From assembly GCA_947494445.1 (NCBI GenBank), contig CANLVD010000002.1, forward strand, positions 372,001 through 436,000: 64,000 nucleotides of DNA, written 5' to 3'. The stretch comes from an uncultured Paracoccaceae bacterium. Lineage in GTDB: Bacteria; Pseudomonadota; Alphaproteobacteria; Rhodobacterales; Rhodobacteraceae. Positions 1 to 64,000 of the stretch are shown piece by piece (the first letter of the stretch is position 1; each line of letters starts with the position of its first letter). The notes beneath the pieces are model-generated. The model ran no database searches and was not told the DNA's origin. It saw only the letters and a list, made by a program, of their open reading frames with translations. The position numbers and the translations under genes are program-made.

Positions 1-1
1 C

Positions 2-148
2 ATGGTGACACCGCAGCAGACACTATACTATGGCTCTGTTCAGACGATGCCTTTTGTACGTCCTCATTTCTCGGAGTTGGTCGGTGCGCTCGATTTCGCG
101 ATCAAGGCGGACTACCCGGCTCGTGGGGAATATACCGGAGCTGTCTGA
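2..148 (+). CDS. C-terminal fragment of an unidentified protein, cut by the left edge
   Basis: An open frame enters from the left edge and stops with TGA at 146-148. The visible 48 residues end in ...FAIKADYPARGEYTGAV and read like a normal protein C-terminus. An ATG at position 2 could be a start, but a 48-residue protein is less likely than a truncated longer gene. I do not recognise the family. A strong terminator about 170 bases downstream points the same way and may serve this gene. Confidence 0.4.
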   Translation: MVTPQQTLYYGSVQTMPFVRPHFSELVGALDFAIKADYPARGEYTGAV

Positions 149-1144
149 AGCCTCGGACGTGATCCAGTTTGCACTCGCCGCTTAGGTAAGGTGGTGCCAA
201 ACCCTGCAATGGTTGGAAAATGTTTCCGAGCACAAACAGGGTCGGGTTTTCATGTCCCAGGTGAGTTCAAAGTCCCTCAATTGAGATGCCCAGGGGATCG
301 CGAAAGTATCGCTGAAAAGAGAAGAAGCCCGCGCAACATGCGCGGGCTTCTTTTTGGTCACTCCGAACGCCCTGTGGGGGCAGATTTGGCGTTTGGTGTT
401 TCCAATTACCGTGTCGATAGAACTAAACACTTCCTGTCGACAAATCCTTAATGCCGGTCAATCAAGTGGTTAAAATGCTCCGAATTGGGCAAGTTAACCA
501 CAATCACTCTAAACCCCTCTTCTAAAGGATAGGGATTGGCGGGTTTTCGGGGTCGAACTGGGCAACTCTGCGCCAACTAAACGCGATTCTCCCGGAAAAG
601 TTGATGCGACTTTCAGGGATTCGCAGCAGCGACTGTGACGGGCGATTAACGTGTTCAGCCTTTTTATACAGGACTTGCTCGGCATCGGTGGGATCTTAAG
701 GTGGAAAGCAGACGACATTCTATGTCCAGATGGCACTTTGGACGTGTCCGGTGGAGCGCTCTCCAGACACAAGGCCCAAACGCAACTTCTGATCCTGTCA
801 AAACAGATCCTGAATGTGTTTGCAGTGGCAACACTTGTTAATCAGAGATTACTGCCTGCCCCAAGTTGCATCAGAAATGGTCATTTTTGCTGCTGTTTTA
901 TGCATTGCCGCCCTGAGCACTCGCATAACTGCCTAAAATCTAGCACTTCGGCGGGAATCGCTCTCATGGTGGCGCTGCCGGATACGGCTTGAGTGCCGCG
1001 CGGGGGGCGATCCTGGCAGATACGATCCCTCCACGCGGCTGCAACATCACTGCTGCGTAGCCTTGATATCAAATCGGGGTCACCGGTGAAAGTTTGGGAA
1101 AGACCATTCTGCGCCGGGCAGCGTCCAACAGGGAAACTCTACCC
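149..1144. other. About 1 kb with no convincing gene
   Basis: Apart from the terminator at 322-355 I see no convincing gene here. Short open frames exist on both strands but lack ribosome binding sites, have no recognisable motifs and overlap one another. The last 100-200 bases before 1145 must hold the promoter and leader of urtA. The rest may be decayed coding DNA or may encode a small RNA ending at the terminator. Confidence 0.5.
322..355 (+). terminator. Strong rho-independent terminator
   Basis: A perfect 13-bp stem (322-334 pairing with 340-352) has a 5-base loop and runs into TTTTT at 351-355. The stem is GC-rich in its middle. The T run lies only on the + strand side, so it ends a rightward transcript: either the left-edge gene or an unrecognised small RNA between 149 and 321. 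Confidence 0.8.
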
Positions 1145-2434
1145 ATGAAACTGACCACGAAATTCTCAGCCCTTGCTGCCGCAGCGCTTGTGACCACAAG
1201 CTCCGCTGCCATTGCGCAAAGCTGTGCCGAGCCGATCAAGGTGGGTGTTCTGCACTCGCTGTCCGGCACCATGGCAATCTCCGAGACCACATTGAAAGAC
1301 ACGATGCTGATGCTGATCGAGCAGCAGAACGCCAAGGGCGGCCTTCTTGGCTGCGAGCTTGAAGCCGTCGTTGTCGATCCTGCGTCCGACTGGCCGCTTT
1401 TCGCTGAGAAAGCCCGCGAGTTGCTGACCGTGCATGAGGTTGACGTGATCTTCGGCAACTGGACATCCGTCTCACGCAAATCCGTGCTGCCGGTGATCGA
1501 GGAACTCAATGGCCTGCTGTTCTATCCGGTTCAGTATGAGGGCGAGGAAAGCTCGAAGAACGTTTTCTACACAGGTGCGGCCCCGAACCAGCAGGCGATC
1601 CCTGCGGTTGATTATTTTCTCGAAGAACTGGGCGTTGAGAAATTCGCGCTTCTGGGAACTGACTATGTCTACCCGCGCACGACCAACAACATCCTTGAGC
1701 AGTATCTTCAGGACAACGGCATCGCGGCAGACGATATCTTCGTGAACTACACGCCTTTCGGTCATTCTGACTGGGCAACGATTGTGGCTGATGTTGTCGC
1801 CCTTGGCGAAGACGGCAAGCAGGTCGGCGTGATCTCGACTATCAACGGCGATGCGAACATCGGCTTCTACAAGGAACTGGCGGCAGCAGGCATTTCGGCC
1901 GACGACATTCCGGTGGTTGCCTTCTCCGTAGGTGAGGAAGAGCTGTCCGGTCTGGACACATCCAACCTCGTCGGTCATCTGGCGGCCTGGAACTACTTCC
2001 AGTCAGCGGAAACCGAGGCCAACACCGACTTTATCGCGGCCTGGAAAGACTTCGCAGGCGCCGAGCGTGTGACCAACGATCCGATGGAAGCGCATTACAT
2101 CGGCTTCAACATGTGGGTGAACGCAGCAACAGCGGCTGAAACCACGGATGTCGATGCGGTTCGCGCGGCCATGTATGGGCAGGAATTCCCCAACCTGACC
2201 GGTGGCACAGCCGTCATGCTGCCCAACCATCATCTCGCCAAGCCGGTTCTGATCGGTGAGATCACGGAAGATGGCCAGTTCGACATCATCAGCCAGACCA
2301 AAGAGGTCAATGGCGATGCTTGGACAGACTTCCTGCCAGAAAGCGCTGTCCTGACGTCCGATTGGAAAGATCTGGGCTGCGGTATGTACAACACTGAAAC
2401 CAAGACCTGCGTTCAGTTGACCTCGAACTACTGA
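1145..2434 (+). CDS. urtA: Urea-type ABC transporter substrate-binding protein UrtA (first copy)
   Basis: This is the periplasmic binding protein that would deliver urea or a similar short amide to the UrtBC permease. The 429-residue product starts with a Sec signal peptide (MKLTTKFSALAAAALVTTSS, cleaved near AIAQ-S), followed by the UrtA hallmarks VGVLHSLSGTMAISE, DPASDWPLFAEKARELL and a FYPVQYEGEE segment. A start at 1094 is open, but the ATG at 1145 places the signal peptide correctly and has a GGGAAA-type ribosome site. Cysteines occur near the mature N-terminus and the C-terminus, so disulfides are possible. It opens the urtABCDE operon. No urease or urea amidolyase gene is in this window, so the substrate is inferred from the family only. 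Confidence 0.9.
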   Translation: MKLTTKFSALAAAALVTTSSAAIAQSCAEPIKVGVLHSLSGTMAISETTLKDTMLMLIEQQNAKGGLLGCELEAVVVDPASDWPLFAEKARELLTVHEVDVIFGNWTSVSRKSVLPVIEELNGLLFYPVQYEGEESSKNVFYTGAAPNQQAIPAVDYFLEELGVEKFALLGTDYVYPRTTNNILEQYLQDNGIAADDIFVNYTPFGHSDWATIVADVVALGEDGKQVGVISTINGDANIGFYKELAAAGISADDIPVVAFSVGEEELSGLDTSNLVGHLAAWNYFQSAETEANTDFIAAWKDFAGAERVTNDPMEAHYIGFNMWVNAATAAETTDVDAVRAAMYGQEFPNLTGGTAVMLPNHHLAKPVLIGEITEDGQFDIISQTKEVNGDAWTDFLPESAVLTSDWKDLGCGMYNTETKTCVQLTSNY

Positions 2435-2513
2435 TGCGGTCCTGACCCTCGGGCGCGGGCTGAGACCTGCGCCCGATCCATGTAGATTTCCCAATCCGCG
2501 AAAGACGAGAAAC

Positions 2514-4466
2514 ATGCACGCGATCCGCGAAGCTGTCCTGTTGCTGTCCCTGCTGTGTCTGAGCGTAATGCCCGCTTACGCGCAGTCCGATGCCCCTCTT
2601 CAGACCATATTGCAGACCCATGCCGATGAAGTGGCCAAGCCCGGGCGGCGGTCCGTGTCTGTGGTGCTGGATGACCTTGATGCCTCGGGCCTGCCCAATG
2701 TGTTGCCGTTTCTTGAAGCATGGCAGGAAAAGCGGATCTGGCAACGTGAGGCGGATGGGGTGTTCTTCCTTGCCGAGGAAGACGACGATGATCTGAACCT
2801 GCGCGATATCGATACCGGAGCCGAAGACACCGCCCTGAAGGATGGATTTTCGCAGGTCAAGCCCAACGGTGGCGTACGGCGCGTGATTGCAACGGCACTT
2901 GTGAAATTCCAGTTGACCGACCCGGATCTGGACCGCCGCAGCACGGCGGTGGCCGCAATTGCCCGCAGACCCGATGCCAACCAGCTTGAACCGCTTCTGG
3001 CCTCGGTCGATCGCGAAGTGGATGCAGCACTGAAAGCACGCAAGGTGCAATTGGCCAATTTCCTGTCCGCCCGGTTTGCCGACAGCACAGAGGACCGGAT
3101 CGCGGCGATTGAAAGCCTGTCCTCGGATACATCAATCGAAGCGCGCGCAGTGCTGAACCAGATCCTTGAAACGACATCAGGTGTGGCTGCAGAACGACCT
3201 GATGTGAACATCGCACGCATTCTGACGCCGGGCACGGACCTGAGTGTGGCAGATGCATATGCGCAGTTGGTCGACGCCGAGCTTGCGCCTGCTGCAACGC
3301 CCTCGACTGTGATCCGGGCGGCGTTGGAGGCCAATATCACAAATGGTTCCGTGGCAGGCATCCCGACGGCAGAGCTGGACAATGACGCTGCTCGGGAACG
3401 GGCTTATGCCGCTTTGGCCACTGACGGTCTGGTGCCGCCACTTGTGACCAGTTCTGAACAGTCAAAAGCGGCAGACGCCGCTGTTTTCTATGAGGCTTAC
3501 AAGGAGAAGGATGCTGCGATCACGGATGTTGCCGCGCGTGTTCTGGAAGAGGTCGAAGCACGTGTTGCCTTCGCTCAAACCGTCGATCTGGGGCTGGATG
3601 CGCTGTCGCTTGCCTCGATCTATTTTCTGGCAGCCATCGGTTTGGCCATCACATTTGGGGTCATGGGCGTGATCAACATGGCCCATGGCGAGTTCATCAT
3701 GATGGGGGCCTATACGGGCTATGTGATTCAGCTTTTCGTCCCGGACTATACCCTGTCAATTCTGATCGCCCTGCCCACCGCCTTTGCCATAACCTTTGCC
3801 GCAGGTGTGACGATGGAACGGCTGGTAATCCGTCATCTGTATCACCGCCCGCTTGAGACGCTTCTGGCCACTTTCGGCATCTCGATCGCGCTGCAGCAAC
3901 TGGCCAAGAACATATTCGGCACGCAGGCGCGCCCGCTGACTTCACCTGCCTGGCTGGACGGGGCCTGGGTAATCTCGGACGTGATCCAGATCAGCTATAT
4001 CCGCATTGCGATTTTCGTCCTTGCGCTGATCTTTCTGGTGCTGATCCTTTACGTCCTGAAACGCACCCGGCTGGGGCTGGAGGTACGCGCGGTCACCCAG
4101 AACCCCGGGATGGCGGCATCGATGGGGATCAATCCCGACAAGATCAACATGCTGACTTTCGGGCTGGGCTCGGGCATCGCCGGGATCGCGGGTGTGGCCA
4201 TCGGGCTTTATGCCAAGGTAACGTCCGAAATGGGTGCCGATTATATTGTCCAAAGCTTCATGACCGTGGTTGTGGGCGGGGTTGGCAATGTCTGGGGAAC
4301 ACTGGCTGGCGCATCACTCATCGGGTTCCTGCAAAAGGGGATCGAATGGTTCAATCCGTCCAACACGCTGGCGGCGCAGACCTATATGGTTCTCTTTATC
4401 ATCCTCTTCATTCAATTCCGTCCCAAGGGCATTGTCGCCCTCAAGGGCCGGGCAGCGGCGGACTGA
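2514..4466 (+). CDS. urtB: Urea ABC transporter permease UrtB with long N-terminal periplasmic extension
   Basis: This is one of the two membrane subunits of the Urt transporter. The 650-residue protein has a signal peptide (cleaved near AYAQ-S), about 330 residues of helical, alanine/leucine-rich repeat-like sequence, then a LivH-type permease domain beginning near residue 360 with ITFGVMGVINMAHGEFIMMG. The second UrtB in this window (34594-35520) has only the permease part, 308 residues. The extension is known in many proteobacterial UrtB proteins and its role is unclear; docking of the binding protein is a guess. It lies 79 bases after urtA and 3 bases before urtC. Confidence 0.9.
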   Translation: MHAIREAVLLLSLLCLSVMPAYAQSDAPLQTILQTHADEVAKPGRRSVSVVLDDLDASGLPNVLPFLEAWQEKRIWQREADGVFFLAEEDDDDLNLRDIDTGAEDTALKDGFSQVKPNGGVRRVIATALVKFQLTDPDLDRRSTAVAAIARRPDANQLEPLLASVDREVDAALKARKVQLANFLSARFADSTEDRIAAIESLSSDTSIEARAVLNQILETTSGVAAERPDVNIARILTPGTDLSVADAYAQLVDAELAPAATPSTVIRAALEANITNGSVAGIPTAELDNDAARERAYAALATDGLVPPLVTSSEQSKAADAAVFYEAYKEKDAAITDVAARVLEEVEARVAFAQTVDLGLDALSLASIYFLAAIGLAITFGVMGVINMAHGEFIMMGAYTGYVIQLFVPDYTLSILIALPTAFAITFAAGVTMERLVIRHLYHRPLETLLATFGISIALQQLAKNIFGTQARPLTSPAWLDGAWVISDVIQISYIRIAIFVLALIFLVLILYVLKRTRLGLEVRAVTQNPGMAASMGINPDKINMLTFGLGSGIAGIAGVAIGLYAKVTSEMGADYIVQSFMTVVVGGVGNVWGTLAGASLIGFLQKGIEWFNPSNTLAAQTYMVLFIILFIQFRPKGIVALKGRAAAD

Positions 4467-4469
4467 GCC

Positions 4470-5636
4470 ATGCATAAATCCTTCATCTTTCACAATCCGT
4501 CTGTTCTGTGGTTCCTGCTGGCGCTCGCGCTTTTCACCATGGCTGTCACAGTACTGTCCGAGGCGTTTGGTGTGGGGCTTGTCTCAACCTCTTTCGTCAA
4601 GACACTGGGCAAGACACTTTGTCTGTGCCTGATCGCCATCGCGATGGACGTGGTCTGGGGTTATTGCGGCATCCTGAGCCTTGGCCATTTCGCCTTTTTC
4701 GGGACCGGCGGCTATGCCATCGGCATGTGGCTGATGTATGCCCGCACCGAAGGCATCGTGGCCGCCAGCCTTGAAGGGCAGGCCATCCCGCCAACCCCGC
4801 AGGAAATTTCGGACGCGATTGGCACGCAGATTTTCGGGGTTGTCGGAAGTTCGGAGTTTCCCGCGATCTGGGCTTTTGCCGACAGTCTGGTGTTGCAACT
4901 TCTGATGGTCGTGCTGGTGCCGGGATTGCTGGCACTGGTCTTCGGCTGGCTCGCCTTCCGCAGCCGGGTCACGGGCGTCTACCTGTCGATCCTGACGCAA
5001 GCCATGACGCTGGCGCTGTCGCTTTACCTGTTTCAAAACGACAGCGGGTTGCGCGGCAACAACGGGTTGTCAGGCTTGCAAAACATTCCAGGCTTTGAGG
5101 ATACGTCGCAAGCCACGATCTCCATGGTGTTCTTCCTGGTCTCGGCCATCGCTCTTGCGGCAGGCTATGTGCTTTTTGCCTGGGTCATGTCGGGCAAGAT
5201 GGGCAGCGTGGTCCAAGGCATTCGCGATAACGAGGCACGGGTGCGATTCCTCGGCTACCACGTTGAAAGCTACAAGCTGTTTGTCTTCACGCTGACGGCT
5301 GTGATCGCGGGCATTGCCGGTGCGCTTTACTATCCGCAAGCGGGCATCATCAATCCCGCAGAAATAGCTCCCATCGCCTCGATCTATCTGGCGGTCTGGG
5401 TTGCCATCGGCGGGCGGGGGCGGCTTTATGGCGCCGTGATCGGTGCCGCTTTTGTGTCGCTTCTATCGAGTTGGTTCACGGGCGGCGGCGCGCCTGCAAT
5501 CAACCTTGGCTTTTACACGATCCAGTGGACCGACTGGTGGCTGGTATTGCTGGGAGTCTCCTTTGTCTGTGTGACGCTATTCTTCCCCAAGGGCATAGGG
5601 GGCCTTTTTGATTATCTGGTCAGGAAACCGTCATGA
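4470..5636 (+). CDS. urtC: Urea ABC transporter permease UrtC
   Basis: This is the LivM-type second membrane subunit, 388 residues with about ten hydrophobic segments. The conserved stretch WGYCGILSLGHFAFFGTGGY near residue 65 is typical of UrtC/LivM, as is the late EAA-like loop around QGIRDNEARVRFLGY. It starts 3 bases after urtB and its stop overlaps the urtD start (ATGA), so the genes are translationally coupled. Confidence 0.92.
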   Translation: MHKSFIFHNPSVLWFLLALALFTMAVTVLSEAFGVGLVSTSFVKTLGKTLCLCLIAIAMDVVWGYCGILSLGHFAFFGTGGYAIGMWLMYARTEGIVAASLEGQAIPPTPQEISDAIGTQIFGVVGSSEFPAIWAFADSLVLQLLMVVLVPGLLALVFGWLAFRSRVTGVYLSILTQAMTLALSLYLFQNDSGLRGNNGLSGLQNIPGFEDTSQATISMVFFLVSAIALAAGYVLFAWVMSGKMGSVVQGIRDNEARVRFLGYHVESYKLFVFTLTAVIAGIAGALYYPQAGIINPAEIAPIASIYLAVWVAIGGRGRLYGAVIGAAFVSLLSSWFTGGGAPAINLGFYTIQWTDWWLVLLGVSFVCVTLFFPKGIGGLFDYLVRKPS

Positions 5637-6382
5637 GCACGCTTCTTGAAGTCTCGGGTGTCTCTGTCACATTCGACGGGTTTCGCGCCATCAACAACCT
5701 GTCGATCCAGATTGCGGAGCCCGAGTTGCGCGCTGTGATCGGCCCCAATGGGGCAGGCAAGACGACCTTCATGGACATCGTGACTGGCAAGACACGGCCG
5801 GATGAGGGACAGGTCGTCTGGGGCGAGAAGAACATCTCGCTTCTGGGCATGTCGGAAAGCCAGATCGCCAACGCGGGCATCGGGCGGAAGTTTCAGAAAC
5901 CCACAGTGTTCGAGGATCAGAGCGTGCGTCAAAACCTGGCCATGGCGCTGAAAAACCCGCGCGGGCCGTTCTCGGTGCTGCGCCACCGCAAGACCGCTGA
6001 CGGCGCGGCCAAGATCGAGGCGATAGCCGATGAGATCGGTCTGACAGATCACCTGACGCGCTCAGCCGGCGAGTTGAGCCATGGACAGAAACAATGGCTT
6101 GAAATCGGGATGCTGCTGGCTCAGGACCCGCGCCTTCTGCTGGTTGATGAGCCTGCCGCTGGAATGACCGCGCAAGAACGCGAGAAGACCACGGATATCT
6201 TGAAACGTGCAGCCGAGACGCGGGCAGTTGTGGTAGTGGAGCATGACATGGAATTTGTTCGCCGACTTGAGTGCAAGGTCACTGTGCTGCACGAGGGGTC
6301 GGTGCTGGCCGAGGGCAGTCTTGACCATGTGACCAAGGACCAGTCGGTGATCGATGTTTATCTGGGGCGGTCCGATGCTTGA
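5633..6382 (+). CDS. urtD: Urea ABC transporter ATP-binding protein UrtD
   Basis: This is the first of two cytoplasmic ATPases of the transporter, 249 residues. Walker A is GPNGAGKTT. The signature is the LSHGQKQWLEIGMLL form typical of UrtD/LivG. Walker B is LLLVDEPAAGM, followed by the H-loop VVVEHDMEFV. It overlaps urtC by four bases and urtE by eight. Confidence 0.93.
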   Translation: MSTLLEVSGVSVTFDGFRAINNLSIQIAEPELRAVIGPNGAGKTTFMDIVTGKTRPDEGQVVWGEKNISLLGMSESQIANAGIGRKFQKPTVFEDQSVRQNLAMALKNPRGPFSVLRHRKTADGAAKIEAIADEIGLTDHLTRSAGELSHGQKQWLEIGMLLAQDPRLLLVDEPAAGMTAQEREKTTDILKRAAETRAVVVVEHDMEFVRRLECKVTVLHEGSVLAEGSLDHVTKDQSVIDVYLGRSDA

Positions 6383-7070
6383 AGTACGCGATCTTGATTT
6401 GAAATACGGCCAGAGCCAGATCCTGCACGCTGTGAGCCTGACAGCACCTGTCGGTCAGGTCACCACGATCATGGGCACCAACGGCGTGGGCAAGACCAGC
6501 CTGCTGAAAGCCATCGCCGGACGGCATCCGATCTCGGGTGGACGGATCAATGTGGATGGCAAGCCGCTGGGCCAATTCTCGGCTGTTCAAGCGGCCATGG
6601 ACGGGATTGCCTATGTACCACAAGGACGCGAGGTTTTCCCGATGATGAATGTGTTGGAAAATTTGGAGACTGGCTTTGCCTGTCTGCCGAAATCCGAACA
6701 CCATGTGCCCGATGAAATCTACGGTCTGTTCCCGGTACTGCGTGACATGTTGCACCGCCGTGGCGGGGATCTGTCCGGCGGCCAGCAACAGCAACTGGCG
6801 ATTGCGCGCGCGCTGATCACACGTCCTAAAGTGCTGCTATTGGACGAGCCGACGGAAGGCATCCAACCCAACATCATCCAGCAGATCGGCGATGCAATTG
6901 TCACTTTGCGCGAAGCGGGCAAGATGGCCATTGTCCTGGTCGAGCAGAACGTCGATTTCGCCCATCGCGTAGGCGATCAGTTCGTGATGATGCGACGCGG
7001 TGAGGTGCAGGCGACCCTCCATAAACCCGAATGCACCAAGGACGATCTGGCGCAGGGCCTGAGCCTTTGA
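6375..7070 (+). CDS. urtE: Urea ABC transporter ATP-binding protein UrtE
   Basis: This is the second ATPase of the transporter, 231 residues, LivF type: Walker A GTNGVGKTS, signature LSGGQQQQLAIARAL, Walker B LLLDEPTEGIQP. The start chosen is the ATG at 6375, which gives the canonical MLEVRDLDLKYG N-terminus and overlaps the urtD stop; an upstream start at 6354 only adds residues read from inside urtD. It ends one base before the stop codon of the convergent TRAP permease gene, leaving no room for a terminator between them. Confidence 0.93.
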   Translation: MLEVRDLDLKYGQSQILHAVSLTAPVGQVTTIMGTNGVGKTSLLKAIAGRHPISGGRINVDGKPLGQFSAVQAAMDGIAYVPQGREVFPMMNVLENLETGFACLPKSEHHVPDEIYGLFPVLRDMLHRRGGDLSGGQQQQLAIARALITRPKVLLLDEPTEGIQPNIIQQIGDAIVTLREAGKMAIVLVEQNVDFAHRVGDQFVMMRRGEVQATLHKPECTKDDLAQGLSL

Positions 7071-7071
7071 T

Positions 7072-8565
7072 CTAGAGCGGGATCAGAAAGAGTGTGATTG
7101 CAGGGAAAAGTACCAATATGACCACGCGGATCAGGTCTGAGCCCACGAAGAACATCACCGCCTTGTAAGTGTCCAGCATCCGCGTGTCGCGATCCATGGC
7201 GTTGATGACGAAAAGGTTCATTCCCACCGGCGGTGTAATCAGCCCGACCTCGACCACGATCAGGACAAGGATGCCGAACCAGATCGCCGTCCGCTCAAGT
7301 GCTATCTGGTCAGCCATGCCCTGCGTCACGCGGATGTCGATGGCCTTTTGCAAGTCGCGCGGAATTTCCGCGCCTGACGCGATCAGCGTATCGATCTGGG
7401 CGCGGATGTCAGGGGCAAGATCTGTGGCCGTTGCAAGTGCTGCGCGCGCGGCCTCATGCTGCATGGCGATCAGATCGACCAGTCCGAAATCCAGCGCCGA
7501 GATGACGGGAAAGAAGATCGGCACGGTCAAAAGGATCATGCTGAGGCTGTCCATCACACAGCCAAGGATCAGATAGAACACAAGGATACAGGCCAGCACC
7601 ATCCACGGGCTGAACCCCTGCCCGACCACGAAGTTCGAGATCTCCTGCGGCACGTTCGATAGCGCCAGAAAGCCGTTGTAGAAGGCCGCGCCCAGGATGA
7701 TGAAGAAAATCATCGCGCTGGATTTGGCTGTGACCGTGAAGCTTTCCATCAGGGTGGAGCGTGTCAGCCCCCCGTTGATCCATGCGATAAGACCAGTGCC
7801 AGCAGCGCCCACAGCAGCACCTTCTGTCGGGGTGAACCAGCCTGCATAAATGCCGCCCACCACGAGCCCGAACACCAGAAGGACGGGCCACACATCAAAC
7901 AGCAGGCGGAACCGTTCGGCCATGGGGATCGCGTCTCTGGTGCCAGCGCTGTCAGGATAAAGTCGAACATAGACCGAGATCGCAAGCACATAGCCAAGGG
8001 CTGCCAGAATGCCCGGGATGAAAGCCGCCAGAAACAGCTTGGCGATGTTCTGCTCGGTCAGGATCGCATAGATCACCAACACCACGGAGGGTGGGATCAG
8101 AATGCCCAACGTGCCGCCCGCGGCCAGTGTGGCGGTGGAAAACCCGCCGGAATACCCATAACGCCGCAACTCTGGCAGGGCTACACGTCCCATTGTGGCA
8201 GCGGTTGCCAAGGAAGATCCGCAGATTGCGCCAAAGCCTGCACAGGCGCCTACTGCGGCCATTGCAACACCGCCGCGCCTGTGGCCAAGAAATCCCTCGG
8301 CTGCCTTGAAAAGTGCTGTCGACATGCCCCCCAAAGTCGCGAAATGTCCCATCAGCAGGAACATCGGCACAATCGTCAGGGAGTAGCTGGAATAGGTCGA
8401 ATAGGTCTCAGACTTCAGGCGTCCAAGGGGGATATTGAAGCTGCCCGTGACCAGATAGATGCCAAACAGACCGGCTAGGAACATCGCCAACCCGATGGGG
8501 ACCCGGATGAAAATCAGGATCAGGAGAGCGGGGAACGACAGAAAGCCAATGGCAAGATCGCTCAA
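7072..8565 (-). CDS. TRAP transporter large permease (DctM family)
   Basis: This is the 497-residue multi-spanning subunit that couples sodium movement to solute uptake in TRAP transporters. Visible DctM features are GICGSSLATAATMGRVALPELRRYGY near the middle-N region and a C-terminal VEVGLITPPVGMNLFVINA. An insertion of about 70 polar residues (including AALATATDLAPDIRAQ) lies before the last helices. The start is a TTG whose TTGA overlaps the stop of the small-permease gene and is preceded by GGAGAC. It is the last gene of the leftward operon. Confidence 0.88.
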   Translation of the reverse strand: MSDLAIGFLSFPALLILIFIRVPIGLAMFLAGLFGIYLVTGSFNIPLGRLKSETYSTYSSYSLTIVPMFLLMGHFATLGGMSTALFKAAEGFLGHRRGGVAMAAVGACAGFGAICGSSLATAATMGRVALPELRRYGYSGGFSTATLAAGGTLGILIPPSVVLVIYAILTEQNIAKLFLAAFIPGILAALGYVLAISVYVRLYPDSAGTRDAIPMAERFRLLFDVWPVLLVFGLVVGGIYAGWFTPTEGAAVGAAGTGLIAWINGGLTRSTLMESFTVTAKSSAMIFFIILGAAFYNGFLALSNVPQEISNFVVGQGFSPWMVLACILVFYLILGCVMDSLSMILLTVPIFFPVISALDFGLVDLIAMQHEAARAALATATDLAPDIRAQIDTLIASGAEIPRDLQKAIDIRVTQGMADQIALERTAIWFGILVLIVVEVGLITPPVGMNLFVINAMDRDTRMLDTYKAVMFFVGSDLIRVVILVLFPAITLFLIPL

Positions 8566-9134
8566 GAGCCTGTCTCCGTCGGATCACTGAGACCACCTGT
8601 CTGCACGTCCTTTACCCGGACAAAAACCATGTAGACACCAACGATGGCGCCGACCCATGCAGCGACAGATGACGCGGCGTAGGACCACCAGATCGGAAAT
8701 TGCAACAGGAAGGTCGTCTCGCCAAAACTGCGTTTGGCCAGCATGCCGCTGGTCAATTGCACGGCAATCAGCACCAGAACAGCGGCAAAAACAACCTCGA
8801 TCCCCAGCCGCAAACAGTTGTTGATGCGCGGCGACAGGCGGGACGTGAAGATATCCACATCCGCATGCCCGCCGGTTAGCTGGCAGATCGGAATGAAAGA
8901 GAATATTGCAAAGGCAACGCCCGCCTCAACCAATTCGAAATCGCCATTGATCGGTCCAATGCCAAGGCCCAGCGCCCAAGCCGACAGATCAGGTGCGACG
9001 CCCGAGATGCTGTGAAGTGCCGTGTTCAGCAAACGTCCGAGGATGGACGCACAGGTCAACAGGATCAGTGCTGTGAGGACCAGACCACCAAGAGCTGCCA
9101 TGACATGGGCCAGACGGTTCATCAGGTGATGCAC
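8562..9134 (-). CDS. TRAP transporter small permease (DctQ family)
   Basis: This 190-residue four-helix membrane protein is the small TRAP subunit that pairs with DctM. It has four hydrophobic segments and a short basic/acidic tail. The GTG at 9134 has a good GGAG seven bases upstream and is preferred over an internal ATG at 9122. It sits between the binding protein and the large permease, the usual TRAP order. Confidence 0.85.
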   Translation of the reverse strand: MHHLMNRLAHVMAALGGLVLTALILLTCASILGRLLNTALHSISGVAPDLSAWALGLGIGPINGDFELVEAGVAFAIFSFIPICQLTGGHADVDIFTSRLSPRINNCLRLGIEVVFAAVLVLIAVQLTSGMLAKRSFGETTFLLQFPIWWSYAASSVAAWVGAIVGVYMVFVRVKDVQTGGLSDPTETGS

Positions 9135-9221
9135 GCCGGTTCTCCGTCCTCAAAGATGTGATGGGGTTGGTCGGGGTGCCGCGCGACGGGTGATCGCCGC
9201 ACGGCAGGTTCTTCAAGCGGT

Positions 9222-10253
9222 TCAGCCGCCGGTTGCCATCAGCGCCTTGGCCCGGTCGATCAGGGCCTGCCCGTCAATGCCCTTCTCGGACATCTCGGCC
9301 AGCCAGTTGGTATAAACAGGCTGAGCGGCTGCGGCCCAGACAGCCGATTGGGCGGCATCAAGCGTGACGACGTTGTTGCCACGATCCAGCGCCAGTTCGC
9401 GGGCCGGATCGTCGTATTCCTGCATGGTCTGGCCGGCAAATGCCGAGAATTCCAGGCCGGAATTGTCATCCATCACCGCTTGCAGATCGGCTGGAAGCGC
9501 GTCGAACTTGGCCTTGTTCATGGCCAGCACGAAAGTCACGGTATACATCATCGGCCCGGTGAACTCGGTATGGTTTTCCACCAGTTCAGGCACTTTCAGC
9601 GCTTTGGTGACTTCCCAGGGGATTGTCGTGCCGTCGATCACACCTTTCGACAGCGCCTCGGGCACTGCCGGAACAGGCATGCCAACAGGTGTCGCACCGA
9701 GTGTGTTCAAAAGAGCGTTGATCTGGCGGGATGCGCCGCGGATCTTCATGCCGTTGAAATCCGACGGTTGGGTCACTTCCTTGTTGGAGTGGATCATGCC
9801 CGGCCCATGGACCCAGCCACCCAGCAGTTTGTAGTCAGCAAATTCGGTTTCGGCGATGCCCTCATCCAGCATGGTCCAGAAGGCGGCAGAGGCAGTTTTC
9901 GCGTCATTGACCAGAAACGGCAGTTCAAAGACTTCGGTGGACGGGAATCGTCCGGGCGTGTAGCCAACCACGCTCCATGACATGTCGACCACACCGTTGA
10001 GCACCTGATCCAGCAACTCGGGCGGTTTGCCCCCCAGTTGCATGGAAGCATAACGGTTGATCTTGATCCGGCCCTCGCTTTCAGCCTCGATCTTGTCGGC
10101 CCAGACATCAATGATCTTGGCGGGAATGGTGGCCTGCGCGGGCAGGAAGCTTTGCAGGTTGAATTCGAAATCCGCTGCCTGAGCGGGCGCGCCAAGGCCC
10201 AGCGCCAGCGCACCGGCGCTGATCAGCCCCAGAACTGTTCTACGTTTGGTCAT
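9222..10253 (-). CDS. TRAP transporter solute-binding protein (DctP family)
   Basis: This is the 343-residue periplasmic protein that captures the substrate. It begins MTKRRTVLGLISAGALALG with a signal peptide cut near APAQA-A. The DctP landmarks follow: NRYASMQLGGKPPELLDQV, an MKIRGASRQINALLNTLGA segment carrying the conserved substrate-contacting arginine, and a final helical tail. The ATG at 10253 is preceded by GGGAGG; a longer frame to 10328 has no such site. The substrate is not readable from sequence, but linkage to CoA enzymes resembling carnitine enzymes suggests a carboxylate such as a betaine or carnitine derivative. Confidence 0.87.
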   Translation of the reverse strand: MTKRRTVLGLISAGALALGLGAPAQAADFEFNLQSFLPAQATIPAKIIDVWADKIEAESEGRIKINRYASMQLGGKPPELLDQVLNGVVDMSWSVVGYTPGRFPSTEVFELPFLVNDAKTASAAFWTMLDEGIAETEFADYKLLGGWVHGPGMIHSNKEVTQPSDFNGMKIRGASRQINALLNTLGATPVGMPVPAVPEALSKGVIDGTTIPWEVTKALKVPELVENHTEFTGPMMYTVTFVLAMNKAKFDALPADLQAVMDDNSGLEFSAFAGQTMQEYDDPARELALDRGNNVVTLDAAQSAVWAAAAQPVYTNWLAEMSEKGIDGQALIDRAKALMATGG

Positions 10254-10358
10254 GACAATCCTCCCTTGATTGCTGTTAGCGGCATCTTGGGGTTTGTGCG
10301 GGCAATTGCAACTCCTCCTTGCGTCCAAATGAGGATCAGCAGCGCCGTTTTCAGCCTG

Positions 10359-11138
10359 TCATTTGCCTTTCCAGACCGGATCACGCTTCTCGGCGAAGGC
10401 ACGCGCGCCTTCCATCTGGTCCTCAGACGCATAGAGCCGGTCGACCGTCGCCAACTGACGGCCGGTAATCCGGTTGAGTGCATCCTGAAACTTGGCATCC
10501 TCGGCATCGCGCACGATGTCCTTGATCGCGGCATAGACCAGCGGTGGGCCTGAGGCCAAAAGGGCCGCCAACGCGCGAGCGCGTGTCATCAATTCACCCG
10601 CAGGCAGGATTTCATTGACCAACCCCCAGCGATGGGCCTCTTGCACGTCAAACCAGCGCCCGGTCAGCAGCAGTTCCATTGCAATGTGATAGGGGATGCG
10701 TTTGGGCAGCTTTATGCTGGCGGCATCGGCAACTGTGCCTGAGCGGATCTCGGGCAAGGCAAAGCTCGCATGATCAGCGGCCAGAATGATGTCGGCAGAC
10801 AAAGCCAGTTCCAGACCACCCCCGCAGGCGATGCCATTGACCGCAGCAATCACCGGTTTGTTCATTTCGCGCAGTTCCTGCAAACCACCAAAGCCGCCAA
10901 CGCCATAGTCGCCATCCACCGCATCGCCGTCTGCTGCGGCCTTGAGGTCCCACCCGGGGCAAAAGAACTTCTCCCCCCCGCCCGTCAGGATCGCCACCCG
11001 AAGATCGGGATCGTCGCGAAAATCGCGGAACACCTCTCCCATGATGCGGCTGGTGGCCAGATCGATGGCATTGGCTTTGGGCCTGTCGAGGGTCACTTCA
11101 AGTACAGCACCATTGCGACTGGTTTTTACTGGGGTCAT
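10359..11138 (-). CDS. caiD: Carnitinyl-CoA dehydratase-like enoyl-CoA hydratase
   Basis: This 259-residue crotonase-fold enzyme closely resembles CaiD, which interconverts carnitinyl-CoA and crotonobetainyl-CoA. The shared motifs are VTLDRPKANAIDLATS near the start, GEKFFCPGWDLKAAADGD, NKPVIAAVNGIACGGGLELA (oxyanion-hole region) and the C-terminal FAEKRDPVWKGK, which is almost a CaiD signature. It lies 3 bases after the acyl-CoA ligase gene. The exact acyl-CoA is inferred; a general enoyl-CoA hydratase cannot be excluded. Confidence 0.8.
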   Translation of the reverse strand: MTPVKTSRNGAVLEVTLDRPKANAIDLATSRIMGEVFRDFRDDPDLRVAILTGGGEKFFCPGWDLKAAADGDAVDGDYGVGGFGGLQELREMNKPVIAAVNGIACGGGLELALSADIILAADHASFALPEIRSGTVADAASIKLPKRIPYHIAMELLLTGRWFDVQEAHRWGLVNEILPAGELMTRARALAALLASGPPLVYAAIKDIVRDAEDAKFQDALNRITGRQLATVDRLYASEDQMEGARAFAEKRDPVWKGK

Positions 11139-11141
11139 ATC

Positions 11142-13151
11142 TCAGGACTTTCTGATGAGCGCATCGACGGCCACGGCCGCATCTGCCGTACACAAAAGCG
11201 GGTTGACCTCAACTTCGCTGATGGCATGGGCATTTTCAACAACATAGGCCTGAATGGCCAGAACAGCCGAAGTAATCGCATCCTTATCGACAGCAGGCTT
11301 GCCGCGATATCCGTTCAGAATCGGGGCGATGGACAAGTGTTCAAGCGCGTTGCGCACATCTGAAGCCGCCACCGGCAGCAACAGCGACTTGGTGTCCTTC
11401 AGAACTTCGGTCAACACCCCGCCGGCGCCAATGGTCAGCACAAACCCATGGGCCGGGTCACGAACAATGCCGATCAGAAGTTCTGCGATAGCATCTGGCA
11501 CCATCTCCTCGACCAGATTTTTCGGCGTGCCAATCTCCCGTGCGATGCGGTCGACATCCTGTAGCGACACTTGCAGCCGCACCGCGCTCTGCTCCGATTT
11601 ATGAGCAAGGCCTAATCCCTTCACGGCAAAGGGCGGTTTCAGGGATTTGAGTTCTTGAGCAGCATCCTGTCCCGGTCGGATCACGCATCCCGCTGGCACG
11701 GAAAGGCCAAATGCCACCAGTGCTGACTTGGCCTTGTCTTCTGTCAGGGTTTGAGGGCTCAGCGCGTCCCCAGCCAGACAAAGAGGCACGCCTGAGGGCG
11801 CGCGCAAGGATCCTGCAGCCTGGACTGCAAGAAGCGCCTCCCGCAGGCCCTGAAACGGAACCACGCCACCTGCGATAAGCTTTTGCGCGGTTTCCGCCGG
11901 CATCAGTTCCGGCAGGCTTGACACCACGGCGAAGGGCGCGCCTGTCTCGCGACGGGCGATCAGGGCGGCTTCGGTCGCGCAAGACCAGTCCGTTGGATCC
12001 GTTGTCGGGTAATCAACGACGGACAGCGTCATTGAAATCCCCTCGCCGGTCATGGCCGACCAGGCCTGCCCCATCAGTTCAGAATCCCGCCAGATATAGG
12101 TGTGGTAATCCAGCGGGTTGCTGAGGGCGACCATGGGGCCAAGTGCTGCGCGTAGACTTTCCTTCTGGTTTTTGCGCAGGGAGGGGAAATGCAGATCGGT
12201 CTCAAGTGCCATGTCGGCAATCAGGCTCGCCTCGCCCCCCGAGCAGGAGATCGACGCGATCCCAGTGCCGTTGAGCGGTCCATGTACGTGCAAGAGCTTC
12301 AGCGTCTCCAGAAACTCTGGCAGGCCGCCAAGGCGCGGGACGCCGAGACGGTTCAGAAGCGCGGTTGCACCTGCATCGCTGCCCGCAAGGGACGCCGTAT
12401 GAGAAATCGTTGCCTGCTGCGCCTGCACGGACGCCCCGACCTTCAGCGCGACCAAGGGCACGCCCCGCGCCCATGCCTTGGCTGCCAGCGCCTCCCACTG
12501 GCGCAAATCACCGAAACCCTCAATGTGCAAACCAATGGCTGTGACGCGTGGATCATCGAGCAGCTCCGCCGCGATCTGAGCCTGGGAGGTTTGAGCCATG
12601 TTCCCGCAAGTCACCATATAGGCAATCGGCAGGCCGCGTTTCTGCATGGTCAGATTTATCGCGATGTTGGAGCTTTGGGTCAGGATTGCAACGCCGCGAT
12701 CAACTGGCGTGCAGCCATGTTGATCGGGCCAAAGAAGCGCCCCGTCCAATGTGTTGATGAAGCCGTAACAGTTTGGACCAAGGATCGGCATGTCACCCGC
12801 AGCCCTGATCAGGCGGGCTTGCAAATCATCGCCTGATGCATCCTCCGACCGGGCTTCTGCATAACCGGAGGCAAAGCAAACAGCACCGCCTGCACCCATG
12901 GCCGAGAGGGCTTCAACCGTCTTAATTGTTGCATGGCGGTTGATGCCGATGAAACTGGCATCCGGCGGGGACGGCAAATCGGCAAGTCCGGTGAATGCCG
13001 GAAGGCCACCGATGTCTTTCGCTTGTGGGTGAACCGGCCAGATCGTGCCTGCAAACCCCATGGCACGCGACTGGGCGATCACAGCTGTGCACCATGCCCC
13101 ACCACCGATGACTGCGATGGACTGGGGTTGCAAAAGGCGCTTCAGAGACAT
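11142..13151 (-). CDS. Acyl-CoA synthetase of the NDP-forming (acetate-CoA ligase) superfamily
   Basis: This enzyme is expected to form an acyl-CoA thioester with ATP hydrolysis through a phosphohistidine. The 669 residues contain an N-terminal CoA-binding Rossmann domain (SIAVIGGGAWC), a succinyl-CoA-ligase-like middle with ILGPNCYGF and SHTASLAGSDA (the latter holding the likely phosphorylated histidine), and a C-terminal ATP-grasp domain with FAVKGLGLAHKSE and ISEVEVNPLL. It replaces the AMP-forming CaiC-type ligase expected in a classical carnitine operon. It is tightly packed between the dehydrogenase and dehydratase genes. Confidence 0.82.
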   Translation of the reverse strand: MSLKRLLQPQSIAVIGGGAWCTAVIAQSRAMGFAGTIWPVHPQAKDIGGLPAFTGLADLPSPPDASFIGINRHATIKTVEALSAMGAGGAVCFASGYAEARSEDASGDDLQARLIRAAGDMPILGPNCYGFINTLDGALLWPDQHGCTPVDRGVAILTQSSNIAINLTMQKRGLPIAYMVTCGNMAQTSQAQIAAELLDDPRVTAIGLHIEGFGDLRQWEALAAKAWARGVPLVALKVGASVQAQQATISHTASLAGSDAGATALLNRLGVPRLGGLPEFLETLKLLHVHGPLNGTGIASISCSGGEASLIADMALETDLHFPSLRKNQKESLRAALGPMVALSNPLDYHTYIWRDSELMGQAWSAMTGEGISMTLSVVDYPTTDPTDWSCATEAALIARRETGAPFAVVSSLPELMPAETAQKLIAGGVVPFQGLREALLAVQAAGSLRAPSGVPLCLAGDALSPQTLTEDKAKSALVAFGLSVPAGCVIRPGQDAAQELKSLKPPFAVKGLGLAHKSEQSAVRLQVSLQDVDRIAREIGTPKNLVEEMVPDAIAELLIGIVRDPAHGFVLTIGAGGVLTEVLKDTKSLLLPVAASDVRNALEHLSIAPILNGYRGKPAVDKDAITSAVLAIQAYVVENAHAISEVEVNPLLCTADAAVAVDALIRKS

Positions 13152-13157
13152 GCCCGT

Positions 13158-14318
13158 TCAGGCCCCAAGGGGCCGCAGCAGATCGCGGCTGATGATGTGA
13201 CGCTGGATCTCGGACGTCCCATCCCAGATCCGCTCGACCCGCGCATCACGCCAGAACCGCTCGATCGGGAAGTCATCCATCAACCCCATTCCGCCAAAAA
13301 TCTGCAAGGTGGCATCGGTCACCCGTGCAAGCGCCTCGGACGCATACAGTTTGGCCGACGCGATCTCCCGGTTGGACGGCAGGTTCTGGTCAAGACGCCA
13401 TGCGGCTGCCAGCGTCAGCCAATCGGCTGCGTCAATTTCGGTGATCATGTCGGCAATCTGGAAACCCACTCCCTGAAACTTGCCGATGGGCTGCCCGAAT
13501 TGCTGGCGTTCTGCTGCGTAGTTCAGCGCATAATCAAAACAGCGCCGCGCCCTCCCGACAGAGAAAGCCGCAACCGTCAGGCGCGTGGCATAAAGCCATT
13601 CATTCATCACCGCAAAGCCGCCATCAACTTCGCCCAGCACCTGAGCATCTGGCAGACGACAATCATCAAAGGTCAGGATGTAATTCTTGTACCCCTTGTG
13701 ACTGACCGAGTTATAGCCCTCGCGCACGCCAAAACCGGGTGTGTCGCGGTCCACCAGAAATGTTGTGATCCGTCGCTTTGGGCCTTTCGGGGTCTCATCT
13801 GTACCGGTGGCGATGAAGACTATGAAGAAATCCGCATGCTCTGCGCCCGAAATGAAATGCTTGGAGCCGTTGACCACCCAATCACCACCATCGTGCAGGG
13901 CCTGACACTTCATGCCGCGTACATCCGATCCGGCATCGGGTTCTGTCATGGCAAGCGCATCCATCCGCTCACCACGCACGGCTGGCAGCAGGTAGCGTTC
14001 GCGTTGTTCGTCATTACAGGCCATCAGGATATTCTGGGGCCGCCCGAAGAAATGGGTGAGCGCCATGGAACCTCGTCCCAGTTCGCGCTCCACAAGGGTG
14101 AAATCAAGGTGACTGAGCCCGGCCCCGCCCACGCTTTGCGGAAAATTACAGGCGTAGAACCCCAGATCGATGCATTTGCGTTTGATCTCCTCTCCCAGTT
14201 CGCGCGGCACATGGCCGGTCCGCTCGACCTCCGCCTCGTAAGGGTAGATCTCATGTTCGACAAAGCTGCGAACGGTGGAGACGATCATTTCCTGTTCGTG
14301 AGAGAGGCCAAATTCCAT
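13158..14318 (-). CDS. Acyl-CoA dehydrogenase
   Basis: This FAD enzyme of 386 residues oxidises an acyl-CoA to the 2-enoyl-CoA. Family motifs are ALAMTEPDAGSDVRGM (FAD/substrate loop), VVNGSKHFISGAEHADFF, ERQQFGQPIGKFQ and the C-terminal IFGGMGLMDDFPIERFWRDA and IWDGTSEIQRHII. The ATG at 14318 has CGGAG seven bases upstream; a GTG at 14324 is an alternative. It is the first gene of a leftward run with the ligase, dehydratase and TRAP genes. A role on gamma-butyrobetainyl-CoA or a related substrate is an inference from the neighbours. Confidence 0.85.
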   Translation of the reverse strand: MEFGLSHEQEMIVSTVRSFVEHEIYPYEAEVERTGHVPRELGEEIKRKCIDLGFYACNFPQSVGGAGLSHLDFTLVERELGRGSMALTHFFGRPQNILMACNDEQRERYLLPAVRGERMDALAMTEPDAGSDVRGMKCQALHDGGDWVVNGSKHFISGAEHADFFIVFIATGTDETPKGPKRRITTFLVDRDTPGFGVREGYNSVSHKGYKNYILTFDDCRLPDAQVLGEVDGGFAVMNEWLYATRLTVAAFSVGRARRCFDYALNYAAERQQFGQPIGKFQGVGFQIADMITEIDAADWLTLAAAWRLDQNLPSNREIASAKLYASEALARVTDATLQIFGGMGLMDDFPIERFWRDARVERIWDGTSEIQRHIISRDLLRPLGA

Positions 14319-14399
14319 GATCACACTCCGAGATGGATGGATTGGTGGCTGATAGAAACGCGGCTTGTCTTTTCATGACATGCAGAGTTAGCTGATTTC
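14319..14399. promoter_or_regulatory. Divergent promoter region, acyl-CoA dehydrogenase / AraC regulator
   Basis: Only 81 bases separate the starts of the leftward catabolic genes and the rightward regulator. Both promoters and any operator for the regulator must lie here or inside the first codons. I do not see a clear inverted repeat, which fits AraC-type proteins that bind direct or degenerate sites. Confidence 0.45.
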
Positions 14400-15341
14400 A
14401 TGCAGACTTTGCAAAATTCCGCGGTTAGAACGGCGCATTTCGACATTCTGTTGTTCGATGCGTTCTCAAACCATTGCCTTGCCAACACAGTGGAGCCGTT
14501 GCGCGCTGCCAATACGCTGTCACGGGCGCCACTTTACCGTTGGCGATTCCTGACAATTGATGGCACGGCAGCGGAAAGTTCCAGCGGGATGCGGGTGGAG
14601 CCCCATGGCGCATTGGACGGGTCAACAGGTGACATGTTGATGGTGATGCCATCCTATGGATTTCGCGACCATTCTACGCCTGTGGTGATCCGGCAGTTGC
14701 GGCAAGCGGCAGGCCGCTATGGCGTGCTGGCAGGGCTTGATACCGGCAGTTGGTTGCTGGCGCAGGCCGGGCTTCTGGACGGGCACCGCGCCACGATCCA
14801 CTGGGATGAATTCACCGGCTTTGCAGAGCGATTTCCACAAGTGGACGTACAACGCGCTCGCTTTATCGAGGATCGCAACAGGCTCACCTGTTCAGGGGCA
14901 ATGGCTGCGTTTGAGTTGATCGAACATCTGATCGGTCAAGCAAATGGTCGGCTGCTGGCGATGGATGTGGCACAGTTGTTCATGGTGCAGGGGTCAACTG
15001 GGGCGGAACCACGTCCCAACCGCCATCCGAAAACACTGGCCGACCGCGCCCATGCCATGATGCAGGCCAATCTTGAACAGCCCCTCAAGATTTCCGCTCT
15101 TGCAGAGCATCTTGGCTGTTCCCAGCGGCGGCTGGAAGCTGTGATGCTGGCAGCTTTCGGAGCCTCGCCGCAGGCGATCTACAAACGGTCTCGTCTGAAC
15201 CTTGCTCGCAAACTGGTGATTGAGACCGGACAGAGCGTGTCCGAAATCGCCGGGCGCTCAGGGTATGAAAATGCCAGTGCAATGACACGGGCGTTCAGAT
15301 CGGAATTCGGGGAAACGCCTCAAGGGCTGCGACGGCAATGA
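14400..15341 (+). CDS. GlxA-type AraC-family transcriptional regulator
   Basis: This 313-residue regulator has an N-terminal DJ-1/PfpI-like domain (about residues 15-185) and a C-terminal pair of AraC helix-turn-helix motifs (ISALAEHLGCSQRRLEAVML and VSEIAGRSGYENASAMTRAF). This architecture is shared by regulators of betaine and carnitine catabolism such as GbdR and CdhR. It is divergent from the CoA-enzyme/TRAP genes, so it is the likely local activator. The DJ-1 domain is presumably a ligand sensor, not an amidase. Confidence 0.87.
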   Translation: MQTLQNSAVRTAHFDILLFDAFSNHCLANTVEPLRAANTLSRAPLYRWRFLTIDGTAAESSSGMRVEPHGALDGSTGDMLMVMPSYGFRDHSTPVVIRQLRQAAGRYGVLAGLDTGSWLLAQAGLLDGHRATIHWDEFTGFAERFPQVDVQRARFIEDRNRLTCSGAMAAFELIEHLIGQANGRLLAMDVAQLFMVQGSTGAEPRPNRHPKTLADRAHAMMQANLEQPLKISALAEHLGCSQRRLEAVMLAAFGASPQAIYKRSRLNLARKLVIETGQSVSEIAGRSGYENASAMTRAFRSEFGETPQGLRRQ

Positions 15342-15500
15342 GGAAAGCCCTAAAGTGAAAATACTGGGCCATGACCAAGATGCGGAGAGAGAAATGCACC
15401 TTTGTCGCTGGTCATGGCCCGGTCCTGCTGAGGCAGGATCTGCCCGGTTCAGTCAGGAAGATCTGAACCAGGCAAATTCTTGATCGATTTGGCTATGGGT

Positions 15501-15725
15501 TCAGCGGCGTGGCTGGTTGACGAAATCGAAGAAAGTGGCCTTTTCAACGTCTTCCCGGCTCAGACCCATGTCCGTCAAAAGTGCCACGTCAATGGAGCGA
15601 AACCGGTCCAGATCCTGACGTGCGCTGATCATGGTGATCGGGCCGGGGATGGAAGCCAGTGCATGCAGGATGGTCGAGAAGATCGAGCGGCTTGTCTTGG
15701 CGGTGGTGTTTGGTGCGATTGTCAT
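15501..15725 (-). CDS. DUF1127 small protein
   Basis: This 74-residue protein ends in the DUF1127 core, RFRSIDVALLTDMGLSREDVE. Members are small arginine-containing proteins; some alphaproteobacterial ones affect RNA turnover or phosphate/carbon metabolism, but the function of this one is unknown. A GGAAGGACAG ribosome site precedes the ATG at 15725. It stands alone between two regulators. Confidence 0.75.
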   Translation of the reverse strand: MTIAPNTTAKTSRSIFSTILHALASIPGPITMISARQDLDRFRSIDVALLTDMGLSREDVEKATFFDFVNQPRR

Positions 15726-15822
15726 GGTCTGTCCTTCCGGGGTGTTCGTTTTGCCGTTGTTGGCGATGAACCCGGAATGCCACGAACCGCAGGCACTCTT
15801 CTGTTAAGCGCTTAACGGAAGG

Positions 15823-16473
15823 TCAGAAAAATTCAGAATTTTTGATCGCATCAAGTGCTGAGGCATCCAGAACGGCGATCCGCCCACGAGACACCGCAAC
15901 AATCCCGTCGCGCCGCCAGATGGCCAGCGTGGTCGAGACAACCTCGCGGGTGACACCCACATAATCTGCCAATTGCGCCTGTGACATAGCGATCTCACCA
16001 CGAGCATCGGAAAGATACAGGATCTTGGAGGCCAAGCGCGCAGCAGGGGGCAGAAACACCTGATCCTCCATCTGCTGGCTCATCCAGCGCATGCGTTTGC
16101 CAGCCAACCCCAGAAGCTCCGCTGCAAGGTCGGGTGCGCGGGCAAGTCCGGACAGAAGGTCTGACTGGCGGATGGCACGCAAGCTGCAAGGCTCCAGCGC
16201 CTCGATCCGGGCTGTGCGCGGACCGGGATCGAAAATTGCGATCTCGCCAAAGATACTTTCGGGGCGCAACTGGTTGAGCGACAGTTTTCGCCCCTCAATG
16301 GAATAGACGCTGACCTCAAGCAGTCCGGCATCAAGCACATAGAGCCGGTCGTCATACTCACCCTGCTCAAACAGCGTTTCTCCCTTGGCGAGCTTCACAG
16401 GGCGAAACTCCTTGTCGAGGATTGCCAGAAGTGCCTCGGAGGCATCCGAGAGAAAGGCCGGCTGGTCGGACAT
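15823..16473 (-). CDS. Crp/Fnr-family regulator, probably cyclic-nucleotide binding
   Basis: This 216-residue protein has a cyclic-nucleotide-binding beta-roll (about 10-130) followed by a Crp-type winged helix (SQAQLADYVGVTREVVSTTL). The beta-roll keeps a phosphate-binding cassette, FGEIAIFDPGPRTARI, with the Glu and Arg that contact cAMP or cGMP. The N-terminus has no FNR-type cysteine cluster. The ATG at 16473 has GGAG upstream; the frame is open to 16581 but without a ribosome site. It is divergent, by 111 bases, from a class III nucleotide cyclase, so the two could form a local signal-receiver pair. Confidence 0.85.
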   Translation of the reverse strand: MSDQPAFLSDASEALLAILDKEFRPVKLAKGETLFEQGEYDDRLYVLDAGLLEVSVYSIEGRKLSLNQLRPESIFGEIAIFDPGPRTARIEALEPCSLRAIRQSDLLSGLARAPDLAAELLGLAGKRMRWMSQQMEDQVFLPPAARLASKILYLSDARGEIAMSQAQLADYVGVTREVVSTTLAIWRRDGIVAVSRGRIAVLDASALDAIKNSEFF

Positions 16474-16584
16474 GACGTCAACTCCGTGAGGATCGGCAGC
16501 ACAACCACTGCCCCACCCGAGAAAGGTTTCTCTTTCGTTTTTAATCGTTTGGCAGCAAGCTGCGCGCAATTCTAGGAGCAATCT

Positions 16585-19500
16585 GTGTCACTTTTCAAAA
16601 AGAGTTCTGCCAAACCCAAAGTTCAGTCCGAGCAGACGGGCGAGCGGCGGCAGTTGACGGTGCTCTTTTACGACATTGTTGGCTCGACCTCTCTGGTTGA
16701 TCACGACGACCCTGAGGCGTTGCGCTTCGCTCTGGATCAGATCCACAAGGCGGCGCGCGACGTGCTGGGAGACCATGGCGGTTCGCTGGAACAGGTCATG
16801 GGCGATGGCGGGATGGCCTATTTCGGCTATCCCGAAGCGTCAGAGGATGCCGCCTTGATGGCTGTGCAGTCCGCCTTGATGCTGCTTGATATGCGAGCGG
16901 AAATACCAAACGCACCGGACATCCGCATCGGGATTGCGACCAGCGTGGTCATCCTGCCCGATACGCCCGAGGCCCTTGCAGCCGGGCGGCTGGGGGCAGT
17001 TGGGGTTGCGCCCAATCTGGCCGCACGACTTGAAGCTGCCTGTCCGGTCAATCAGGTGCTGGTCGGACCGGCGACACAATCGCTGACCCGGCGCGCGATC
17101 GACTTTGAGCCCGTTGATGGCCTGAACCTCAAGGGTTTTCCCGACGTGACACGCGCCTGGCGGGCAAAGGCAATGATGGATGCGGGTTCACGATTTGAGC
17201 GGGATCGGGATGGAACGGCTGAGTTTGCCGGACGCAGCGAGGAGGTTTCACGCCTGTTGGAAAGCTGGCAGCAGGCAAAATCAGGCACCGGCGCCGCTTA
17301 TCTGATCGAAGGCGAGCCAGGCATCGGAAAATCCCGGATACTGGCCGAAATCACCCGGCAAGCGTTCGATGCCCGCGTGATCCTGCTCCAATGCCAGCCA
17401 CGCACCCAAGGGGAGGCTCTGTTTTCGGTCATTCGCATGTATGACCGGGCCTATGAAGCCGGAAACGATGAGGCTTTGGCCGCTGTCGCGCTGCGCACGG
17501 CGGAGCAACTGGGGGCTTTGGAAGAGGACGAAAGCCTGAGCGCAAATGCCCGGCGGGACGCGATTGTCGGCACGGTCGCAGACGGATTTCTGGAATTGAC
17601 AAATGACGCGCCTCTGCTGTTGCTGGCCGAGGATCTGCATTGGGTTGACGAGGTGACGCTGGCCGTACTTGCGCGCCTTGGTCTGCAATCACGCGATCAT
17701 GCCTTGATGGTTCTGGCCACAACCCGCCCGGATGCCGGTTTGCAGGATCTCGAAGACAGCTATGTCCCCCTGCCACTTGCCACAGTCGACAGACCCGAAG
17801 CGCTTGCTCTTGTTGATGGCTGCGCGAAGGCTCCGCTGTCAGCGGCAACACGCGACTGGATCGTCGACAAGGCAGACGGCAACCCTTTGTTCCTGATCGA
17901 ATTGACCGCTCATGCGGTTGAGACCGTGACAGGGCTTGGCGGTCCATCGGACCTTGGCGGGATCACCGTTGACAGCCTGCGCGATCTTCTGTCGGTCCGG
18001 TTTGAAAGCGCTGGACAGGCAAAGCGTACGGCGCAGATCGCCAGCGTTCTGGGCCGGGAATACCCACACCATCTACTGGCCCGCCTGTCCACATCGCTGA
18101 GCGGGGCGGAACTGGATGCCGATCTTCAACGGCTTCTTGATCACGGCATTCAGGACATGGTCGGAAACGGGTATTCCTATGCCTTCCGTCACGCGCTGGT
18201 GCGCGACGTGGCTTATGACAGTCAGTTGCGATCTGTCCGCAAGGCGCTTCACGGCAAGATCGTTGATCTGGTGGACGGGGATCCCGGACTGTCAGCTGAC
18301 GTGCCTGATGTCTTGCTGGCTGAACACTGCCTGTCGGCTGAGCGAAACTTGCGCGGGACCGGTCTGTTGATCGATGTGGCAGAGGATGCGATCAAACGCT
18401 CCGCCCTGCGTGCACCGCGCGCGATGCTGGAACGCGCGTTGAAGCTGGCAGAAGGGCTGGCAGAAGGGCCGGAACGCGATCTGCTGCAATTACGGGCTAC
18501 AGCACTATTGGGTCCACTGGTCACCTTGCTCTCCGGCCACCGGGAAGCAGGTCCGCTCTATGAGGCCGGACAGGCGCTCTATTTCAAACTGCCGCAAGCC
18601 CAGCGCGCACCGTTTTTTCCGGTACTTTGGGGGTGGTGGTTTACCTCGGGCAATCTGATCGAGCAGACCCGCCGTTCTGAAGTCCTGATCCGGGATGTGA
18701 GCGCTCAAGCCGATGCGGAGTCCCGTTTGCAGGCGTTGCATTGTGGCTGGGCAACCCTGTTTGACGGAGGCGCGCATCACCGCTGTCTCTCAGCAATTGA
18801 TCAGGGCCTCGCGCTTTTTGACGATGAGGCGGCGCACCGGTCTCGGCACCTATACGGCCATGACGCAAAGGTGTGCGGTCTGGGAGAGCGGGCACTTTGC
18901 GAATGGTTGACCGGACGGGCAGATCTGAGCAAGGCGTCAATCCGGAACTGCGAGATCTGGGGCGATGAGACTGCCCATCTGGCCAGTCAGTTGCACGGGC
19001 TGGACATCGCGACCCAAGTGGCCTTCTTCAATCATGATCTGCCCGAGATCGACCGGATCCTGAGCAAGATGGAACGCCTGTCGGAGGGAGATGCAGCGCC
19101 CGCCATTCTGGCCAAACGGCAGATTTTTCGCGGCTGGATGGCCGCACGCAATGGTGATGTCGGACACAGAGATGCGGTCACCCGTGGGCTGAAGGCACTG
19201 CATGATTTTGGCGTGCTCGAGGATACACCATTTTACGCCGATATCGCAGCCCAGGTCACCGCCGCCGCGGGAGACATTCTCGGGGCGCTCGGCCCACTTG
19301 ATGAGACTATTGCCGAAGCGCGCACCACCCGGCTGACTTACTGGCTGCCGGAACTTCTCCGGCGAAAAGCCTTGTTGATCGGCGGCACAGGCGCGGAAAG
19401 CGCGTTGGATGAGGCATTTGAGATGTCTCAAACACAGGGGGCGCAAATGCTGGCCCTGCGCAATCTGGGAACCCGAATAGATCTGGGCCTGCTGTTCCCT

Positions 19501-19590
19501 CCTCAGATCGCAGATGCGATGCGCACGCATATCGATGCCATCTCGGACAGTGCACTCAAACAGAAAGTATCGGATGCACTGGCCGGCTGA
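16585..19590 (+). CDS. Class III adenylate/guanylate cyclase fused to AAA ATPase and TPR-like region
   Basis: This 1001-residue protein begins with a cyclase catalytic domain (about 20-200). FYDIVGSTSLV and VMGDGGMAYFGYP carry the metal-binding aspartates. A STAND-type P-loop ATPase follows, with Walker A EGEPGIGKSR near residue 240 and LLLAEDLHWVDEVT as Walker B. The C-terminal 400 residues are helical and repeat-like, as in LuxR/MalT-like or Rv0386-type proteins. The start is GTG at 16585 with AGGAG upstream. Its stop overlaps the ycaO start by 17 bases. Whether it makes cAMP or cGMP cannot be read safely. The ATPase/repeat half probably senses a ligand or partner. Confidence 0.88.
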   Translation: MSLFKKSSAKPKVQSEQTGERRQLTVLFYDIVGSTSLVDHDDPEALRFALDQIHKAARDVLGDHGGSLEQVMGDGGMAYFGYPEASEDAALMAVQSALMLLDMRAEIPNAPDIRIGIATSVVILPDTPEALAAGRLGAVGVAPNLAARLEAACPVNQVLVGPATQSLTRRAIDFEPVDGLNLKGFPDVTRAWRAKAMMDAGSRFERDRDGTAEFAGRSEEVSRLLESWQQAKSGTGAAYLIEGEPGIGKSRILAEITRQAFDARVILLQCQPRTQGEALFSVIRMYDRAYEAGNDEALAAVALRTAEQLGALEEDESLSANARRDAIVGTVADGFLELTNDAPLLLLAEDLHWVDEVTLAVLARLGLQSRDHALMVLATTRPDAGLQDLEDSYVPLPLATVDRPEALALVDGCAKAPLSAATRDWIVDKADGNPLFLIELTAHAVETVTGLGGPSDLGGITVDSLRDLLSVRFESAGQAKRTAQIASVLGREYPHHLLARLSTSLSGAELDADLQRLLDHGIQDMVGNGYSYAFRHALVRDVAYDSQLRSVRKALHGKIVDLVDGDPGLSADVPDVLLAEHCLSAERNLRGTGLLIDVAEDAIKRSALRAPRAMLERALKLAEGLAEGPERDLLQLRATALLGPLVTLLSGHREAGPLYEAGQALYFKLPQAQRAPFFPVLWGWWFTSGNLIEQTRRSEVLIRDVSAQADAESRLQALHCGWATLFDGGAHHRCLSAIDQGLALFDDEAAHRSRHLYGHDAKVCGLGERALCEWLTGRADLSKASIRNCEIWGDETAHLASQLHGLDIATQVAFFNHDLPEIDRILSKMERLSEGDAAPAILAKRQIFRGWMAARNGDVGHRDAVTRGLKALHDFGVLEDTPFYADIAAQVTAAAGDILGALGPLDETIAEARTTRLTYWLPELLRRKALLIGGTGAESALDEAFEMSQTQGAQMLALRNLGTRIDLGLLFPPQIADAMRTHIDAISDSALKQKVSDALAG

Positions 19591-20704
19591 TCCGGTGGTT
19601 CCAGACTGTCTGGCTGAAGAGGCAACACGCCCATTGCCGGACCGGATGGCCCCGGCAGACTACTGGGCTAGACTGAAACCACATCTTGCCCGTTTCGGGA
19701 TTTCAAGGCTTGCAGACATCACAGGTCTTGATCGTCTGGGTTTTCCGGTGGTGCAGGCCACCCGCCCCTTGGCACGTTCAAACGTGGTCACCCAAGGCAA
19801 AGCCTCATGCCTGGAGGGCGCCGCAATCGGGGCAGCACTGGAATGTCTTGAAATGGCAGCTGGAGAGACGCTTGATCGGATCCCCGACGCGCCCAAAGGC
19901 ATGGCAGGAGAGTGGGCCGCGCTTGCCCCTGGGGCTGACTGGCCCGATGAGCAAACGCGCTTCATTCAGGCATGGGATATAACCGGTGGTCGTCTGGCCA
20001 GTGTGCCGCGGGATCTGGTCTCAACGGATTTCGCAAAAGGGTCGGAGGCTGAACAGGCACCCATTCTGCGCCACTCCATCGGATTGGGTGCAGGTGCAAC
20101 TCTGGCAAGCGCCATGATGCACGGCCTTCTTGAATGTATCGAGGCCGACAGCCGCATCCGTGCCGCGGCCACGGGCGGCGCACGGCGCGTACATCTGCTA
20201 CCCGGTCATACGACCTATGGAAAACTACTTTTGATGATCGAGAACGCAGGTTTGCGGGTGGCCTGCCATGAACTGCCCTCGGTCACAGGTATTGCCACGA
20301 TTATGGCATCCGTCATGGAAGAACCCCGGGCAAGTGCCCTGCCCTTGCCCGCTTCTGGCTACGCGGCACGGTTTGACCCGCATGAAGCCCTTCAGGCGGC
20401 CATGGCAGAAGCGGTTCAGGCACGGTTGGCGGTCATCTCCGGCGCACGCGAGGACATCACCCAGCGGTTCTATGCACCTGTTGAGGATGCTGCACTGCTG
20501 GACGCAGAATGGGCCCGGCACGGACCGGCACCGGGTCTGATGTTTGATCACGCCCGAAATCCTGCTTCGACCATTCAAGACCTCGCCTGCAAGGTCGGGC
20601 CAGTGTATGCCGTGCCCCTGCATTGGGAGCCGGATCTGCCATTGGCGATCACACGCATCATTGCCCCTGGGCTGATTGCTGATCCCTTGCGGCTGGAGGT
20701 CTGA
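19574..20704 (+). CDS. YcaO-family ATP-dependent cyclodehydratase/thioamidase
   Basis: YcaO enzymes activate peptide-bond carbonyls with ATP to make azolines, amidines or, with TfuA, thioamides. The 376 residues carry the YcaO ATP/Mg motifs: AALECLEMAAGE, a GATLASAMMHGLLECIEADS segment, and EAVQARLAVISGAREDITQR. The start chosen is the ATG at 19574, inside the end of the cyclase gene; an upstream frame to 19514 is possible but reads from inside the cyclase. It sits 4 bases before tfuA. No obvious precursor peptide gene is adjacent, so the substrate could be a distant peptide or a larger protein. Confidence 0.85.
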   Translation: MHWPADPVVPDCLAEEATRPLPDRMAPADYWARLKPHLARFGISRLADITGLDRLGFPVVQATRPLARSNVVTQGKASCLEGAAIGAALECLEMAAGETLDRIPDAPKGMAGEWAALAPGADWPDEQTRFIQAWDITGGRLASVPRDLVSTDFAKGSEAEQAPILRHSIGLGAGATLASAMMHGLLECIEADSRIRAAATGGARRVHLLPGHTTYGKLLLMIENAGLRVACHELPSVTGIATIMASVMEEPRASALPLPASGYAARFDPHEALQAAMAEAVQARLAVISGAREDITQRFYAPVEDAALLDAEWARHGPAPGLMFDHARNPASTIQDLACKVGPVYAVPLHWEPDLPLAITRIIAPGLIADPLRLEV

Positions 20705-20708
20705 TATC

Positions 20709-21401
20709 ATGGACAGACCCATTGTCTTTCTGGGGCCAAGCCTGCCGCGTTCTGAGGCACAGTCTTTGCTGGAAGCTGAATATCGACCACCTGCCGGACA
20801 GGGCGACATCATGCGGGCCTGTTCGGACCGCCCGCCAGCCATCGTGTTGATTGACGGAATTTTCAAGGACGCGCCCACCGTACGCCACCGCGAGATCCTC
20901 TGGGCGATGTCTCAGGGTATTCCCGTGTTTGGTGCCGCCAGCATGGGAGCGTTGCGCGCTGCTGAATTGTCTAGGGCGGGCATGATCGGGATCGGTCTGG
21001 TCTATCGCTGGTATCGCCGCTTTGCGCTACTGCCAGATGATGCCGTGGCAGTGACCCATAGCCCTCCGGAGCTTGGCTCCACGCCACTGTCTGACGCATT
21101 GGTCGATCTGCGCCGGTCTCTGCGGCGAGCAGAACGCACCGGGGCGATCACTGTAACAGAGGCATCGGCACTTTGTGCCGATTTGACGAGCCGCGCGTTT
21201 CCAGATCGGGCTTTGCCTGCAAATCTGGAACCCTTCCGCGTCACCCAGAAGGCCGCGGATGCGCGTTCACTCTTAACCCTGTTGGCGCGCCATAAGGGGC
21301 GTGGGCATTGGCCTGTAACGAACGTCCCGGCCCCTGCCATCGTGCATGCCTGGCTTGATGATCTGGGGGATAGCGGCCTGTCGCTTCCACCGGGAGAATA
21401 A
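20709..21401 (+). CDS. TfuA-like protein (YcaO partner)
   Basis: TfuA proteins pair with YcaO in trifolitoxin and thioamide biosynthesis and in methyl-CoM reductase glycine thioamidation. This 230-residue protein opens with IVFLGPSL and contains the TfuA core IVLIDGIFKDAPTVRHREIL and GIPVFGAASMGALRAAEL. A longer frame begins at 20676, but the ATG at 20709 gives the canonical N-terminus. It follows ycaO by 4 bases. Known biology suggests it helps deliver sulfur or peptide to YcaO. Confidence 0.85.
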   Translation: MDRPIVFLGPSLPRSEAQSLLEAEYRPPAGQGDIMRACSDRPPAIVLIDGIFKDAPTVRHREILWAMSQGIPVFGAASMGALRAAELSRAGMIGIGLVYRWYRRFALLPDDAVAVTHSPPELGSTPLSDALVDLRRSLRRAERTGAITVTEASALCADLTSRAFPDRALPANLEPFRVTQKAADARSLLTLLARHKGRGHWPVTNVPAPAIVHAWLDDLGDSGLSLPPGE

Positions 21402-21406
21402 TCCGC

Positions 21407-21436
21407 CCCTGTCTGTTAACGTCTTCACAGACGGGC
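21407..21436 (+). terminator. Weak hairpin after tfuA
   Basis: CCTGTCTGT pairs with ACAGACGGG around a nine-base loop with one G-T pair. No T run follows. It may be an attenuating or RNA-stability structure between tfuA and the peptidase gene rather than a full terminator. Confidence 0.3.
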
Positions 21437-21498
21437 AAAATTCTATATGGTTCATAAGGTGTTAGTTGCACAACGCGTTTTGGTAGGGGCGGATCGGT

Positions 21499-22728
21499 TT
21501 GGCTGGGAGCGAAAATTCCATCGGGACACGTTTCCTGCTGTATCCACAGTCGCCAAACACGCCGGGTTATGAAAAGCCTGAACTTGTCTGGATTTCTGAC
21601 CCGCAGGGATCGATTCTGCCCGGGCCGCAGAACGACCGGATGTATGTGGTCGATCCGCTGGTCGAAAAGCCGCCTTATGAATACCCGTATTTGCCGCCCT
21701 ATATGGGCGCGAAAGCCCCGCCAGTTGAGCCTTCGCCTGACGGACATTTCGATCACATTGATCCGTCAAGCCGGGCCTTTCTGGGCGTCCATGTCTTTGG
21801 CTGCGTTGCGCGCATTCTGGACATCTGGGAAGGATACCTGGGCCACAGGATTACATGGCATTTCGCTGATAAATACGAACGGCTGGAAATTCTGCCACTC
21901 ATTGAATGGCAAAACGCGCAGTCGGGCTTTGGCATGCTGGAGTTCGGCTATCGTCCCCTGCCCAATGGAGCGCAGGACCTTTATGCGCTGAATTTCGATG
22001 TGATCGCCCATGAGATCGGCCATTCCATCCTGTTCTCAGAGATCGGGCTGCCTGAGAATGGCTTGCCTGCCGGTCGCGACCTCAGGGCGTATCACGAAGG
22101 CGTCTCGGACATCTGCTCGCTAGTGGGCATGCTGCATTTCGACACTGCCATGGACCGGCTGTTGCGCCGTGGGTCTGGCAATCTGATGGCCTTGAACGAG
22201 TTGAACCGCGTGGCCGAACTGGCAGACGAGCGTCAGATCCGCATCGCCGGCAATGCCCGCAAGATGTCTGATGTGGGCGACGAGGTGCATGACCGCTCCC
22301 GCCCCTTCACGGGCGCATTGTTCGATGTGCTGGTTCAGATCTATCATGACACCGCTGTCGATCAGGGTCTGGTGGAACTGCCGCACGGTTCCATCGCCGA
22401 TGCCCGTGCAATCGACATGGATCTTGAGCAGACCTATGCACGCGCGTTTGAGGCTGATTACGATCTGAAGCATTTCCAGCTCAAAGGCGCGTTGGCAGAT
22501 GCGCGCGACACCATGGCTCTGGCGCTTGCCCGGTCCTGGGGTCGGCTGGACTGCGAGACACTAAGCTACACAGATGCAGCCTATGCAGTGTGCGATGCCC
22601 TGCAAGAGGCCGGTCAGGGCAAGGTTGCCGAGACGGTCGTTGAATGCATGGCCTGGCGCGAAATTCTCAACCCCTATGACGTGCACCTGCTTGGGCGGGA
22701 TCGGGCGCGTTCGGCTGTCTGGATTTAA
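21499..22728 (+). CDS. Zinc metallopeptidase, gluzincin (thermolysin-like) type
   Basis: This 409-residue protein contains the zinc motif HEIGH (residues 171-175) and, 25 residues later, YHEGVSD, whose Glu is placed to be the third zinc ligand as in M4/M36 peptidases. No signal peptide is visible, so it probably acts in the cytoplasm. The only usable start is TTG at 21499: the upstream frame is closed by TAG at 21484 and an AGGGG sequence lies about ten bases before. It follows the ycaO/tfuA genes and precedes an orphan gene by 20 bases, so leader removal or processing of a modified substrate is a reasonable but unproven idea. Confidence 0.65.
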   Translation: MAGSENSIGTRFLLYPQSPNTPGYEKPELVWISDPQGSILPGPQNDRMYVVDPLVEKPPYEYPYLPPYMGAKAPPVEPSPDGHFDHIDPSSRAFLGVHVFGCVARILDIWEGYLGHRITWHFADKYERLEILPLIEWQNAQSGFGMLEFGYRPLPNGAQDLYALNFDVIAHEIGHSILFSEIGLPENGLPAGRDLRAYHEGVSDICSLVGMLHFDTAMDRLLRRGSGNLMALNELNRVAELADERQIRIAGNARKMSDVGDEVHDRSRPFTGALFDVLVQIYHDTAVDQGLVELPHGSIADARAIDMDLEQTYARAFEADYDLKHFQLKGALADARDTMALALARSWGRLDCETLSYTDAAYAVCDALQEAGQGKVAETVVECMAWREILNPYDVHLLGRDRARSAVWI

Positions 22729-22748
22729 ATAAGGAAAAGGATCACCCC

Positions 22749-23318
22749 ATGGATGCAAATGAAATTCTACCACTGATCCCGGACGGGTATTATGACCCTT
22801 CAGAGATCATTCTGATCGGATCCCATATGGAGCCGTCACCGCAATTGAAACCTTCCCGGGAAATCTCGGAGAAGAACATGGAGGATGAAGACATCCGCAA
22901 GCTCTGCTCGGGCGAAATGCGGATCCGGTCCGATTTCACTGACAAGCTGAACCTGTTCACCATCCCGCAGATGCAGACCGGCAGCGATGGCAACCCTCGC
23001 CTGACCTGCCCGACCATCGCGCTGATCTATGCCTATGGCTATGAGGGGCATACTTACCGTCTGTCAAAGCCGCGCATCATGATTGTGGACGGTGCGGGCA
23101 CGCCCTATGAGGCAACGCGCGAACGCGATCCGTCACCATCGCTGACCGGGCAGTTGTTCATGTGGCGCATGTCCAAGCATCAGCAGTCGATCTCTATCGA
23201 GGTTGAAAGTGGCGAGCTTGAAAAACTGGTGCTGGAGGCAAACCAGCCGGGCAACCGTGCCGTGAATTCCTACGCTGCCCATATGCAGATGTCGCATCGC
23301 GGTGGCAAGCTGAGCTGA
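22749..23318 (+). CDS. Conserved-looking protein of unknown function, 189 residues
   Basis: I do not recognise this protein. It has no signal peptide or membrane segment, a charged N-terminal half and a mixed C-terminal half (PTIALIYAYGYEGHTYRL, GQLFMWRMSKHQQSISIEVE). An AAGGAAAAGG ribosome site precedes the ATG at 22749. It lies 20 bases after the metallopeptidase gene on the same strand and is the last gene of the cyclase-YcaO-TfuA-peptidase run. It could be the peptidase's substrate, inhibitor or partner, or the protein that YcaO/TfuA modifies. Confidence 0.7.
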   Translation: MDANEILPLIPDGYYDPSEIILIGSHMEPSPQLKPSREISEKNMEDEDIRKLCSGEMRIRSDFTDKLNLFTIPQMQTGSDGNPRLTCPTIALIYAYGYEGHTYRLSKPRIMIVDGAGTPYEATRERDPSPSLTGQLFMWRMSKHQQSISIEVESGELEKLVLEANQPGNRAVNSYAAHMQMSHRGGKLS

Positions 23319-23327
23319 TTACTCCTC

Positions 23328-23359
23328 GGCCTGATCCGGTTCATGCCGGGTCAGGCCGG
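23328..23359. terminator. Hairpin between convergent genes
   Basis: CGGCCTGATCCGG (23328-23340) pairs with 23347-23359 with one G-T pair and a six-base loop. It overlaps the stop codon of the GntR gene. It lacks a T tract, so termination activity in either direction is uncertain. Confidence 0.4.
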
Positions 23360-24010
23360 ATCCTGCATGGCACCACTGATGGCGAGATATGCGTGATCTA
23401 TGTGGCGCTCCATCAGGTCTGCCGCCCTGTCGGCATCTCCGGAAAAGAGAGCATCCAGAATACCCGAATGCTCGGACCAGACGGTTACGACCTTCTCGGG
23501 CTCCCGCAACGCCTCTGCCATGGACCTGCGGATGTGATGCCAGTTGGTCTTCATGGAGGTTTCGACCACCTGATTTCCGCTCCAGACATAGATCATCTCG
23601 TGAAACTGCATGTCGGCCTGAATGAGCCCGCGCAAGTTTCCCCGCTTGATCGCCTTGTGCCCCATATCGATCAATCGTGAAGCCCTTGTCCTGTCCGCAG
23701 GCCTTACCCGCGTGCAGGCCATGCGTGTCGCAAAGGGTTCGATTACGCGCCGGTACTCGTAGATCGACCGGAAGAGCACCGGATCAAACCGTTTGACCAC
23801 AACACTGCGGCGGCCAGTGTCTTCGACCAGTCCATTGGTCTTCAGGATTGAGATGGCACTGTTCACCGGTTGCCGCGACACGTTCAGACGCGCCGCAAGA
23901 TCGTCCTGATTGAGCCGCTCACCCGCCTGCAATTCACCACTGCAGATCGCATCGACCAGCCGGTCGTATGTCTCGTCTACCAGTGTGCGCTTGGGTTTAA
24001 TCTCGTCCAA
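23351..24010 (-). CDS. GntR-family regulator, FadR/FCD subfamily
   Basis: This 219-residue repressor-type protein has an N-terminal winged helix (LNQDDLAARLNVSRQPVNSA) and an all-helical FCD ligand domain with likely metal-binding histidines (around HEMIYVWSGN, HIRRSM and HIDHAYLAI). FCD regulators usually sense organic acids or sugar acids. It is divergent from the gene at 24183, and a perfect palindrome lies between them at 24089-24108. Confidence 0.87.
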   Translation of the reverse strand: MDEIKPKRTLVDETYDRLVDAICSGELQAGERLNQDDLAARLNVSRQPVNSAISILKTNGLVEDTGRRSVVVKRFDPVLFRSIYEYRRVIEPFATRMACTRVRPADRTRASRLIDMGHKAIKRGNLRGLIQADMQFHEMIYVWSGNQVVETSMKTNWHHIRRSMAEALREPEKVVTVWSEHSGILDALFSGDADRAADLMERHIDHAYLAISGAMQDPA

Positions 24011-24088
24011 AACATCCGTCCGTCAAATGCCACGTGTTCCAACCCGGAAGTGAGTCGTCTCCCGGCGGGGATGAGTAGACTCCAAATT

Positions 24089-24108
24089 GAATTTCGTATA
24101 CGAAATTC
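24089..24108. promoter_or_regulatory. Perfect 20-bp palindrome, probable GntR operator
   Basis: GAATTTCGTATACGAAATTC reads the same on both strands. Its centre, GTATAC, matches the GT-N-AC style core of FCD-type GntR operators. It lies midway between the divergent starts at 24010 and 24183, which fits autoregulation and control of the rightward genes. Confidence 0.65.
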
Positions 24109-24182
24109 TGAAAGCTTTGCGAGACGAAGCTGAAAAAACCGCGTGCCACCAAGATGATACACGCTCAAGGGAGGACTGTAAC

Positions 24183-24476
24183 ATGTGCCAGATTTTTGCC
24201 GGGCAGGATCCCCAGAGATATGCATGCACGACCCGCCGGTTGCGGCTCAATGGGCAAAGCACCAGCATCAGGTTGGAAAATGCATTCTGGCAAGTCATTG
24301 ATACTATAGCAGAAAACGAAGGCACGACGGCGCCAGCATTCATCTCGACACTGCATTCAGAAGTGCTGGAAGCGCGCGGCGAGCCTGAGAACTTCACCTC
24401 ACTTCTGCGCTGTGCCTGTCTGAAGTTCATGGAGATCTCGCCAGCACCGGCATCCGTAGCAATCGCTGCGGAATGA
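24183..24476 (+). CDS. Ribbon-helix-helix domain protein
   Basis: This 97-residue protein contains a predicted ribbon-helix-helix domain of the type found alone in alphaproteobacteria: TRRLRLNGQSTSIRLENAFW, then FISTLHSEVLEAR and FTSLLRCACLKFME. GGGAGG lies nine bases before the ATG at 24183. It probably binds DNA. It is the first rightward gene after the GntR palindrome and may be an extra regulator of the oxidoreductase genes downstream. Confidence 0.75.
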   Translation: MCQIFAGQDPQRYACTTRRLRLNGQSTSIRLENAFWQVIDTIAENEGTTAPAFISTLHSEVLEARGEPENFTSLLRCACLKFMEISPAPASVAIAAE

Positions 24477-24507
24477 CGCGCATAGTCTGACGCTGCAAAT
24501 TTATCAG

Positions 24508-24529
24508 GGGTAGTAAACCGATACTACCC
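24508..24529. promoter_or_regulatory. Perfect inverted repeat upstream of the VOC/GMC operon
   Basis: GGGTAGTA and TACTACCC form a perfect 8-bp inverted repeat around a six-base spacer (AACCGA), 55 bases before the start of the VOC gene. With no T run it is more likely an operator than a terminator. The regulator is not known; the ribbon-helix-helix protein or an unlinked LuxR-type protein are candidates. Confidence 0.45.
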
Positions 24530-24583
24530 GGCACTGTCCGCCACGACTGTAGGCTTCCTTCTAAACGCAAGGGGGAGCTACTG

Positions 24584-24979
24584 TTGGCAAAGACCATTCA
24601 TTCCATGATCCGGGTGCTGGACGAGGCCCGGTCGATTGCATTCTATGAGACGGCCTTCGGGCTGAACGTGGTGGATCGGCTGGACTTCAGCAGTTTCACG
24701 CTGATCTACATGAGCAACAGCGAAAGCAGATTCGAGCTTGAGCTGACCGTCAACAAGGACCGGACCGAACCCTATGATCAGGGGGATGGATACGGACATC
24801 TTGCCGTCTCTGTCGATGACCTTGACGGGGAACATGCGCGCTTTGAGGCCGCCGGGCTGAACCCGAGAAAACTTGTGGAATTTGCACCCGACGGAAAGCT
24901 CGTCGGGCGGTTTTTCTTTGTGGCCGATCCGGACGGCTACGAGATTGAAGTGCTCGAACGGTCGGGGCGCTTCCAATGA
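24584..24979 (+). CDS. VOC-family protein, glyoxalase I-like
   Basis: This 131-residue protein of the vicinal-oxygen-chelate fold keeps all four metal ligands of glyoxalase I type enzymes: His in HSMIRVLD, Glu in FELELTV, His in YGHLAVSV and Glu in YEIEVLE. It may be a lactoylglutathione lyase or a related isomerase/dioxygenase. The start is TTG at 24584 with GGGGGAG seven bases upstream. It precedes the Tat protein and GMC oxidoreductase genes and probably shares their transcript. Confidence 0.78.
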   Translation: MAKTIHSMIRVLDEARSIAFYETAFGLNVVDRLDFSSFTLIYMSNSESRFELELTVNKDRTEPYDQGDGYGHLAVSVDDLDGEHARFEAAGLNPRKLVEFAPDGKLVGRFFFVADPDGYEIEVLERSGRFQ

Positions 24980-24999
24980 CATCTAGAGGAGGAGAAAAG

Positions 25000-25524
25000 A
25001 TGGGGACCATAACTGACCCTAAAGGGCTGACCCGTCGCCAATTGCTGTCAAGATCAACGGCAGCAGGTGCGTCGTTTGTGGTGGGGGCCGGTTTTCTGGC
25101 AGCACCGAACGCGGCTTGGGCGATGGAGACAACTGTCCTGAAACCCGAAACGTTCGCGACACTGGTGCAGATGGCACGCGACATCTACCCCCATGACAAG
25201 GTGGGAGACGAGTTCTACGTGATGGCCGTCAAAGGTTATGACACTGCCGATGCCGCGCCGGGCATTGAAGCTGGCATCGCTGCACTGGATGCAGCCGCGC
25301 AGGGTCACGGATTTGGCGGGTATCTGGACACTGGATGGGAACGCGACCGCGTCGACATTCTGCGGGGCATGGAAAACAGCGCGTTCTTCCAGCAGATCCG
25401 CGGTGGTCTGGTCACCGGGCTTTATAACCAAAAGGCCGTCTGGCCTATCTTTGGCTATGAAGGTTCATCCTTCGAGTTCGGCGGTTACATCGACCGCGGC
25501 TTCGACGACATCAACTGGCTTTAA
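25000..25524 (+). CDS. Tat-exported small subunit-like protein (gluconate 2-dehydrogenase subunit 3 type)
   Basis: This 174-residue protein starts with a twin-arginine signal (LTRRQLLSRSTAAGASFVVG, cut near AAWA-M) and has the compact helical body seen in small subunits of GMC-type membrane dehydrogenases (METFATLVQMARDIYPHD-like region, IRGGLVTGLYNQKAVW). The ATG at 25000 follows GAGGAGG. It lies 14 bases before the GMC oxidoreductase gene and likely carries that partner to the periplasm on one Tat signal. Confidence 0.72.
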   Translation: MGTITDPKGLTRRQLLSRSTAAGASFVVGAGFLAAPNAAWAMETTVLKPETFATLVQMARDIYPHDKVGDEFYVMAVKGYDTADAAPGIEAGIAALDAAAQGHGFGGYLDTGWERDRVDILRGMENSAFFQQIRGGLVTGLYNQKAVWPIFGYEGSSFEFGGYIDRGFDDINWL

Positions 25525-25538
25525 GGGGGGATGGCAGC

Positions 25539-27110
25539 ATGACAGCACCATTTGATCTCACCGACGACAGCGTTGTTGTCGTAATCGGAACCGGCGCAGG
25601 CGGCGGCGTCCTGGCCAATGAACTGGCCCAGAAAGGCGTAAGCGTCGTGGCCCTAGAGGCAGGCGGACGCCACCTGCCAGAGGATTTCGTCAATGACGAG
25701 TGGGCAAGCTTCGGGCAACTGGCCTGGGTTGACCCGCGCACTACATCGGGCGACTGGCGGGTGGCCAAGGACTTTTCGGGCCTGCCTGCCTGGATCGTGA
25801 AATCGGTTGGCGGCACCACACAGCACTGGGCGGGTGCAAGTCTGCGTTTCCAGGACCATGAATGGAAAGCGGCCACGACATATGGCAATGTTCAGGGCGC
25901 CTCACTTCTGGATTGGCCGATTGATGCAGCCGAAATGGCTCCGTGGTATTCCAAGGCTGAGGACAAGCTGGGCGTGACCCGCACAGGCGACCGACCAGGC
26001 CTTCCGGGGAACAACAACTACAAAGTGTTCGAGAAAGGTGCCAAGGCGCTCGGGTACGAGCAGGTGCATACTGGCCGGATGGCCATCAACTCTGATGATA
26101 ACCGCGACCGGGCGATGTGTCAGCAAACAGGGTTCTGTTTTCAGGGCTGCAAATGGGGTGCCAAGTGGTCGGCAGGCTATGTCGACATCCCCGAAGGTGA
26201 AGCGACCGGCAACCTTGAGGTTCGCTCGCAAAGCCATGTGGCACGGATCCTGCACAATGATGCAGGCAAGGTCACAGGTGTCGAATACTTCGATTCGGAC
26301 GGCAATTTGCAGATGCAGAAGGCCCGTGTGGTCTGCGTGGCTGGCAATTCGTTCGAAAGCCCGCGCATGCTGCTGAATTCTGCCTCGTCGATGTTCCCGG
26401 ACGGACTTGCCAACAGCTCAGGCCAGGTCGGGCGCAACTACATGCGGCACATGACAGGCTCGGTATACGCGACCTTCGACAAGCCTGTGAAAATGTGGCG
26501 TGGCACCACCATGGCCGGCATTATTCAGGATGAGTCTCGCCATGATCCAAGTCGTGGGTTCGTCGGTGGCTATGAGCTTGAAACGCTGGCTCTTGGCTTG
26601 CCATTCATGGCTGCTTTCCTTGATCCCGGCGCATGGGGGCGTGAGTTCACATCAGCACTTGATGCCTACGAGAACATGGCGGGCATGTGGATTGTCGGCG
26701 AAGACATGCCGCAGGAGACCAACCGCGTCACGTTGAACCATGACGTAACCGATCAATACGGTTTGCCGGTTGTGAATGTGCATTTCGATGATCACCCCAA
26801 TGACATCGCCATGCGCAATCACGCCTATCAGCAAGGTCAGGCGGTTTATGATGCGGTCGGGGCCACACGGACCTTCCCGACACCGCCCTACCCGTCCACG
26901 CACAACCTCGGCACCAACCGGATGTCGGCCAATGCGCGTGACGGGGTCGTGAACAAATGGGGTCAGACCCATGACATCGAGAACCTGTTCATCTCGGACG
27001 GCTCTCAGTTCACCACGGGTGCGGCAGAAAACCCGACACTGACTATCGTGGCACTGGCCATCCGTCAGGCAGATCACCTGGCAAGCGAGTTGTCCAAGGG
27101 CAATCTCTGA
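25539..27110 (+). CDS. GMC-family FAD oxidoreductase
   Basis: This 523-residue flavoenzyme has the N-terminal Rossmann dinucleotide motif IGTGAGGGVLANELA, the GMC segment SVGGTTQHWAGASLRF and a C-terminal GTNRM ... NPTLTIVALAIRQADHLA block holding the active-site histidine region. It resembles the large subunits of periplasmic sugar or sugar-alcohol dehydrogenases. It lacks its own signal peptide, which fits hitch-hiking on the Tat-bearing small protein. No cytochrome c subunit is encoded next to it, so the electron acceptor is unknown. Confidence 0.85.
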   Translation: MTAPFDLTDDSVVVVIGTGAGGGVLANELAQKGVSVVALEAGGRHLPEDFVNDEWASFGQLAWVDPRTTSGDWRVAKDFSGLPAWIVKSVGGTTQHWAGASLRFQDHEWKAATTYGNVQGASLLDWPIDAAEMAPWYSKAEDKLGVTRTGDRPGLPGNNNYKVFEKGAKALGYEQVHTGRMAINSDDNRDRAMCQQTGFCFQGCKWGAKWSAGYVDIPEGEATGNLEVRSQSHVARILHNDAGKVTGVEYFDSDGNLQMQKARVVCVAGNSFESPRMLLNSASSMFPDGLANSSGQVGRNYMRHMTGSVYATFDKPVKMWRGTTMAGIIQDESRHDPSRGFVGGYELETLALGLPFMAAFLDPGAWGREFTSALDAYENMAGMWIVGEDMPQETNRVTLNHDVTDQYGLPVVNVHFDDHPNDIAMRNHAYQQGQAVYDAVGATRTFPTPPYPSTHNLGTNRMSANARDGVVNKWGQTHDIENLFISDGSQFTTGAAENPTLTIVALAIRQADHLASELSKGNL

Positions 27111-27155
27111 TACCAAGACGCGCCCCATACAAGGGACGCGATGACCCCAGAACTG

Positions 27156-27190
27156 ATCCGGCAATGCTACAGGTGTTGCCGGATTTTTTT
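27156..27190 (+). terminator. Rho-independent terminator after the GMC oxidoreductase
   Basis: ATCCGGCAA (27156-27164) pairs perfectly with TTGCCGGAT (27176-27184) and is followed by a run of seven T. It ends the rightward VOC/Tat/GMC transcript just before the convergent arsJ gene. Confidence 0.85.
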
Positions 27191-27204
27191 ATACTTGCGC
27201 GGGG

Positions 27205-28470
27205 TCATGCGATCTTGGGGCCATCTTCTGCCACTTGCAACCGGGACGTCCCGAACCAGCTCATCCCGATCATCACTGCCGCCGCTGCAAGGCAGAGAGG
27301 CAACCCCCCTGCCTGATATGTCAGACCGGACAGAAGTGTGCCAACCAGCCGCCCGGCAGCGTTCGACATATAGTAGAACCCGACATCCATCGTGACCCGG
27401 CGCGCATCCGTGAAGCTGAGGATCAGGTAGGAATGCAAGGAGGAGTTCACGGCAAAAATCCCGCCGAAAACCAGCAGACCAGCAATCACACCCGCAGTCA
27501 GAACCGGGGACGGTACCCCCGCCAAGAAGACCAAAACCGCCAGCATCATTGGCACGAATGCCAAAATGGCCACCCAGATACGAGCCTGCTCCAGCAATTG
27601 CGCTTGTGACCGTTCATTGGCGCGCAAGATCCTCGGCCCCCACCCCTGCACGGTGCCGTAAAGAATGGTCCAGATTGCCATGAAGGTTCCGATGGTGAAG
27701 AAGGCGATCCGGTTGCCGGTCTCGGATCCATCAGAAAGCACCGCGTAGAAATAGACCGGAATGCCCACCACGAACCAGACATCCCGCGCGCCGAACAAAA
27801 AGAGCCGTGCCATGCTCAGCCAGTTGATGTTGCGGTTCTTCGAGAAAACTTCGCGGAACTTGGCGTCTTTGCGCCCCACAGGCAGCCCCGGTGGCATGTG
27901 CAGGGCAACTGCAACCAGAATGACCAACAGGACCGCTGCCATCGCGAGGATTGACGCCGTGAAGCCGAAAACCGCCAATAGCGCCGCGCCCAGCAGAAAA
28001 CCAAACCCTTTCACCGCATTTTTTGAACCTGTCAGGATTGCTACCCAGCGAAAAAGCCCGCTCCGGCCATCAGGAGCCAGAAGCTTCACAGCGCTTTTCG
28101 CGCTCATCTTCGCAAGATCCTTGGCCACACCGGATGCACCCTGCACAAGCATCACGAAAACGACTGAGGTGGTGATGCTCCAGGCCGGATCCAGCCGGGT
28201 CAGGGCCAGCAACGCCACCACTTGCAAGCCAAGCCCTGCGTAAAGCGTGGTGGTCAGCCCGAAACGCGCGGCAATCCAGCCTGCCGAGAGGTTGGTCACA
28301 ACGCCTGCGACCTCATATAAGACAAAGAGATAGGCAAGCTGAACTGGCGAAAAGCCCAGCGTGTGAAAGTGCAAGAGCACCAGCATCCTGAGCGCACCAT
28401 CGGTCAGCATGAAGGCCCAATAGGCTGCAGTTACCGTAATATAGGCTCCAATGCCGGGTGCTCGGCTCAC
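27205..28470 (-). CDS. arsJ: Organoarsenical efflux MFS transporter ArsJ
   Basis: This 421-residue 12-helix major facilitator exports 1-arseno-3-phosphoglycerate. The ArsJ family is recognisable from [20 protein letters not shown] at the N-terminus and [20 protein letters not shown] near the end, and from its fixed pairing with a GAPDH gene. The start is GTG at 28470, overlapping the GAPDH stop (GTGA). It is the last gene of the leftward arsenate operon. Confidence 0.9.
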
Positions 28471-29465
28471 AACCTGCTGCCCACCATGCGTGCGACATCG
28501 ACAAGCCGGTGCGCATAGCCGAATTCATTATCGTACCACGCGTAGACCTTCACCTGGGTTCCATTGACCACCATGGTCGAGAGTGCGTCGATGATGCTGC
28601 TGCGCGGATCGTTGATGTAGTCGGAAGACACCAGCGGGCGCGTCTCGTACCCCAGAATGCCCTGCAAGGATCCTTCCGCTGCCTCTTGAAACAGTCCATT
28701 CACCTCCTCCACTGTCGTTGCACGCGCCATCTCGAACACGCAATCGGTGATCGATGCATTGAGAAGCGGCACCCGCACCGCATGGCCGTTCAGTTTGCCG
28801 GTCAACTCAGGATAGATCAGCGTGATCGCGGTAGCCGAGCCTGTTGTGGTCGGGATCAGATTGGTCAGGGCGGAACGGGCGCGGCGCAGGTCTTTGGCTG
28901 GACGGTCCACGATGGTTTGTGTGTTGGTCACGTCGTGGATGGTGGTGATCGAGCCGTGTTTGATCCCGATCCCGTCAAGCAACACCTTGACCACCGGTGC
29001 CAGACAATTGGTCGTACAACTGGCCGCCGTGATCACGTGGTGGGTCGTTGGATCATAGATGTGATCATTCACGCCATAGACGATGTTGGCCGTGGGGCCA
29101 TCCTTGACCGGGGCGGAAACCACGACCTTCTTCACTCCCGCCCTGAAATATGGCGCAAGGGCGGCTTCGGTTTTGAAGGCACCAGTGCAATCGATCATCA
29201 CATCAATGCCCGCCAGTGGCAGGTCCTCCAGCTTGCGGGACGAGATGACCGGAATGTAGGTGCCATCGATGGTGATTGACTGCTCACCGGCCGAGAATGC
29301 TGCGGGCCAGCGACCATGGATGCTGTCGAACTCCAGCAGATGCGCATGCATCTGCGGATCACCCACAGCATCATTCACAAAGGCAATGTCCGCACCACTT
29401 TCCAAAAGCGGGCGCAAGGCCAGTTTGCCGATCCTACCCAGACCATTGAGTGCATAAGTGGTCAT
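28467..29465 (-). CDS. Arsenate-associated glyceraldehyde-3-phosphate dehydrogenase
   Basis: This 332-residue GAPDH uses arsenate in place of phosphate to make 1-arseno-3-phosphoglycerate, the substrate ArsJ removes. Seen are the NAD-binding [17 protein letters not shown], the catalytic [16 protein letters not shown] and the closing [16 protein letters not shown]. The ATG at 29465 overlaps the arsR-arsC stop by four bases. It is specialised by context; a housekeeping gap gene is expected elsewhere in the genome. Confidence 0.9.
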
Positions 29466-30304
29466 GGATGAGCACTCCCTTCGCATGTCGTTGCGCGTCC
29501 GATGTCATCAAGTGCTCTTTGCAGGCCAGTGCGATCCAGTTCTGAAAATGGCAGTGCCGCAAATGTATCTATGCGCCTGGCCAATGCCGTGTATGCCTGT
29601 TCAAAGGCAAAGCGTTGTTCAGGCGCGGAACCACCTGCCATCACAGGATCGGCCACACCCCAATGGCTGGCAATCGGATGTCCGGGCAAGGATGGGCTGT
29701 CGTCATTTGCCGCAAGATCACAAACGGTCAGGACGACATCCATCGGCTTTGCTTCCGGTTGATGGAATTCGGAAACCGATTTTGACCGCAGCTGGGAAAT
29801 GTCATGGCCATGGCCACTGAGCACATCCAGCGTGACCGGGTGCAATTCGGATTCTGAGGCAAGGCCAGCCGAAAAGACTGAAAAACTGTCGCGTGCCCTG
29901 TCTTTCAACAGAGCTTCGGCAAAGATCGAGCGGGCGGAGTTTTTGCTGCACAGAAACAGGATGGAAGGTTTCTCACCTACTTTCGCGGCTGAGGCCAATG
30001 GCTCCGGCAGGCACAACTCGGCGCGTCCGCGACAGCAATCCAGAAACAGGTCCGAGATGACATCCTGAACAGCGGCCAGATTGACCGCGTAGAGCAGCCG
30101 CGTTCCGCTGCGGCGTTGCGTGATCAACCCGCATCGGGTCAGCGCTGAAAGATAGACAGACGCCGTGCTAGCCTTGAGGTGTAAAGCGCTCGCGATCTCA
30201 CCTGCCTGCACCTCGTCAGGGCAGCGCCGCATCAAAAGCCGAAAGACATCCATACGCTGTGGATGGCTGAGGGCGGACAGGCGGTTGATCAGTTTTGATT
30301 CCAT
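29462..30304 (-). CDS. ArsR repressor fused to ArsC-type low-molecular-weight phosphatase
   Basis: This 280-residue fusion joins an ArsR winged helix (residues 1-95; [20 protein letters not shown]) to an arsenate-reductase/LMW-phosphatase domain (about 110-250) with the P-loop [18 protein letters not shown] and a downstream DVVLTVCD region. It could both repress the operon and reduce or bind arsenate. It lacks a clear ArsR CVC metal-binding motif on the DNA-binding helix, so its inducer site may lie elsewhere, for example CCRGRAELC near residue 90. An inverted repeat covers its start codon. Confidence 0.87.
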
Positions 30305-30326
30305 ATTTCATGAAGTAATGAAATAT
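30303..30326. promoter_or_regulatory. Inverted repeat over the arsR-arsC start, probable ArsR operator
   Basis: ATATTTCAT (30303-30311) and ATGAAATAT (30318-30326) form a perfect 9-bp inverted repeat with a six-base spacer. AT-rich repeats of this size are typical ArsR operators. Here it overlaps the ATG and the usual ribosome-site position, so bound repressor would block the very start of the transcript, and no strong Shine-Dalgarno sequence is visible. Confidence 0.65.
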
Positions 30327-30336
30327 AAAATCAACG

Positions 30337-30672
30337 TCAATGTGAGATCATCCAGGGCCGCTTGGATGGAAAGCTTTTGGAGCCATCAGGACGGTAGAGC
30401 GTTTTGCTCTTTTTCTTCTGCCCCGAACCGCTGCAACAGCCGCAGCCGGGACCATGGGTGCTGGTTCTCTTGGGAGAGTCTGCCGAACGTTCGTTTGTGG
30501 CATGACCAATGCGCACGGCAGAACTGACCATGGAAATGGCAGGAGCGGTCAACATGACCCTTGGTGCATCATGACCGCAAGTCGGACAATCGGCAGGTTC
30601 GGCATAGCGGCTCATGGCTTCCAATGCTTCAAACGGGCCGCAGTCCTTGCAGTGGTATTCATATACAGGCAT
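30337..30672 (-). CDS. fmdB: FmdB-family zinc-ribbon protein
   Basis: This 111-residue protein starts MPVYEYHCKDCG and carries the paired CxxC motifs (CKDC, CPTC) of the FmdB zinc ribbon, plus a basic, glycine/cysteine-rich tail (GPGCGCC). FmdB proteins are linked to formamidase genes and are thought to be regulatory, though their mechanism is unproven. It lies 60 bases after fmdA and ends the leftward amide/urea cluster. Confidence 0.85.
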   Translation of the reverse strand: MPVYEYHCKDCGPFEALEAMSRYAEPADCPTCGHDAPRVMLTAPAISMVSSAVRIGHATNERSADSPKRTSTHGPGCGCCSGSGQKKKSKTLYRPDGSKSFPSKRPWMISH

Positions 30673-30732
30673 GGCGAGATCCTTTGGAGTTCTAGATGGG
30701 CTGGCCCCTTGTTTCAGGGGCCAGTTCAGGTG

Positions 30733-31962
30733 TCACAGATCGGGGGCAAGAGGGACGTCGACGCTGCCATCAAGGAACTTGGTCGGGCCGTCCGCATTGG
30801 GCATCATGTCCCATTCAAAGATGTCATTGGGCAGCCAGAGCGTGGCACAGGCGTTGGGAATATCGACAACGCCCGAGATGTGGCCCTGCACAGGGGCTGT
30901 GCCCAAGATCGCGTAGGCCTGCGCACCCGAGTAGCCAAATTTCTTGAGGTACTCGATGGCGTTCAAACAGGCCTGACGATAGGCGATGTGAACATCCAGA
31001 TAGTGCTGCTCGCCACTTTCATCGACGCTGATGCCTTCAAAAATCAGATAGTCATTATAGTGAGGCGTAATCGGAGACGGCTTGAAGATCGGGTTCTTCA
31101 CGCCGTATTTCGACATGCCTTCCTTGATCATCGTGACCTTCAGATGCAGCCAGCCTGCCATTTCGATCGCGCCGCAGAAAGTGATCTCGCCATCGCCCTG
31201 ACTGAAGTGCAGATCGCCCATGGAAAGGCCCGCACCATCCACATAGACCGGGAAGTAGATTTTTGAGCCGCGGCTCAGATCCTTGATGTCACAGTTCCCG
31301 CCATGCTCGCGTGGTGGAACGGTGCGCGCGGCTTCTGCGGCAGCGGCATCGCGTGCGTCGCCCTTCATTGCACCCATATGCGCGCTTTGCGTGTTGGGCA
31401 GGGCCGCAAGGGGTGGCGTGCGATCTGGATTGGTGTTGAAAAGCGCTGTTTCCCGCGTGTTCCACATGTCCAGCATGTCACGATCGGGCAGACAGCCGAT
31501 CAGTCCGGGATGGATCAGGCCCGCATACTTCACGCCCGGCACGTGGCGAGACTTTGTGAACATCCCGTCGATGTCCCAGATCGATTTCTGTGCTTCGGGG
31601 AAATGTTCGGTCAGAAAGCCGCCGCCATTCTGCTTTGAGAAGAAGCCGTTGAAGCCCCAAAGCATGTCTTCCTTGGCACCGATATCAAGGATCTCGACCA
31701 CCAGCAGGTCGCCGGGCTCAGCGCCTTTGACGCCAATCGGACCCGAGAGGTAATGGACCTGCTCTAGCTCCACATCGCGTACATCGCTCGCGTCGTCATT
31801 GTTGGCAATTTGGCCGCCCGTCCAGTCATAGGTTTCGATCTTGAAATCATCACCCGGCTCGACCCAGACATTGATCGGGATGTCGGGATGCCAGCGGTTG
31901 TGAATGTTCTCGTTGGTGTGCGGGCTTTCACTGAGATCTACCGAGATCAACGTATCGGCCAT
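30733..31962 (-). CDS. fmdA: Formamidase
   Basis: This enzyme of the acetamidase/formamidase family hydrolyses formamide and other short amides to ammonia and the acid. The 409 residues show family stretches FKIETYDWTGGQIANND, PGDLLVVEILDIGA, GLIHPGLIGCLPDRDML and HLHFSQGDGEITFCG-type sequence (DLHFSQGDGEITFCGAIEMA). AAGGAACG precedes the ATG at 31962. It sits 24 bases after urtE of the second transporter, which makes amide as well as urea uptake likely, as in the fmd cluster of Methylophilus. Confidence 0.9.
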   Translation of the reverse strand: MADTLISVDLSESPHTNENIHNRWHPDIPINVWVEPGDDFKIETYDWTGGQIANNDDASDVRDVELEQVHYLSGPIGVKGAEPGDLLVVEILDIGAKEDMLWGFNGFFSKQNGGGFLTEHFPEAQKSIWDIDGMFTKSRHVPGVKYAGLIHPGLIGCLPDRDMLDMWNTRETALFNTNPDRTPPLAALPNTQSAHMGAMKGDARDAAAAEAARTVPPREHGGNCDIKDLSRGSKIYFPVYVDGAGLSMGDLHFSQGDGEITFCGAIEMAGWLHLKVTMIKEGMSKYGVKNPIFKPSPITPHYNDYLIFEGISVDESGEQHYLDVHIAYRQACLNAIEYLKKFGYSGAQAYAILGTAPVQGHISGVVDIPNACATLWLPNDIFEWDMMPNADGPTKFLDGSVDVPLAPDL

Positions 31963-31986
31963 GGCGCGTTCCTTCCTTGCTTGGTT

Positions 31987-32676
31987 CTAGACTGAGAGAA
32001 ATTCCGAGACCTTGGCCTCGTCGATGCCGCTGCGCGGGCTGTCATGCACGAAGTTGCCGTTCTCGATGACCATCACCCGATCCGCCACGTCGAGCGCAAA
32101 GCTCAGAACCTGTTCGGAGACGACAATGGAAAGCCCTCTCTGGTCGCGGATCTTGCGCAAGGTGCGGGCCATCTCGCGGATGATGGAGGGCTGGATGCCT
32201 TCGGTCGGTTCATCAAGCAACAAGAGCTTTGGGTTGGAGGCAAGTGCACGGGCGATCGCAAGCTGTTGCTGCTGCCCGCCCGACAGATTTCCACCCCGCC
32301 GGGATTTCATCTCCAAAAGGACAGGGAACAATTCGTAGATGTCATCTGGGACCTGCGATTGCCCAGTGACCGTCAGCCCGGTCTCGACGTTCTCTTCAAC
32401 TGTCATGGCCGAGAAGATCATCCGGCCTTGCGGCACATAAGCGATGCCCTTGGCAACCCGCTGATGCGATTTCATGCCCGTGACATCCGTGCCGCCCACG
32501 TCCACAGCACCCGATTTCTCAGGCACGATGCCCATCAAGGTTTTCATCAAGGTGGTCTTGCCCATGCCGTTGCGGCCCATGATGGCGACGATCTCGCCGG
32601 GCTTAACGGTCATATCCAATCCGTGCAGCACTTCGCTTTCACCGTAGGCTGCGCGCAGGTTCGAGATGTTCAGCAT
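31987..32676 (-). CDS. urtE: Urea/short-chain amide ABC transporter ATPase UrtE (second copy)
   Basis: This 229-residue LivF-type ATPase has Walker A GRNGMGKTT, signature LSGGQQQQLAIARAL and Walker B LLLDEPTEGIQP. It keeps the exact GRNGMGKT motif usual for UrtE, where the first copy reads GTNGVGKT. It is followed by fmdA on the same strand. Confidence 0.9.
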   Translation of the reverse strand: MLNISNLRAAYGESEVLHGLDMTVKPGEIVAIMGRNGMGKTTLMKTLMGIVPEKSGAVDVGGTDVTGMKSHQRVAKGIAYVPQGRMIFSAMTVEENVETGLTVTGQSQVPDDIYELFPVLLEMKSRRGGNLSGGQQQQLAIARALASNPKLLLLDEPTEGIQPSIIREMARTLRKIRDQRGLSIVVSEQVLSFALDVADRVMVIENGNFVHDSPRSGIDEAKVSEFLSV

Positions 32677-32689
32677 GCCCGATACTCCC

Positions 32690-33436
32690 TCAATGACCCA
32701 GATAAACTTCGATGACTTTAGGGTCGGCTTTCACATGGGCCATTGACCCTTCGGAAAGCATCTTGCCCTGATGCAGCACATTCACCCGGGTTGCGATGTC
32801 CTCGACAAAGCCCATGTCATGCTCGATCACGATGACAGAACGATCAGCAATGATCCGGTTCAGCAATTCGGCGGTCTTGACCCGCTCGGCCACCGACATG
32901 CCTGCAACCGGCTCGTCCAGCATCAACAACTCGGGGTCCTGGATCAGCAGCATGCCGATCTCCAGCCACTGCTTTTGCCCATGGCTCAGGAATGCTGCCT
33001 TCTCGGACAACATGTCTTCGAGAAAGATCATCTCGGCGATTTCCTGAATGCGCTCCTGAACGACCGCATCGCGGCGGAACGCCAATGCGCCGAAGACGCT
33101 GTAGCCCTTGGGGTAGCTGATTTCGAGGTTCTCGAAGACCGTCAAATCCTCGTAAACCGATGGCGTCTGGAACTTGCGCCCGACACCTGCGTGAACGATC
33201 TGATCCTCTCGCATGGTCAGCAGTTCCTTTTCGCGGAACTTGACCGAGCCATCGGTGGCTTTTGTGCGCCCACAGATCAGATCAAGAACAGTGGTCTTGC
33301 CCGCACCATTGGGACCGATGATCACGCGGCACTCGTTGGGTTCGACATAAAAGCTCAGGTCATTGACCGCTTTGAACCCGTCGAAGGAAACAGTCAGCCC
33401 TTCGACCTTCAGCAGATATCCTTGGGGTGCGGTCAT
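32690..33436 (-). CDS. urtD: Urea/short-chain amide ABC transporter ATPase UrtD (second copy)
   Basis: This 248-residue LivG-type ATPase has Walker A GPNGAGKTT, signature FLSHGQKQWLEIGMLL and Walker B LLMLDEPVAGM. The ATG at 33436 overlaps the urtC stop by one base. A longer frame to 33541 only reads back into urtC and is rejected. Confidence 0.9.
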   Translation of the reverse strand: MTAPQGYLLKVEGLTVSFDGFKAVNDLSFYVEPNECRVIIGPNGAGKTTVLDLICGRTKATDGSVKFREKELLTMREDQIVHAGVGRKFQTPSVYEDLTVFENLEISYPKGYSVFGALAFRRDAVVQERIQEIAEMIFLEDMLSEKAAFLSHGQKQWLEIGMLLIQDPELLMLDEPVAGMSVAERVKTAELLNRIIADRSVIVIEHDMGFVEDIATRVNVLHQGKMLSEGSMAHVKADPKVIEVYLGH

Positions 33437-34581
33437 CAGGCGGCCTCTTTCTCTTTGGGGGATGGGGCCACGAGCGGTTTTGCTGTCGGTTTGCGACCCT
33501 CCATCAGACCTGCAATCCGCGGCATGATCTTCTCGGACCAAACGCCCGCCAGGCCATTGGGAAACAGCATCACGACTGCGATGAAGAGACCTCCCAGACC
33601 GAAGAGCCAGAGCTCGGGAAAACTTTCGGAGAATGTGGTCTTGGCCCAGTTAACCAGCAGCGCTCCGTAAACCGCGCCAAGGATCGACAGACGCCCGCCC
33701 ACGGCACAGAAGATTACCATCTCGATAGACGGTACGATGCCCACCAGCGTTGGCGACATGAAGCCCACCTGCAACGTGAACATGGCCCCGCCGATCCCGG
33801 CGAATGCCGCGCCAAGACAGAAGATGAAGATCTTGAAGCCAGCGACGTCATACCCCGAAAAGCGTACCCGGTCTTCTTGATCGCGCATGGCAATCAGAAT
33901 ACGGCCCAACTTGGATTTGCGGACGAATTGCGCGATCACCAGAACCACGAACAGAAGCACACCGTTGACGTAGTAAAGCACCTCCTTGGCTTCATCGGTG
34001 CGGATGTCCCAGCCTTTGAGCGTGCGCAAATCAGTGATCCCGTTCACCCCGCCGGTATAGCCTTGTTGACCGATGATCAGGATGGTCAGGATCGCGGCAA
34101 AAGCCTGCGTGATGATGGCAAAGTAGACGCCACCTACACGCCGGCGGAACATCGCGACCCCGATGATGAAGGCAAAGATCACCGGCACGATCACCACGGC
34201 CACAAGTGAAAAGGTCAGGCTGTAGAACGGCACCCACCAGGATGGGAGCTCGGTCAGCTGGTTCCAGTCCATGAAATCGGGAATTCCCGGTGTAGACTGG
34301 ATGGATGTGTTTTCCGGGGTCGATGCCTCAAGCTTGAGGAACATCGCCATACAATACCCCCCCAGCCCGAAGAACACGCCCTGCCCGAGGCTCAGGATCC
34401 CGCCTGCCCCCCAGCACAATACCAGCCCTATGGCCACGAAGGCATAGGTCAGGTACTTGCCGAACAGGTTCAGGCGAAAATTATCAAGCGCCAGCGGCAG
34501 CAGGACGAAGATCACCACCGCCAGCACGATGAATCCGATCAGTTCCTGACGTGTGAACAATGAGGTCTTGGAGATTGTCAT
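33436..34581 (-). CDS. urtC: Urea/short-chain amide ABC transporter permease UrtC (second copy)
   Basis: This 381-residue LivM-type permease has about ten membrane segments and the marker WGAGGILSLGQGVFFGLGGY near residue 60, plus IAMRDQEDRVRFSGYDVAGF in the cytoplasmic loop that contacts the ATPase. The ATG at 34581 is taken as start; two GTG codons at 34590 and 34584 are alternatives with no better ribosome site. The C-terminus is polar, lysine/glutamate-rich. Confidence 0.88.
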   Translation of the reverse strand: MTISKTSLFTRQELIGFIVLAVVIFVLLPLALDNFRLNLFGKYLTYAFVAIGLVLCWGAGGILSLGQGVFFGLGGYCMAMFLKLEASTPENTSIQSTPGIPDFMDWNQLTELPSWWVPFYSLTFSLVAVVIVPVIFAFIIGVAMFRRRVGGVYFAIITQAFAAILTILIIGQQGYTGGVNGITDLRTLKGWDIRTDEAKEVLYYVNGVLLFVVLVIAQFVRKSKLGRILIAMRDQEDRVRFSGYDVAGFKIFIFCLGAAFAGIGGAMFTLQVGFMSPTLVGIVPSIEMVIFCAVGGRLSILGAVYGALLVNWAKTTFSESFPELWLFGLGGLFIAVVMLFPNGLAGVWSEKIMPRIAGLMEGRKPTAKPLVAPSPKEKEAA

Positions 34582-34593
34582 CACAGCCACCCG

Positions 34594-35520
34594 TTACTTG
34601 CGCAATTTGAGAGAGAAGAGACCCTGAGGCCGGATCATCAGAATGCCTACAACCACCAGCAGCGTCAGCACCTTTGCCATGGATCCGGAGAGGAAGAACT
34701 CCATGATCGACTGAGCCTGCGAGATCGAGAAAGCCGAGGCGATGGTGCCAAGGATGCTGCCTGCGCCGCCGAAGACGACCACAAGGAAGGTGTCAACGAT
34801 GTAAAGCTGGCCTGATGTGGGGCCGGTTGATCCGATCATTGTGAAGGCCGATCCGGCAACACCAGCCACGCCGCAGCCAATGCCGAATGTCAGACGGTCG
34901 GTCCATTCAGTGTTGATCCCGACAGCGCCCGCCATGACGCGGTTCTGATTGATCGCGCGCACCTGCTTGCCCCAGCGCGAACGGAACATCATCACGTAGA
35001 CGCAAAGGGAAATGCTGACGGCAAGGATCATCACGAAGATCCCGTTGATCGGCACTTCGATCAGGTCAGTGACAGGCATGGAACCCATCATCCAGTTCGG
35101 GATGGTCACGCCGACCTCTCGCGCGCCGAAGACGCTGCGGTAAAACTGTTGAAGGATGAGGCTGAGGCCCCAGGTTGCAAGAAGCGTGTCCAGCGGGCGT
35201 TTGTACAGGTGTCTTATGATCGACCATTCGACCAGTAAACCAAGCGCGCCTGAGGCAAAAAACGCCAGGATCATCGCCACGAAAAAATACGCAGGAAACA
35301 GGCCGGGCAGAAAGGCCGAGAAGAAATTGGAAACGAAGTATGTCACATAAGCGCCAAGGATCATGAACTCGCCATGGGCCATGTTGATCACGCCCATCTG
35401 ACCGAAGATGATCGCAAGCCCGAGGGCCATGAGAACAAAAACCGAGAACAGGATCAGGCCTGCAAAGCCCTGCATGGCGAAGATCGCCCCCAGTTCGGAC
35501 ATCGAATAATCGGAAAACAT
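34594..35520 (-). CDS. urtB: Urea/short-chain amide ABC transporter permease UrtB (second copy, short form)
   Basis: This 308-residue LivH-type permease has the UrtB marker IIFGQMGVINMAHGEFMILG near residue 38. It lacks the 330-residue periplasmic extension of the first copy. It lies 12 bases before urtC and 94 bases after urtA, both gaps being free of genes. Confidence 0.9.
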   Translation of the reverse strand: MFSDYSMSELGAIFAMQGFAGLILFSVFVLMALGLAIIFGQMGVINMAHGEFMILGAYVTYFVSNFFSAFLPGLFPAYFFVAMILAFFASGALGLLVEWSIIRHLYKRPLDTLLATWGLSLILQQFYRSVFGAREVGVTIPNWMMGSMPVTDLIEVPINGIFVMILAVSISLCVYVMMFRSRWGKQVRAINQNRVMAGAVGINTEWTDRLTFGIGCGVAGVAGSAFTMIGSTGPTSGQLYIVDTFLVVVFGGAGSILGTIASAFSISQAQSIMEFFLSGSMAKVLTLLVVVGILMIRPQGLFSLKLRK

Positions 35521-35614
35521 CGCGTTTCCTCTGTGCGGATTATAAGTGAGACAGGCAGATCGGGAGCGGCCTGCCCTGGCAGATCCAGGCCGCTCCCAGT
35601 GTCAGGCGAACGCT

Positions 35615-36883
35615 TTACTGGTAGCCTTCGGGAAACGGATCAGGCTCGACCAGTTCAGCGGTCTCGAATACCACCTCATACTGACCATCGGGCTTGGCCA
35701 GACCGACGCGGGTCTTGGACCAGAGGTGATGGTTTTCATGCACCTTGACGTAGCCTTCGGGCGCTGTATCCAGCTCGATCCCGATCTGGGCTTCGCGCAC
35801 CTTGTCGACGTCAAAGCTGCCCGCTGCCTCGACAGCAGCTTTCCAGAGCCATGGGCCAAGATACGCGGCCTGTGTCACATCGCCGATCACGATGTCTTCG
35901 CCCCACATTTCCTTGAAAGCTTTAACGAAGGCTGCGTTGTTTGGATTGTCCAGCGACTGGAAGTACTTCATGCAGGCATACGCGCCTTCCATGTTCTCGC
36001 CGCCGATGCCCAGAATTTCGTCTTCCGTTACCGAAATGGTCAACAGAACTGGATCCTCGGCTGTCATATCGATGCCTGCTGCCTTCAACTGCTTGTAGAA
36101 CGCGACATTCGAGCCACCCACCACAATCGCATAAATCACATCGGGCTTGCGCAGACGGATCTTGTTGATGACGGAGTTGAACTGGGTGTGGCCCAGCGGA
36201 TAGTACTCCTCGCCCACGACCTTGCCTCCGAGGAAATCCTCGATGTGCTTGCGGGCGATCTTGTTGGATGTGCGTGGCCAGATGTAGTCGGACCCCAGCA
36301 GATAGAAGGTGTTCGCACCCTTGGTTTCCTTGACCCAGTCAAGGCCCGCGATGATCTGCTGGGTCGCTTCCTGACCGGTGTAGATCACGTTGGGGCTTTG
36401 CTCCAGACCCTCATAGAAGGTCGGATAATACAGGAACCCGTTGTGCTGCTCGAAGACCGGCAGAACCGCCTTGCGGCTGGCCGATGTCCAGCACCCCATG
36501 ACAGAGGCCACTTTGTCATTGACCAGAAGCTTGCGTGCTTTTTCCGCAAAAGTTGGCCAATCCGATGCGCCGTCTTCCTGAATGACCTCGATCTTGCGGC
36601 CCAGCACGCCGCCCATGTCGTTGATCTGCTTGATTGCCAGCTTTTCGGCCTGAACCGATCCTGTTTCCGAGATTGCCATGGTGCCGGTGATGGAATGCAG
36701 GATGCCGACCGTGACTGTATCATCGGTGACAGCCAGACCTGTCGTGTTGACTTCGGCTGTTGGATAGCTTTGGGCCAGAAGATTCTTTGGGGCAAACAGT
36801 GCCGCACCAAATGCAGCGCTTGTGGCCATCATCGCGCGACGGCTGAAGCCCTTTGGCGGTTTCGAGGACGGTGTATCGGACAT
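35615..36883 (-). CDS. urtA: Urea/short-chain amide ABC transporter binding protein UrtA (second copy)
   Basis: This 422-residue periplasmic protein has a twin-arginine-like signal (FSRRAMMATSAAFGAALF, cut near LLAQ-S), unlike the Sec signal of the first copy. UrtA hallmarks are VGILHSITGTMAISE, GASDWPTFAEKARKLL and YYPTFYEGLEQSPN. The ATG at 36883 has AAGGA six bases upstream; frames open further upstream have no ribosome site. It heads the urtABCDE-fmdAB run. Linkage to formamidase argues for formamide or similar amides as substrates alongside urea. Confidence 0.9.
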   Translation of the reverse strand: MSDTPSSKPPKGFSRRAMMATSAAFGAALFAPKNLLAQSYPTAEVNTTGLAVTDDTVTVGILHSITGTMAISETGSVQAEKLAIKQINDMGGVLGRKIEVIQEDGASDWPTFAEKARKLLVNDKVASVMGCWTSASRKAVLPVFEQHNGFLYYPTFYEGLEQSPNVIYTGQEATQQIIAGLDWVKETKGANTFYLLGSDYIWPRTSNKIARKHIEDFLGGKVVGEEYYPLGHTQFNSVINKIRLRKPDVIYAIVVGGSNVAFYKQLKAAGIDMTAEDPVLLTISVTEDEILGIGGENMEGAYACMKYFQSLDNPNNAAFVKAFKEMWGEDIVIGDVTQAAYLGPWLWKAAVEAAGSFDVDKVREAQIGIELDTAPEGYVKVHENHHLWSKTRVGLAKPDGQYEVVFETAELVEPDPFPEGYQ

Positions 36884-36969
36884 ATCCATTCCTTTTCGAG
36901 TGCTAATAGATTGGGCGATTCCACGTTCACCCGCCCTCAAAGCATCAGCCCAAGCACCCACCGGCCGAC

Positions 36970-36987
36970 ATACGTCGAATGACGTAT
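36970..36987. promoter_or_regulatory. Inverted repeat between urtA and the sensor kinase, candidate response-regulator site
   Basis: ATACGTC and GACGTAT form a perfect 7-bp inverted repeat with a four-base spacer, 87 bases upstream of urtA and 124 bases before the divergent kinase. Its size and position suit a dimeric LuxR/NarL-type regulator such as the one at 40442. This is inference from position and symmetry only. Confidence 0.45.
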
Positions 36988-37110
36988 ATGCCTGCGTGTT
37001 TTGCCCCCTATGCTGAGAGCAAAGGGGAAAAGCCCATTGGATGGAGGCCAGCAAGTCGCAGCATCACCTGCGGCCCATGAAGTCTTGTTTGAACGAGAGC
37101 GCGTCTGAAT

Positions 37111-40100
37111 ATGGTCACGGCACTACAAGCCACCAGCGAGAAACGGACCTACAATCGCTGGGTTGCGAATGAGACGATGGAAGATTTCGCCTTGCGCTTC
37201 ACCGCACGCAGGGCACGCAGGTGGAGCTACGCACGGGTGGCCAACACCGCCATCGGTTCGATCTCGTTTCTGGCGCTTGAGGCCATCGGCGGGGCCATCA
37301 CCATCACCTATGGCTTTGACATCGCAATTGCCGCGATCATGTTCGTGGGCACAATCCTGTTTCTGACCGGATTTCCGATCTGTTACTATGCCGCGCGCTA
37401 TGGTGTGGACATCGATCTGCTGACGCGGGGCGCGGGCTTTGGGTACATCGGCTCGACCATCACTTCGCTGATCTATGCGTCTTTCACGTTCATTTTCTTC
37501 GCCCTTGAAGCCGCCATTCTGGCGCTGGCACTGGATTTTCTGTTCAACATCCCAATTTTTCTGGGCTACGTGATCTCGGCATTGGTGGTGATCCCGCTGG
37601 TGGTGAACGGCTTTTCAAAGATCTCGGCATTTCACACATGGACCCAGCCGCTTTGGGTCACGCTGCACATTCTGCCTTTCGCGCTGCTGGCATTCGTGGG
37701 TTACGATCTGGACGCATGGACAGGGTTTGAGGGCTATGAAGGCGGCAAGGGCACCTCAACCCTTTTGATGTTCGGTGCAGCCTCAGGCGTGATTTTTTCA
37801 CTGGTGGCCCAGATCGGAGAGCAGGTTGATTTCCTGCGGTTCCTGCCCGAACCCAAGACACGCTCTGATCGTCGCAAGTGGTTTGCAGCCCTGTTGGTCG
37901 CCGGTCCCGGCTGGTCAGTGCTGGGCGTTCTGAAGATGGTGGCGGGATCCTATCTGGCCATTCTCGCGATCCGGGAGGCGGTTCCTGTCGAAGATGCGGG
38001 CGATCCCACGCATATGTATTTCACCGCCTTCGATCAGGTCTTTGGTTCCCCTGCCCTCGTGCTGTTGCTGACGGGTCTTTTTGTGGTCCTGTCCCAGCTC
38101 AAGATCAACGTGACAAATGCCTATGCAGGCTCGATCGCGTGGTCGAATTTCTTTTCGCGGCTTACCCACAGCCATCCCGGTCGTGTGGTCTGGCTGGTGT
38201 TCAATGTGGGCATCGCGCTGATGCTGATGGAGCTTGGCGTGTTTCAGGGTCTGGAGCAGGTGTTGCGGCTTTATTCCCATGTTGCTGTTGCATGGATCGG
38301 AGCACTGGTCGCTGATCTGGTGATCAACAAGCCGCTGGGCCTCAGCCCCAAGGGCATCGAGTTTCGCCGAGCTCATCTTTACGACATCAACCCGGTCGGA
38401 ATGGGTTCCATGGTGCTTGCCTGCATTGCCTCCATTTTGGCGGCAATCGGCTTTCTGGGACCGCTGGCAGAGGCGTTTTCGACCGTCATCGCATTGGGTG
38501 TCGCGTTTGTCTGCGCGCCGGCCATCGCATGGGCCACGGGCGGCAAGTACTATCTGGCCCGACCCGATACGACAGATCCGGCCGAAGCCATGCAAAGCTG
38601 TTCGATCTGTGATTTCCGTTTCGATCACGAGGACATGACACATTGTCCGTTCCACTCCGGCCCGATCTGCTCGCTCTGCTGCACACTGGACAGCAATTGT
38701 CAGGACAGCTGTAAACCCCATGCCCGGCTGGCGACGAATTTCCACAATCTGGTGCATCGCCTGCTGCCCGCAAATCTGGCCACCATGGCCCTGTCGCGCC
38801 TGTCCCGTTTTCTGGTCTTCACCAGCCTGATCGGTGGGTGCTTTGGCGGATTGCTTCTGGTGATCCGGGCGCTTGAGGGGTCGCCCAATTTCGGCGCGAC
38901 ACTCACCATCATCTTCGGCATCGTGCTGATCATCATTGGGATTTCCGTATGGATGTTTCTGCTGATCAACGAGGGGCATCAACTGGCCCGGGCCGAGACC
39001 AACCGCCAGACCGACCGTTTGCTGCGCGAAATCCGAGCGCATGAGCGCACCGACGGCGCCTTGCAGGCTGCCAAGGACAAGGCAGAGGCTGCAAATCTTG
39101 CCAAGACCCGCTATCTGACAGGTCTCAGCCACGAGCTGCGTACGCCGCTTAATGCCATCTACGGTTTTGCCCAGATCCTTGAGAAAGACCCTTCGATCCC
39201 TGCCCATCGGCGGGAATCCGTCTCCACCATCCGGCGCAGCAGTGAACATCTGGCAGGTCTGATCGAGGGGTTGCTCGACATCTCCCGGATCGAGGCCGGA
39301 CGGCTTGAGATCATGCGTGATCGCATCAATCTGAGCATGTTCATCAAGCAGGTGACATCCATCTTCGAGGAGGAAGCCCGTAACAAGGGTGTCACTTTCA
39401 CGGTCGAGACCCGCGGCCCCTTCCCGTCATGGGTTGCTTTTGACGAAAAGCGGCTGCGGCAGATCCTGATCAACCTTCTGTCCAATGCCTTGCGTTACAC
39501 CGAGAAAGGCGAAGTGCTTCTCCGCGTGGCTTACCGGAACGAAGTTGCGCAGATCGAAGTGATTGATACGGGTGTTGGCATAGATCCGGCTTTCCTACCA
39601 AAAATCTGGCGTCCCTTTGAGCGGGGCAGCCATTCCAAGATCCGTGGCTCGGGTCTAGGTTTGACGATCACCAAACTGCTGGTTGAAATACTGGGCGGAG
39701 AGATCGACGTGACCAGCACACTTGGCACGGGCAGCACCTTTACAGTGCGCCTCATGCTGCCTTCGATCACGCCCGACAGCATTCAGGACAAGGCGATCAA
39801 GACCGACACACGCTCCCTGCCCGTGACCGGCTATCATGGTGCACGCAAGTCGATTATGGTGGTGGATGATGACCTGAACCATCTGGCGCTGATCTCCCAT
39901 GTGTTCGAACCTCTGGGCTTTGCCGTGATCTGCGCCTCTGATGCTGAAACCGCTTTGGAACTGTTGACAGACTTCCGCCCGGATATTTTTGTTCTGGACA
40001 TCGACATGCCGGGCCGCGACGGCTGGTCGCTGGCAAAGGAACTTAGAAGCGGGACCCTTGTTGGCATCCCCATCATCATGATCTCGGGCCACGCAAAGGA

Positions 40101-40449
40101 TGCCGAAAAACCCCGCCCGCAACTGGCGCTTTATGATGCGTTCGTCTCCAAACCCTACAACCTTGATGATCTGATCATCCGCATCGGCGAGTTGCTGAAG
40201 CTTGAGTTCATTCTGGAGCAGGACGAGACAGGTGATCAACAAAGCAAGACCAGCCTGTCTGGACAGGATGCCAAGACCCTGATCCAGCTTGCCCTGTCTG
40301 GCAAGGCCAGCGCCATTCGCGCGCAGTTGATCCAACTGGAAACGGATCACGCCTGCCCTGAGCCCCTGATGGCCCGGCTCAAATCCCAACTCGCAGCCTT
40401 TGACCTTCAGGGCATTGCAAAGGAACTGGAGGATCAGACCCATGATTGA
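37111..40449 (+). CDS. Hybrid sensor histidine kinase with NCS1-transporter-like N-terminus
   Basis: This 1112-residue protein begins with about 470 residues resembling an NCS1 (nucleobase/allantoin) permease: the opening NRWVANETMEDFALRFTARR and some twelve hydrophobic segments. A cysteine-rich module follows at about 496-534 (CSICDFRF, CPFHSGPICSLCC, CQDSCK), which may bind metal. Two more membrane segments lead to HisKA (SHELRTPLNAIYGF, His near 674), HATPase (NLLSNALRYTEKG; GSGLGLTITKLL) and a C-terminal receiver (VLDIDMPGRDG, Asp near 963). The transporter part probably senses or co-transports a nitrogen compound. Its stop overlaps the response-regulator start. Confidence 0.85.
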   Translation: MVTALQATSEKRTYNRWVANETMEDFALRFTARRARRWSYARVANTAIGSISFLALEAIGGAITITYGFDIAIAAIMFVGTILFLTGFPICYYAARYGVDIDLLTRGAGFGYIGSTITSLIYASFTFIFFALEAAILALALDFLFNIPIFLGYVISALVVIPLVVNGFSKISAFHTWTQPLWVTLHILPFALLAFVGYDLDAWTGFEGYEGGKGTSTLLMFGAASGVIFSLVAQIGEQVDFLRFLPEPKTRSDRRKWFAALLVAGPGWSVLGVLKMVAGSYLAILAIREAVPVEDAGDPTHMYFTAFDQVFGSPALVLLLTGLFVVLSQLKINVTNAYAGSIAWSNFFSRLTHSHPGRVVWLVFNVGIALMLMELGVFQGLEQVLRLYSHVAVAWIGALVADLVINKPLGLSPKGIEFRRAHLYDINPVGMGSMVLACIASILAAIGFLGPLAEAFSTVIALGVAFVCAPAIAWATGGKYYLARPDTTDPAEAMQSCSICDFRFDHEDMTHCPFHSGPICSLCCTLDSNCQDSCKPHARLATNFHNLVHRLLPANLATMALSRLSRFLVFTSLIGGCFGGLLLVIRALEGSPNFGATLTIIFGIVLIIIGISVWMFLLINEGHQLARAETNRQTDRLLREIRAHERTDGALQAAKDKAEAANLAKTRYLTGLSHELRTPLNAIYGFAQILEKDPSIPAHRRESVSTIRRSSEHLAGLIEGLLDISRIEAGRLEIMRDRINLSMFIKQVTSIFEEEARNKGVTFTVETRGPFPSWVAFDEKRLRQILINLLSNALRYTEKGEVLLRVAYRNEVAQIEVIDTGVGIDPAFLPKIWRPFERGSHSKIRGSGLGLTITKLLVEILGGEIDVTSTLGTGSTFTVRLMLPSITPDSIQDKAIKTDTRSLPVTGYHGARKSIMVVDDDLNHLALISHVFEPLGFAVICASDAETALELLTDFRPDIFVLDIDMPGRDGWSLAKELRSGTLVGIPIIMISGHAKDAEKPRPQLALYDAFVSKPYNLDDLIIRIGELLKLEFILEQDETGDQQSKTSLSGQDAKTLIQLALSGKASAIRAQLIQLETDHACPEPLMARLKSQLAAFDLQGIAKELEDQTHD

Positions 40450-41329
40450 ACGGCCCGTAACGGAACAGAATATCGCACTGGTGGTGGATGATGATCCGGA
40501 CAGCCTGACCATGGTCTCTGCCGCGCTCGAGGAAAACGGCATGTCCGTGATTGTTGCGCGCGATGGCCAGACCGCACTGGATCTGGTCGGGCGGGTATCA
40601 CCCGACGTGATCCTGCTTGATGCCATCATGCCCCGGATGAACGGGTTCGAAACCTGCAAGCGACTGAAATCAGCGCCCTTGGCCACCGAGGCACCGATCA
40701 TTTTCATGACCGGTCTGTCTGATGCCGATGATGTGGTTCGGGGGTTGAGCGCAGGTGGTGTGGATTACATCACCAAACCCATCGTCGTGGATGAACTGAT
40801 CGCCCGGATCGGCATTCACATCGTGAACTCCAAATTGATCCAGAGCGCGCGCGACGCGCTTGATACGTCAGGCCGGTCGATTTTGGCCTTTGACCGGCAA
40901 GGTGAACTGGTCTGGGGGTCGGCTCTGGCACTTGCATCCTTCACGCTTGCTGCGCCCCATCGGACCAGGCTGCGCGAATGGCTGTTGGACAACTCCAGAA
41001 AGCCGGTTTCACAAATCCAGCCACTGGTTCTGGATGGCAATGCCTTTGGTTTCGTTGGCCTGTCGAATTCCCGAGAAATCCTGATCAAGTTCAAACCGGC
41101 TGATCTGGAAACAAGTGAGCAGAAACTGGCACGTCTTCTGTTTCTGACCAGCCGCGAATCCGAGGTTCTTTACTGGCTGACCCTTGGCAAAACAAACCGG
41201 GACATCAGCGCCATTCTGGATCTCAGCCCACGCACAGTGAACAAGCATCTGGAACAGATTTTCCAGAAGATGGGCGTCGACAACCGCACTTCTGCCGCCG
41301 TCGCTGCGGACCGAATCCTGCACGAGTGA
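40442..41329 (+). CDS. Response regulator, receiver plus LuxR-type DNA-binding domain
   Basis: This 295-residue regulator has a receiver domain (phospho-acceptor Asp in VILLDAIMPRMNG), a linker of about 90 residues with a PAS-like opening (ILAFDRQGELVWGSALAL), and a LuxR/GerE helix-turn-helix (SRESEVLYWLTLGKTNRDIS ... LSPRTVNKHLEQIFQKMGV). The ATG at 40442 overlaps the kinase stop and follows GGAGG. By position its target is the divergent urt-fmd operon, perhaps through the inverted repeat at 36970-36987. Confidence 0.87.
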   Translation: MIERPVTEQNIALVVDDDPDSLTMVSAALEENGMSVIVARDGQTALDLVGRVSPDVILLDAIMPRMNGFETCKRLKSAPLATEAPIIFMTGLSDADDVVRGLSAGGVDYITKPIVVDELIARIGIHIVNSKLIQSARDALDTSGRSILAFDRQGELVWGSALALASFTLAAPHRTRLREWLLDNSRKPVSQIQPLVLDGNAFGFVGLSNSREILIKFKPADLETSEQKLARLLFLTSRESEVLYWLTLGKTNRDISAILDLSPRTVNKHLEQIFQKMGVDNRTSAAVAADRILHE

Positions 41330-41394
41330 CAAATCCGACTGTCCGGAAAAGCATCACACCGAAGCTGGACGTTCACTTTTTCTGATCGGAGGAA

Positions 41395-41469
<75 letters not shown>

Positions 41470-41626
41470 GTTGCGAGGCGCGGTTCTAGCGGATTGGCGT
41501 CAAAGTGCAAGGGGATTCGCGCCGCAAAAGCGGATCAAGGTCACGCAAACCATTGGCGGGATGGATAGATCGTCAAGCTGCATCTCATTGCTGGACCTTC
41601 CAGCACGCCTCGCTTAATTGTGACCT

Positions 41627-41785
41627 ATGGCAGAGAAGCGGCGAGACAGCGATGCGACAGCAAAACGGGCCGAGGAAAAGGCCGCGCGGCTGAAACAGGC
41701 GCTTCGGGACAATTTGCGGCGGCGCAAGGCTCAGACAAAAGCACGCGCGACACCGCAGGACAGTGACAAGAACAGGCAGGACTGA
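41627..41785 (+). CDS. Small basic protein upstream of murA
   Basis: This 52-residue, highly charged protein (MAEKRRDSDATAKRAEEKAA..., rich in Lys, Arg, Glu and Ala) is predicted to be one long helix. It ends three bases before the murA start, so it is likely co-transcribed with murA. Small proteins of this kind occur at this place in other Rhodobacteraceae as far as I recall. Its function is unknown; nucleic-acid binding is a guess from composition. Confidence 0.65.
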   Translation: MAEKRRDSDATAKRAEEKAARLKQALRDNLRRRKAQTKARATPQDSDKNRQD

Positions 41786-41788
41786 GAC

Positions 41789-43066
41789 ATGGACAGCATA
41801 AGGGTAGAAGGCGGTCACCCGCTCAAGGGCGAGATCGCGATCTCCGGCGCAAAGAACGCCTGCCTGACGCTGATGCCGGCAGCATTGTTGTCCGATGAGC
41901 CGCTGACTTTGACCAATGCGCCACGTCTGTCAGACATCCGCACGATGACCGAACTGCTGGGTTCGCTTGGCTGCGAAGTTGCCTCCCTTCAGGGTGGCAA
42001 GGTTCTGGCCATCGGTGCAGAGAAGATCAGCAACCACACGGCGCATTACGACATCGTGCGCAAGATGCGCGCTTCGATCCTTGTGCTGGGGCCGATGCTG
42101 GCCCGCGACGGGCACGCGGTTGTGTCGCTGCCGGGCGGTTGCGCCATCGGTGCACGCCCCGTTGATCTGCATCTCAAGGGACTTGAGGCGCTCGGAGCCG
42201 AAATGGATCTGCGCGATGGCTATGTTCACGCCCGTGCCGAAGGCGGTTTGAAGGGCGGATTGGTGGACTTTCCTCTGGTCTCGGTCGGGGCAACGGAAAA
42301 CGTCCTGATGGCCGCAACACTGGCCAAGGGCCAGACAGTGATCCGCAACGCAGCACGCGAGCCGGAGATTGTCGATCTGGCCGATTGCCTGCGAGCGATG
42401 GGTGCCAAGATCTCAGGCGATGGCACATCTGAAATCACAGTTGATGGCGTTGACCGTCTGCATGGCGCGACCCACCCAGTGATCATCGACCGGATCGAGC
42501 TTGGTACCTATATGCTGGCACCCGCGATTGCTGGTGGAGAGGTTGATCTGATTGGTGGCAGGCGCGATCTGGTTGAGGCCTTTTCAGCCAAGCTGGAAGA
42601 TGCGGGCGTTGAAGTCTCTGAAACGCCACGCGGTCTGAAGGTCTCTCGCAAGAACGGGCGGATCAAACCTGTTTCTGTCACGACTGAACCGCATCCCGGC
42701 TTCCCCACCGATTTGCAGGCCCAGATGATGGCATTGTTGACGTTGGCCGATGGCACATCGGTGCTGGAGGAAACGATTTTCGAGAACCGCTTCATGCATG
42801 CCCCCGAACTGACCCGCATGGGCGCCTCGATTGATGTGCACGGGGGCACTGCCACTGTCACCGGTGTCGAACGTCTAAAGGGCGCGCAGGTGATGGCCAC
42901 CGATCTGCGGGCCTCGGTCTCTCTGATCCTCGCAGGACTTGCCGCGGAAGGCGAGACCACCGTCGGCCGGGTCTATCATCTGGATCGTGGCTATGAGCGG
43001 GTCGAGGAAAAGCTTGGTGCTTGCGGCGCGAAGATCGAACGCATCCGGGAGGGCGCGGATGACTGA
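41789..43066 (+). CDS. murA: UDP-N-acetylglucosamine 1-carboxyvinyltransferase
   Basis: MurA transfers enolpyruvate from PEP to UDP-GlcNAc, the first committed step of peptidoglycan synthesis in the cytoplasm. The 425 residues include the N-terminal [20 protein letters not shown] (substrate lysine and asparagine), the active-site cysteine loop [18 protein letters not shown], and the late [12 protein letters not shown] motif. Length is normal. Its stop overlaps the start of the DUF2948 gene. Confidence 0.96.
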
Positions 43067-43538
43067 CGCCGGTTACGCAGATGGTCAGGAGCGTGCCTTG
43101 CGCCTTCTGGCCCAGAGCGTTGAGGATCTGACGCCGGTTTCAGCCCTGTTGCAGGACGCCGTTGCACAAACGTCCGACATCTCATGGTTGGCCAAAAAGC
43201 ACCGCTTTGCGCTTCTCATGAACCGGTTCCGCTGGGAGGATCGTACACGCGCAGAACTGGGCCGTCGCCCCTATGAACGGGTGCAATCCATGCTGGTGAT
43301 CGACAGTGCCCTGAAGGTCTCAACCAGCGGCATTGATCCACGCGACAAGGAACTGGTTCTGTCCCTGCTGGCCCTCAGCTTTGTAGAGGGTGAGGACGGT
43401 GCGGGGAAGATCATCCTGACATTCTCAGGCGATGGTCAGATCGCGGTTGCGGTCGAATGCATCGATCTGACGCTGAAGGACGTATCGCGTCCTTATCTGG
43501 CGCGCGCCAAGGATGCGCCACATCATCCGGAGGACTAG
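43059..43538 (+). CDS. DUF2948 family protein
   Basis: This 159-residue protein matches DUF2948, a small alphaproteobacterial family found between murA and hisD; the typical features are [20 protein letters not shown] at the start and an [20 protein letters not shown] segment. The ATG at 43059 overlaps the murA stop. No function is known. Operon position suggests no more than a housekeeping role. Confidence 0.8.
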
Positions 43539-43541
43539 GAC

Positions 43542-44849
43542 ATGCCGGTCTTCCTGAATGCTGCTGACCCTGATTTCGAAACAGGTTTTCGCGCGCTTCT
43601 GGGCATGAAACGCGAAGCCGATGTCGATGTCGATGCGACAGTGGCTGGCATCATTGCTGACGTGCAGACGCGTGGTGATGCAGCCGTGATTGAGTTGACC
43701 GCTCAGTTTGACCGGATGTCCCTGACACCGGAAACACTTGCCTTCACGCCTGCCGAGATCGATGACGCCATTGCACAGGTGCCAGCGGCCGAGCGCGCCG
43801 CATTGGAATTGGCAGCAGAGCGTATTCGGGCCTATCATGATCGTCAGAAACCCAGCGATGAAAGCTGGACAGACGACACCGGCGCTGTCCTGGGCTGGCG
43901 CTGGGGCGCGGTTGAGGCGGCAGGGCTCTATGTGCCGGGCGGGCTGGCAAGCTACCCATCGTCTGTTCTGATGAACGCGATCCCGGCCAAGGTGGCGGGG
44001 GTTGAGCGTCTGGCGATCTGTGCACCCACACCGGACGGCAAAGCCAACCCGCTGGTCTTGTTGGCAGCACGCTTGTCCGGGGTCGAGACGATCTACCGGA
44101 TTGGTGGCGCGCAAGCGATTGCAGCCCTGGCTTATGGCACCGAGACCATTGATCCCGTCGACAAGATCACCGGTCCCGGCAATGCTTTTGTGGCGGCGGC
44201 GAAACGGCGGGTCTTTGGCCATGTCGGCATCGACATGATTGCCGGGCCTTCGGAAATTCTGGTGATTGCGGACAAGGACAACAACCCGGACTGGATTGCG
44301 GTCGATCTGCTCTCCCAGGCCGAGCATGATGAAAGCGCACAGTCCATCCTGATCACCGATGATGCAGCCTTTGGTCAGGCAGTCGCACGAGCGGTTGAGA
44401 GGCGGCTTGAAACACTGGAACGCCGTGAGATCGCAGGGCCAAGCTGGCGTGATTTCGGGGCTGTGATTACCGTCTCCTCGTTGGATGAGGCGGCAAAGCT
44501 GTCCAACAGGATCGCGCCAGAGCATCTTGAACTCTGCGTGGCAGATGCCGATGCACTGAGCCTCAAGATCAAACACGCAGGTGCGATTTTTCTGGGTTCC
44601 TGGACACCAGAAGCGATCGGGGACTACATCGGCGGTCCAAATCATGTTCTGCCGACAGCGCGATCGGCGCGGTTCTCTTCAGGTCTGTCTGTGCTGGATT
44701 TCATGAAGCGCACGACATTGGCGCGGATGACGCCAGAGGCGCTCAAAGCCATCGGGCCAGCGGCTGAAACACTGGCAATCTCAGAAAGTCTCGAGGCCCA
44801 TGGCCTGTCAGTACGTGCGCGTCTTGATCAGCTGAATGATGAGGGGTGA
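43542..44849 (+). CDS. hisD: Histidinol dehydrogenase
   Basis: HisD carries out the last two oxidations of histidine biosynthesis, histidinol to histidine, using NAD and zinc. The 435-residue protein shows VPGGLASYPSSVLMNAIPAK, the IDMIAGPSEILVIAD segment and the catalytic SQAEHDESAQ motif. It starts 3 bases after the DUF2948 gene and ends 3 bases before the UPF0262 gene. Confidence 0.95.
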   Translation: MPVFLNAADPDFETGFRALLGMKREADVDVDATVAGIIADVQTRGDAAVIELTAQFDRMSLTPETLAFTPAEIDDAIAQVPAAERAALELAAERIRAYHDRQKPSDESWTDDTGAVLGWRWGAVEAAGLYVPGGLASYPSSVLMNAIPAKVAGVERLAICAPTPDGKANPLVLLAARLSGVETIYRIGGAQAIAALAYGTETIDPVDKITGPGNAFVAAAKRRVFGHVGIDMIAGPSEILVIADKDNNPDWIAVDLLSQAEHDESAQSILITDDAAFGQAVARAVERRLETLERREIAGPSWRDFGAVITVSSLDEAAKLSNRIAPEHLELCVADADALSLKIKHAGAIFLGSWTPEAIGDYIGGPNHVLPTARSARFSSGLSVLDFMKRTTLARMTPEALKAIGPAAETLAISESLEAHGLSVRARLDQLNDEG

Positions 44850-44852
44850 TCC

Positions 44853-45341
44853 ATGAGCGGAAATGACAAACTGATCAGGATCGAACTGGACGACACCGGT
44901 CTGCCACCTCCCACGCCGGAAGTGGAGCAGGAACGCCGCGTTGCGATTTTCGATCTGATGGAAGAGAACAGCTTTGCCCTGCCCGGACGCGAAGACCGTA
45001 CCGCCCCACCGGGGCCCTATGGTCTGGACCTGTCCATCCAGGATCGCAGGCTGGTTTTCGGGATCACCGACGAGGCAAAGACGCCCGTGGGGTCGTTCCA
45101 CCTGTCACTCAGCCCGTTTCGCCAGATCATCAAAGATTACTTTGCCATCTGCGAAAGCTACTTTGATGCGGTCAAACGGCTGCCGCCCAGCCAGATCGAG
45201 GCCATTGATATGGGCAGGCGCGGCATCCACAACGAGGGCTCGCAAATCCTGCTTGAGCGGCTGGAGGGCAAGGTCATCACCGACCATGAAACGGCCCGAC
45301 GCCTGTTCACGCTCATCTGCGTCCTGCATTTCAAAGGATAA
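44853..45341 (+). CDS. UPF0262 family protein
   Basis: This 162-residue protein belongs to UPF0262, an alphaproteobacterial family conserved downstream of hisD. Family-type stretches are RVAIFDLMEENSFALPG, FHLSLSPFRQIIKDYFAIC and IDMGRRGIHNEGS. It has no membrane segment or known catalytic motif. Confidence 0.85.
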   Translation: MSGNDKLIRIELDDTGLPPPTPEVEQERRVAIFDLMEENSFALPGREDRTAPPGPYGLDLSIQDRRLVFGITDEAKTPVGSFHLSLSPFRQIIKDYFAICESYFDAVKRLPPSQIEAIDMGRRGIHNEGSQILLERLEGKVITDHETARRLFTLICVLHFKG

Positions 45342-45346
45342 GACGG

Positions 45347-45790
45347 GTGGCGGATGCAACCCCAACATCCGTTCTGTTCTGCTGTGATTTCAATGCGGTT
45401 CGCTCACCCATGGCCGAAGGGCTGATGAAGAAGTTCTATGGCAAGACGATCTATGTGCAATCGGCAGGGGTCAAACACGAGTTGGAGATCGACGGCTTTT
45501 CTGTGGCTGTCTGCGAAGAGATGGGTGTGGTTCTGACACGTCACCGCGCCCGGTCGTTCGAGGAAATGGAGGAATGGGGCGACGAGATTGATGCGTATGA
45601 TCTGATCGTGGCCCTTTCGCCCGCATCCCTGCGCAAGGCTCAGGAATACACCCGCTACCACGCGATTGCTGTGGAATACTGGCCGATTTTTGATCCCACA
45701 GGCCTTGGAGAGACGCGGGAAGACAAGCTTAGCGCCTACCGCCAGACCCGTGACCAGATCGTCGAGCGGATCAAGGACAGGTTCGGGTAG
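45347..45790 (+). CDS. Low-molecular-weight protein-tyrosine-phosphatase-like protein
   Basis: This 147-residue protein has the LMW phosphatase P-loop near its N-terminus (LFCCDFNAVRSPMAEGLM, a C-x5-R-S loop) and the fold's usual length. The late general-acid region reads FDPTGLGETRED instead of the usual DPY form, so the tyrosine is absent and activity may differ from classic tyrosine phosphatases. The start is GTG at 45347. It follows UPF0262 by 5 bases in the murA-hisD operon. Confidence 0.82.
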   Translation: MADATPTSVLFCCDFNAVRSPMAEGLMKKFYGKTIYVQSAGVKHELEIDGFSVAVCEEMGVVLTRHRARSFEEMEEWGDEIDAYDLIVALSPASLRKAQEYTRYHAIAVEYWPIFDPTGLGETREDKLSAYRQTRDQIVERIKDRFG

Positions 45791-45797
45791 ACATCTC

Positions 45798-47033
45798 ATG
45801 CCACTGAGCCGAATCCCAGACGGTTTCATCCCGACCACACGACCCGATCTTGTTCAGGCCTTGCTGTCATCTGACATCGGGACCGGGTTGGATCCGGATG
45901 CGTTTGCCCAGCTTTCACATTGGCTGGCGCGGCTGACCCATATCGAATTTTTCGAGATCCGCGAGCGCCTCAAAACCCTTTACCGCCCATTTGATCCTGA
46001 CCGGATGGCAGCAGCATCGGGCGACGGCGCAGATCTGTCGGCCTTGCTGGACAGTCTAGATACGGTAATGACGGCGGCAAATTACCGGCCTCTGGCGATC
46101 GAGGATCTGGAGCAGGTCGACCACAGGCGCGGTCGATTGGGCGCTCGCATCCAGGTCTCGGACGAGATGTTTGACAATGTCCGCTTCTATGCACGTGGTC
46201 GCACGCGGTCCCGCATCACGGTCAAGACATGGTTCGGCCTGCGCAAACGCGAGATCGAGGCAATCACCTACGATCAGGTCCTTTTTGCAGCCCATATCAA
46301 GCCTGATACGCCCAAAAAACTGCTGGATCGTTGGCGGCTGAGGCCGGGAGCAGTCTACCTCAAGCATTTCGGCGACATTGCACGTGGCGATCTTCAAACG
46401 CTGTACCCAACTGCACGCATGGCCATGCCAGTTCATTATCAATTGATGATGGGCATCCCAGCGCTTTTTGCCGGTGTGCCGCTTTTGCTCAAGATCATCC
46501 CGCAGATCACCATTCTGCTGGTTTTCATTATGGCCTATTTCGGCATCTCCGGCACGCTGGAGGACGACAGCCTCAAAAAGGCGCTGGCGGCGGCTGCTGG
46601 ACTGGGTGCGCTGGGCGGATTTCTGGGGCGGCAATGGACCACCTATGACCGTTACGACCTGCGCAACCAGAAAGAGGTGATCGAGAACGCTTATTACAAC
46701 AAACTCGGCTCCAACCGAGGGGCCTTCGATACTTTGATCTCGGCGGCAGAGGAAGCCGAGGTGAAGGAAGCATTGCTGGCTTATGCCTTCCTGCGGTCTG
46801 ACTCAAGCTCGGCAGAGCGCCTGACACAGGATGTGGAGGCATGGGTGCTGACTCATTTCGGAGCAGAAATCGCCTTTGACACCCAAGACGCTCTCGATCT
46901 GCTGGCGCGCTTGGGGCTTACACGGCATCAGGAAGCTATTGTAGTGGCGTCTTCGCTGGAGGATGCACTCAAATCCTGTAAAATCCATTGGCGCAAGGAG
47001 GCAGACCGGATCAGCGGAAGCCTTATTGCGTGA
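45798..47033 (+). CDS. DUF3754 (TMEM143-like) membrane protein
   Basis: This 411-residue protein resembles the DUF3754/TMEM143 family: a long soluble N-terminal half with [12 protein letters not shown]-like sequence ([20 protein letters not shown]), two membrane segments around residues 215-265 ([20 protein letters not shown] and [15 protein letters not shown]), and a C-terminal [20 protein letters not shown] block. Function is unknown. The ATG at 45798 is 7 bases after the phosphatase stop. Confidence 0.72.
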
Positions 47034-47166
47034 AAAATTGACGGGATTCACCGCAATTCCCGCGCTCAAGGCGGAGAATGCCCTTGATATTTGGCCACCA
47101 AGCGCCCAAGTTCCGCCAGCATCGCGTAAAGCACGCGCGCACAATGGAAACGAACTCGGAGACATC

Positions 47167-47385
47167 ATGGCCAAGGAAGAGCTGCTTGAATTCCCAGGGG
47201 TCGTAACCGAGCTTTTGCCGAATGCGACATTCCGGGTAGAGCTCGAAAACGGCCACGTCATCATCGCCCATACAGCAGGCAAAATGCGCAAGAACCGCAT
47301 TCGTGTGCTGGCCGGCGACAAGGTTCAGGTCGAAATGACCCCTTATGACCTGACCAAGGGTCGGATCAACTATCGCTTCAAATGA
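47167..47385 (+). CDS. infA: Translation initiation factor IF-1
   Basis: IF-1 is a 72-residue OB-fold protein that binds the ribosomal A site with IF-2 and IF-3. The sequence is canonical: [40 protein letters not shown] and a final [11 protein letters not shown]. The ATG at 47167 gives the exact family length. It starts the infA-maf-RNase-yacG run. Confidence 0.97.
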
Positions 47386-47392
47386 CCCGCCC

Positions 47393-47962
47393 ATGACCGG
47401 TCTGGTCCTGGCATCCGGCTCGCCGCGCAGGTTAGAGTTGTTGGCGCAGGTCGGGATCACACCCGAAACAGTCGATCCAGCGGATATTGATGAGAGCCCT
47501 TTGGCGGGGGAACTGCCCCGCATTTACGCGGAACGGCTTGCCCGCGAGAAAGCCAGCGTCGTTGCCGAACGACATGCAACAGCGCATGTCCTGGCGGCTG
47601 ACACCGTTGTCTCGCTGGGCCGTCGCATTCTGGGCAAGCCCCAGACAGCAGAAGAAGCCTCGAAGTTTTTGACTGCCCTTTCCGGACGCCGGCACAAGGT
47701 GACAACAGGCATTGCTGTTGCAAGAGCCGGGGACCTGAGCAGCCGCACTGTGGTCACCCAAGTGCGGTTCAAACGGCTGAGTGCGGAAGAAATTTCCAAC
47801 TATGTCGCCAGTCAGGAGTGGCAAGGAAAAGCAGGCGGTTATGCAATTCAGGGTCTGGGGGGCGCGTTCGTACCTGCCATCAACGGCTCTTACAGCAACG
47901 TGGTTGGCCTGCCGTTGACCGAAACGCTGGCGATGCTGAACGGACGGGGGTGTCTGACATGA
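47393..47962 (+). CDS. maf: Maf-family nucleoside triphosphate pyrophosphatase
   Basis: This 189-residue enzyme hydrolyses non-canonical or UTP/dTTP-type nucleotides to monophosphates. Maf motifs are [46 protein letters not shown] and the [13 protein letters not shown] glycine loop. It is 7 bases after infA, and its stop overlaps the next start (ATGA). Confidence 0.94.
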
Positions 47963-48996
47963 AAGGCCGCATGATTTGTCTTGAGACGCTGCCCGACGGA
48001 CGTGAAGCTGCCGCATTGATGGTCGATGGGCAGCTAGAAGATCTTCGGATCGATCCACCAGCCAGTGACCTCAGACCGCAGCCCGAGGCGATCTATCGCG
48101 GCATTGCGGACCGACAGGTCAAGGGCATGGGCGGTATCTTCGTGACCCTCAGCGATGGTCAAAAAGGCTTCGTGCGAGAGGCCAGGGGCATCTCCCCGGG
48201 TCAGGAACTGATCGTTCAGATATCCACCCTGCCCGAGCGCGGCAAAGCCTCGCCACTTGCCTTGCGGCCCCTGTTCAAAAGCCGTTATGCGATTGTCACG
48301 CCCGATAAACCCGGCCGCAATATCTCCCGTGCGATCCGGGATGAGGACGAGCGTGATCGTCTGGCTGAAGTCGCCCATCACAGCTTCGCAGATGCGCCCG
48401 AAGGCTTTGGCCTGATCTTGCGCAGTGCCGCAGCGGACGCGTCAAATGAAGAGATTTCCGAGGATATTTCAGGTCAGTTGCACCTCGCGATGGCAGTGTC
48501 CGGTGACACAGGCAGTGGCAAACCGGAACTTCTGGTTGACGCCCCCAGTGCCTCCCAGATTGCCTGGCGCGATTGGTCAGGAAGCAACGGGCCAAATTTC
48601 GAAGATGGCGGGGTTTGGGACGCGCTTGAAACATTGAAATCGCCCAACTGTCCTCTGACATCTGCTGCCTGGATGAGTGTTGAGCCCACACGTGCACTGG
48701 TTGCAGTTGATATCAATACAGGCGGGGATATGAGCCTCGCTGCAGGTCTTAAAGCCAACCTCGCAGCCCTGCGCGACCTGCCACGACAGCTTAGCCTTCG
48801 CGGACTCGGAGGCCAGATTGTCGTTGATCTCGCACCTTTCCCGAAGAAGGAACGCCCTGTGCTGGAAAGCACCGCGAAAGCAGCCTTCCGCAAGGGTGCT
48901 GTCGACACGACTTTGGTCGGGTGGACCCCACTTGGTCATCTCGAGTTTACCCGCAAACGGGAACGATTGCCGCTGATCGAGGCGGACCTTCCATGA
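47959..48996 (+). CDS. Ribonuclease E/G family protein, short form
   Basis: This 345-residue protein is an RNase E/G homologue that trims structured RNA 5' regions. The catalytic aspartates are kept in [16 protein letters not shown] and [11 protein letters not shown], and an S1-like segment is present near the N-terminus ([20 protein letters not shown]). It is much shorter than RNase E and lacks the CPxCxG zinc-link of the full proteins. The maf-RNase-yacG order is standard in Rhodobacteraceae. The main RNase E should be elsewhere in the genome. Confidence 0.85.
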
Positions 48997-49175
48997 CCTG
49001 TCCAATCTGTAAATCCCCCACCGAGAAGGAGCATCGCCCGTTCTGCTCCAAGCGCTGCGCAAACATAGATCTCGGGCGCTGGTTCTCTGAAGGCTATGCT
49101 ATTCCGGCGCCCGAGGAAGACGCGGATGAATTACCTCAGGGCGAACCGGCCAACACTCCTCCGTCCCGGCATTGA
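48993..49175 (+). CDS. yacG: DNA gyrase inhibitor YacG
   Basis: This 60-residue zinc-finger protein has the four YacG cysteines in CPICKSP and CSKRCANIDLGRW. YacG binds GyrB and blocks DNA binding. The ATG at 48993 overlaps the preceding stop by four bases. The C-terminal tail is acidic and proline-rich, as is usual. Confidence 0.9.
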   Translation: MTCPICKSPTEKEHRPFCSKRCANIDLGRWFSEGYAIPAPEEDADELPQGEPANTPPSRH

Positions 49176-49264
49176 AGAATTGCCCCAAAGCCTGTCAAAT
49201 CTCTCTGGACAGCCTTCCTGCCATCGCATAGAACGCCCGGACCCAAGGCCTTAGGCCAACCCGT

Positions 49265-49339
49265 GCCCGGGTAGCTCAGGGGTAGAGCAGTGGATTGAAA
49301 ATCCTCGTGTCGGTGGTTCGATTCCGCCCCCGGGCACCA
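49265..49339 (+). tRNA. tRNA-Phe (anticodon GAA)
   Basis: A 75-base cloverleaf with encoded CCA: acceptor GCCCGGG pairs with CCCGGGC, the T arm is GGTGG-TTCGATT-CCGCC, and the anticodon loop TTGAAAA holds GAA. The anticodon stem GTGGA/TCCTC has a T-T mismatch at its second pair. The gene lies 410 bases from the CRISPR array; tRNA genes are common integration sites. Confidence 0.95.
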
Positions 49340-49749
49340 TAAGATCTCTTAAATTTCATTTTTTTCAGTAACTTAACCTTTGATTTTCTTTAGTTATCCA
49401 CCCTTTTATCCACCTTTGAAGGGCCAATTCGCCACATCTCAGCAATTCGAAAAAAAGCGGCCAAAAGTATTTTAACTTTGGGCGGAATGTGGACATTCGC
49501 TGCAGAGGCGAGCTTCCAGGCCAGTCAGGGGAACGCAGAAGTTCACAAAAGTTACCAATGGATGCGGGTTCGAATTACATTGCGGTCCCTTTGCATCCCT
49601 CGGCTATGTGCAAACGACATTCGATGCACACATGGGCTTGATTGGCGGACCAAGGATGATCCGTCTGGTATGAACAGGAAATGGTCAAGACTATGCGCCA
49701 ATGGAAGACATTTTCGTTTATCTGCGAAAATCTACTCCCACACCTTGGC
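49340..49749. other. Intergenic region between tRNA-Phe and the CRISPR array
   Basis: The first 150 bases are clearly AT-rich with T and A runs, unlike the flanking chromosome. I see no gene with a ribosome site, no repeat copy and no clear att duplication of the tRNA 3' end. It lies on the leader-distal side of the array, so it is not the leader. Confidence 0.5.
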
Positions 49750-50755
49750 CAGTTCATCCCCGCGTGGGCGGGGAACAGTTGCGCACGTTCGCGCCCAAAT
49801 CCTTTGCCTGCGGTTCATCCCCGCGTGGGCGGGGAACAGGCATTGGCACGTTCTGAAATCTGCCGCGCTGTCGGTTCATCCTCGCGTGGGCGGGGAACAG
49901 ATCAACGGCACAGCCGAGGCCAACGGCGTGGACGGTTCATCCCCGCGTGGGCGGGGAACAGTTAGCTGCTTGACTGAACCATTGCGATATAGCCGGTTCA
50001 TCCCCGCGTGGGCGGGGAACAGACAAGATTTGCGGTCTCAGGGTCCACGCCCAGCGGTTCATCCCCGCGTGGGCGGGGAACAGGACGGATCATCGATCTG
50101 CTGGAACTTTTCAGCCGGTTCATCCCCGCGTGGGCGGGGAACAGTCATCTTTCCCTTCTCTCGCCTTCTGAGCCACCGGTTCATCCCCGCGTGGGCGGGG
50201 AACAGTCAGCACAGCGCATGCGCAGGAGCGCGTCTGCCGGTTCATCCCCGCGTGGGCGGGGAACAGTCCTGCGGCGACAGTTTGGTGTTTGTCGACGCCG
50301 GTTCATCCCCGCGTGGGCGGGGAACAGAGCATCGACCCTCGGGTGTCATCGCCCAGCGTCGGTTCATCCCCGCGTGGGCGGGGAACAGGTAATTGGCAAA
50401 CCTCACAGCGTCCTTGTTCGCGGTTCATCCCCGCGTGGGCGGGGAACAGGGCTGGGGGAAACTCTGGCCCTGATCAACCCTCCGGTTCATCCCCGCGTGG
50501 GCGGGGAACAGGGTGAAATCGGTTGTCGCGTCGTCGTAGCCCTCGGTTCATCCCCGCGTGGGCGGGGAACAGGTGTTGGCTGGCGGTACTTGAGGTTCCC
50601 GCCCCGGTTCATCCCCGCGTGGGCGGGGAACAGACCGCTGCATTGCCCGTCTTGGCCACAGCCGACGGTTCATCCCCGCGTGGGCGGGGAACAGACGGCT
50701 TCAACCATCCTATCGGCGACTGGTCGCGGTTCATCCCCGCGTGGGCGGGGAACAG
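49750..50755 (-). CRISPR. Type I-E CRISPR array, 17 repeats and 16 spacers
   Basis: The 29-base repeat is CGGTTCATCCCCGCGTGGGC + GGGGAACAG on the + strand; the reverse complement, beginning CTGTTCCCCGCCCACGCGGG, is the usual I-E orientation, so transcription is leftward. Repeats start at 49750, 49811, 49872, 49933, 49994, 50055, 50116, 50177, 50238, 50299, 50360, 50421, 50483, 50544, 50605, 50666 and 50727. Spacers are 32 bases except the one at 50450-50482, which is 33. The repeats at 49750 (A for G at base 2) and 49872 (T for C at base 11) are variant, as expected at the old, leader-distal end. Confidence 0.98.
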
Positions 50756-50835
50756 TCTGTCTAGAAGTTATTGAAAAAACGGGATTTGATACAGCCTCTG
50801 CCGGATACCAATAAATCTTTCCTTGAATTCTACGT
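50756..50835 (-). promoter_or_regulatory. CRISPR leader
   Basis: This 80-base AT-rich segment lies between cas2 and the first repeat on the transcription side of the array. Read leftward it contains TATCAAATCCCGTT about 30 bases before the first repeat, which is close to the IHF consensus WATCAANNNNTTR but off by one base in spacing. IHF bending at such a place directs spacer insertion in E. coli. The array promoter should be here. Confidence 0.65.
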
Positions 50836-52047
<1,212 letters not shown>

Positions 52048-52051
<4 letters not shown>

Positions 52052-52713
52052 CTGGCCCGACGGATCAGCATCAGCCCATTCCCCCAGGCCTTGGCCCGGC
52101 CGAAGCCATTCGCCAATGCTGGCAAAAGCGCGGTCGGATCGGTAACTTCAAAAACACCGGAGAGATCTAGAATGCCAAGCGAAGCCCGCCGGCGGTCAAG
52201 ATCCAATACGCTATAGCCATCGACCAGGGTTTCCAGCGGCCTGAACCCGTGACTTTCACCTTGTGCTTCGATCCAGTCCTTGCCCGCCTGTTTAGCCAGG
52301 TCTGGCCGCGCTGTCGCGCGATCCCCGACAGGCAGGTCGTGTAGACGGGCCATTACCACATCAACTCGCCTTCCGCGTCCATTACCGGTGCGGATGGATT
52401 TGGTGGCATTGACCCTGAGAAGATATGCAAGCCTGTCGCCAGCTCGCAGGTTCGGCTCAAAAGCCTTGGTTTCCGGCGGCAGGAACAGGTCGCTGGCATT
52501 GGGCAGGCGGGCAGAGAGCACCATGAACCGGCCGTGCCCGTCATGGCGCCAGAGAAAGTCCCGCTTGCGCGCTTGGCTGTCTGACATCGCCGACCAGATC
52601 AGCCGGTGGTGGGCGTCGGCGGCCTGGGAGGCATCGTGAGGGTTCAGCAATGGCATCAACGCCTTGGCCGAGGCCGCAGAATTCAGCGTCAGCCGGGACA
52701 GATAGCGAGTCAT
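52048..52713 (-). CDS. cas6e: Cas6e crRNA-processing endoribonuclease
   Basis: This 221-residue protein cuts the repeat hairpin and stays bound to the crRNA 3' end in Cascade. Seen are an N-terminal region with HHRLIWSAMSDSQARKRDFL (the His expected in catalysis) and the C-terminal glycine-rich loop GFGRAKAWGNGLMLIRRA typical of Cse3. It overlaps cas5e and cas1 by four bases each. Confidence 0.93.
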
Positions 52714-53396
52714 GAGCTGTCTCCGGGGGTGTGGATATGCACCTGCCGCTGGCTAAAGTGCCAGCCCTCCCGGTCACGTGGATTGTCCCAGCGGCTTTCG
52801 ACTCGGTCGCCGCCGATGGGTTCGTCACTGGCGATGAACCGGGGCTTTGCGGCAGTCAATTCAACAAACTCTGGCAAGACCGCATGTGTCAGGGCCTCTT
52901 CGATGCTATCGGCAGGGACAAACTTCGGCGACATGGGTGCGGAAAGCGGACAGCTCTTGCGGCCCAGATAGGTGGTAAACCGGGGCCGTTCGAGCGCTGA
53001 AATAGCCGTCGTAATACTCCCTCCCCACATACCCACCGAAAAGACGCAATCGCTGTGATAGGTCCGGCGCGTGATCAGCCCATTGTCAGATCGGTTCAGC
53101 GCCGCAAGGGCGTCGCGTCGGGTGGTGGGCCGTTTGATACGGGCTGAGGGCACCGTTTGGACCGTGTGAAAATCCTGCCAGGCGTCGCCTACATGCAAGG
53201 CAGCAACTGCGGTCTTCCAGACCTGAAGCGCTGCCTGCCCTTGCCGGTCGTCCCGCCGAACGCCGAGCGCCGCGCCAAGTAGGCCGAGGATTGTGGATCG
53301 GCCGGGATATTGGTGACTACCTCTCTCTTCGTGCCCCGCAAGTTCACCAAACGCGCCCATTGGGGCGACAAGTGAAAACACCAGATAGTCAGTCAT
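52710..53396 (-). CDS. cas5e: Cas5e Cascade subunit
   Basis: This 228-residue RAMP protein caps the 5' handle of the crRNA. The N-terminus DYLVFSLVAPMGAFGELAGH and the segment STILGLLGAALGVRRDDRQG are typical of CasD/Cas5e, as is YLGRKSCPLSAPM. It overlaps cas7e by eight bases. Confidence 0.92.
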   Translation of the reverse strand: MTDYLVFSLVAPMGAFGELAGHEERGSHQYPGRSTILGLLGAALGVRRDDRQGQAALQVWKTAVAALHVGDAWQDFHTVQTVPSARIKRPTTRRDALAALNRSDNGLITRRTYHSDCVFSVGMWGGSITTAISALERPRFTTYLGRKSCPLSAPMSPKFVPADSIEEALTHAVLPEFVELTAAKPRFIASDEPIGGDRVESRWDNPRDREGWHFSQRQVHIHTPGDSS

Positions 53397-54459
53397 CAGT
53401 TACGGCCGATTTGGCATAAGCTTTGATCGCGGCAATGGTGCCGATGCCATTGTTCACATCCATGATTTCCCGTGCCTGTCCGGACAGGTCATAAGCTTTG
53501 TCCATATTGGTTGCCAATTCCATCAGCGCCGTGACCGAGGGCTCCAAAGGGCCTTCACCGGTAATAGGTTTGAAAAAGGCACCGGCTAGCGATCGGGGTT
53601 GATCATCGCCTTTCTCAGCAAGGACAAAGCTGGCTCGCGTTTGGTGGGCGAATGAGTTGCGTTTTCCCGAAGGAGTTGACACCGCGAGCGCTTCGGCAAG
53701 GGCACCGGCGGCGGTCGCAGCCAGCATCACATCGCCGCCGAGGTTCTCTTTCAACAGCTCAACATCCACGCAAGCATAAGTGTAGAATACGCCAGAACCA
53801 AACCCTGCCTCACCAACAAACCCCGCTCCGGCGTCTTCAGATGGGCGTTTAAGGTCATCAACGGCGGTATAAAAGTCATCCTCGACCAAGGCCCGATGGG
53901 TAGTCAAGGCGTGGCTGACCTGCACCGCCGCCTCCCGGTTGAAATCCGGGTCATCGGCCAGCATACGCCCGAACATCGCCACATCGGCGGCCCCATCGGC
54001 GGTGCGCAGAACGGTTTTCTTCAGTTGCTTGATATCCGGCAAATCTTCGCCCGCCGCTGCGGTGCGGGCTAGTTCCAGCGCGGTATCGCGTTCTTCGGGA
54101 GAGATAAAGGCCAGTTGTCGAGTCCGAATCTTGCCGTCCTTCTTGGCGGTTTCGTCGATCTTGCCAAAGACATCGGTGATCTTTTCAGCAATTTCCGTCG
54201 CCTTGCCCTCGGCTGCGCCATCGGCTTTAAGCGCGTCGCGGATCACCTCGCCAATGCGCTGTGTCCGGTCGCCAAGGTGGCCCTTCAGATCGTCCTGCAT
54301 CACCTCCGAAATCCGCGCCGCCCGTTTGATCGCCTGACTGGAAATCCGCAATCGGGGTACGCCGCCGTAGCTGGCGGATTTCGGGCGGCCCTGATCGTCA
54401 CGATTGGGGTTTGATAGCGGATAGATGGTAAGATAATGGAATTGCAGAAAACGGCTCAT
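53389..54459 (-). CDS. cas7e: Cas7e Cascade backbone subunit
   Basis: This 356-residue protein polymerises (six copies in E. coli) along the crRNA. Family marks: FLQFHYLTIYPLSNPNRDDQ, RLRISSQAIKRAARIS and a late SFAHQTRASFVLAEKGDDQ region. Length is normal for CasC/Cse4. It overlaps its neighbours on both sides. Confidence 0.95.
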   Translation of the reverse strand: MSRFLQFHYLTIYPLSNPNRDDQGRPKSASYGGVPRLRISSQAIKRAARISEVMQDDLKGHLGDRTQRIGEVIRDALKADGAAEGKATEIAEKITDVFGKIDETAKKDGKIRTRQLAFISPEERDTALELARTAAAGEDLPDIKQLKKTVLRTADGAADVAMFGRMLADDPDFNREAAVQVSHALTTHRALVEDDFYTAVDDLKRPSEDAGAGFVGEAGFGSGVFYTYACVDVELLKENLGGDVMLAATAAGALAEALAVSTPSGKRNSFAHQTRASFVLAEKGDDQPRSLAGAFFKPITGEGPLEPSVTALMELATNMDKAYDLSGQAREIMDVNNGIGTIAAIKAYAKSAVTDD

Positions 54460-54986
54460 ACCGCAGCCTCCTCATTTCTGTTGGCGTCAGGGCGGGAGTC
54501 GCCAGCACCGTAGTAATCAAAACACCAACTGGTACGCGTGCGTTCAGACCAGTAAAACAGGTCGCGGGCCAATGCTCGAGCATCCACGCTCCCGCCAATG
54601 ATCTTCAGTGCACGGATCATGGGGCGGATCAACTCTCGAGGGGCTTCAGTCCGAATTAGGGCTTCGAAACGGATTTTGCTGAGTGGGGGCGGATCACCAG
54701 CACCGAAGCACCGCGCAGCACGGGCCCCCCGGCCGTCAACAACCTGAGCCAGAGCAGCGGCAATTAGTGCAAGCCGGTCCGGACGGTCGCCATTGCGCAT
54801 GTCAAGGCCCGCGTCGGCTAGGGTGCTGGCCAGCCGGTGAACCTCAGCCACCTGCAGAACAAAAAGCGGACTGTCGGCGCGCCGCAACTGCGCCCTCGTC
54901 ATTCGAGAGCGTCCATTGTCTGTGGAGAGAGCCGAGCGCCACCAGTCGTAGCAGACCTGGCCAATATCAGCAGGGTCTTTGCTCAT
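54456..54986 (-). CDS. cse2: Cas11 (Cse2) Cascade small subunit
   Basis: This 176-residue basic helical protein forms a dimer that stabilises the displaced strand in Cascade. It contains WWRSALSTDNGRSRMTRAQL at the N-terminus and FYWSERTRTSWCFDYYG near the C-terminus, both Cse2-like. The ATG at 54986 overlaps the cas8e stop; a longer frame to 55088 lies inside cas8e. Confidence 0.92.
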   Translation of the reverse strand: MSKDPADIGQVCYDWWRSALSTDNGRSRMTRAQLRRADSPLFVLQVAEVHRLASTLADAGLDMRNGDRPDRLALIAAALAQVVDGRGARAARCFGAGDPPPLSKIRFEALIRTEAPRELIRPMIRALKIIGGSVDARALARDLFYWSERTRTSWCFDYYGAGDSRPDANRNEEAAV

Positions 54987-56482
54987 TGGACATTCTCCTT
55001 TTTCTTGCGTGCGGGTTGGGGTGGAAGCTTTAGAGATAGAGCGGCATAGATTTTCCTGGCTAGGCTGCCATAGCCGCCAAAGGCCCAAAGCAATGTCTTG
55101 CGAGCGGCAACCGCCTTTTCCCGCCGGGTAGCCTGTAGCGTATCCAAACCAGTTAGAACCCGAGCGTCAAACAGTGGCAATGCGACATCGCGCATATCAG
55201 CTAGCCAGCCCGCGTGGTCTGGCAAAGCGCCGGTAGACATCTCCTCGATCCGGTGCAGGAATAGCGGCTCAGTTAGGGTAAAGAATGTCTGACGGGCGGA
55301 GGCGGCAGTCCCCTTGGAAAGGTCCTCTTCTCCCACCCCGTCCTTGACCGAAGCAGCAATGGCAAAACTGGCCAGCTCAGCGGCTTCGACCATGGCGTAG
55401 GCTGCGGCCTCTGCCTCATCTGAAAGGGAAAAGATGGGTTGTTCGGACCAGAGGAAATCCAGCGGCTTCATGTTGTCCATAGCCCATCCTGCCACGATCA
55501 ATGACAAACGCGGCCCACTGCCGCCCAACAGCCGAGTCAGGCAGGCCGGCCGCTTACGTCTGTCTTGCTGCAGAATCACACCGCGCCAGTTGCGGTAGCC
55601 GAAAGAGCCAGCTTTTGGATGCACTGGCAGAATCTGGTCTTTGGCATCAACATAATAAGGCGACAGATCATGGACCCAGGTGGCGTAGTTAGTGCCGTAG
55701 GGGCGCTGGATCACTCCGGTCACCTCGCTGTCGTCGGCAACCAACCGCAGGCGGCGGGGTTGGCCAAAGAACATCTCCGGATCGGGACTGGCATTGCCAA
55801 AGGTTTCGGGCGGGGCGACGACCTCGCCCTTTTCCGACGTTACCGTGGGCCGCATCCATGGCAGTGCATCCAACTCCTCCTCGCGAAGCGCCTCACCGCA
55901 TGGCACATTCGCCCAGATCGCGCCCCAGAGGCTTGCCCCTTCGGGTCTGACCAGCGTTACCATCGGTCCGCCGCCGCGCATGGAGGTCCGGTTGCCCGCG
56001 CCGCCCGACGGTGCAAAATCCTGCAATGTATACAGCGCCATGGCGGCCAGCGGCAGCGGCAGCGTCGTATAGCGGTCGCGTTTGACCATAAGGTCCGCGT
56101 TTTTCTTCGCGGTGCTGTCACCAGACGCATCAATGAACAACATATCCGGCGACTTCGGTTCACCCTCCAGAAGTTCAAATTCCTGCATAAACAGCGGCCC
56201 TTTACCCAGCAAATTAAATGCAGGAGCCAGCCTGGCCAAAGCGCCGCGGAGTGCCTGCTGTCCCGGCGGGGTGTAGCGCTGACTTTCATCCTCTGGTGGG
56301 CAGGCCAGATAGGCGAGGCCGATCATCAACTCATGGCAGGCTAGGTTCAGATCGGGACGCGGCCAATCGAAGCCTAGCACATCAGGGTCAGCGATTTGAT
56401 CGGGGCGAATGGTTTCAGGGCCAGTGGTTCGGCGGACAGGAATCCATGGATCGGAAATCAGATTTAACAAATCAAAAAACAC
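54983..56482 (-). CDS. cse1: Cas8e (Cse1) Cascade large subunit
   Basis: This 499-residue subunit recognises the PAM and recruits Cas3. The CasA pattern is clear: FDLLNLISDPWIPVRRTTGP at the start, LACHELMIGLAYLACPPEDE, and later YATWVHDLSPYYVDAKDQ. The start is GTG at 56482; no ATG lies near it. It ends with a proline/lysine tail. It is 40 bases after cas3. Confidence 0.93.
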   Translation of the reverse strand: MFFDLLNLISDPWIPVRRTTGPETIRPDQIADPDVLGFDWPRPDLNLACHELMIGLAYLACPPEDESQRYTPPGQQALRGALARLAPAFNLLGKGPLFMQEFELLEGEPKSPDMLFIDASGDSTAKKNADLMVKRDRYTTLPLPLAAMALYTLQDFAPSGGAGNRTSMRGGGPMVTLVRPEGASLWGAIWANVPCGEALREEELDALPWMRPTVTSEKGEVVAPPETFGNASPDPEMFFGQPRRLRLVADDSEVTGVIQRPYGTNYATWVHDLSPYYVDAKDQILPVHPKAGSFGYRNWRGVILQQDRRKRPACLTRLLGGSGPRLSLIVAGWAMDNMKPLDFLWSEQPIFSLSDEAEAAAYAMVEAAELASFAIAASVKDGVGEEDLSKGTAASARQTFFTLTEPLFLHRIEEMSTGALPDHAGWLADMRDVALPLFDARVLTGLDTLQATRREKAVAARKTLLWAFGGYGSLARKIYAALSLKLPPQPARKKKENVQ

Positions 56483-56522
56483 TTTCTCAAAGAATTACGT
56501 TACGCCTCTGGATTGACGGATG

Positions 56523-59030
56523 TCAACTTCCAGTCGTGGAGCCTTGAAGGCCAAACACGCTATCATAACGCAACCCATCGCTGATCCATCCGTCCTCTGA
56601 AACCGGGGCGATAAAGATCGAGGACCGCTTCCAGTCCGGCCAGCTTGCTTTGAGTGCTGCAACCGCTGGGGTTTCCTGATCCAACCCGCCAGCCTTTTCG
56701 AACATGGACCGGGACAGTTTGACTTCGGATCCCTCCCAAGTCTTTCCTAAGGGTTCTAAACCGCCGCCCGTTTGCCGCGCCAACCAGAGTGTCACCTGAG
56801 GACGGCCTAGTCTTGTTAGCACCCGGTCTTCGTCCAACACTTTTTGCGCGCCGTGCAGGAAGCCCTTGGACTCCAGTACTCGGTTCTTTGCGTCGCCGCG
56901 TTCGTAAATCTCTTCTATGCCGCGTTGGGCCTCGGCCTGTTCCAGCAGATCCGGAACCGGTTCGGCCTGATCCCCGTGTACAGCCTCGATAAGCGGCCGC
57001 ACACCGTCCGGAGCGCTGATAGATCCGGCGGCAAAGACGGCCCGAGCGGTGCGCCATTGGACAGCGAGCGGATAAACCCAGGCCCCGCGCGGCAGGGTCT
57101 TCAGCAACCAGTTACTGGCGCTGATCACATCTGGATCAGGCGCTACGATATGCAGGCACAGTCCAGGCACAGGCCGTCCTTCTGCCGGGCGCTTGTCCAT
57201 ATGCCTCCAAAGCCGTCCAGCCCGTTGGATCAGCGACCCTATTGGGGCCAGGTCACTGACCATGAGGTCAAAGTCCAGGTCAAGCGAAGCTTCGATCACC
57301 TGGGTAGCGACCAGCACTCGGCCTGCCCGATCTGCCGGTTTCCCGTCCTTCCCAAAGCGGGTCTGAAGCGCTTGTTCCTTCCCGAGCCGGTCATCGGTTG
57401 TGAAGCGGGCGTGCAGTAGATCAGCCTCAATCCCCACTTCACGGAGATGCGTCACTGTTTCAATCGCATCATCTACCGCGTTTCGGATCCAGACGCAGGC
57501 TGCCCCTGCCTTGCTGGACTGCCGGATCAAATCCAACGCCTTGCTCGGACTGACACGGATCGCGGCGATTTCGCGGCACGTGGCCGGAACTGGGTCTGGC
57601 GCAGAGACCTGAACCTTGGTGCCGATGATGGACAATTGTGGATAGGCATCTCCCTCAACCGCCATTGGACGTCGTATACGGAGCCCTGACTGATAGGCCG
57701 TAACAAACCTATCCCGGGTATGTCTGGGTAGGGTCGCTGTCATAACTATGGCAGACCCGCCCAGCAATGCATGGAAATACAGAAGGTGGCAGAGGATCTC
57801 TTCCATATATGGGTCGTAGCTATGAGCCTCGTCCACGATCAGCACCCGACTCGACAAAGCCCAGAGCCTCAGGGTGTTAAACCGGGTTGCCAGAACCGCC
57901 AACAATGCCTGGTCAATGGTGCCAACACCGATATCGGCGAGTAGAATGCGACGGCGATCATCGGCGAGCCACTGGCCGCAGGTCACCTTGGCACACGGAT
58001 CAGACCCGTCACTTCCCAAGATCTGCCGAAACGCTGCGTTCTGCCGAGCCCGGCCATGGGACAAGCCCAGGCTTGGCCTGCCGTCGAAGAGCCGTTCAGC
58101 AATGTTTTCCAGCCGTCCGTACATCGCGTCGGATGTCGCAATGGTCGGCAACGCAAAGAACAGGCCCCGCGCCTTGCCGGCTTGCATCATTCGAGCGGCA
58201 AGGATCAATGCGGCTTCAGTTTTGCCTGCACCCGTGGCATCTTCAATCAACGCGAGGACAGGGCCATCGGGCAGGTCCGCATCTGTGACGGCCGCCTGCA
58301 TTGGGCGCAGGGCCTGATTTAGGATCCGGCCATTCCGGACAGGTCGTGCTTGGTTCAGCCCAGCGGAGGCGATTGCTACAGTTGCCTTTATTTTGGCGAG
58401 TGCCCAGTAATCGGTGAGTGGGATATCCGGAGACTCCGCCCCAAACCACTCGGGGTTTGAGCCGATCCAGTCTGACTGAATGGTCAGGCCCGAGAGCTGC
58501 CAGCTCAGGTCCTTAGCCTCCTGAACAGACAATCCTTCAAGGGAGGCTTCGGGAAACAGGGTGGCAACCAGATCAATCACTGCTCCGGCGGCGTCTTCGG
58601 CTTCCAGACCGATTGCGCTACGCCACCGGGCGGTCTGCCGTCCCTGACCCCCATCCATCTCTGGCGGCCCGCCATGATGACCGGCAACCGCCGCGACCAG
58701 CTCCCGGCGCACTTCTGCTTTACCGCCCAGCCTTGTGGCAAGTCGGTCATCATGAAGACGCAGCAATTCGTCGCCCAATTGGGTGTGGTATTCCGCGCGC
58801 GCTGCCTTGCCAGTGATCTGATCGCGAAACCCCTGACTAAACTTTCCCAGATCATGCAGGGTCACCAACATAACCAAGGCTTGGTCGAGCGCGAACCTTG
58901 ATCCCGCCTGGTCGAACCGGATCAAGGTATGGGACACTGCACCTACGTCCAGCATGTGCCAAAGCGCGGGATGATACCTGTCACCGAGTGTCTTTCCCGG
59001 CCAAGCAACGTTGAGATCGATCAGATTCAT
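56523..59030 (-). CDS. cas3: Cas3 nuclease-helicase
   Basis: This 835-residue protein degrades target DNA after Cascade binding. The N-terminal HD nuclease shows HMLDVGAVSHTLIRF and TLHDLGKFSQGF, and later VAGHHGGPPE. The SF2 helicase has Walker A EDATGAGKTEAALILA, the DEAH box VLIVDEAHSYDPY and motif VI QRAGRLWRHMD. It is the first gene of the leftward cas operon. Confidence 0.96.
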   Translation of the reverse strand: MNLIDLNVAWPGKTLGDRYHPALWHMLDVGAVSHTLIRFDQAGSRFALDQALVMLVTLHDLGKFSQGFRDQITGKAARAEYHTQLGDELLRLHDDRLATRLGGKAEVRRELVAAVAGHHGGPPEMDGGQGRQTARWRSAIGLEAEDAAGAVIDLVATLFPEASLEGLSVQEAKDLSWQLSGLTIQSDWIGSNPEWFGAESPDIPLTDYWALAKIKATVAIASAGLNQARPVRNGRILNQALRPMQAAVTDADLPDGPVLALIEDATGAGKTEAALILAARMMQAGKARGLFFALPTIATSDAMYGRLENIAERLFDGRPSLGLSHGRARQNAAFRQILGSDGSDPCAKVTCGQWLADDRRRILLADIGVGTIDQALLAVLATRFNTLRLWALSSRVLIVDEAHSYDPYMEEILCHLLYFHALLGGSAIVMTATLPRHTRDRFVTAYQSGLRIRRPMAVEGDAYPQLSIIGTKVQVSAPDPVPATCREIAAIRVSPSKALDLIRQSSKAGAACVWIRNAVDDAIETVTHLREVGIEADLLHARFTTDDRLGKEQALQTRFGKDGKPADRAGRVLVATQVIEASLDLDFDLMVSDLAPIGSLIQRAGRLWRHMDKRPAEGRPVPGLCLHIVAPDPDVISASNWLLKTLPRGAWVYPLAVQWRTARAVFAAGSISAPDGVRPLIEAVHGDQAEPVPDLLEQAEAQRGIEEIYERGDAKNRVLESKGFLHGAQKVLDEDRVLTRLGRPQVTLWLARQTGGGLEPLGKTWEGSEVKLSRSMFEKAGGLDQETPAVAALKASWPDWKRSSIFIAPVSEDGWISDGLRYDSVFGLQGSTTGS

Positions 59031-59153
59031 TTCAGATATCTTGAACCCATTTAACGTTCACTAGAGCTGACATTTACTTTCGTTGCGACGATATCGAAGG
59101 CGTTCGCATTGCACCACATACCGATTTGCCGCTCATAGAAGGGAAACGAACCT

Positions 59154-59352
59154 TTGAGCCCTTCACGTCGCCGCAAGTGCATTGACACCGTACGGCGGGA
59201 GTTTGGCGTTTCCCAAAGCCGGGCTTGCCGCACGCTAAATCCGCACCGATCCATTCAGCGCAATATACAGCAAGGCCGGGCCGATGAAGAACACTTGACC
59301 GAAGACATCATCGAATTGGTCAGCCAATACCGGTTCTCCGGATGTCGGATGG
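59154..59352 (+). pseudogene. Remnant of an IS3-family transposase (OrfB N-terminal part)
   Basis: The + strand reads SRRRKCIDTVRREFGVSQSR, then ACRTLNPHRSIQRN and LTEDIIELVSQYRFSG, which matches the start of OrfB in the IS407-type branch of IS3 (HVRREFGVSERRACRVL ... LTADIIELA). The frame dies by 59366 and the DDE catalytic region is absent, so this is a dead fragment. It marks the outer flank of the CRISPR-Cas locus, 124 bases from the cas3 start. Confidence 0.6.
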
Positions 59353-59732
59353 GCAGGTCGCGTTGAACTCGCGTTTGTCCCGTTCACATTGAGTTCGCGA
59401 ACGTAGCGAATGGCTGGTTCAACGGGCCGCACCGCAGCGTCCAGAAGCAACAGCCAAGGTCGGCGTTGGGCCGTCTTTTCTTGGAGCTGGTGCACCAGGC
59501 GGGCAGGATGCTGCGACCAATCCAATAGCGGAAGAGAGCCCATCATGTCGACTGCTGCACGGAAAACGAATGGCTGCAATTCGCCCTGTGGCCAAAACGA
59601 CCGTTTTGGCCGGATAAAAGACGACCAAAAATGACATCGCCCGCAGCTCGGTTTCGAGTTGCGGGCGATACCTTAATATTGGCCCTAAACTAAGAACTCA
59701 TTTGGAAACTCACACAAGGACCTCTATCAAGC
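59353..59732. other. Spacer with two strong hairpins, no clear gene
   Basis: Between the transposase remnant and the DUF7282-like gene I see short overlapping frames without ribosome sites. The region also contains a perfect inverted repeat at 59590-59611 (GGCCAAAAC and GTTTTGGCC, four-base loop) and the terminator at 59625-59669. The left half may be further decayed transposon DNA. Confidence 0.45.
59625..59669 (-). terminator. Terminator of the DUF7282-like gene
   Basis: A 15-bp stem (59636-59650 with 59655-59669, one G-T pair, loop GTTT) is followed on the - strand by GTCATTTTTGG. It lies 64 bases beyond the stop of the leftward secreted-protein gene and would end its transcript. Confidence 0.75.
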
Positions 59733-60146
59733 CTATTCGGCAGTAATAACGGCCATCACCAATTCGCCATCAATGCGGATCGGGCCGTCTTCTACAGCAC
59801 CGAGTGTGTATTCAAAACCACCGGTCACGATGCCGCCGGCTTCGGAGTGGACCATCAGCATCAACATATCGCCCGACGCAACGTCTTCCGTCAGAATTGC
59901 TGCAACATCAACATTGTCACCCATCCGCAGCGGTGCATATCCGACAACCGGACCAGGCTTCATGGCGGCATCTGTGCGGTGAACGACCATCCAGCCGTTT
60001 TCAGCTGCAACAACCATATCGGCACTGACGACGCCGTTCTCAACCGATTGGTTGCCTGCTTCAACCGACGGGGTTGGCCCATGTCCGGCAGCGAAGGCAT
60101 CGGTGGCGGCGACAAAAAGGGCAAGAGCTGTATTGAGCGTTTTCAT
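59733..60146 (-). CDS. Secreted DUF7282-like protein
   Basis: This 137-residue protein has a signal peptide (MKTLNTALALFVAATDAFAA, cut at or near AFAA-G) and a small beta-rich domain with VSADMVVAAENGWMVVHRTD and VVGYAPLRMGDNVDVAAIL, resembling the DUF7282 family. No enzyme motif is visible. GGAG precedes the ATG at 60146; a longer frame to 60254 has no such site. It is divergent from an ECF sigma factor gene and may be part of its regulon, in the way fasciclin-type proteins accompany SigK/RskA pairs. Confidence 0.7.
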   Translation of the reverse strand: MKTLNTALALFVAATDAFAAGHGPTPSVEAGNQSVENGVVSADMVVAAENGWMVVHRTDAAMKPGPVVGYAPLRMGDNVDVAAILTEDVASGDMLMLMVHSEAGGIVTGGFEYTLGAVEDGPIRIDGELVMAVITAE

Positions 60147-60345
60147 AGATATCTCCATTTTCACACTGATGAACGTTTTGTTCTTCAGATTGGGAAAGGC
60201 ACGGAACAGAGCAGGAGGAAGTTTCATCGGATTGATGAAAAAGTTTTGCTGCAAAATGAAGATATTGGCTAAGATACCGGTTTAAGGATACTGACACATC
60301 AAAGAAATACTACGAGGCTTTGGCACCCCTTCCTTAAAGTTGCAC
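60147..60345. promoter_or_regulatory. Divergent intergenic region with probable ECF promoters
   Basis: This 199-base AT-rich region must hold promoters for the leftward secreted-protein gene and the rightward sigma factor. A short perfect repeat TTTCATC/GATGAAA lies near 60225-60243. I cannot assign a -35/-10 pair with confidence. Confidence 0.4.
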
Positions 60346-60894
60346 ATGACCGCAGAGCAGAGAGACGAAATTGAAGCGCTGATTGCCCAGGTTGCCTTGG
60401 GCAATCAAACGGCGTTTTCACATCTCTACGAAGCCACCTCCGGGAAACTTCTGGCAGTATGTTTGCGTGTGTTGAACGAACGCGCGGCAGCTGAGGACGC
60501 AATGCAAGAGGTCTACGTCAAGGTTTGGAGCAAAGCTGACCGCTATCAGGTAACAGGGCATTCCCCTATGACGTGGCTGATTACCATTGCACGCAATACT
60601 GCCATAGATCGGCTACGTTCCCGCAAAATTGACCGAAACATCGCGGACTATAGTGAGCGCATCGCGGAACCTGGCCCATCGCCTGAGCAATCCGCTGTTG
60701 CCGCTTCTGAATCCAGGCGCATCGTTGCATGTCTTGACGAATTGGAAGCAGATCGTCGCGCTGCGATAACCGGAGCATATCTTGACGGAAAGAGCTACAA
60801 GGACCTTTCCGAACAGTTTGCAGTGCCGCTAAATACCATGAGGACTTGGTTGCGCCGTGGCCTGTCAGACTTGCGGGAGTGTATGTCGCGATGA
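60346..60894 (+). CDS. ECF-family RNA polymerase sigma factor
   Basis: This 182-residue sigma factor has region 2 (AEDAMQEVYVKVWSKADRY, then MTWLITIARNTAIDRLRSRK) and region 4 (YLDGKSYKDLSEQFAVPLNT followed by MRTWLRRGLSDLREC). The subtype resembles SigK/RpoE-like factors regulated by RskA-type anti-sigma proteins. The ATG at 60346 is preferred to an upstream TTG at 60340. Its stop overlaps the anti-sigma start (ATGA). Confidence 0.92.
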   Translation: MTAEQRDEIEALIAQVALGNQTAFSHLYEATSGKLLAVCLRVLNERAAAEDAMQEVYVKVWSKADRYQVTGHSPMTWLITIARNTAIDRLRSRKIDRNIADYSERIAEPGPSPEQSAVAASESRRIVACLDELEADRRAAITGAYLDGKSYKDLSEQFAVPLNTMRTWLRRGLSDLRECMSR

Positions 60895-61589
60895 CGGCTG
60901 ATCTGACACCAGATGACAAAGATGCAATGGCTGCCGAATACGCTCTTGGGCTTTTGTCGGGCGATGATTTTGCGCAGGCACAGCATCTTGCAACAACAGA
61001 CCGCGGATTCGCACAATCAGTCACGAATTGGGAAATCCGGCTAGCAACGCTGACAGATGAACTGGAACCCGAAAAGCCCAACCCTGCCAGTAAGAAAGAG
61101 CTCCTTGCCAAGTTGTTTCCAAACCCAAAACCAACATCGTTCTGGGAGCGCGTTTGGGTTTGGCAGGCCGCCGGTGCGCTCAGTCTGTTGCTTTTGGCGG
61201 TAGTGCTCGTAATAGACTTTGCGGGACAGCCGACAGCCACTGGTCCACTGTACACAGCCGAGATCGTCACCGAAGCTGGTGACTTTCGCGTCGTCGCCGT
61301 GTTGGACAAGTCCACCGATGAGGTGTTTTTAACCAGAACAGCCGGAGCCGCACCAGAAGGCCGTATTCTTCAGGTTTGGGCACATGGCGAGGGAGAACCG
61401 GCAATTTCAGTTGGTCTTTGGTCCGAAGGAGATACGATCAGGTTGCCACTGCCACAAACTATCGCCGCCGTTGAGGGCGTTTTAACGTTGGGCGTGAGCG
61501 AGGAACCTCCAGGGGGGTCACTAACCGGATCACCTTCAGGACGTGTTTTTGGGACAATTGATATTACCGGCGTGACCGGCAGAATATAA
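60891..61589 (+). CDS. Membrane anti-sigma factor, RskA family
   Basis: This 232-residue protein has a cytoplasmic N-terminal zinc-less anti-sigma domain (EYALGLLSGDDFAQAQHLAT, typical of RskA/ChrR-like ASDs), one membrane helix at about residues 100-120 (GALSLLLLAVVLVIDF), and an extracytoplasmic RskA domain ending GSPSGRVFGTIDITG. It should hold the sigma factor inactive at the membrane until a signal triggers proteolysis. Confidence 0.9.
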   Translation: MTADLTPDDKDAMAAEYALGLLSGDDFAQAQHLATTDRGFAQSVTNWEIRLATLTDELEPEKPNPASKKELLAKLFPNPKPTSFWERVWVWQAAGALSLLLLAVVLVIDFAGQPTATGPLYTAEIVTEAGDFRVVAVLDKSTDEVFLTRTAGAAPEGRILQVWAHGEGEPAISVGLWSEGDTIRLPLPQTIAAVEGVLTLGVSEEPPGGSLTGSPSGRVFGTIDITGVTGRI

Positions 61590-61908
61590 GTGCGCCATTC
61601 CATAGGAGATTTCTGATTTGGACGGAATTCGTACGTTTCTGTAAACAGGCTTTGGCGCAGCCGCAGCGAAATGGCGCTTCGTCTGTGGTGTGTGGCTGCT
61701 GTCAGCGCGATCTGCAGCGGCGATAAATCCGACAAGGTGGAAAGCGCGGGCAGATTTCATCTTCGCCCGATGCGCTGCTCAACTGTGAAAAAATGCGATC
61801 TCGATTGTAAATTGGTCTGTTTCCCGGCGCGGAATATGTCCTTGAGCTTCTATTGCGCAGATTTCGGTCTTTGGCGAGCTATGCACAGGATTTGCGCATG
61901 GTGCAGAT
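61590..61908. other. Intergenic region without a recognisable gene
   Basis: These 319 bases lie between the anti-sigma gene and the mobile-element protein. Short frames on both strands lack ribosome sites and family features. I see no clear terminator or inverted repeat. It probably contains the element boundary. Confidence 0.4.
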
Positions 61909-63075
61909 TCACGACCGTTTTTCCCTCACGCCCTTGCAAGTCGCACAGCCGAATTGATCGAACAGAATGAGTTTGGTGGATTTGCTCTGGCACGACGGGC
62001 AGAGGAACCAGGCGCGTTGTCCGCCCAGATGTTGCCCTGTCCAGATCAGTCTTGCAAGTATTGGCCAGCCGTCGTCTGTCTTGAGTAAAGCAAAATTCTT
62101 GTGCCGACGGATTAAGACCCTTCTGTTGCTTAGCTGACGCTTAAGATGATCGTCTGGACCCAGTCGCCCGACTTCTGACGCCTTGAACTCCAGTGGTTTT
62201 GGAGATGCCTGACGCCATCCAGGGATCGCACGCTCGATGAAGAACGCCACGTCTTCGCACCAGCTGGCGTTGGCTTGTGCTGTCACTCCCAGATTGCGTG
62301 ACGTGCCGCTGCGCTTGCCAAGGATCTCTCCCTGTCCTTGCCACAGCCCCTTGGCCAGATAGCCCAGCCATCCCTGAAGGCCGCGCCAACCATGATCAAT
62401 TCGAGTGGCGTGGACGGCTCCGCTGGGGCTGTGAAACAGCAAGTCGCGGACACCGAAGCGTTTCAGAATGTCGCTTGGCAGTCCGCTGTCTTCAGGGCCA
62501 GCAGTCCAGTGACGCATTTTCAGACGAGCGTCCTGAGGCGTCAGAAGCTCGTCTCTGAGTTCTGTTGCCAGAAACCTCTGGAAGGCGCGCAACTGATCGT
62601 CTTTCAAGTGGATTGCGAAATGGATGTGTTCGCCGAACTGGGGTCCAATTTCACGTACCCAGATCCAGCATGCATCGGGCCATTTGCGGGCGAACCGGCC
62701 TCGAAGGTGTTCGCCTGCTTCATGGTTGGATCGCCCCTCGAAAACCCTGTCAGACCCTGAATTTTTCAAAGCCGTCCAGGACAGGGTTAACGCTACGTTC
62801 AGCGGTCGGTTTAAGCGGTAGGCAAACCGGGCTGACAGAAACAGACCCTCGACCGCACCCGCATTCAATCTGTCGGTGGACTTCAGGGATCTTGCAGCCC
62901 TGGGTTTTGACGTCTCTACCGAAATGGATAAGCGCGGATGCGTACACGCGAAGTTATCATATGAGGCTCGTGTGCATCCCGGCGTTGGCTGGTCGGTATC
63001 CGGAACGGTTTTGTGGACGTGTTCTGCCGCGTCTGGCGTGGAACTGGCGGGTTTGGGGTGTTTGTGATCCAACAT
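61909..63075 (-). CDS. HUH-type replication initiator/relaxase-like protein
   Basis: This 388-residue protein has an HUH metal motif (HIH at residues 150-152 in FGEHIHFAIH) and a likely catalytic tyrosine in GWLGYLAKGL (Tyr239, Y-x-x-K form), as in rolling-circle Rep proteins of plasmids, phages and integrated elements. A C-terminal zinc ribbon is formed by CPSC and CATC. The ATG at 63075 follows GGAGAG. It would nick and restart DNA synthesis at the element's origin. It lies after an AlpA-type gene on the same strand, a pairing typical of integrated mobile elements. Confidence 0.7.
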   Translation of the reverse strand: MLDHKHPKPASSTPDAAEHVHKTVPDTDQPTPGCTRASYDNFACTHPRLSISVETSKPRAARSLKSTDRLNAGAVEGLFLSARFAYRLNRPLNVALTLSWTALKNSGSDRVFEGRSNHEAGEHLRGRFARKWPDACWIWVREIGPQFGEHIHFAIHLKDDQLRAFQRFLATELRDELLTPQDARLKMRHWTAGPEDSGLPSDILKRFGVRDLLFHSPSGAVHATRIDHGWRGLQGWLGYLAKGLWQGQGEILGKRSGTSRNLGVTAQANASWCEDVAFFIERAIPGWRQASPKPLEFKASEVGRLGPDDHLKRQLSNRRVLIRRHKNFALLKTDDGWPILARLIWTGQHLGGQRAWFLCPSCQSKSTKLILFDQFGCATCKGVREKRS

Positions 63076-63200
63076 GATCTCTCCGTTCCGGCGGGAGGCC
63101 GGTCATTTTAAGGGATTGAATTGTGAGTGAACTTCAGAAGGTATCGGGCCTGCTCCAGCGCCCTGCGATGGGACTGGGCGCAGGTCTCATGCCCTTCAGT

Positions 63201-63404
63201 CTATGAGGTTTCTGGGCTATCGGCTGCTCGCTGCAAAGCCGCCTCGACCTCCCGGACCCGAAACCGGGTGCTGGCACCGATCTTGACGGGTTTTGGCAGA
63301 TGCCCCGCAGACACATCGCGATAGATCGATGACCTGCTGCGATTGAGCAAACGGCAAAGCTCCGAAATACTCAGGAGTTGAAGGGACGCAAGTTCAGACG
63401 ACAT
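63201..63404 (-). CDS. AlpA-type helix-turn-helix regulator/excisionase
   Basis: This 67-residue protein has the MerR-like AlpA/excisionase fold: LLSISELCRLLNRSRSSIYR, then GHLPKPVKIGASTRFRVREV. AAGGAG lies upstream of the ATG at 63404. Proteins of this type control integrase genes or assist excision of prophages and integrative elements. Confidence 0.85.
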   Translation of the reverse strand: MSSELASLQLLSISELCRLLNRSRSSIYRDVSAGHLPKPVKIGASTRFRVREVEAALQRAADSPETS

Positions 63405-63527
63405 GTTCGGGCTCCTTTGATCGTTTCATGTTGGATCAAAGGAAGTCAGATTTGCGCAGGTTGCGTAAGCCTGTATAACTTTCCAAAAATCAAAAGTTAT
63501 TACATCGCTTTGATTTTATATGCCTTT

Positions 63528-64000
63528 TCAAGATTTCGGAGATGTTTTTTTCTTACGTCTAAACTGAGCAGGGTCCAGATCTGTTTTCTCAAAGAAGTGC
63601 TGTGCCAGATTACATGCCGCGTTATACTGATCCTTTTGTTGATGTTGGCCCCCAAAGTGGAGTTCAAGAACTCGAGCCATGTCCATAACAAAGCTATTTA
63701 GCCTCCAGTCCTGTGATCCTCTTTGAACGGACCTGTGATCAAATCTGTTACTGGCATCTTTCAGGACATCCAAAATTGTCTGAAGTGCGTTTGCAGGAAG
63801 TAGACCAACTGGCCAGTCATTATTCTTTTGGTGAAATCGAGAGGTTTCCAACTGCCAGTCAATATCTTCAACTTGAGGAACACCCATCTTTTTCGGGATA
63901 TCCTCTGAATACTCAACCACCTCAGGAATTGGAGGTCCGCGAGTGTCGGAAGCCTCAATTATTCCGGGGTAACCTGGCTCCCAGACTTGACCCTCATTTT
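63528..64000 (-). CDS. Unidentified protein, C-terminal part, cut by the right edge
   Basis: A leftward frame is open from the right edge to the stop at 63528, giving at least 157 residues. It includes WPVGLLPANALQTILDVLKD and a lysine/arginine-rich end (RRKKKTSPKS). A GTG at 63920 is a possible start, but the frame continues in good protein-like sequence past it (GQVWEPGYPGIIEASDTRGP), so the gene most likely begins outside the window. The DNA here is more AT-rich than the rest. I do not recognise the family; it is probably cargo or accessory to the mobile element. Confidence 0.6.
   Translation of the reverse strand, partial: NEGQVWEPGYPGIIEASDTRGPPIPEVVEYSEDIPKKMGVPQVEDIDWQLETSRFHQKNNDWPVGLLPANALQTILDVLKDASNRFDHRSVQRGSQDWRLNSFVMDMARVLELHFGGQHQQKDQYNAACNLAQHFFEKTDLDPAQFRRKKKTSPKS

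Follow-up and report, generated by a model that had tools for sequence, protein, structure and literature searches.

A hybrid histidine kinase with an NCS1-fold domain beside urea and amide genes, a probable sensor of urea or short amides in Pseudomonadota

The locus and the layout of the kinase

The window, by which we mean the whole stretch of 64,000 nucleotides analysed here, contains a gene for a hybrid sensor histidine kinase that is flanked on one side by urea-uptake and formamidase genes on the opposite strand, and on the other by a response regulator whose probable ATG overlaps the kinase stop. The features are given below in order of position; each of the UrtABCDE, FmdA and FmdB-type assignments lies above the cut-off of the NCBIfam model named.

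30337..30672, minus strand: fmdB-type zinc ribbon protein (TIGR02605 and NF053663)
30733..31962, minus strand: fmdA, formamidase (NF045496)
31987..32676, minus strand: urtE (TIGR03410)
32690..33541, minus strand: urtD (TIGR03411)
33436..34590, minus strand: urtC (TIGR03408)
34594..35520, minus strand: urtB (TIGR03409)
35615..37054, minus strand: urtA, urea ABC transporter binding protein (TIGR03407; open frame, probable start near 36883)
36970..36987, no strand: perfect palindrome ATACGTCGAATGACGTAT, a candidate operator lying between urtA and the kinase gene
37111..40449, plus strand: 1112-aa hybrid sensor histidine kinase that combines an NCS1-fold sensor with a Cys8 module (open reading frame, Pfam, AlphaFold2, PDB comparison)
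37186..38550, plus strand: NCS1-fold domain, residues ~26-480 (AlphaFold2 model and PDB comparison)
37507-37509, 38101-38103 and 38116-38118, plus strand: codons of E133, K331 and N336 (alignment-based site mapping)
38599..38715, plus strand: Cys8 module, residues 497-535, probably zinc-binding (eight invariant cysteines, weak fold matches)
38797..38970, plus strand: pair of long helices, one spanning residues 563-589 and the other running from 594 (as seen in the model's secondary structure)
39103..39300, plus strand: HisKA, residues 665-730, phospho-acceptor H674 (above Pfam cut-off)
39442..39759, plus strand: HATPase_c, residues 778-883 (above Pfam cut-off)
39853..40185, plus strand: receiver (Response_reg), residues 915-1025 (above Pfam cut-off)
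40442..41329, plus strand: response regulator, receiver and LuxR-type HTH (Pfam; probable ATG at 40442, open frame from 40400)

The sequence-only reading had described a transporter part followed by a cysteine module, a kinase and a receiver, and the frame was located exactly at 37111-40449 with all three signalling domains in the predicted place. The catalytic residues of a hybrid histidine kinase are present: H674 is kept in 80 of the 81 aligned kinase sequences, the remaining one having a gap, and D963 and K1014 of the receiver are conserved. A search for an HPt domain after this receiver found no conserved histidine in residues 1030-1112. The segment between the transporter part and HisKA is without a Pfam match and contains the Cys8 module and the two long helices, the second of which continues into the DHp helix in the AlphaFold2 model; we read these two helices as a putative TM13-TM14 hairpin.

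Fold, descent and pocket of the N-terminal domain

Searches with the kinase N-terminus against Pfam, NCBIfam and PDB sequences returned nothing useful. For residues 1-636 neither Pfam nor the PDB sequences gave a meaningful match, PF02133 matched none of 20 homologous kinase N-termini even with E values up to 1 allowed, and a profile built from kinases only did not find Mhp1; weak hits, among them Vpu (0.17) and FYVE (0.85), were discounted as chance. A search of the kinase's own genome found no PF02133 carriers.

The affinities of the domain emerge from the structural model (mean pLDDT 83.3), one of 57 folded sequences, of which the other 56 come from the 80 best loci (L095, whose frame contains a stop, was dropped). 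CodB is its top PDB structure match (Z 32.8, rmsd 3.5, 397 aligned), followed by Mhp1 (Z 27.4) and AgcS (Z 25.6), and the best SLC5 row shown is CHT1 (Z 23.8). A stand-alone relative, L145, is 27.8% identical to the kinase N-terminus and itself matches PF02133 at 3.6e-9; with NCS1 entries heading the fold ranking and this bridge belonging to PF02133, the domain is not assigned to the SLC5 transporters. In a tree that omits the fragment L171, and in which the midpoint root serves for drawing only, the kinases form one clade beside the stand-alone permeases, with support of 0.98-0.99 for the joint set. Model and sequence comparison together point to an NCS1 fold and common descent with NCS1 carriers, and support the view that the N-terminus belongs to a distinct NCS1 subfamily. 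The NCS1-like character proposed from the letters alone was borne out in this manner, through structure matches and a bridging relative and without a direct profile match.

Mapping of sites to Mhp1 and CodB, which was by sequence alignment and not by coordinates, identified three residues, E133, K331 and N336, that are identical in 81/81 kinase sequences. As in Mhp1 and CodB, there is an Asp at kinase position 240, and the Asn of Mhp1 N318 is retained as N336; unlike them, the present protein has a fused kinase, a Glu (E133) for Mhp1 Q121, a lysine at a sodium-ligand position and no second stacking aromatic. The Glu also occurs in 2 of 30 ordinary PF02133 carriers. Mhp1 W117 corresponds to F129, a position that is aromatic or leucine across the kinases (Leu in six of the 17 from urease contexts), and W220 corresponds to L231, with the loss of one of the two stacking aromatics. 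CodB T278 and T279 align with K331 and I332, such that the Na2 side-chain ligands on TM8 are not kept (CodB ligands as described in PMC9379551). Loss of all NCS1 substrate-site residues, the outcome named in advance as fatal to a sensor-transporter role, is absent, given the retained N336, the aromatic or leucine at the W117 position and the overall conservation; as judged from the alignment, the pocket appears specialised rather than lost, and conserved rather than degenerate.

Since K331 occupies a sodium-ligand position, Na+-coupled transport by this domain looks unlikely. A related option, compatible with sensing, is that the domain is also a working transporter, which would carry urea or an amide, probably together with protons, while the kinase reads the transport cycle. 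The conserved pocket fits this option, and the nearest stand-alone permeases also carry Lys or Arg at the Na2 position, so that K331 alone is no mark of lost transport; furthermore, CbrA, which like the present kinase has a lysine in its Na2 site, is described as a transporting transceptor for histidine (PMC13022988). Against it stand the dedicated ABC importer UrtABCDE next door and the precedent of Ks-Amt5, whose Amt domain is reported to have lost transport on becoming a sensor (PMC5764959). On balance, we consider a transporting role possible but doubtful.

Gene contexts, probable ligand and candidate operator

Of 398 Pseudomonadota genomes sampled, 52 contain long matches to the kinase. 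In the class sample, 24 other genomes have full-length N-terminal matches at 52-68% identity, and genome contigs were confirmed to encode at least 565 relatives, which is beyond what chance would explain. A set of 80 loci comprises those relatives that score best against our alignment, and synteny drawn from them is therefore biased towards close kin; L020 and L030 are empty rows among the 25 loci read out. To these were added 30 loci chosen by hand, namely 20 that are mostly lower-scoring or second copies from the survey of 398 genomes, and 10 for which no divergent UrtA turned up within 1.5 kb. These 10 come from a set of 52 loci, in which the window itself is counted and two loci appear twice. 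The context and palindrome tables cover 110 loci and the context-label tree 63 kinases, both being chosen subsets.

Most kinase copies examined are divergent from urtABCDE and the formamidase genes fmdAB, and others occur with urtABCDE and urease, with urease alone, or with urea carboxylase and allophanate hydrolase (two loci, L246 and the near-identical L247). Among the 80 best matches, UrtA was present in 75/76, FmdA in 68/71 and the regulator in 77/77 testable loci. In the harder set, 22 of the 26 loci with full flanks have UrtA, FmdA or urease alpha; none of the three lies near the other four (L242, L245, L250 and L251), or near L073. The link to amide and urea uptake genes observed in the first reading extends to alpha-, beta- and gammaproteobacterial loci. 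The formamidase/urease label changes five times on the tree of 63 kinases, and the pocket is nearly unchanged between gene contexts. Within residues 1-640, position 241 alone differs systematically between formamidase- and urease-context kinases, and with this single separating column ligand discrimination by sequence failed.

These contexts bear on the identity of the ligand, for which several nitrogen compounds had been put forward. Gene context favours urea and short amides, and hydantoin or allantoin appear less likely because of the W220 to L231 replacement and because urea genes are common to most contexts. The true ligand could instead be another ureide or amide (hydantoin, allantoin, an oxoproline-like compound, or formamide alone), with the urea genes as downstream targets only. 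The surroundings of the nearest stand-alone permeases are in keeping with this, as L254 and L256 adjoin hydantoinase/oxoprolinase genes, L255 a carboxyltransferase gene, and L145 a carbon-nitrogen hydrolase gene with an AmiC/AmiR-like pair, as is the fact that formamidase adjoins the kinase at a majority of the 80 best-scoring loci. We nevertheless regard another ligand as unlikely, given that the tree repeatedly shows urease or urea amidolyase contexts with the pocket almost unaltered, and that the second stacking aromatic is missing.

The palindrome between urtA and the kinase has the form ATACGTC-N4-GACGTAT and is found again in relatives ahead of urtA, of separate fmdA units and of allophanate hydrolase. 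The 110 loci yielded 60 sites, 56 of them upstream of the kinase, urtA or fmdA, and 56 loci are without the palindrome within one mismatch; the reversed control pattern is also present once in the window's own genome. A scan of 36800-37200 for sigma-70 promoters and terminators found none. Its recurrence in relatives makes the palindrome a probable operator of the partner LuxR-type regulator.

The coupling segment and the proposed signalling route

The cysteine-rich module noted earlier proved to be invariant in 81/81 sequences, with the count corrected from roughly nine cysteines within 40 residues to eight within 38 (C497, C500, C512, C520, C523, C524, C530 and C534). A PHROGs search with the module found no match. 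Its fold matches are weak (E >= 0.41, Z <= 3.7): the upper rows are mostly structural zinc domains, in keeping with a possible cross-brace or treble-clef module (RING, PHD, FYVE), and the rows listed include no recognised Fe-S fold. The module is probably zinc-binding, with an Fe-S site as a possible alternative.

The most likely reading is that the kinase senses urea or similar small amides and switches on the genes for their import and breakdown; that it does so as a transceptor kinase acting through the partner LuxR-type regulator we hold to be fairly probable. Urea or formamide would bind the NCS1-fold pocket without sodium coupling and shift the helix bundle of the domain, and this movement would pass via the cytoplasmic Cys8 module and the two-helix hairpin into the DHp helix, altering autophosphorylation of H674. 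The phosphate would then go to the adjacent regulator, and the receiver of the kinase itself (D963) would serve to modulate or relay the signal. The regulator would bind ATACGTC-N4-GACGTAT and activate urtABCDE-fmdAB; its targets in relatives would also include urtABCDE, urease, or urea carboxylase/allophanate hydrolase. In support, the fmd cluster of Methylophilus methylotrophus, which likewise combines formamidase with binding-protein-dependent amide/urea uptake, is reported to be induced by formamide and urea (review PMC10781810); it differs in that the review text available mentions only a putative positive regulator and no NCS1 kinase.

The Cys8 module might itself be the input, for metal or redox state, with the NCS1 domain as a second input. 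Its eight invariant cysteines do lie on the segment linking sensor to kinase, and the partners include urease, which is a nickel enzyme. We think such an input role improbable, however, because the module does not differ between formamidase and urease contexts and because the folds that it weakly matches are those of structural zinc domains. Least probable of all is that the kinase reads UrtABCDE activity by contact, with the NCS1 domain as a docking scaffold only, for despite the tight linkage of kinase and urtABCDE and the transporter-assisted kinases that reportedly exist (DcuS with DctA), the same sensor residues are kept at L223, L224, L229 and L240, which have urease and no UrtA found nearby, and at L239, which has fmdA alone.

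The anticipated analogy to CbrA was upheld, in that a transporter-type domain and a kinase with receiver share one chain. Under the sensing model the kinase would work like CbrA and CrbS, which also join a transporter domain, a coupling segment and a kinase, with an NCS1 sensor and Cys8 coupler replacing SLC5 and STAC, and with urea/amide genes alongside in place of histidine or acetate genes. CrbS is likewise hybrid and has a LuxR-type partner, which is reported to bind an inverted repeat (PMC5715377). Ks-Amt5 is a further case of a nutrient transporter made kinase sensor for a nitrogen compound, and differs, as described in PMC5764959, in its trimeric Amt fold and absence of a Cys module, and no partner regulator is named for it in the text available. 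In Ectopseudomonas guguanensis G3, operon III, again urtABCDE, comes with a hybrid kinase and LuxR-type regulator, with fmdA at a neighbouring locus tag; the text available of PMC13296017 lists these genes and mentions neither an NCS1 sensor nor its function. Neither an NCS1-kinase fusion nor a urea-sensing histidine kinase was found among the matches listed in the open-access literature.

Urea and formamide are important nitrogen sources. The NCS1 transceptor kinases may constitute a widespread, undescribed class, a dedicated Pseudomonadota urea-sensing two-component system that arose from one NCS1 subfamily, became sodium-free through the Na2 lysine, replaced STAC with a new zinc module and placed several urea/amide breakdown routes under one palindromic operator; we see this wider proposal as evenly poised. 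They would add a further transporter fold to the kinase sensors, after SLC5 and Amt. The conserved pocket, candidate operator and several gene contexts render testable the long-standing question of how transporter movement becomes a kinase signal, and NCS1 kinases are candidate urea biosensors.

Architecture and descent of the sensor

The kinase gene, its domains and the adjoining regulator gene are as follows.

37111-40449, forward strand: hybrid histidine kinase of 1112 residues, open frame
Kinase residues 665-730, forward strand: HisKA (Pfam, above cut-off)
Kinase residues 778-883, forward strand: HATPase_c (Pfam, above cut-off)
Kinase residues 915-1025, forward strand: receiver (Pfam, above cut-off)
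From a probable ATG at 40442, directly downstream and overlapping the kinase stop: response regulator with receiver and LuxR-type HTH (Pfam)

A Pfam search of residues 1-636 gave no convincing match. The AlphaFold2 model of residues 1-736, built on 57 sequences (mean pLDDT 83.3, pTM 0.78), retrieves the NCS1 transporters CodB and Mhp1 as the top Foldseek rows in the PDB. VIA-align scores the N-terminal model against CodB at Z 32.8 (rmsd 3.5, 397 aligned residues) and against Mhp1 at Z 27.4, ahead of AgcS at 25.6. The N-terminus has an NCS1 fold. At the sequence level the link to NCS1 is indirect: none of 20 kinase N-termini matches PF02133, and a profile of the kinases only does not recover Mhp1. 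A stand-alone permease at locus L145, 27.8% identical to the kinase (E 3e-31), itself matches PF02133 (3.6e-9), and a joint profile of kinases and stand-alone permeases of this kind recovers Mhp1 (1.3e-10). In a FastTree tree, 13 kinases form a single clade (support 1.0) beside the stand-alone permeases (support 0.98-0.99) and separate from Mhp1 and CodB, which makes a single recruitment of the sensor, out of a distinct NCS1 subfamily, probable.

The segment following the transporter-like domain carries eight cysteines (497, 500, 512, 520, 523, 524, 530 and 534) that are invariant in 81 of 81 sequences, as are D508, P513 and D532 of the same module. Folded alone, residues 478-560 reach a mean pLDDT of 79.6. 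The PDB matches of this Cys8 module are weak, with E no lower than 0.41 and Z no higher than 3.7, and the upper rows are mostly RING, PHD, FYVE, ZZ or C1 zinc domains. In the model, the last NCS1 helix leads into the Cys8 module and then into two further helices, which continue as the DHp helix. As the module takes the position at which STAC stands in CbrA, we infer that the Cys8 module couples the sensor to the kinase. A related kinase at L221 (7842-9710, forward strand) combines half of the cysteine motif with a two-helix hairpin, kinase and receiver, and lacks the NCS1 domain, which suggests that the kinase parts are modular and that the sensor has been exchanged as a module. Its neighbours (6234-7400 and 9812-10705), named by eye, are an alcohol-dehydrogenase-like gene and a LuxR-type regulator gene.

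The substrate pocket and the sodium site

By alignment, N336, E133, F129 and L231 of the kinase correspond respectively to N318, Q121, W117 and W220 of Mhp1, and K331 to the Na2 side-chain position (T278 of CodB and S312 of Mhp1, the latter a sodium ligand). N318, Q121, W117 and W220 are described as substrate contacts of Mhp1 (PMC4195764). In CodB, sodium is reported to be liganded by T278 and T279 (PMC9379551), and the Na2 site of CbrA to contain a lysine (PMC13022988). E133, K331 and N336 are identical in all 81 kinases; among 30 fetched PF02133 carriers, none has Lys or Arg at the K331 position and two have Glu at position 133. On the kinase side of the tree, Glu at 133 goes together with Lys or Arg at the K331 position in seven stand-alone relatives; on the CodB side, four others combine Gln with Arg. 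Carriers on the CodB side with Arg at the Na2 position (L213, L214, L216 and L217) indicate that the sodium site has been lost outside the sensor's subfamily as well. The kinase pocket appears specialised rather than lost, and its residues suggest that the sensor would bind its ligand without sodium. Placement as a Na+-coupled NCS1 carrier was dropped, as neither a direct PF02133 profile match nor the Na2 feature was found.

Some stand-alone relatives have neighbours of their own. At L145 (7784-12981), the NCS1-like permease, a possible amide importer, adjoins carbon-nitrogen hydrolases, an AmiR-like ANTAR protein and a binding protein that resembles UrtA and AmiC. Of the other stand-alone relatives with Glu and Arg at the two positions, L254 and L256 adjoin genes for hydantoinase/oxoprolinase A and B, and L255 adjoins one for a carboxyltransferase.

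Phyletic spread and gene context

In the class sample, 28 of 385 genomes match, own genome counted: 25 by a full-length N-terminus, one by a fragment and two by further weak matches. In the phylum sample the figure is 56 of 398, of which 52 are long kinase matches; G402, G554, G595 and G645 are not, and were left out. Within the window's own family the distribution is patchy, the sensor being found in none of the other genomes of the phylum sample (at least 20). In a metagenome-assembled Cellvibrionaceae contig (L095, 9962-12028) a stop interrupts the kinase frame, through either gene decay or a fault of the assembly.

Upstream of the kinase and divergent from it lie urtABCDE, followed by fmdA and by a gene for an fmdB-type zinc ribbon protein, all of which exceed an NCBIfam cut-off; another contig of this genome carries a urease. 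At 29462-30304 (reverse strand), next to fmdB, one frame joins an ArsR-type HTH to a low-molecular-weight phosphatase/arsenate reductase-like domain. Relatives confirmed in genome contigs number at least 565, and the best 80 of them were kept for context counts, at loci with enough sequence: UrtA 75/76, UrtB 73/74, UrtC 72/73, UrtD 71/73, UrtE 71/73, FmdA 68/71 and the regulator 77/77. A harder set added 30 loci: 20 that are mostly second copies or of lower score, and those 10 out of 52 that lack UrtA at a distance of up to 1.5 kb. Of its 26 loci with full flanks, 22 have UrtA, FmdA or urease alpha, and all three are missing from L242, L245, L250 and L251. L242, L250 and L251, from three genomes of one genus, have kinase and regulator, and two or three of them keep a palindrome-like upstream site.

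Urease alpha was detected by NCBIfam (L226, L230, L244), by Pfam (L223, L224, L229, L240) or by tblastn alone (L222, L228, L232, L237). L246 has urea carboxylase and allophanate hydrolase (NCBIfam), and L247 has copies 91-92% identical to these. L238 and L239 (the same loci as L147 and L146) differ in their kinase half, which lacks the receiver, and fmdA is still near. In a quick IQ-TREE tree built from 63 kinases the label formamidase or urease has to change 5 times, and starred branches force at least 4 changes of urease versus all others; position 241 is the sole systematic difference in residues 1-640 between 36 formamidase-context and 17 urease-context kinases. On the whole, urea (urt with urease or amidolyase) is the factor common to most contexts, and formamide is a close analogue.

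A candidate operator and a proposed mechanism

36970-36987, intergenic region between urtA and the kinase gene: perfect palindrome ATACGTCGAATGACGTAT

This palindrome is recognisable with small changes in 15 aligned sequences (the window and 14 relatives), and is the single site within 2 mismatches in the 64-kb window (0.05 expected). It is likewise single within 1 mismatch in the whole genome, a count that by itself proves nothing as a reversed control pattern also has one site. Across 110 loci the pattern occurs 60 times with at most 1 mismatch. In 43 loci a site falls in the 700 nt before the kinase match, where the density is 0.58 per kb versus 0.007 elsewhere; 56 loci, including most Bradyrhizobium, have none at this stringency. 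Of the 60 sites, 56 precede the kinase, urtA or fmdA by no more than 600 nt (ten of them fmdA alone), and two of the remaining four, in L246 and L247, stand some 35 nt outside the allophanate hydrolase frame on its upstream side.

Comparison supports the order of the domains, the fold, the conservation of the pocket, the partner genes and the conserved palindrome. In the proposed mechanism, urea or an amide would be bound by the NCS1-fold sensor, whose movement would reach the DHp helix by way of the Cys8 module; the kinase, which has no conserved His after its receiver, would transfer phosphate to the LuxR-type regulator, and this would activate urtABCDE-fmdAB. In Methylophilus methylotrophus the fmd cluster is reported to be induced by formamide and by urea and repressed by ammonia (PMC10781810), which fits this mechanism. 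In Ectopseudomonas, a hybrid kinase and a regulator of the LuxR type are listed with a urtABCDE operon, the account of the operon leaving the sensor uncommented (PMC13296017).

CbrA and CrbS are likewise transporters turned sensors with the same working principle, and Ks-Amt5 is another, of looser likeness. The kinase is not classed with the SLC5/STAC kinases and is an NCS1-derived sensor. No report of an NCS1-kinase fusion or a urea-sensing kinase was found in the open-access literature. The NCS1-derived kinase is a real and widespread new form of transporter-kinase, and its probable ligand is urea or an amide.
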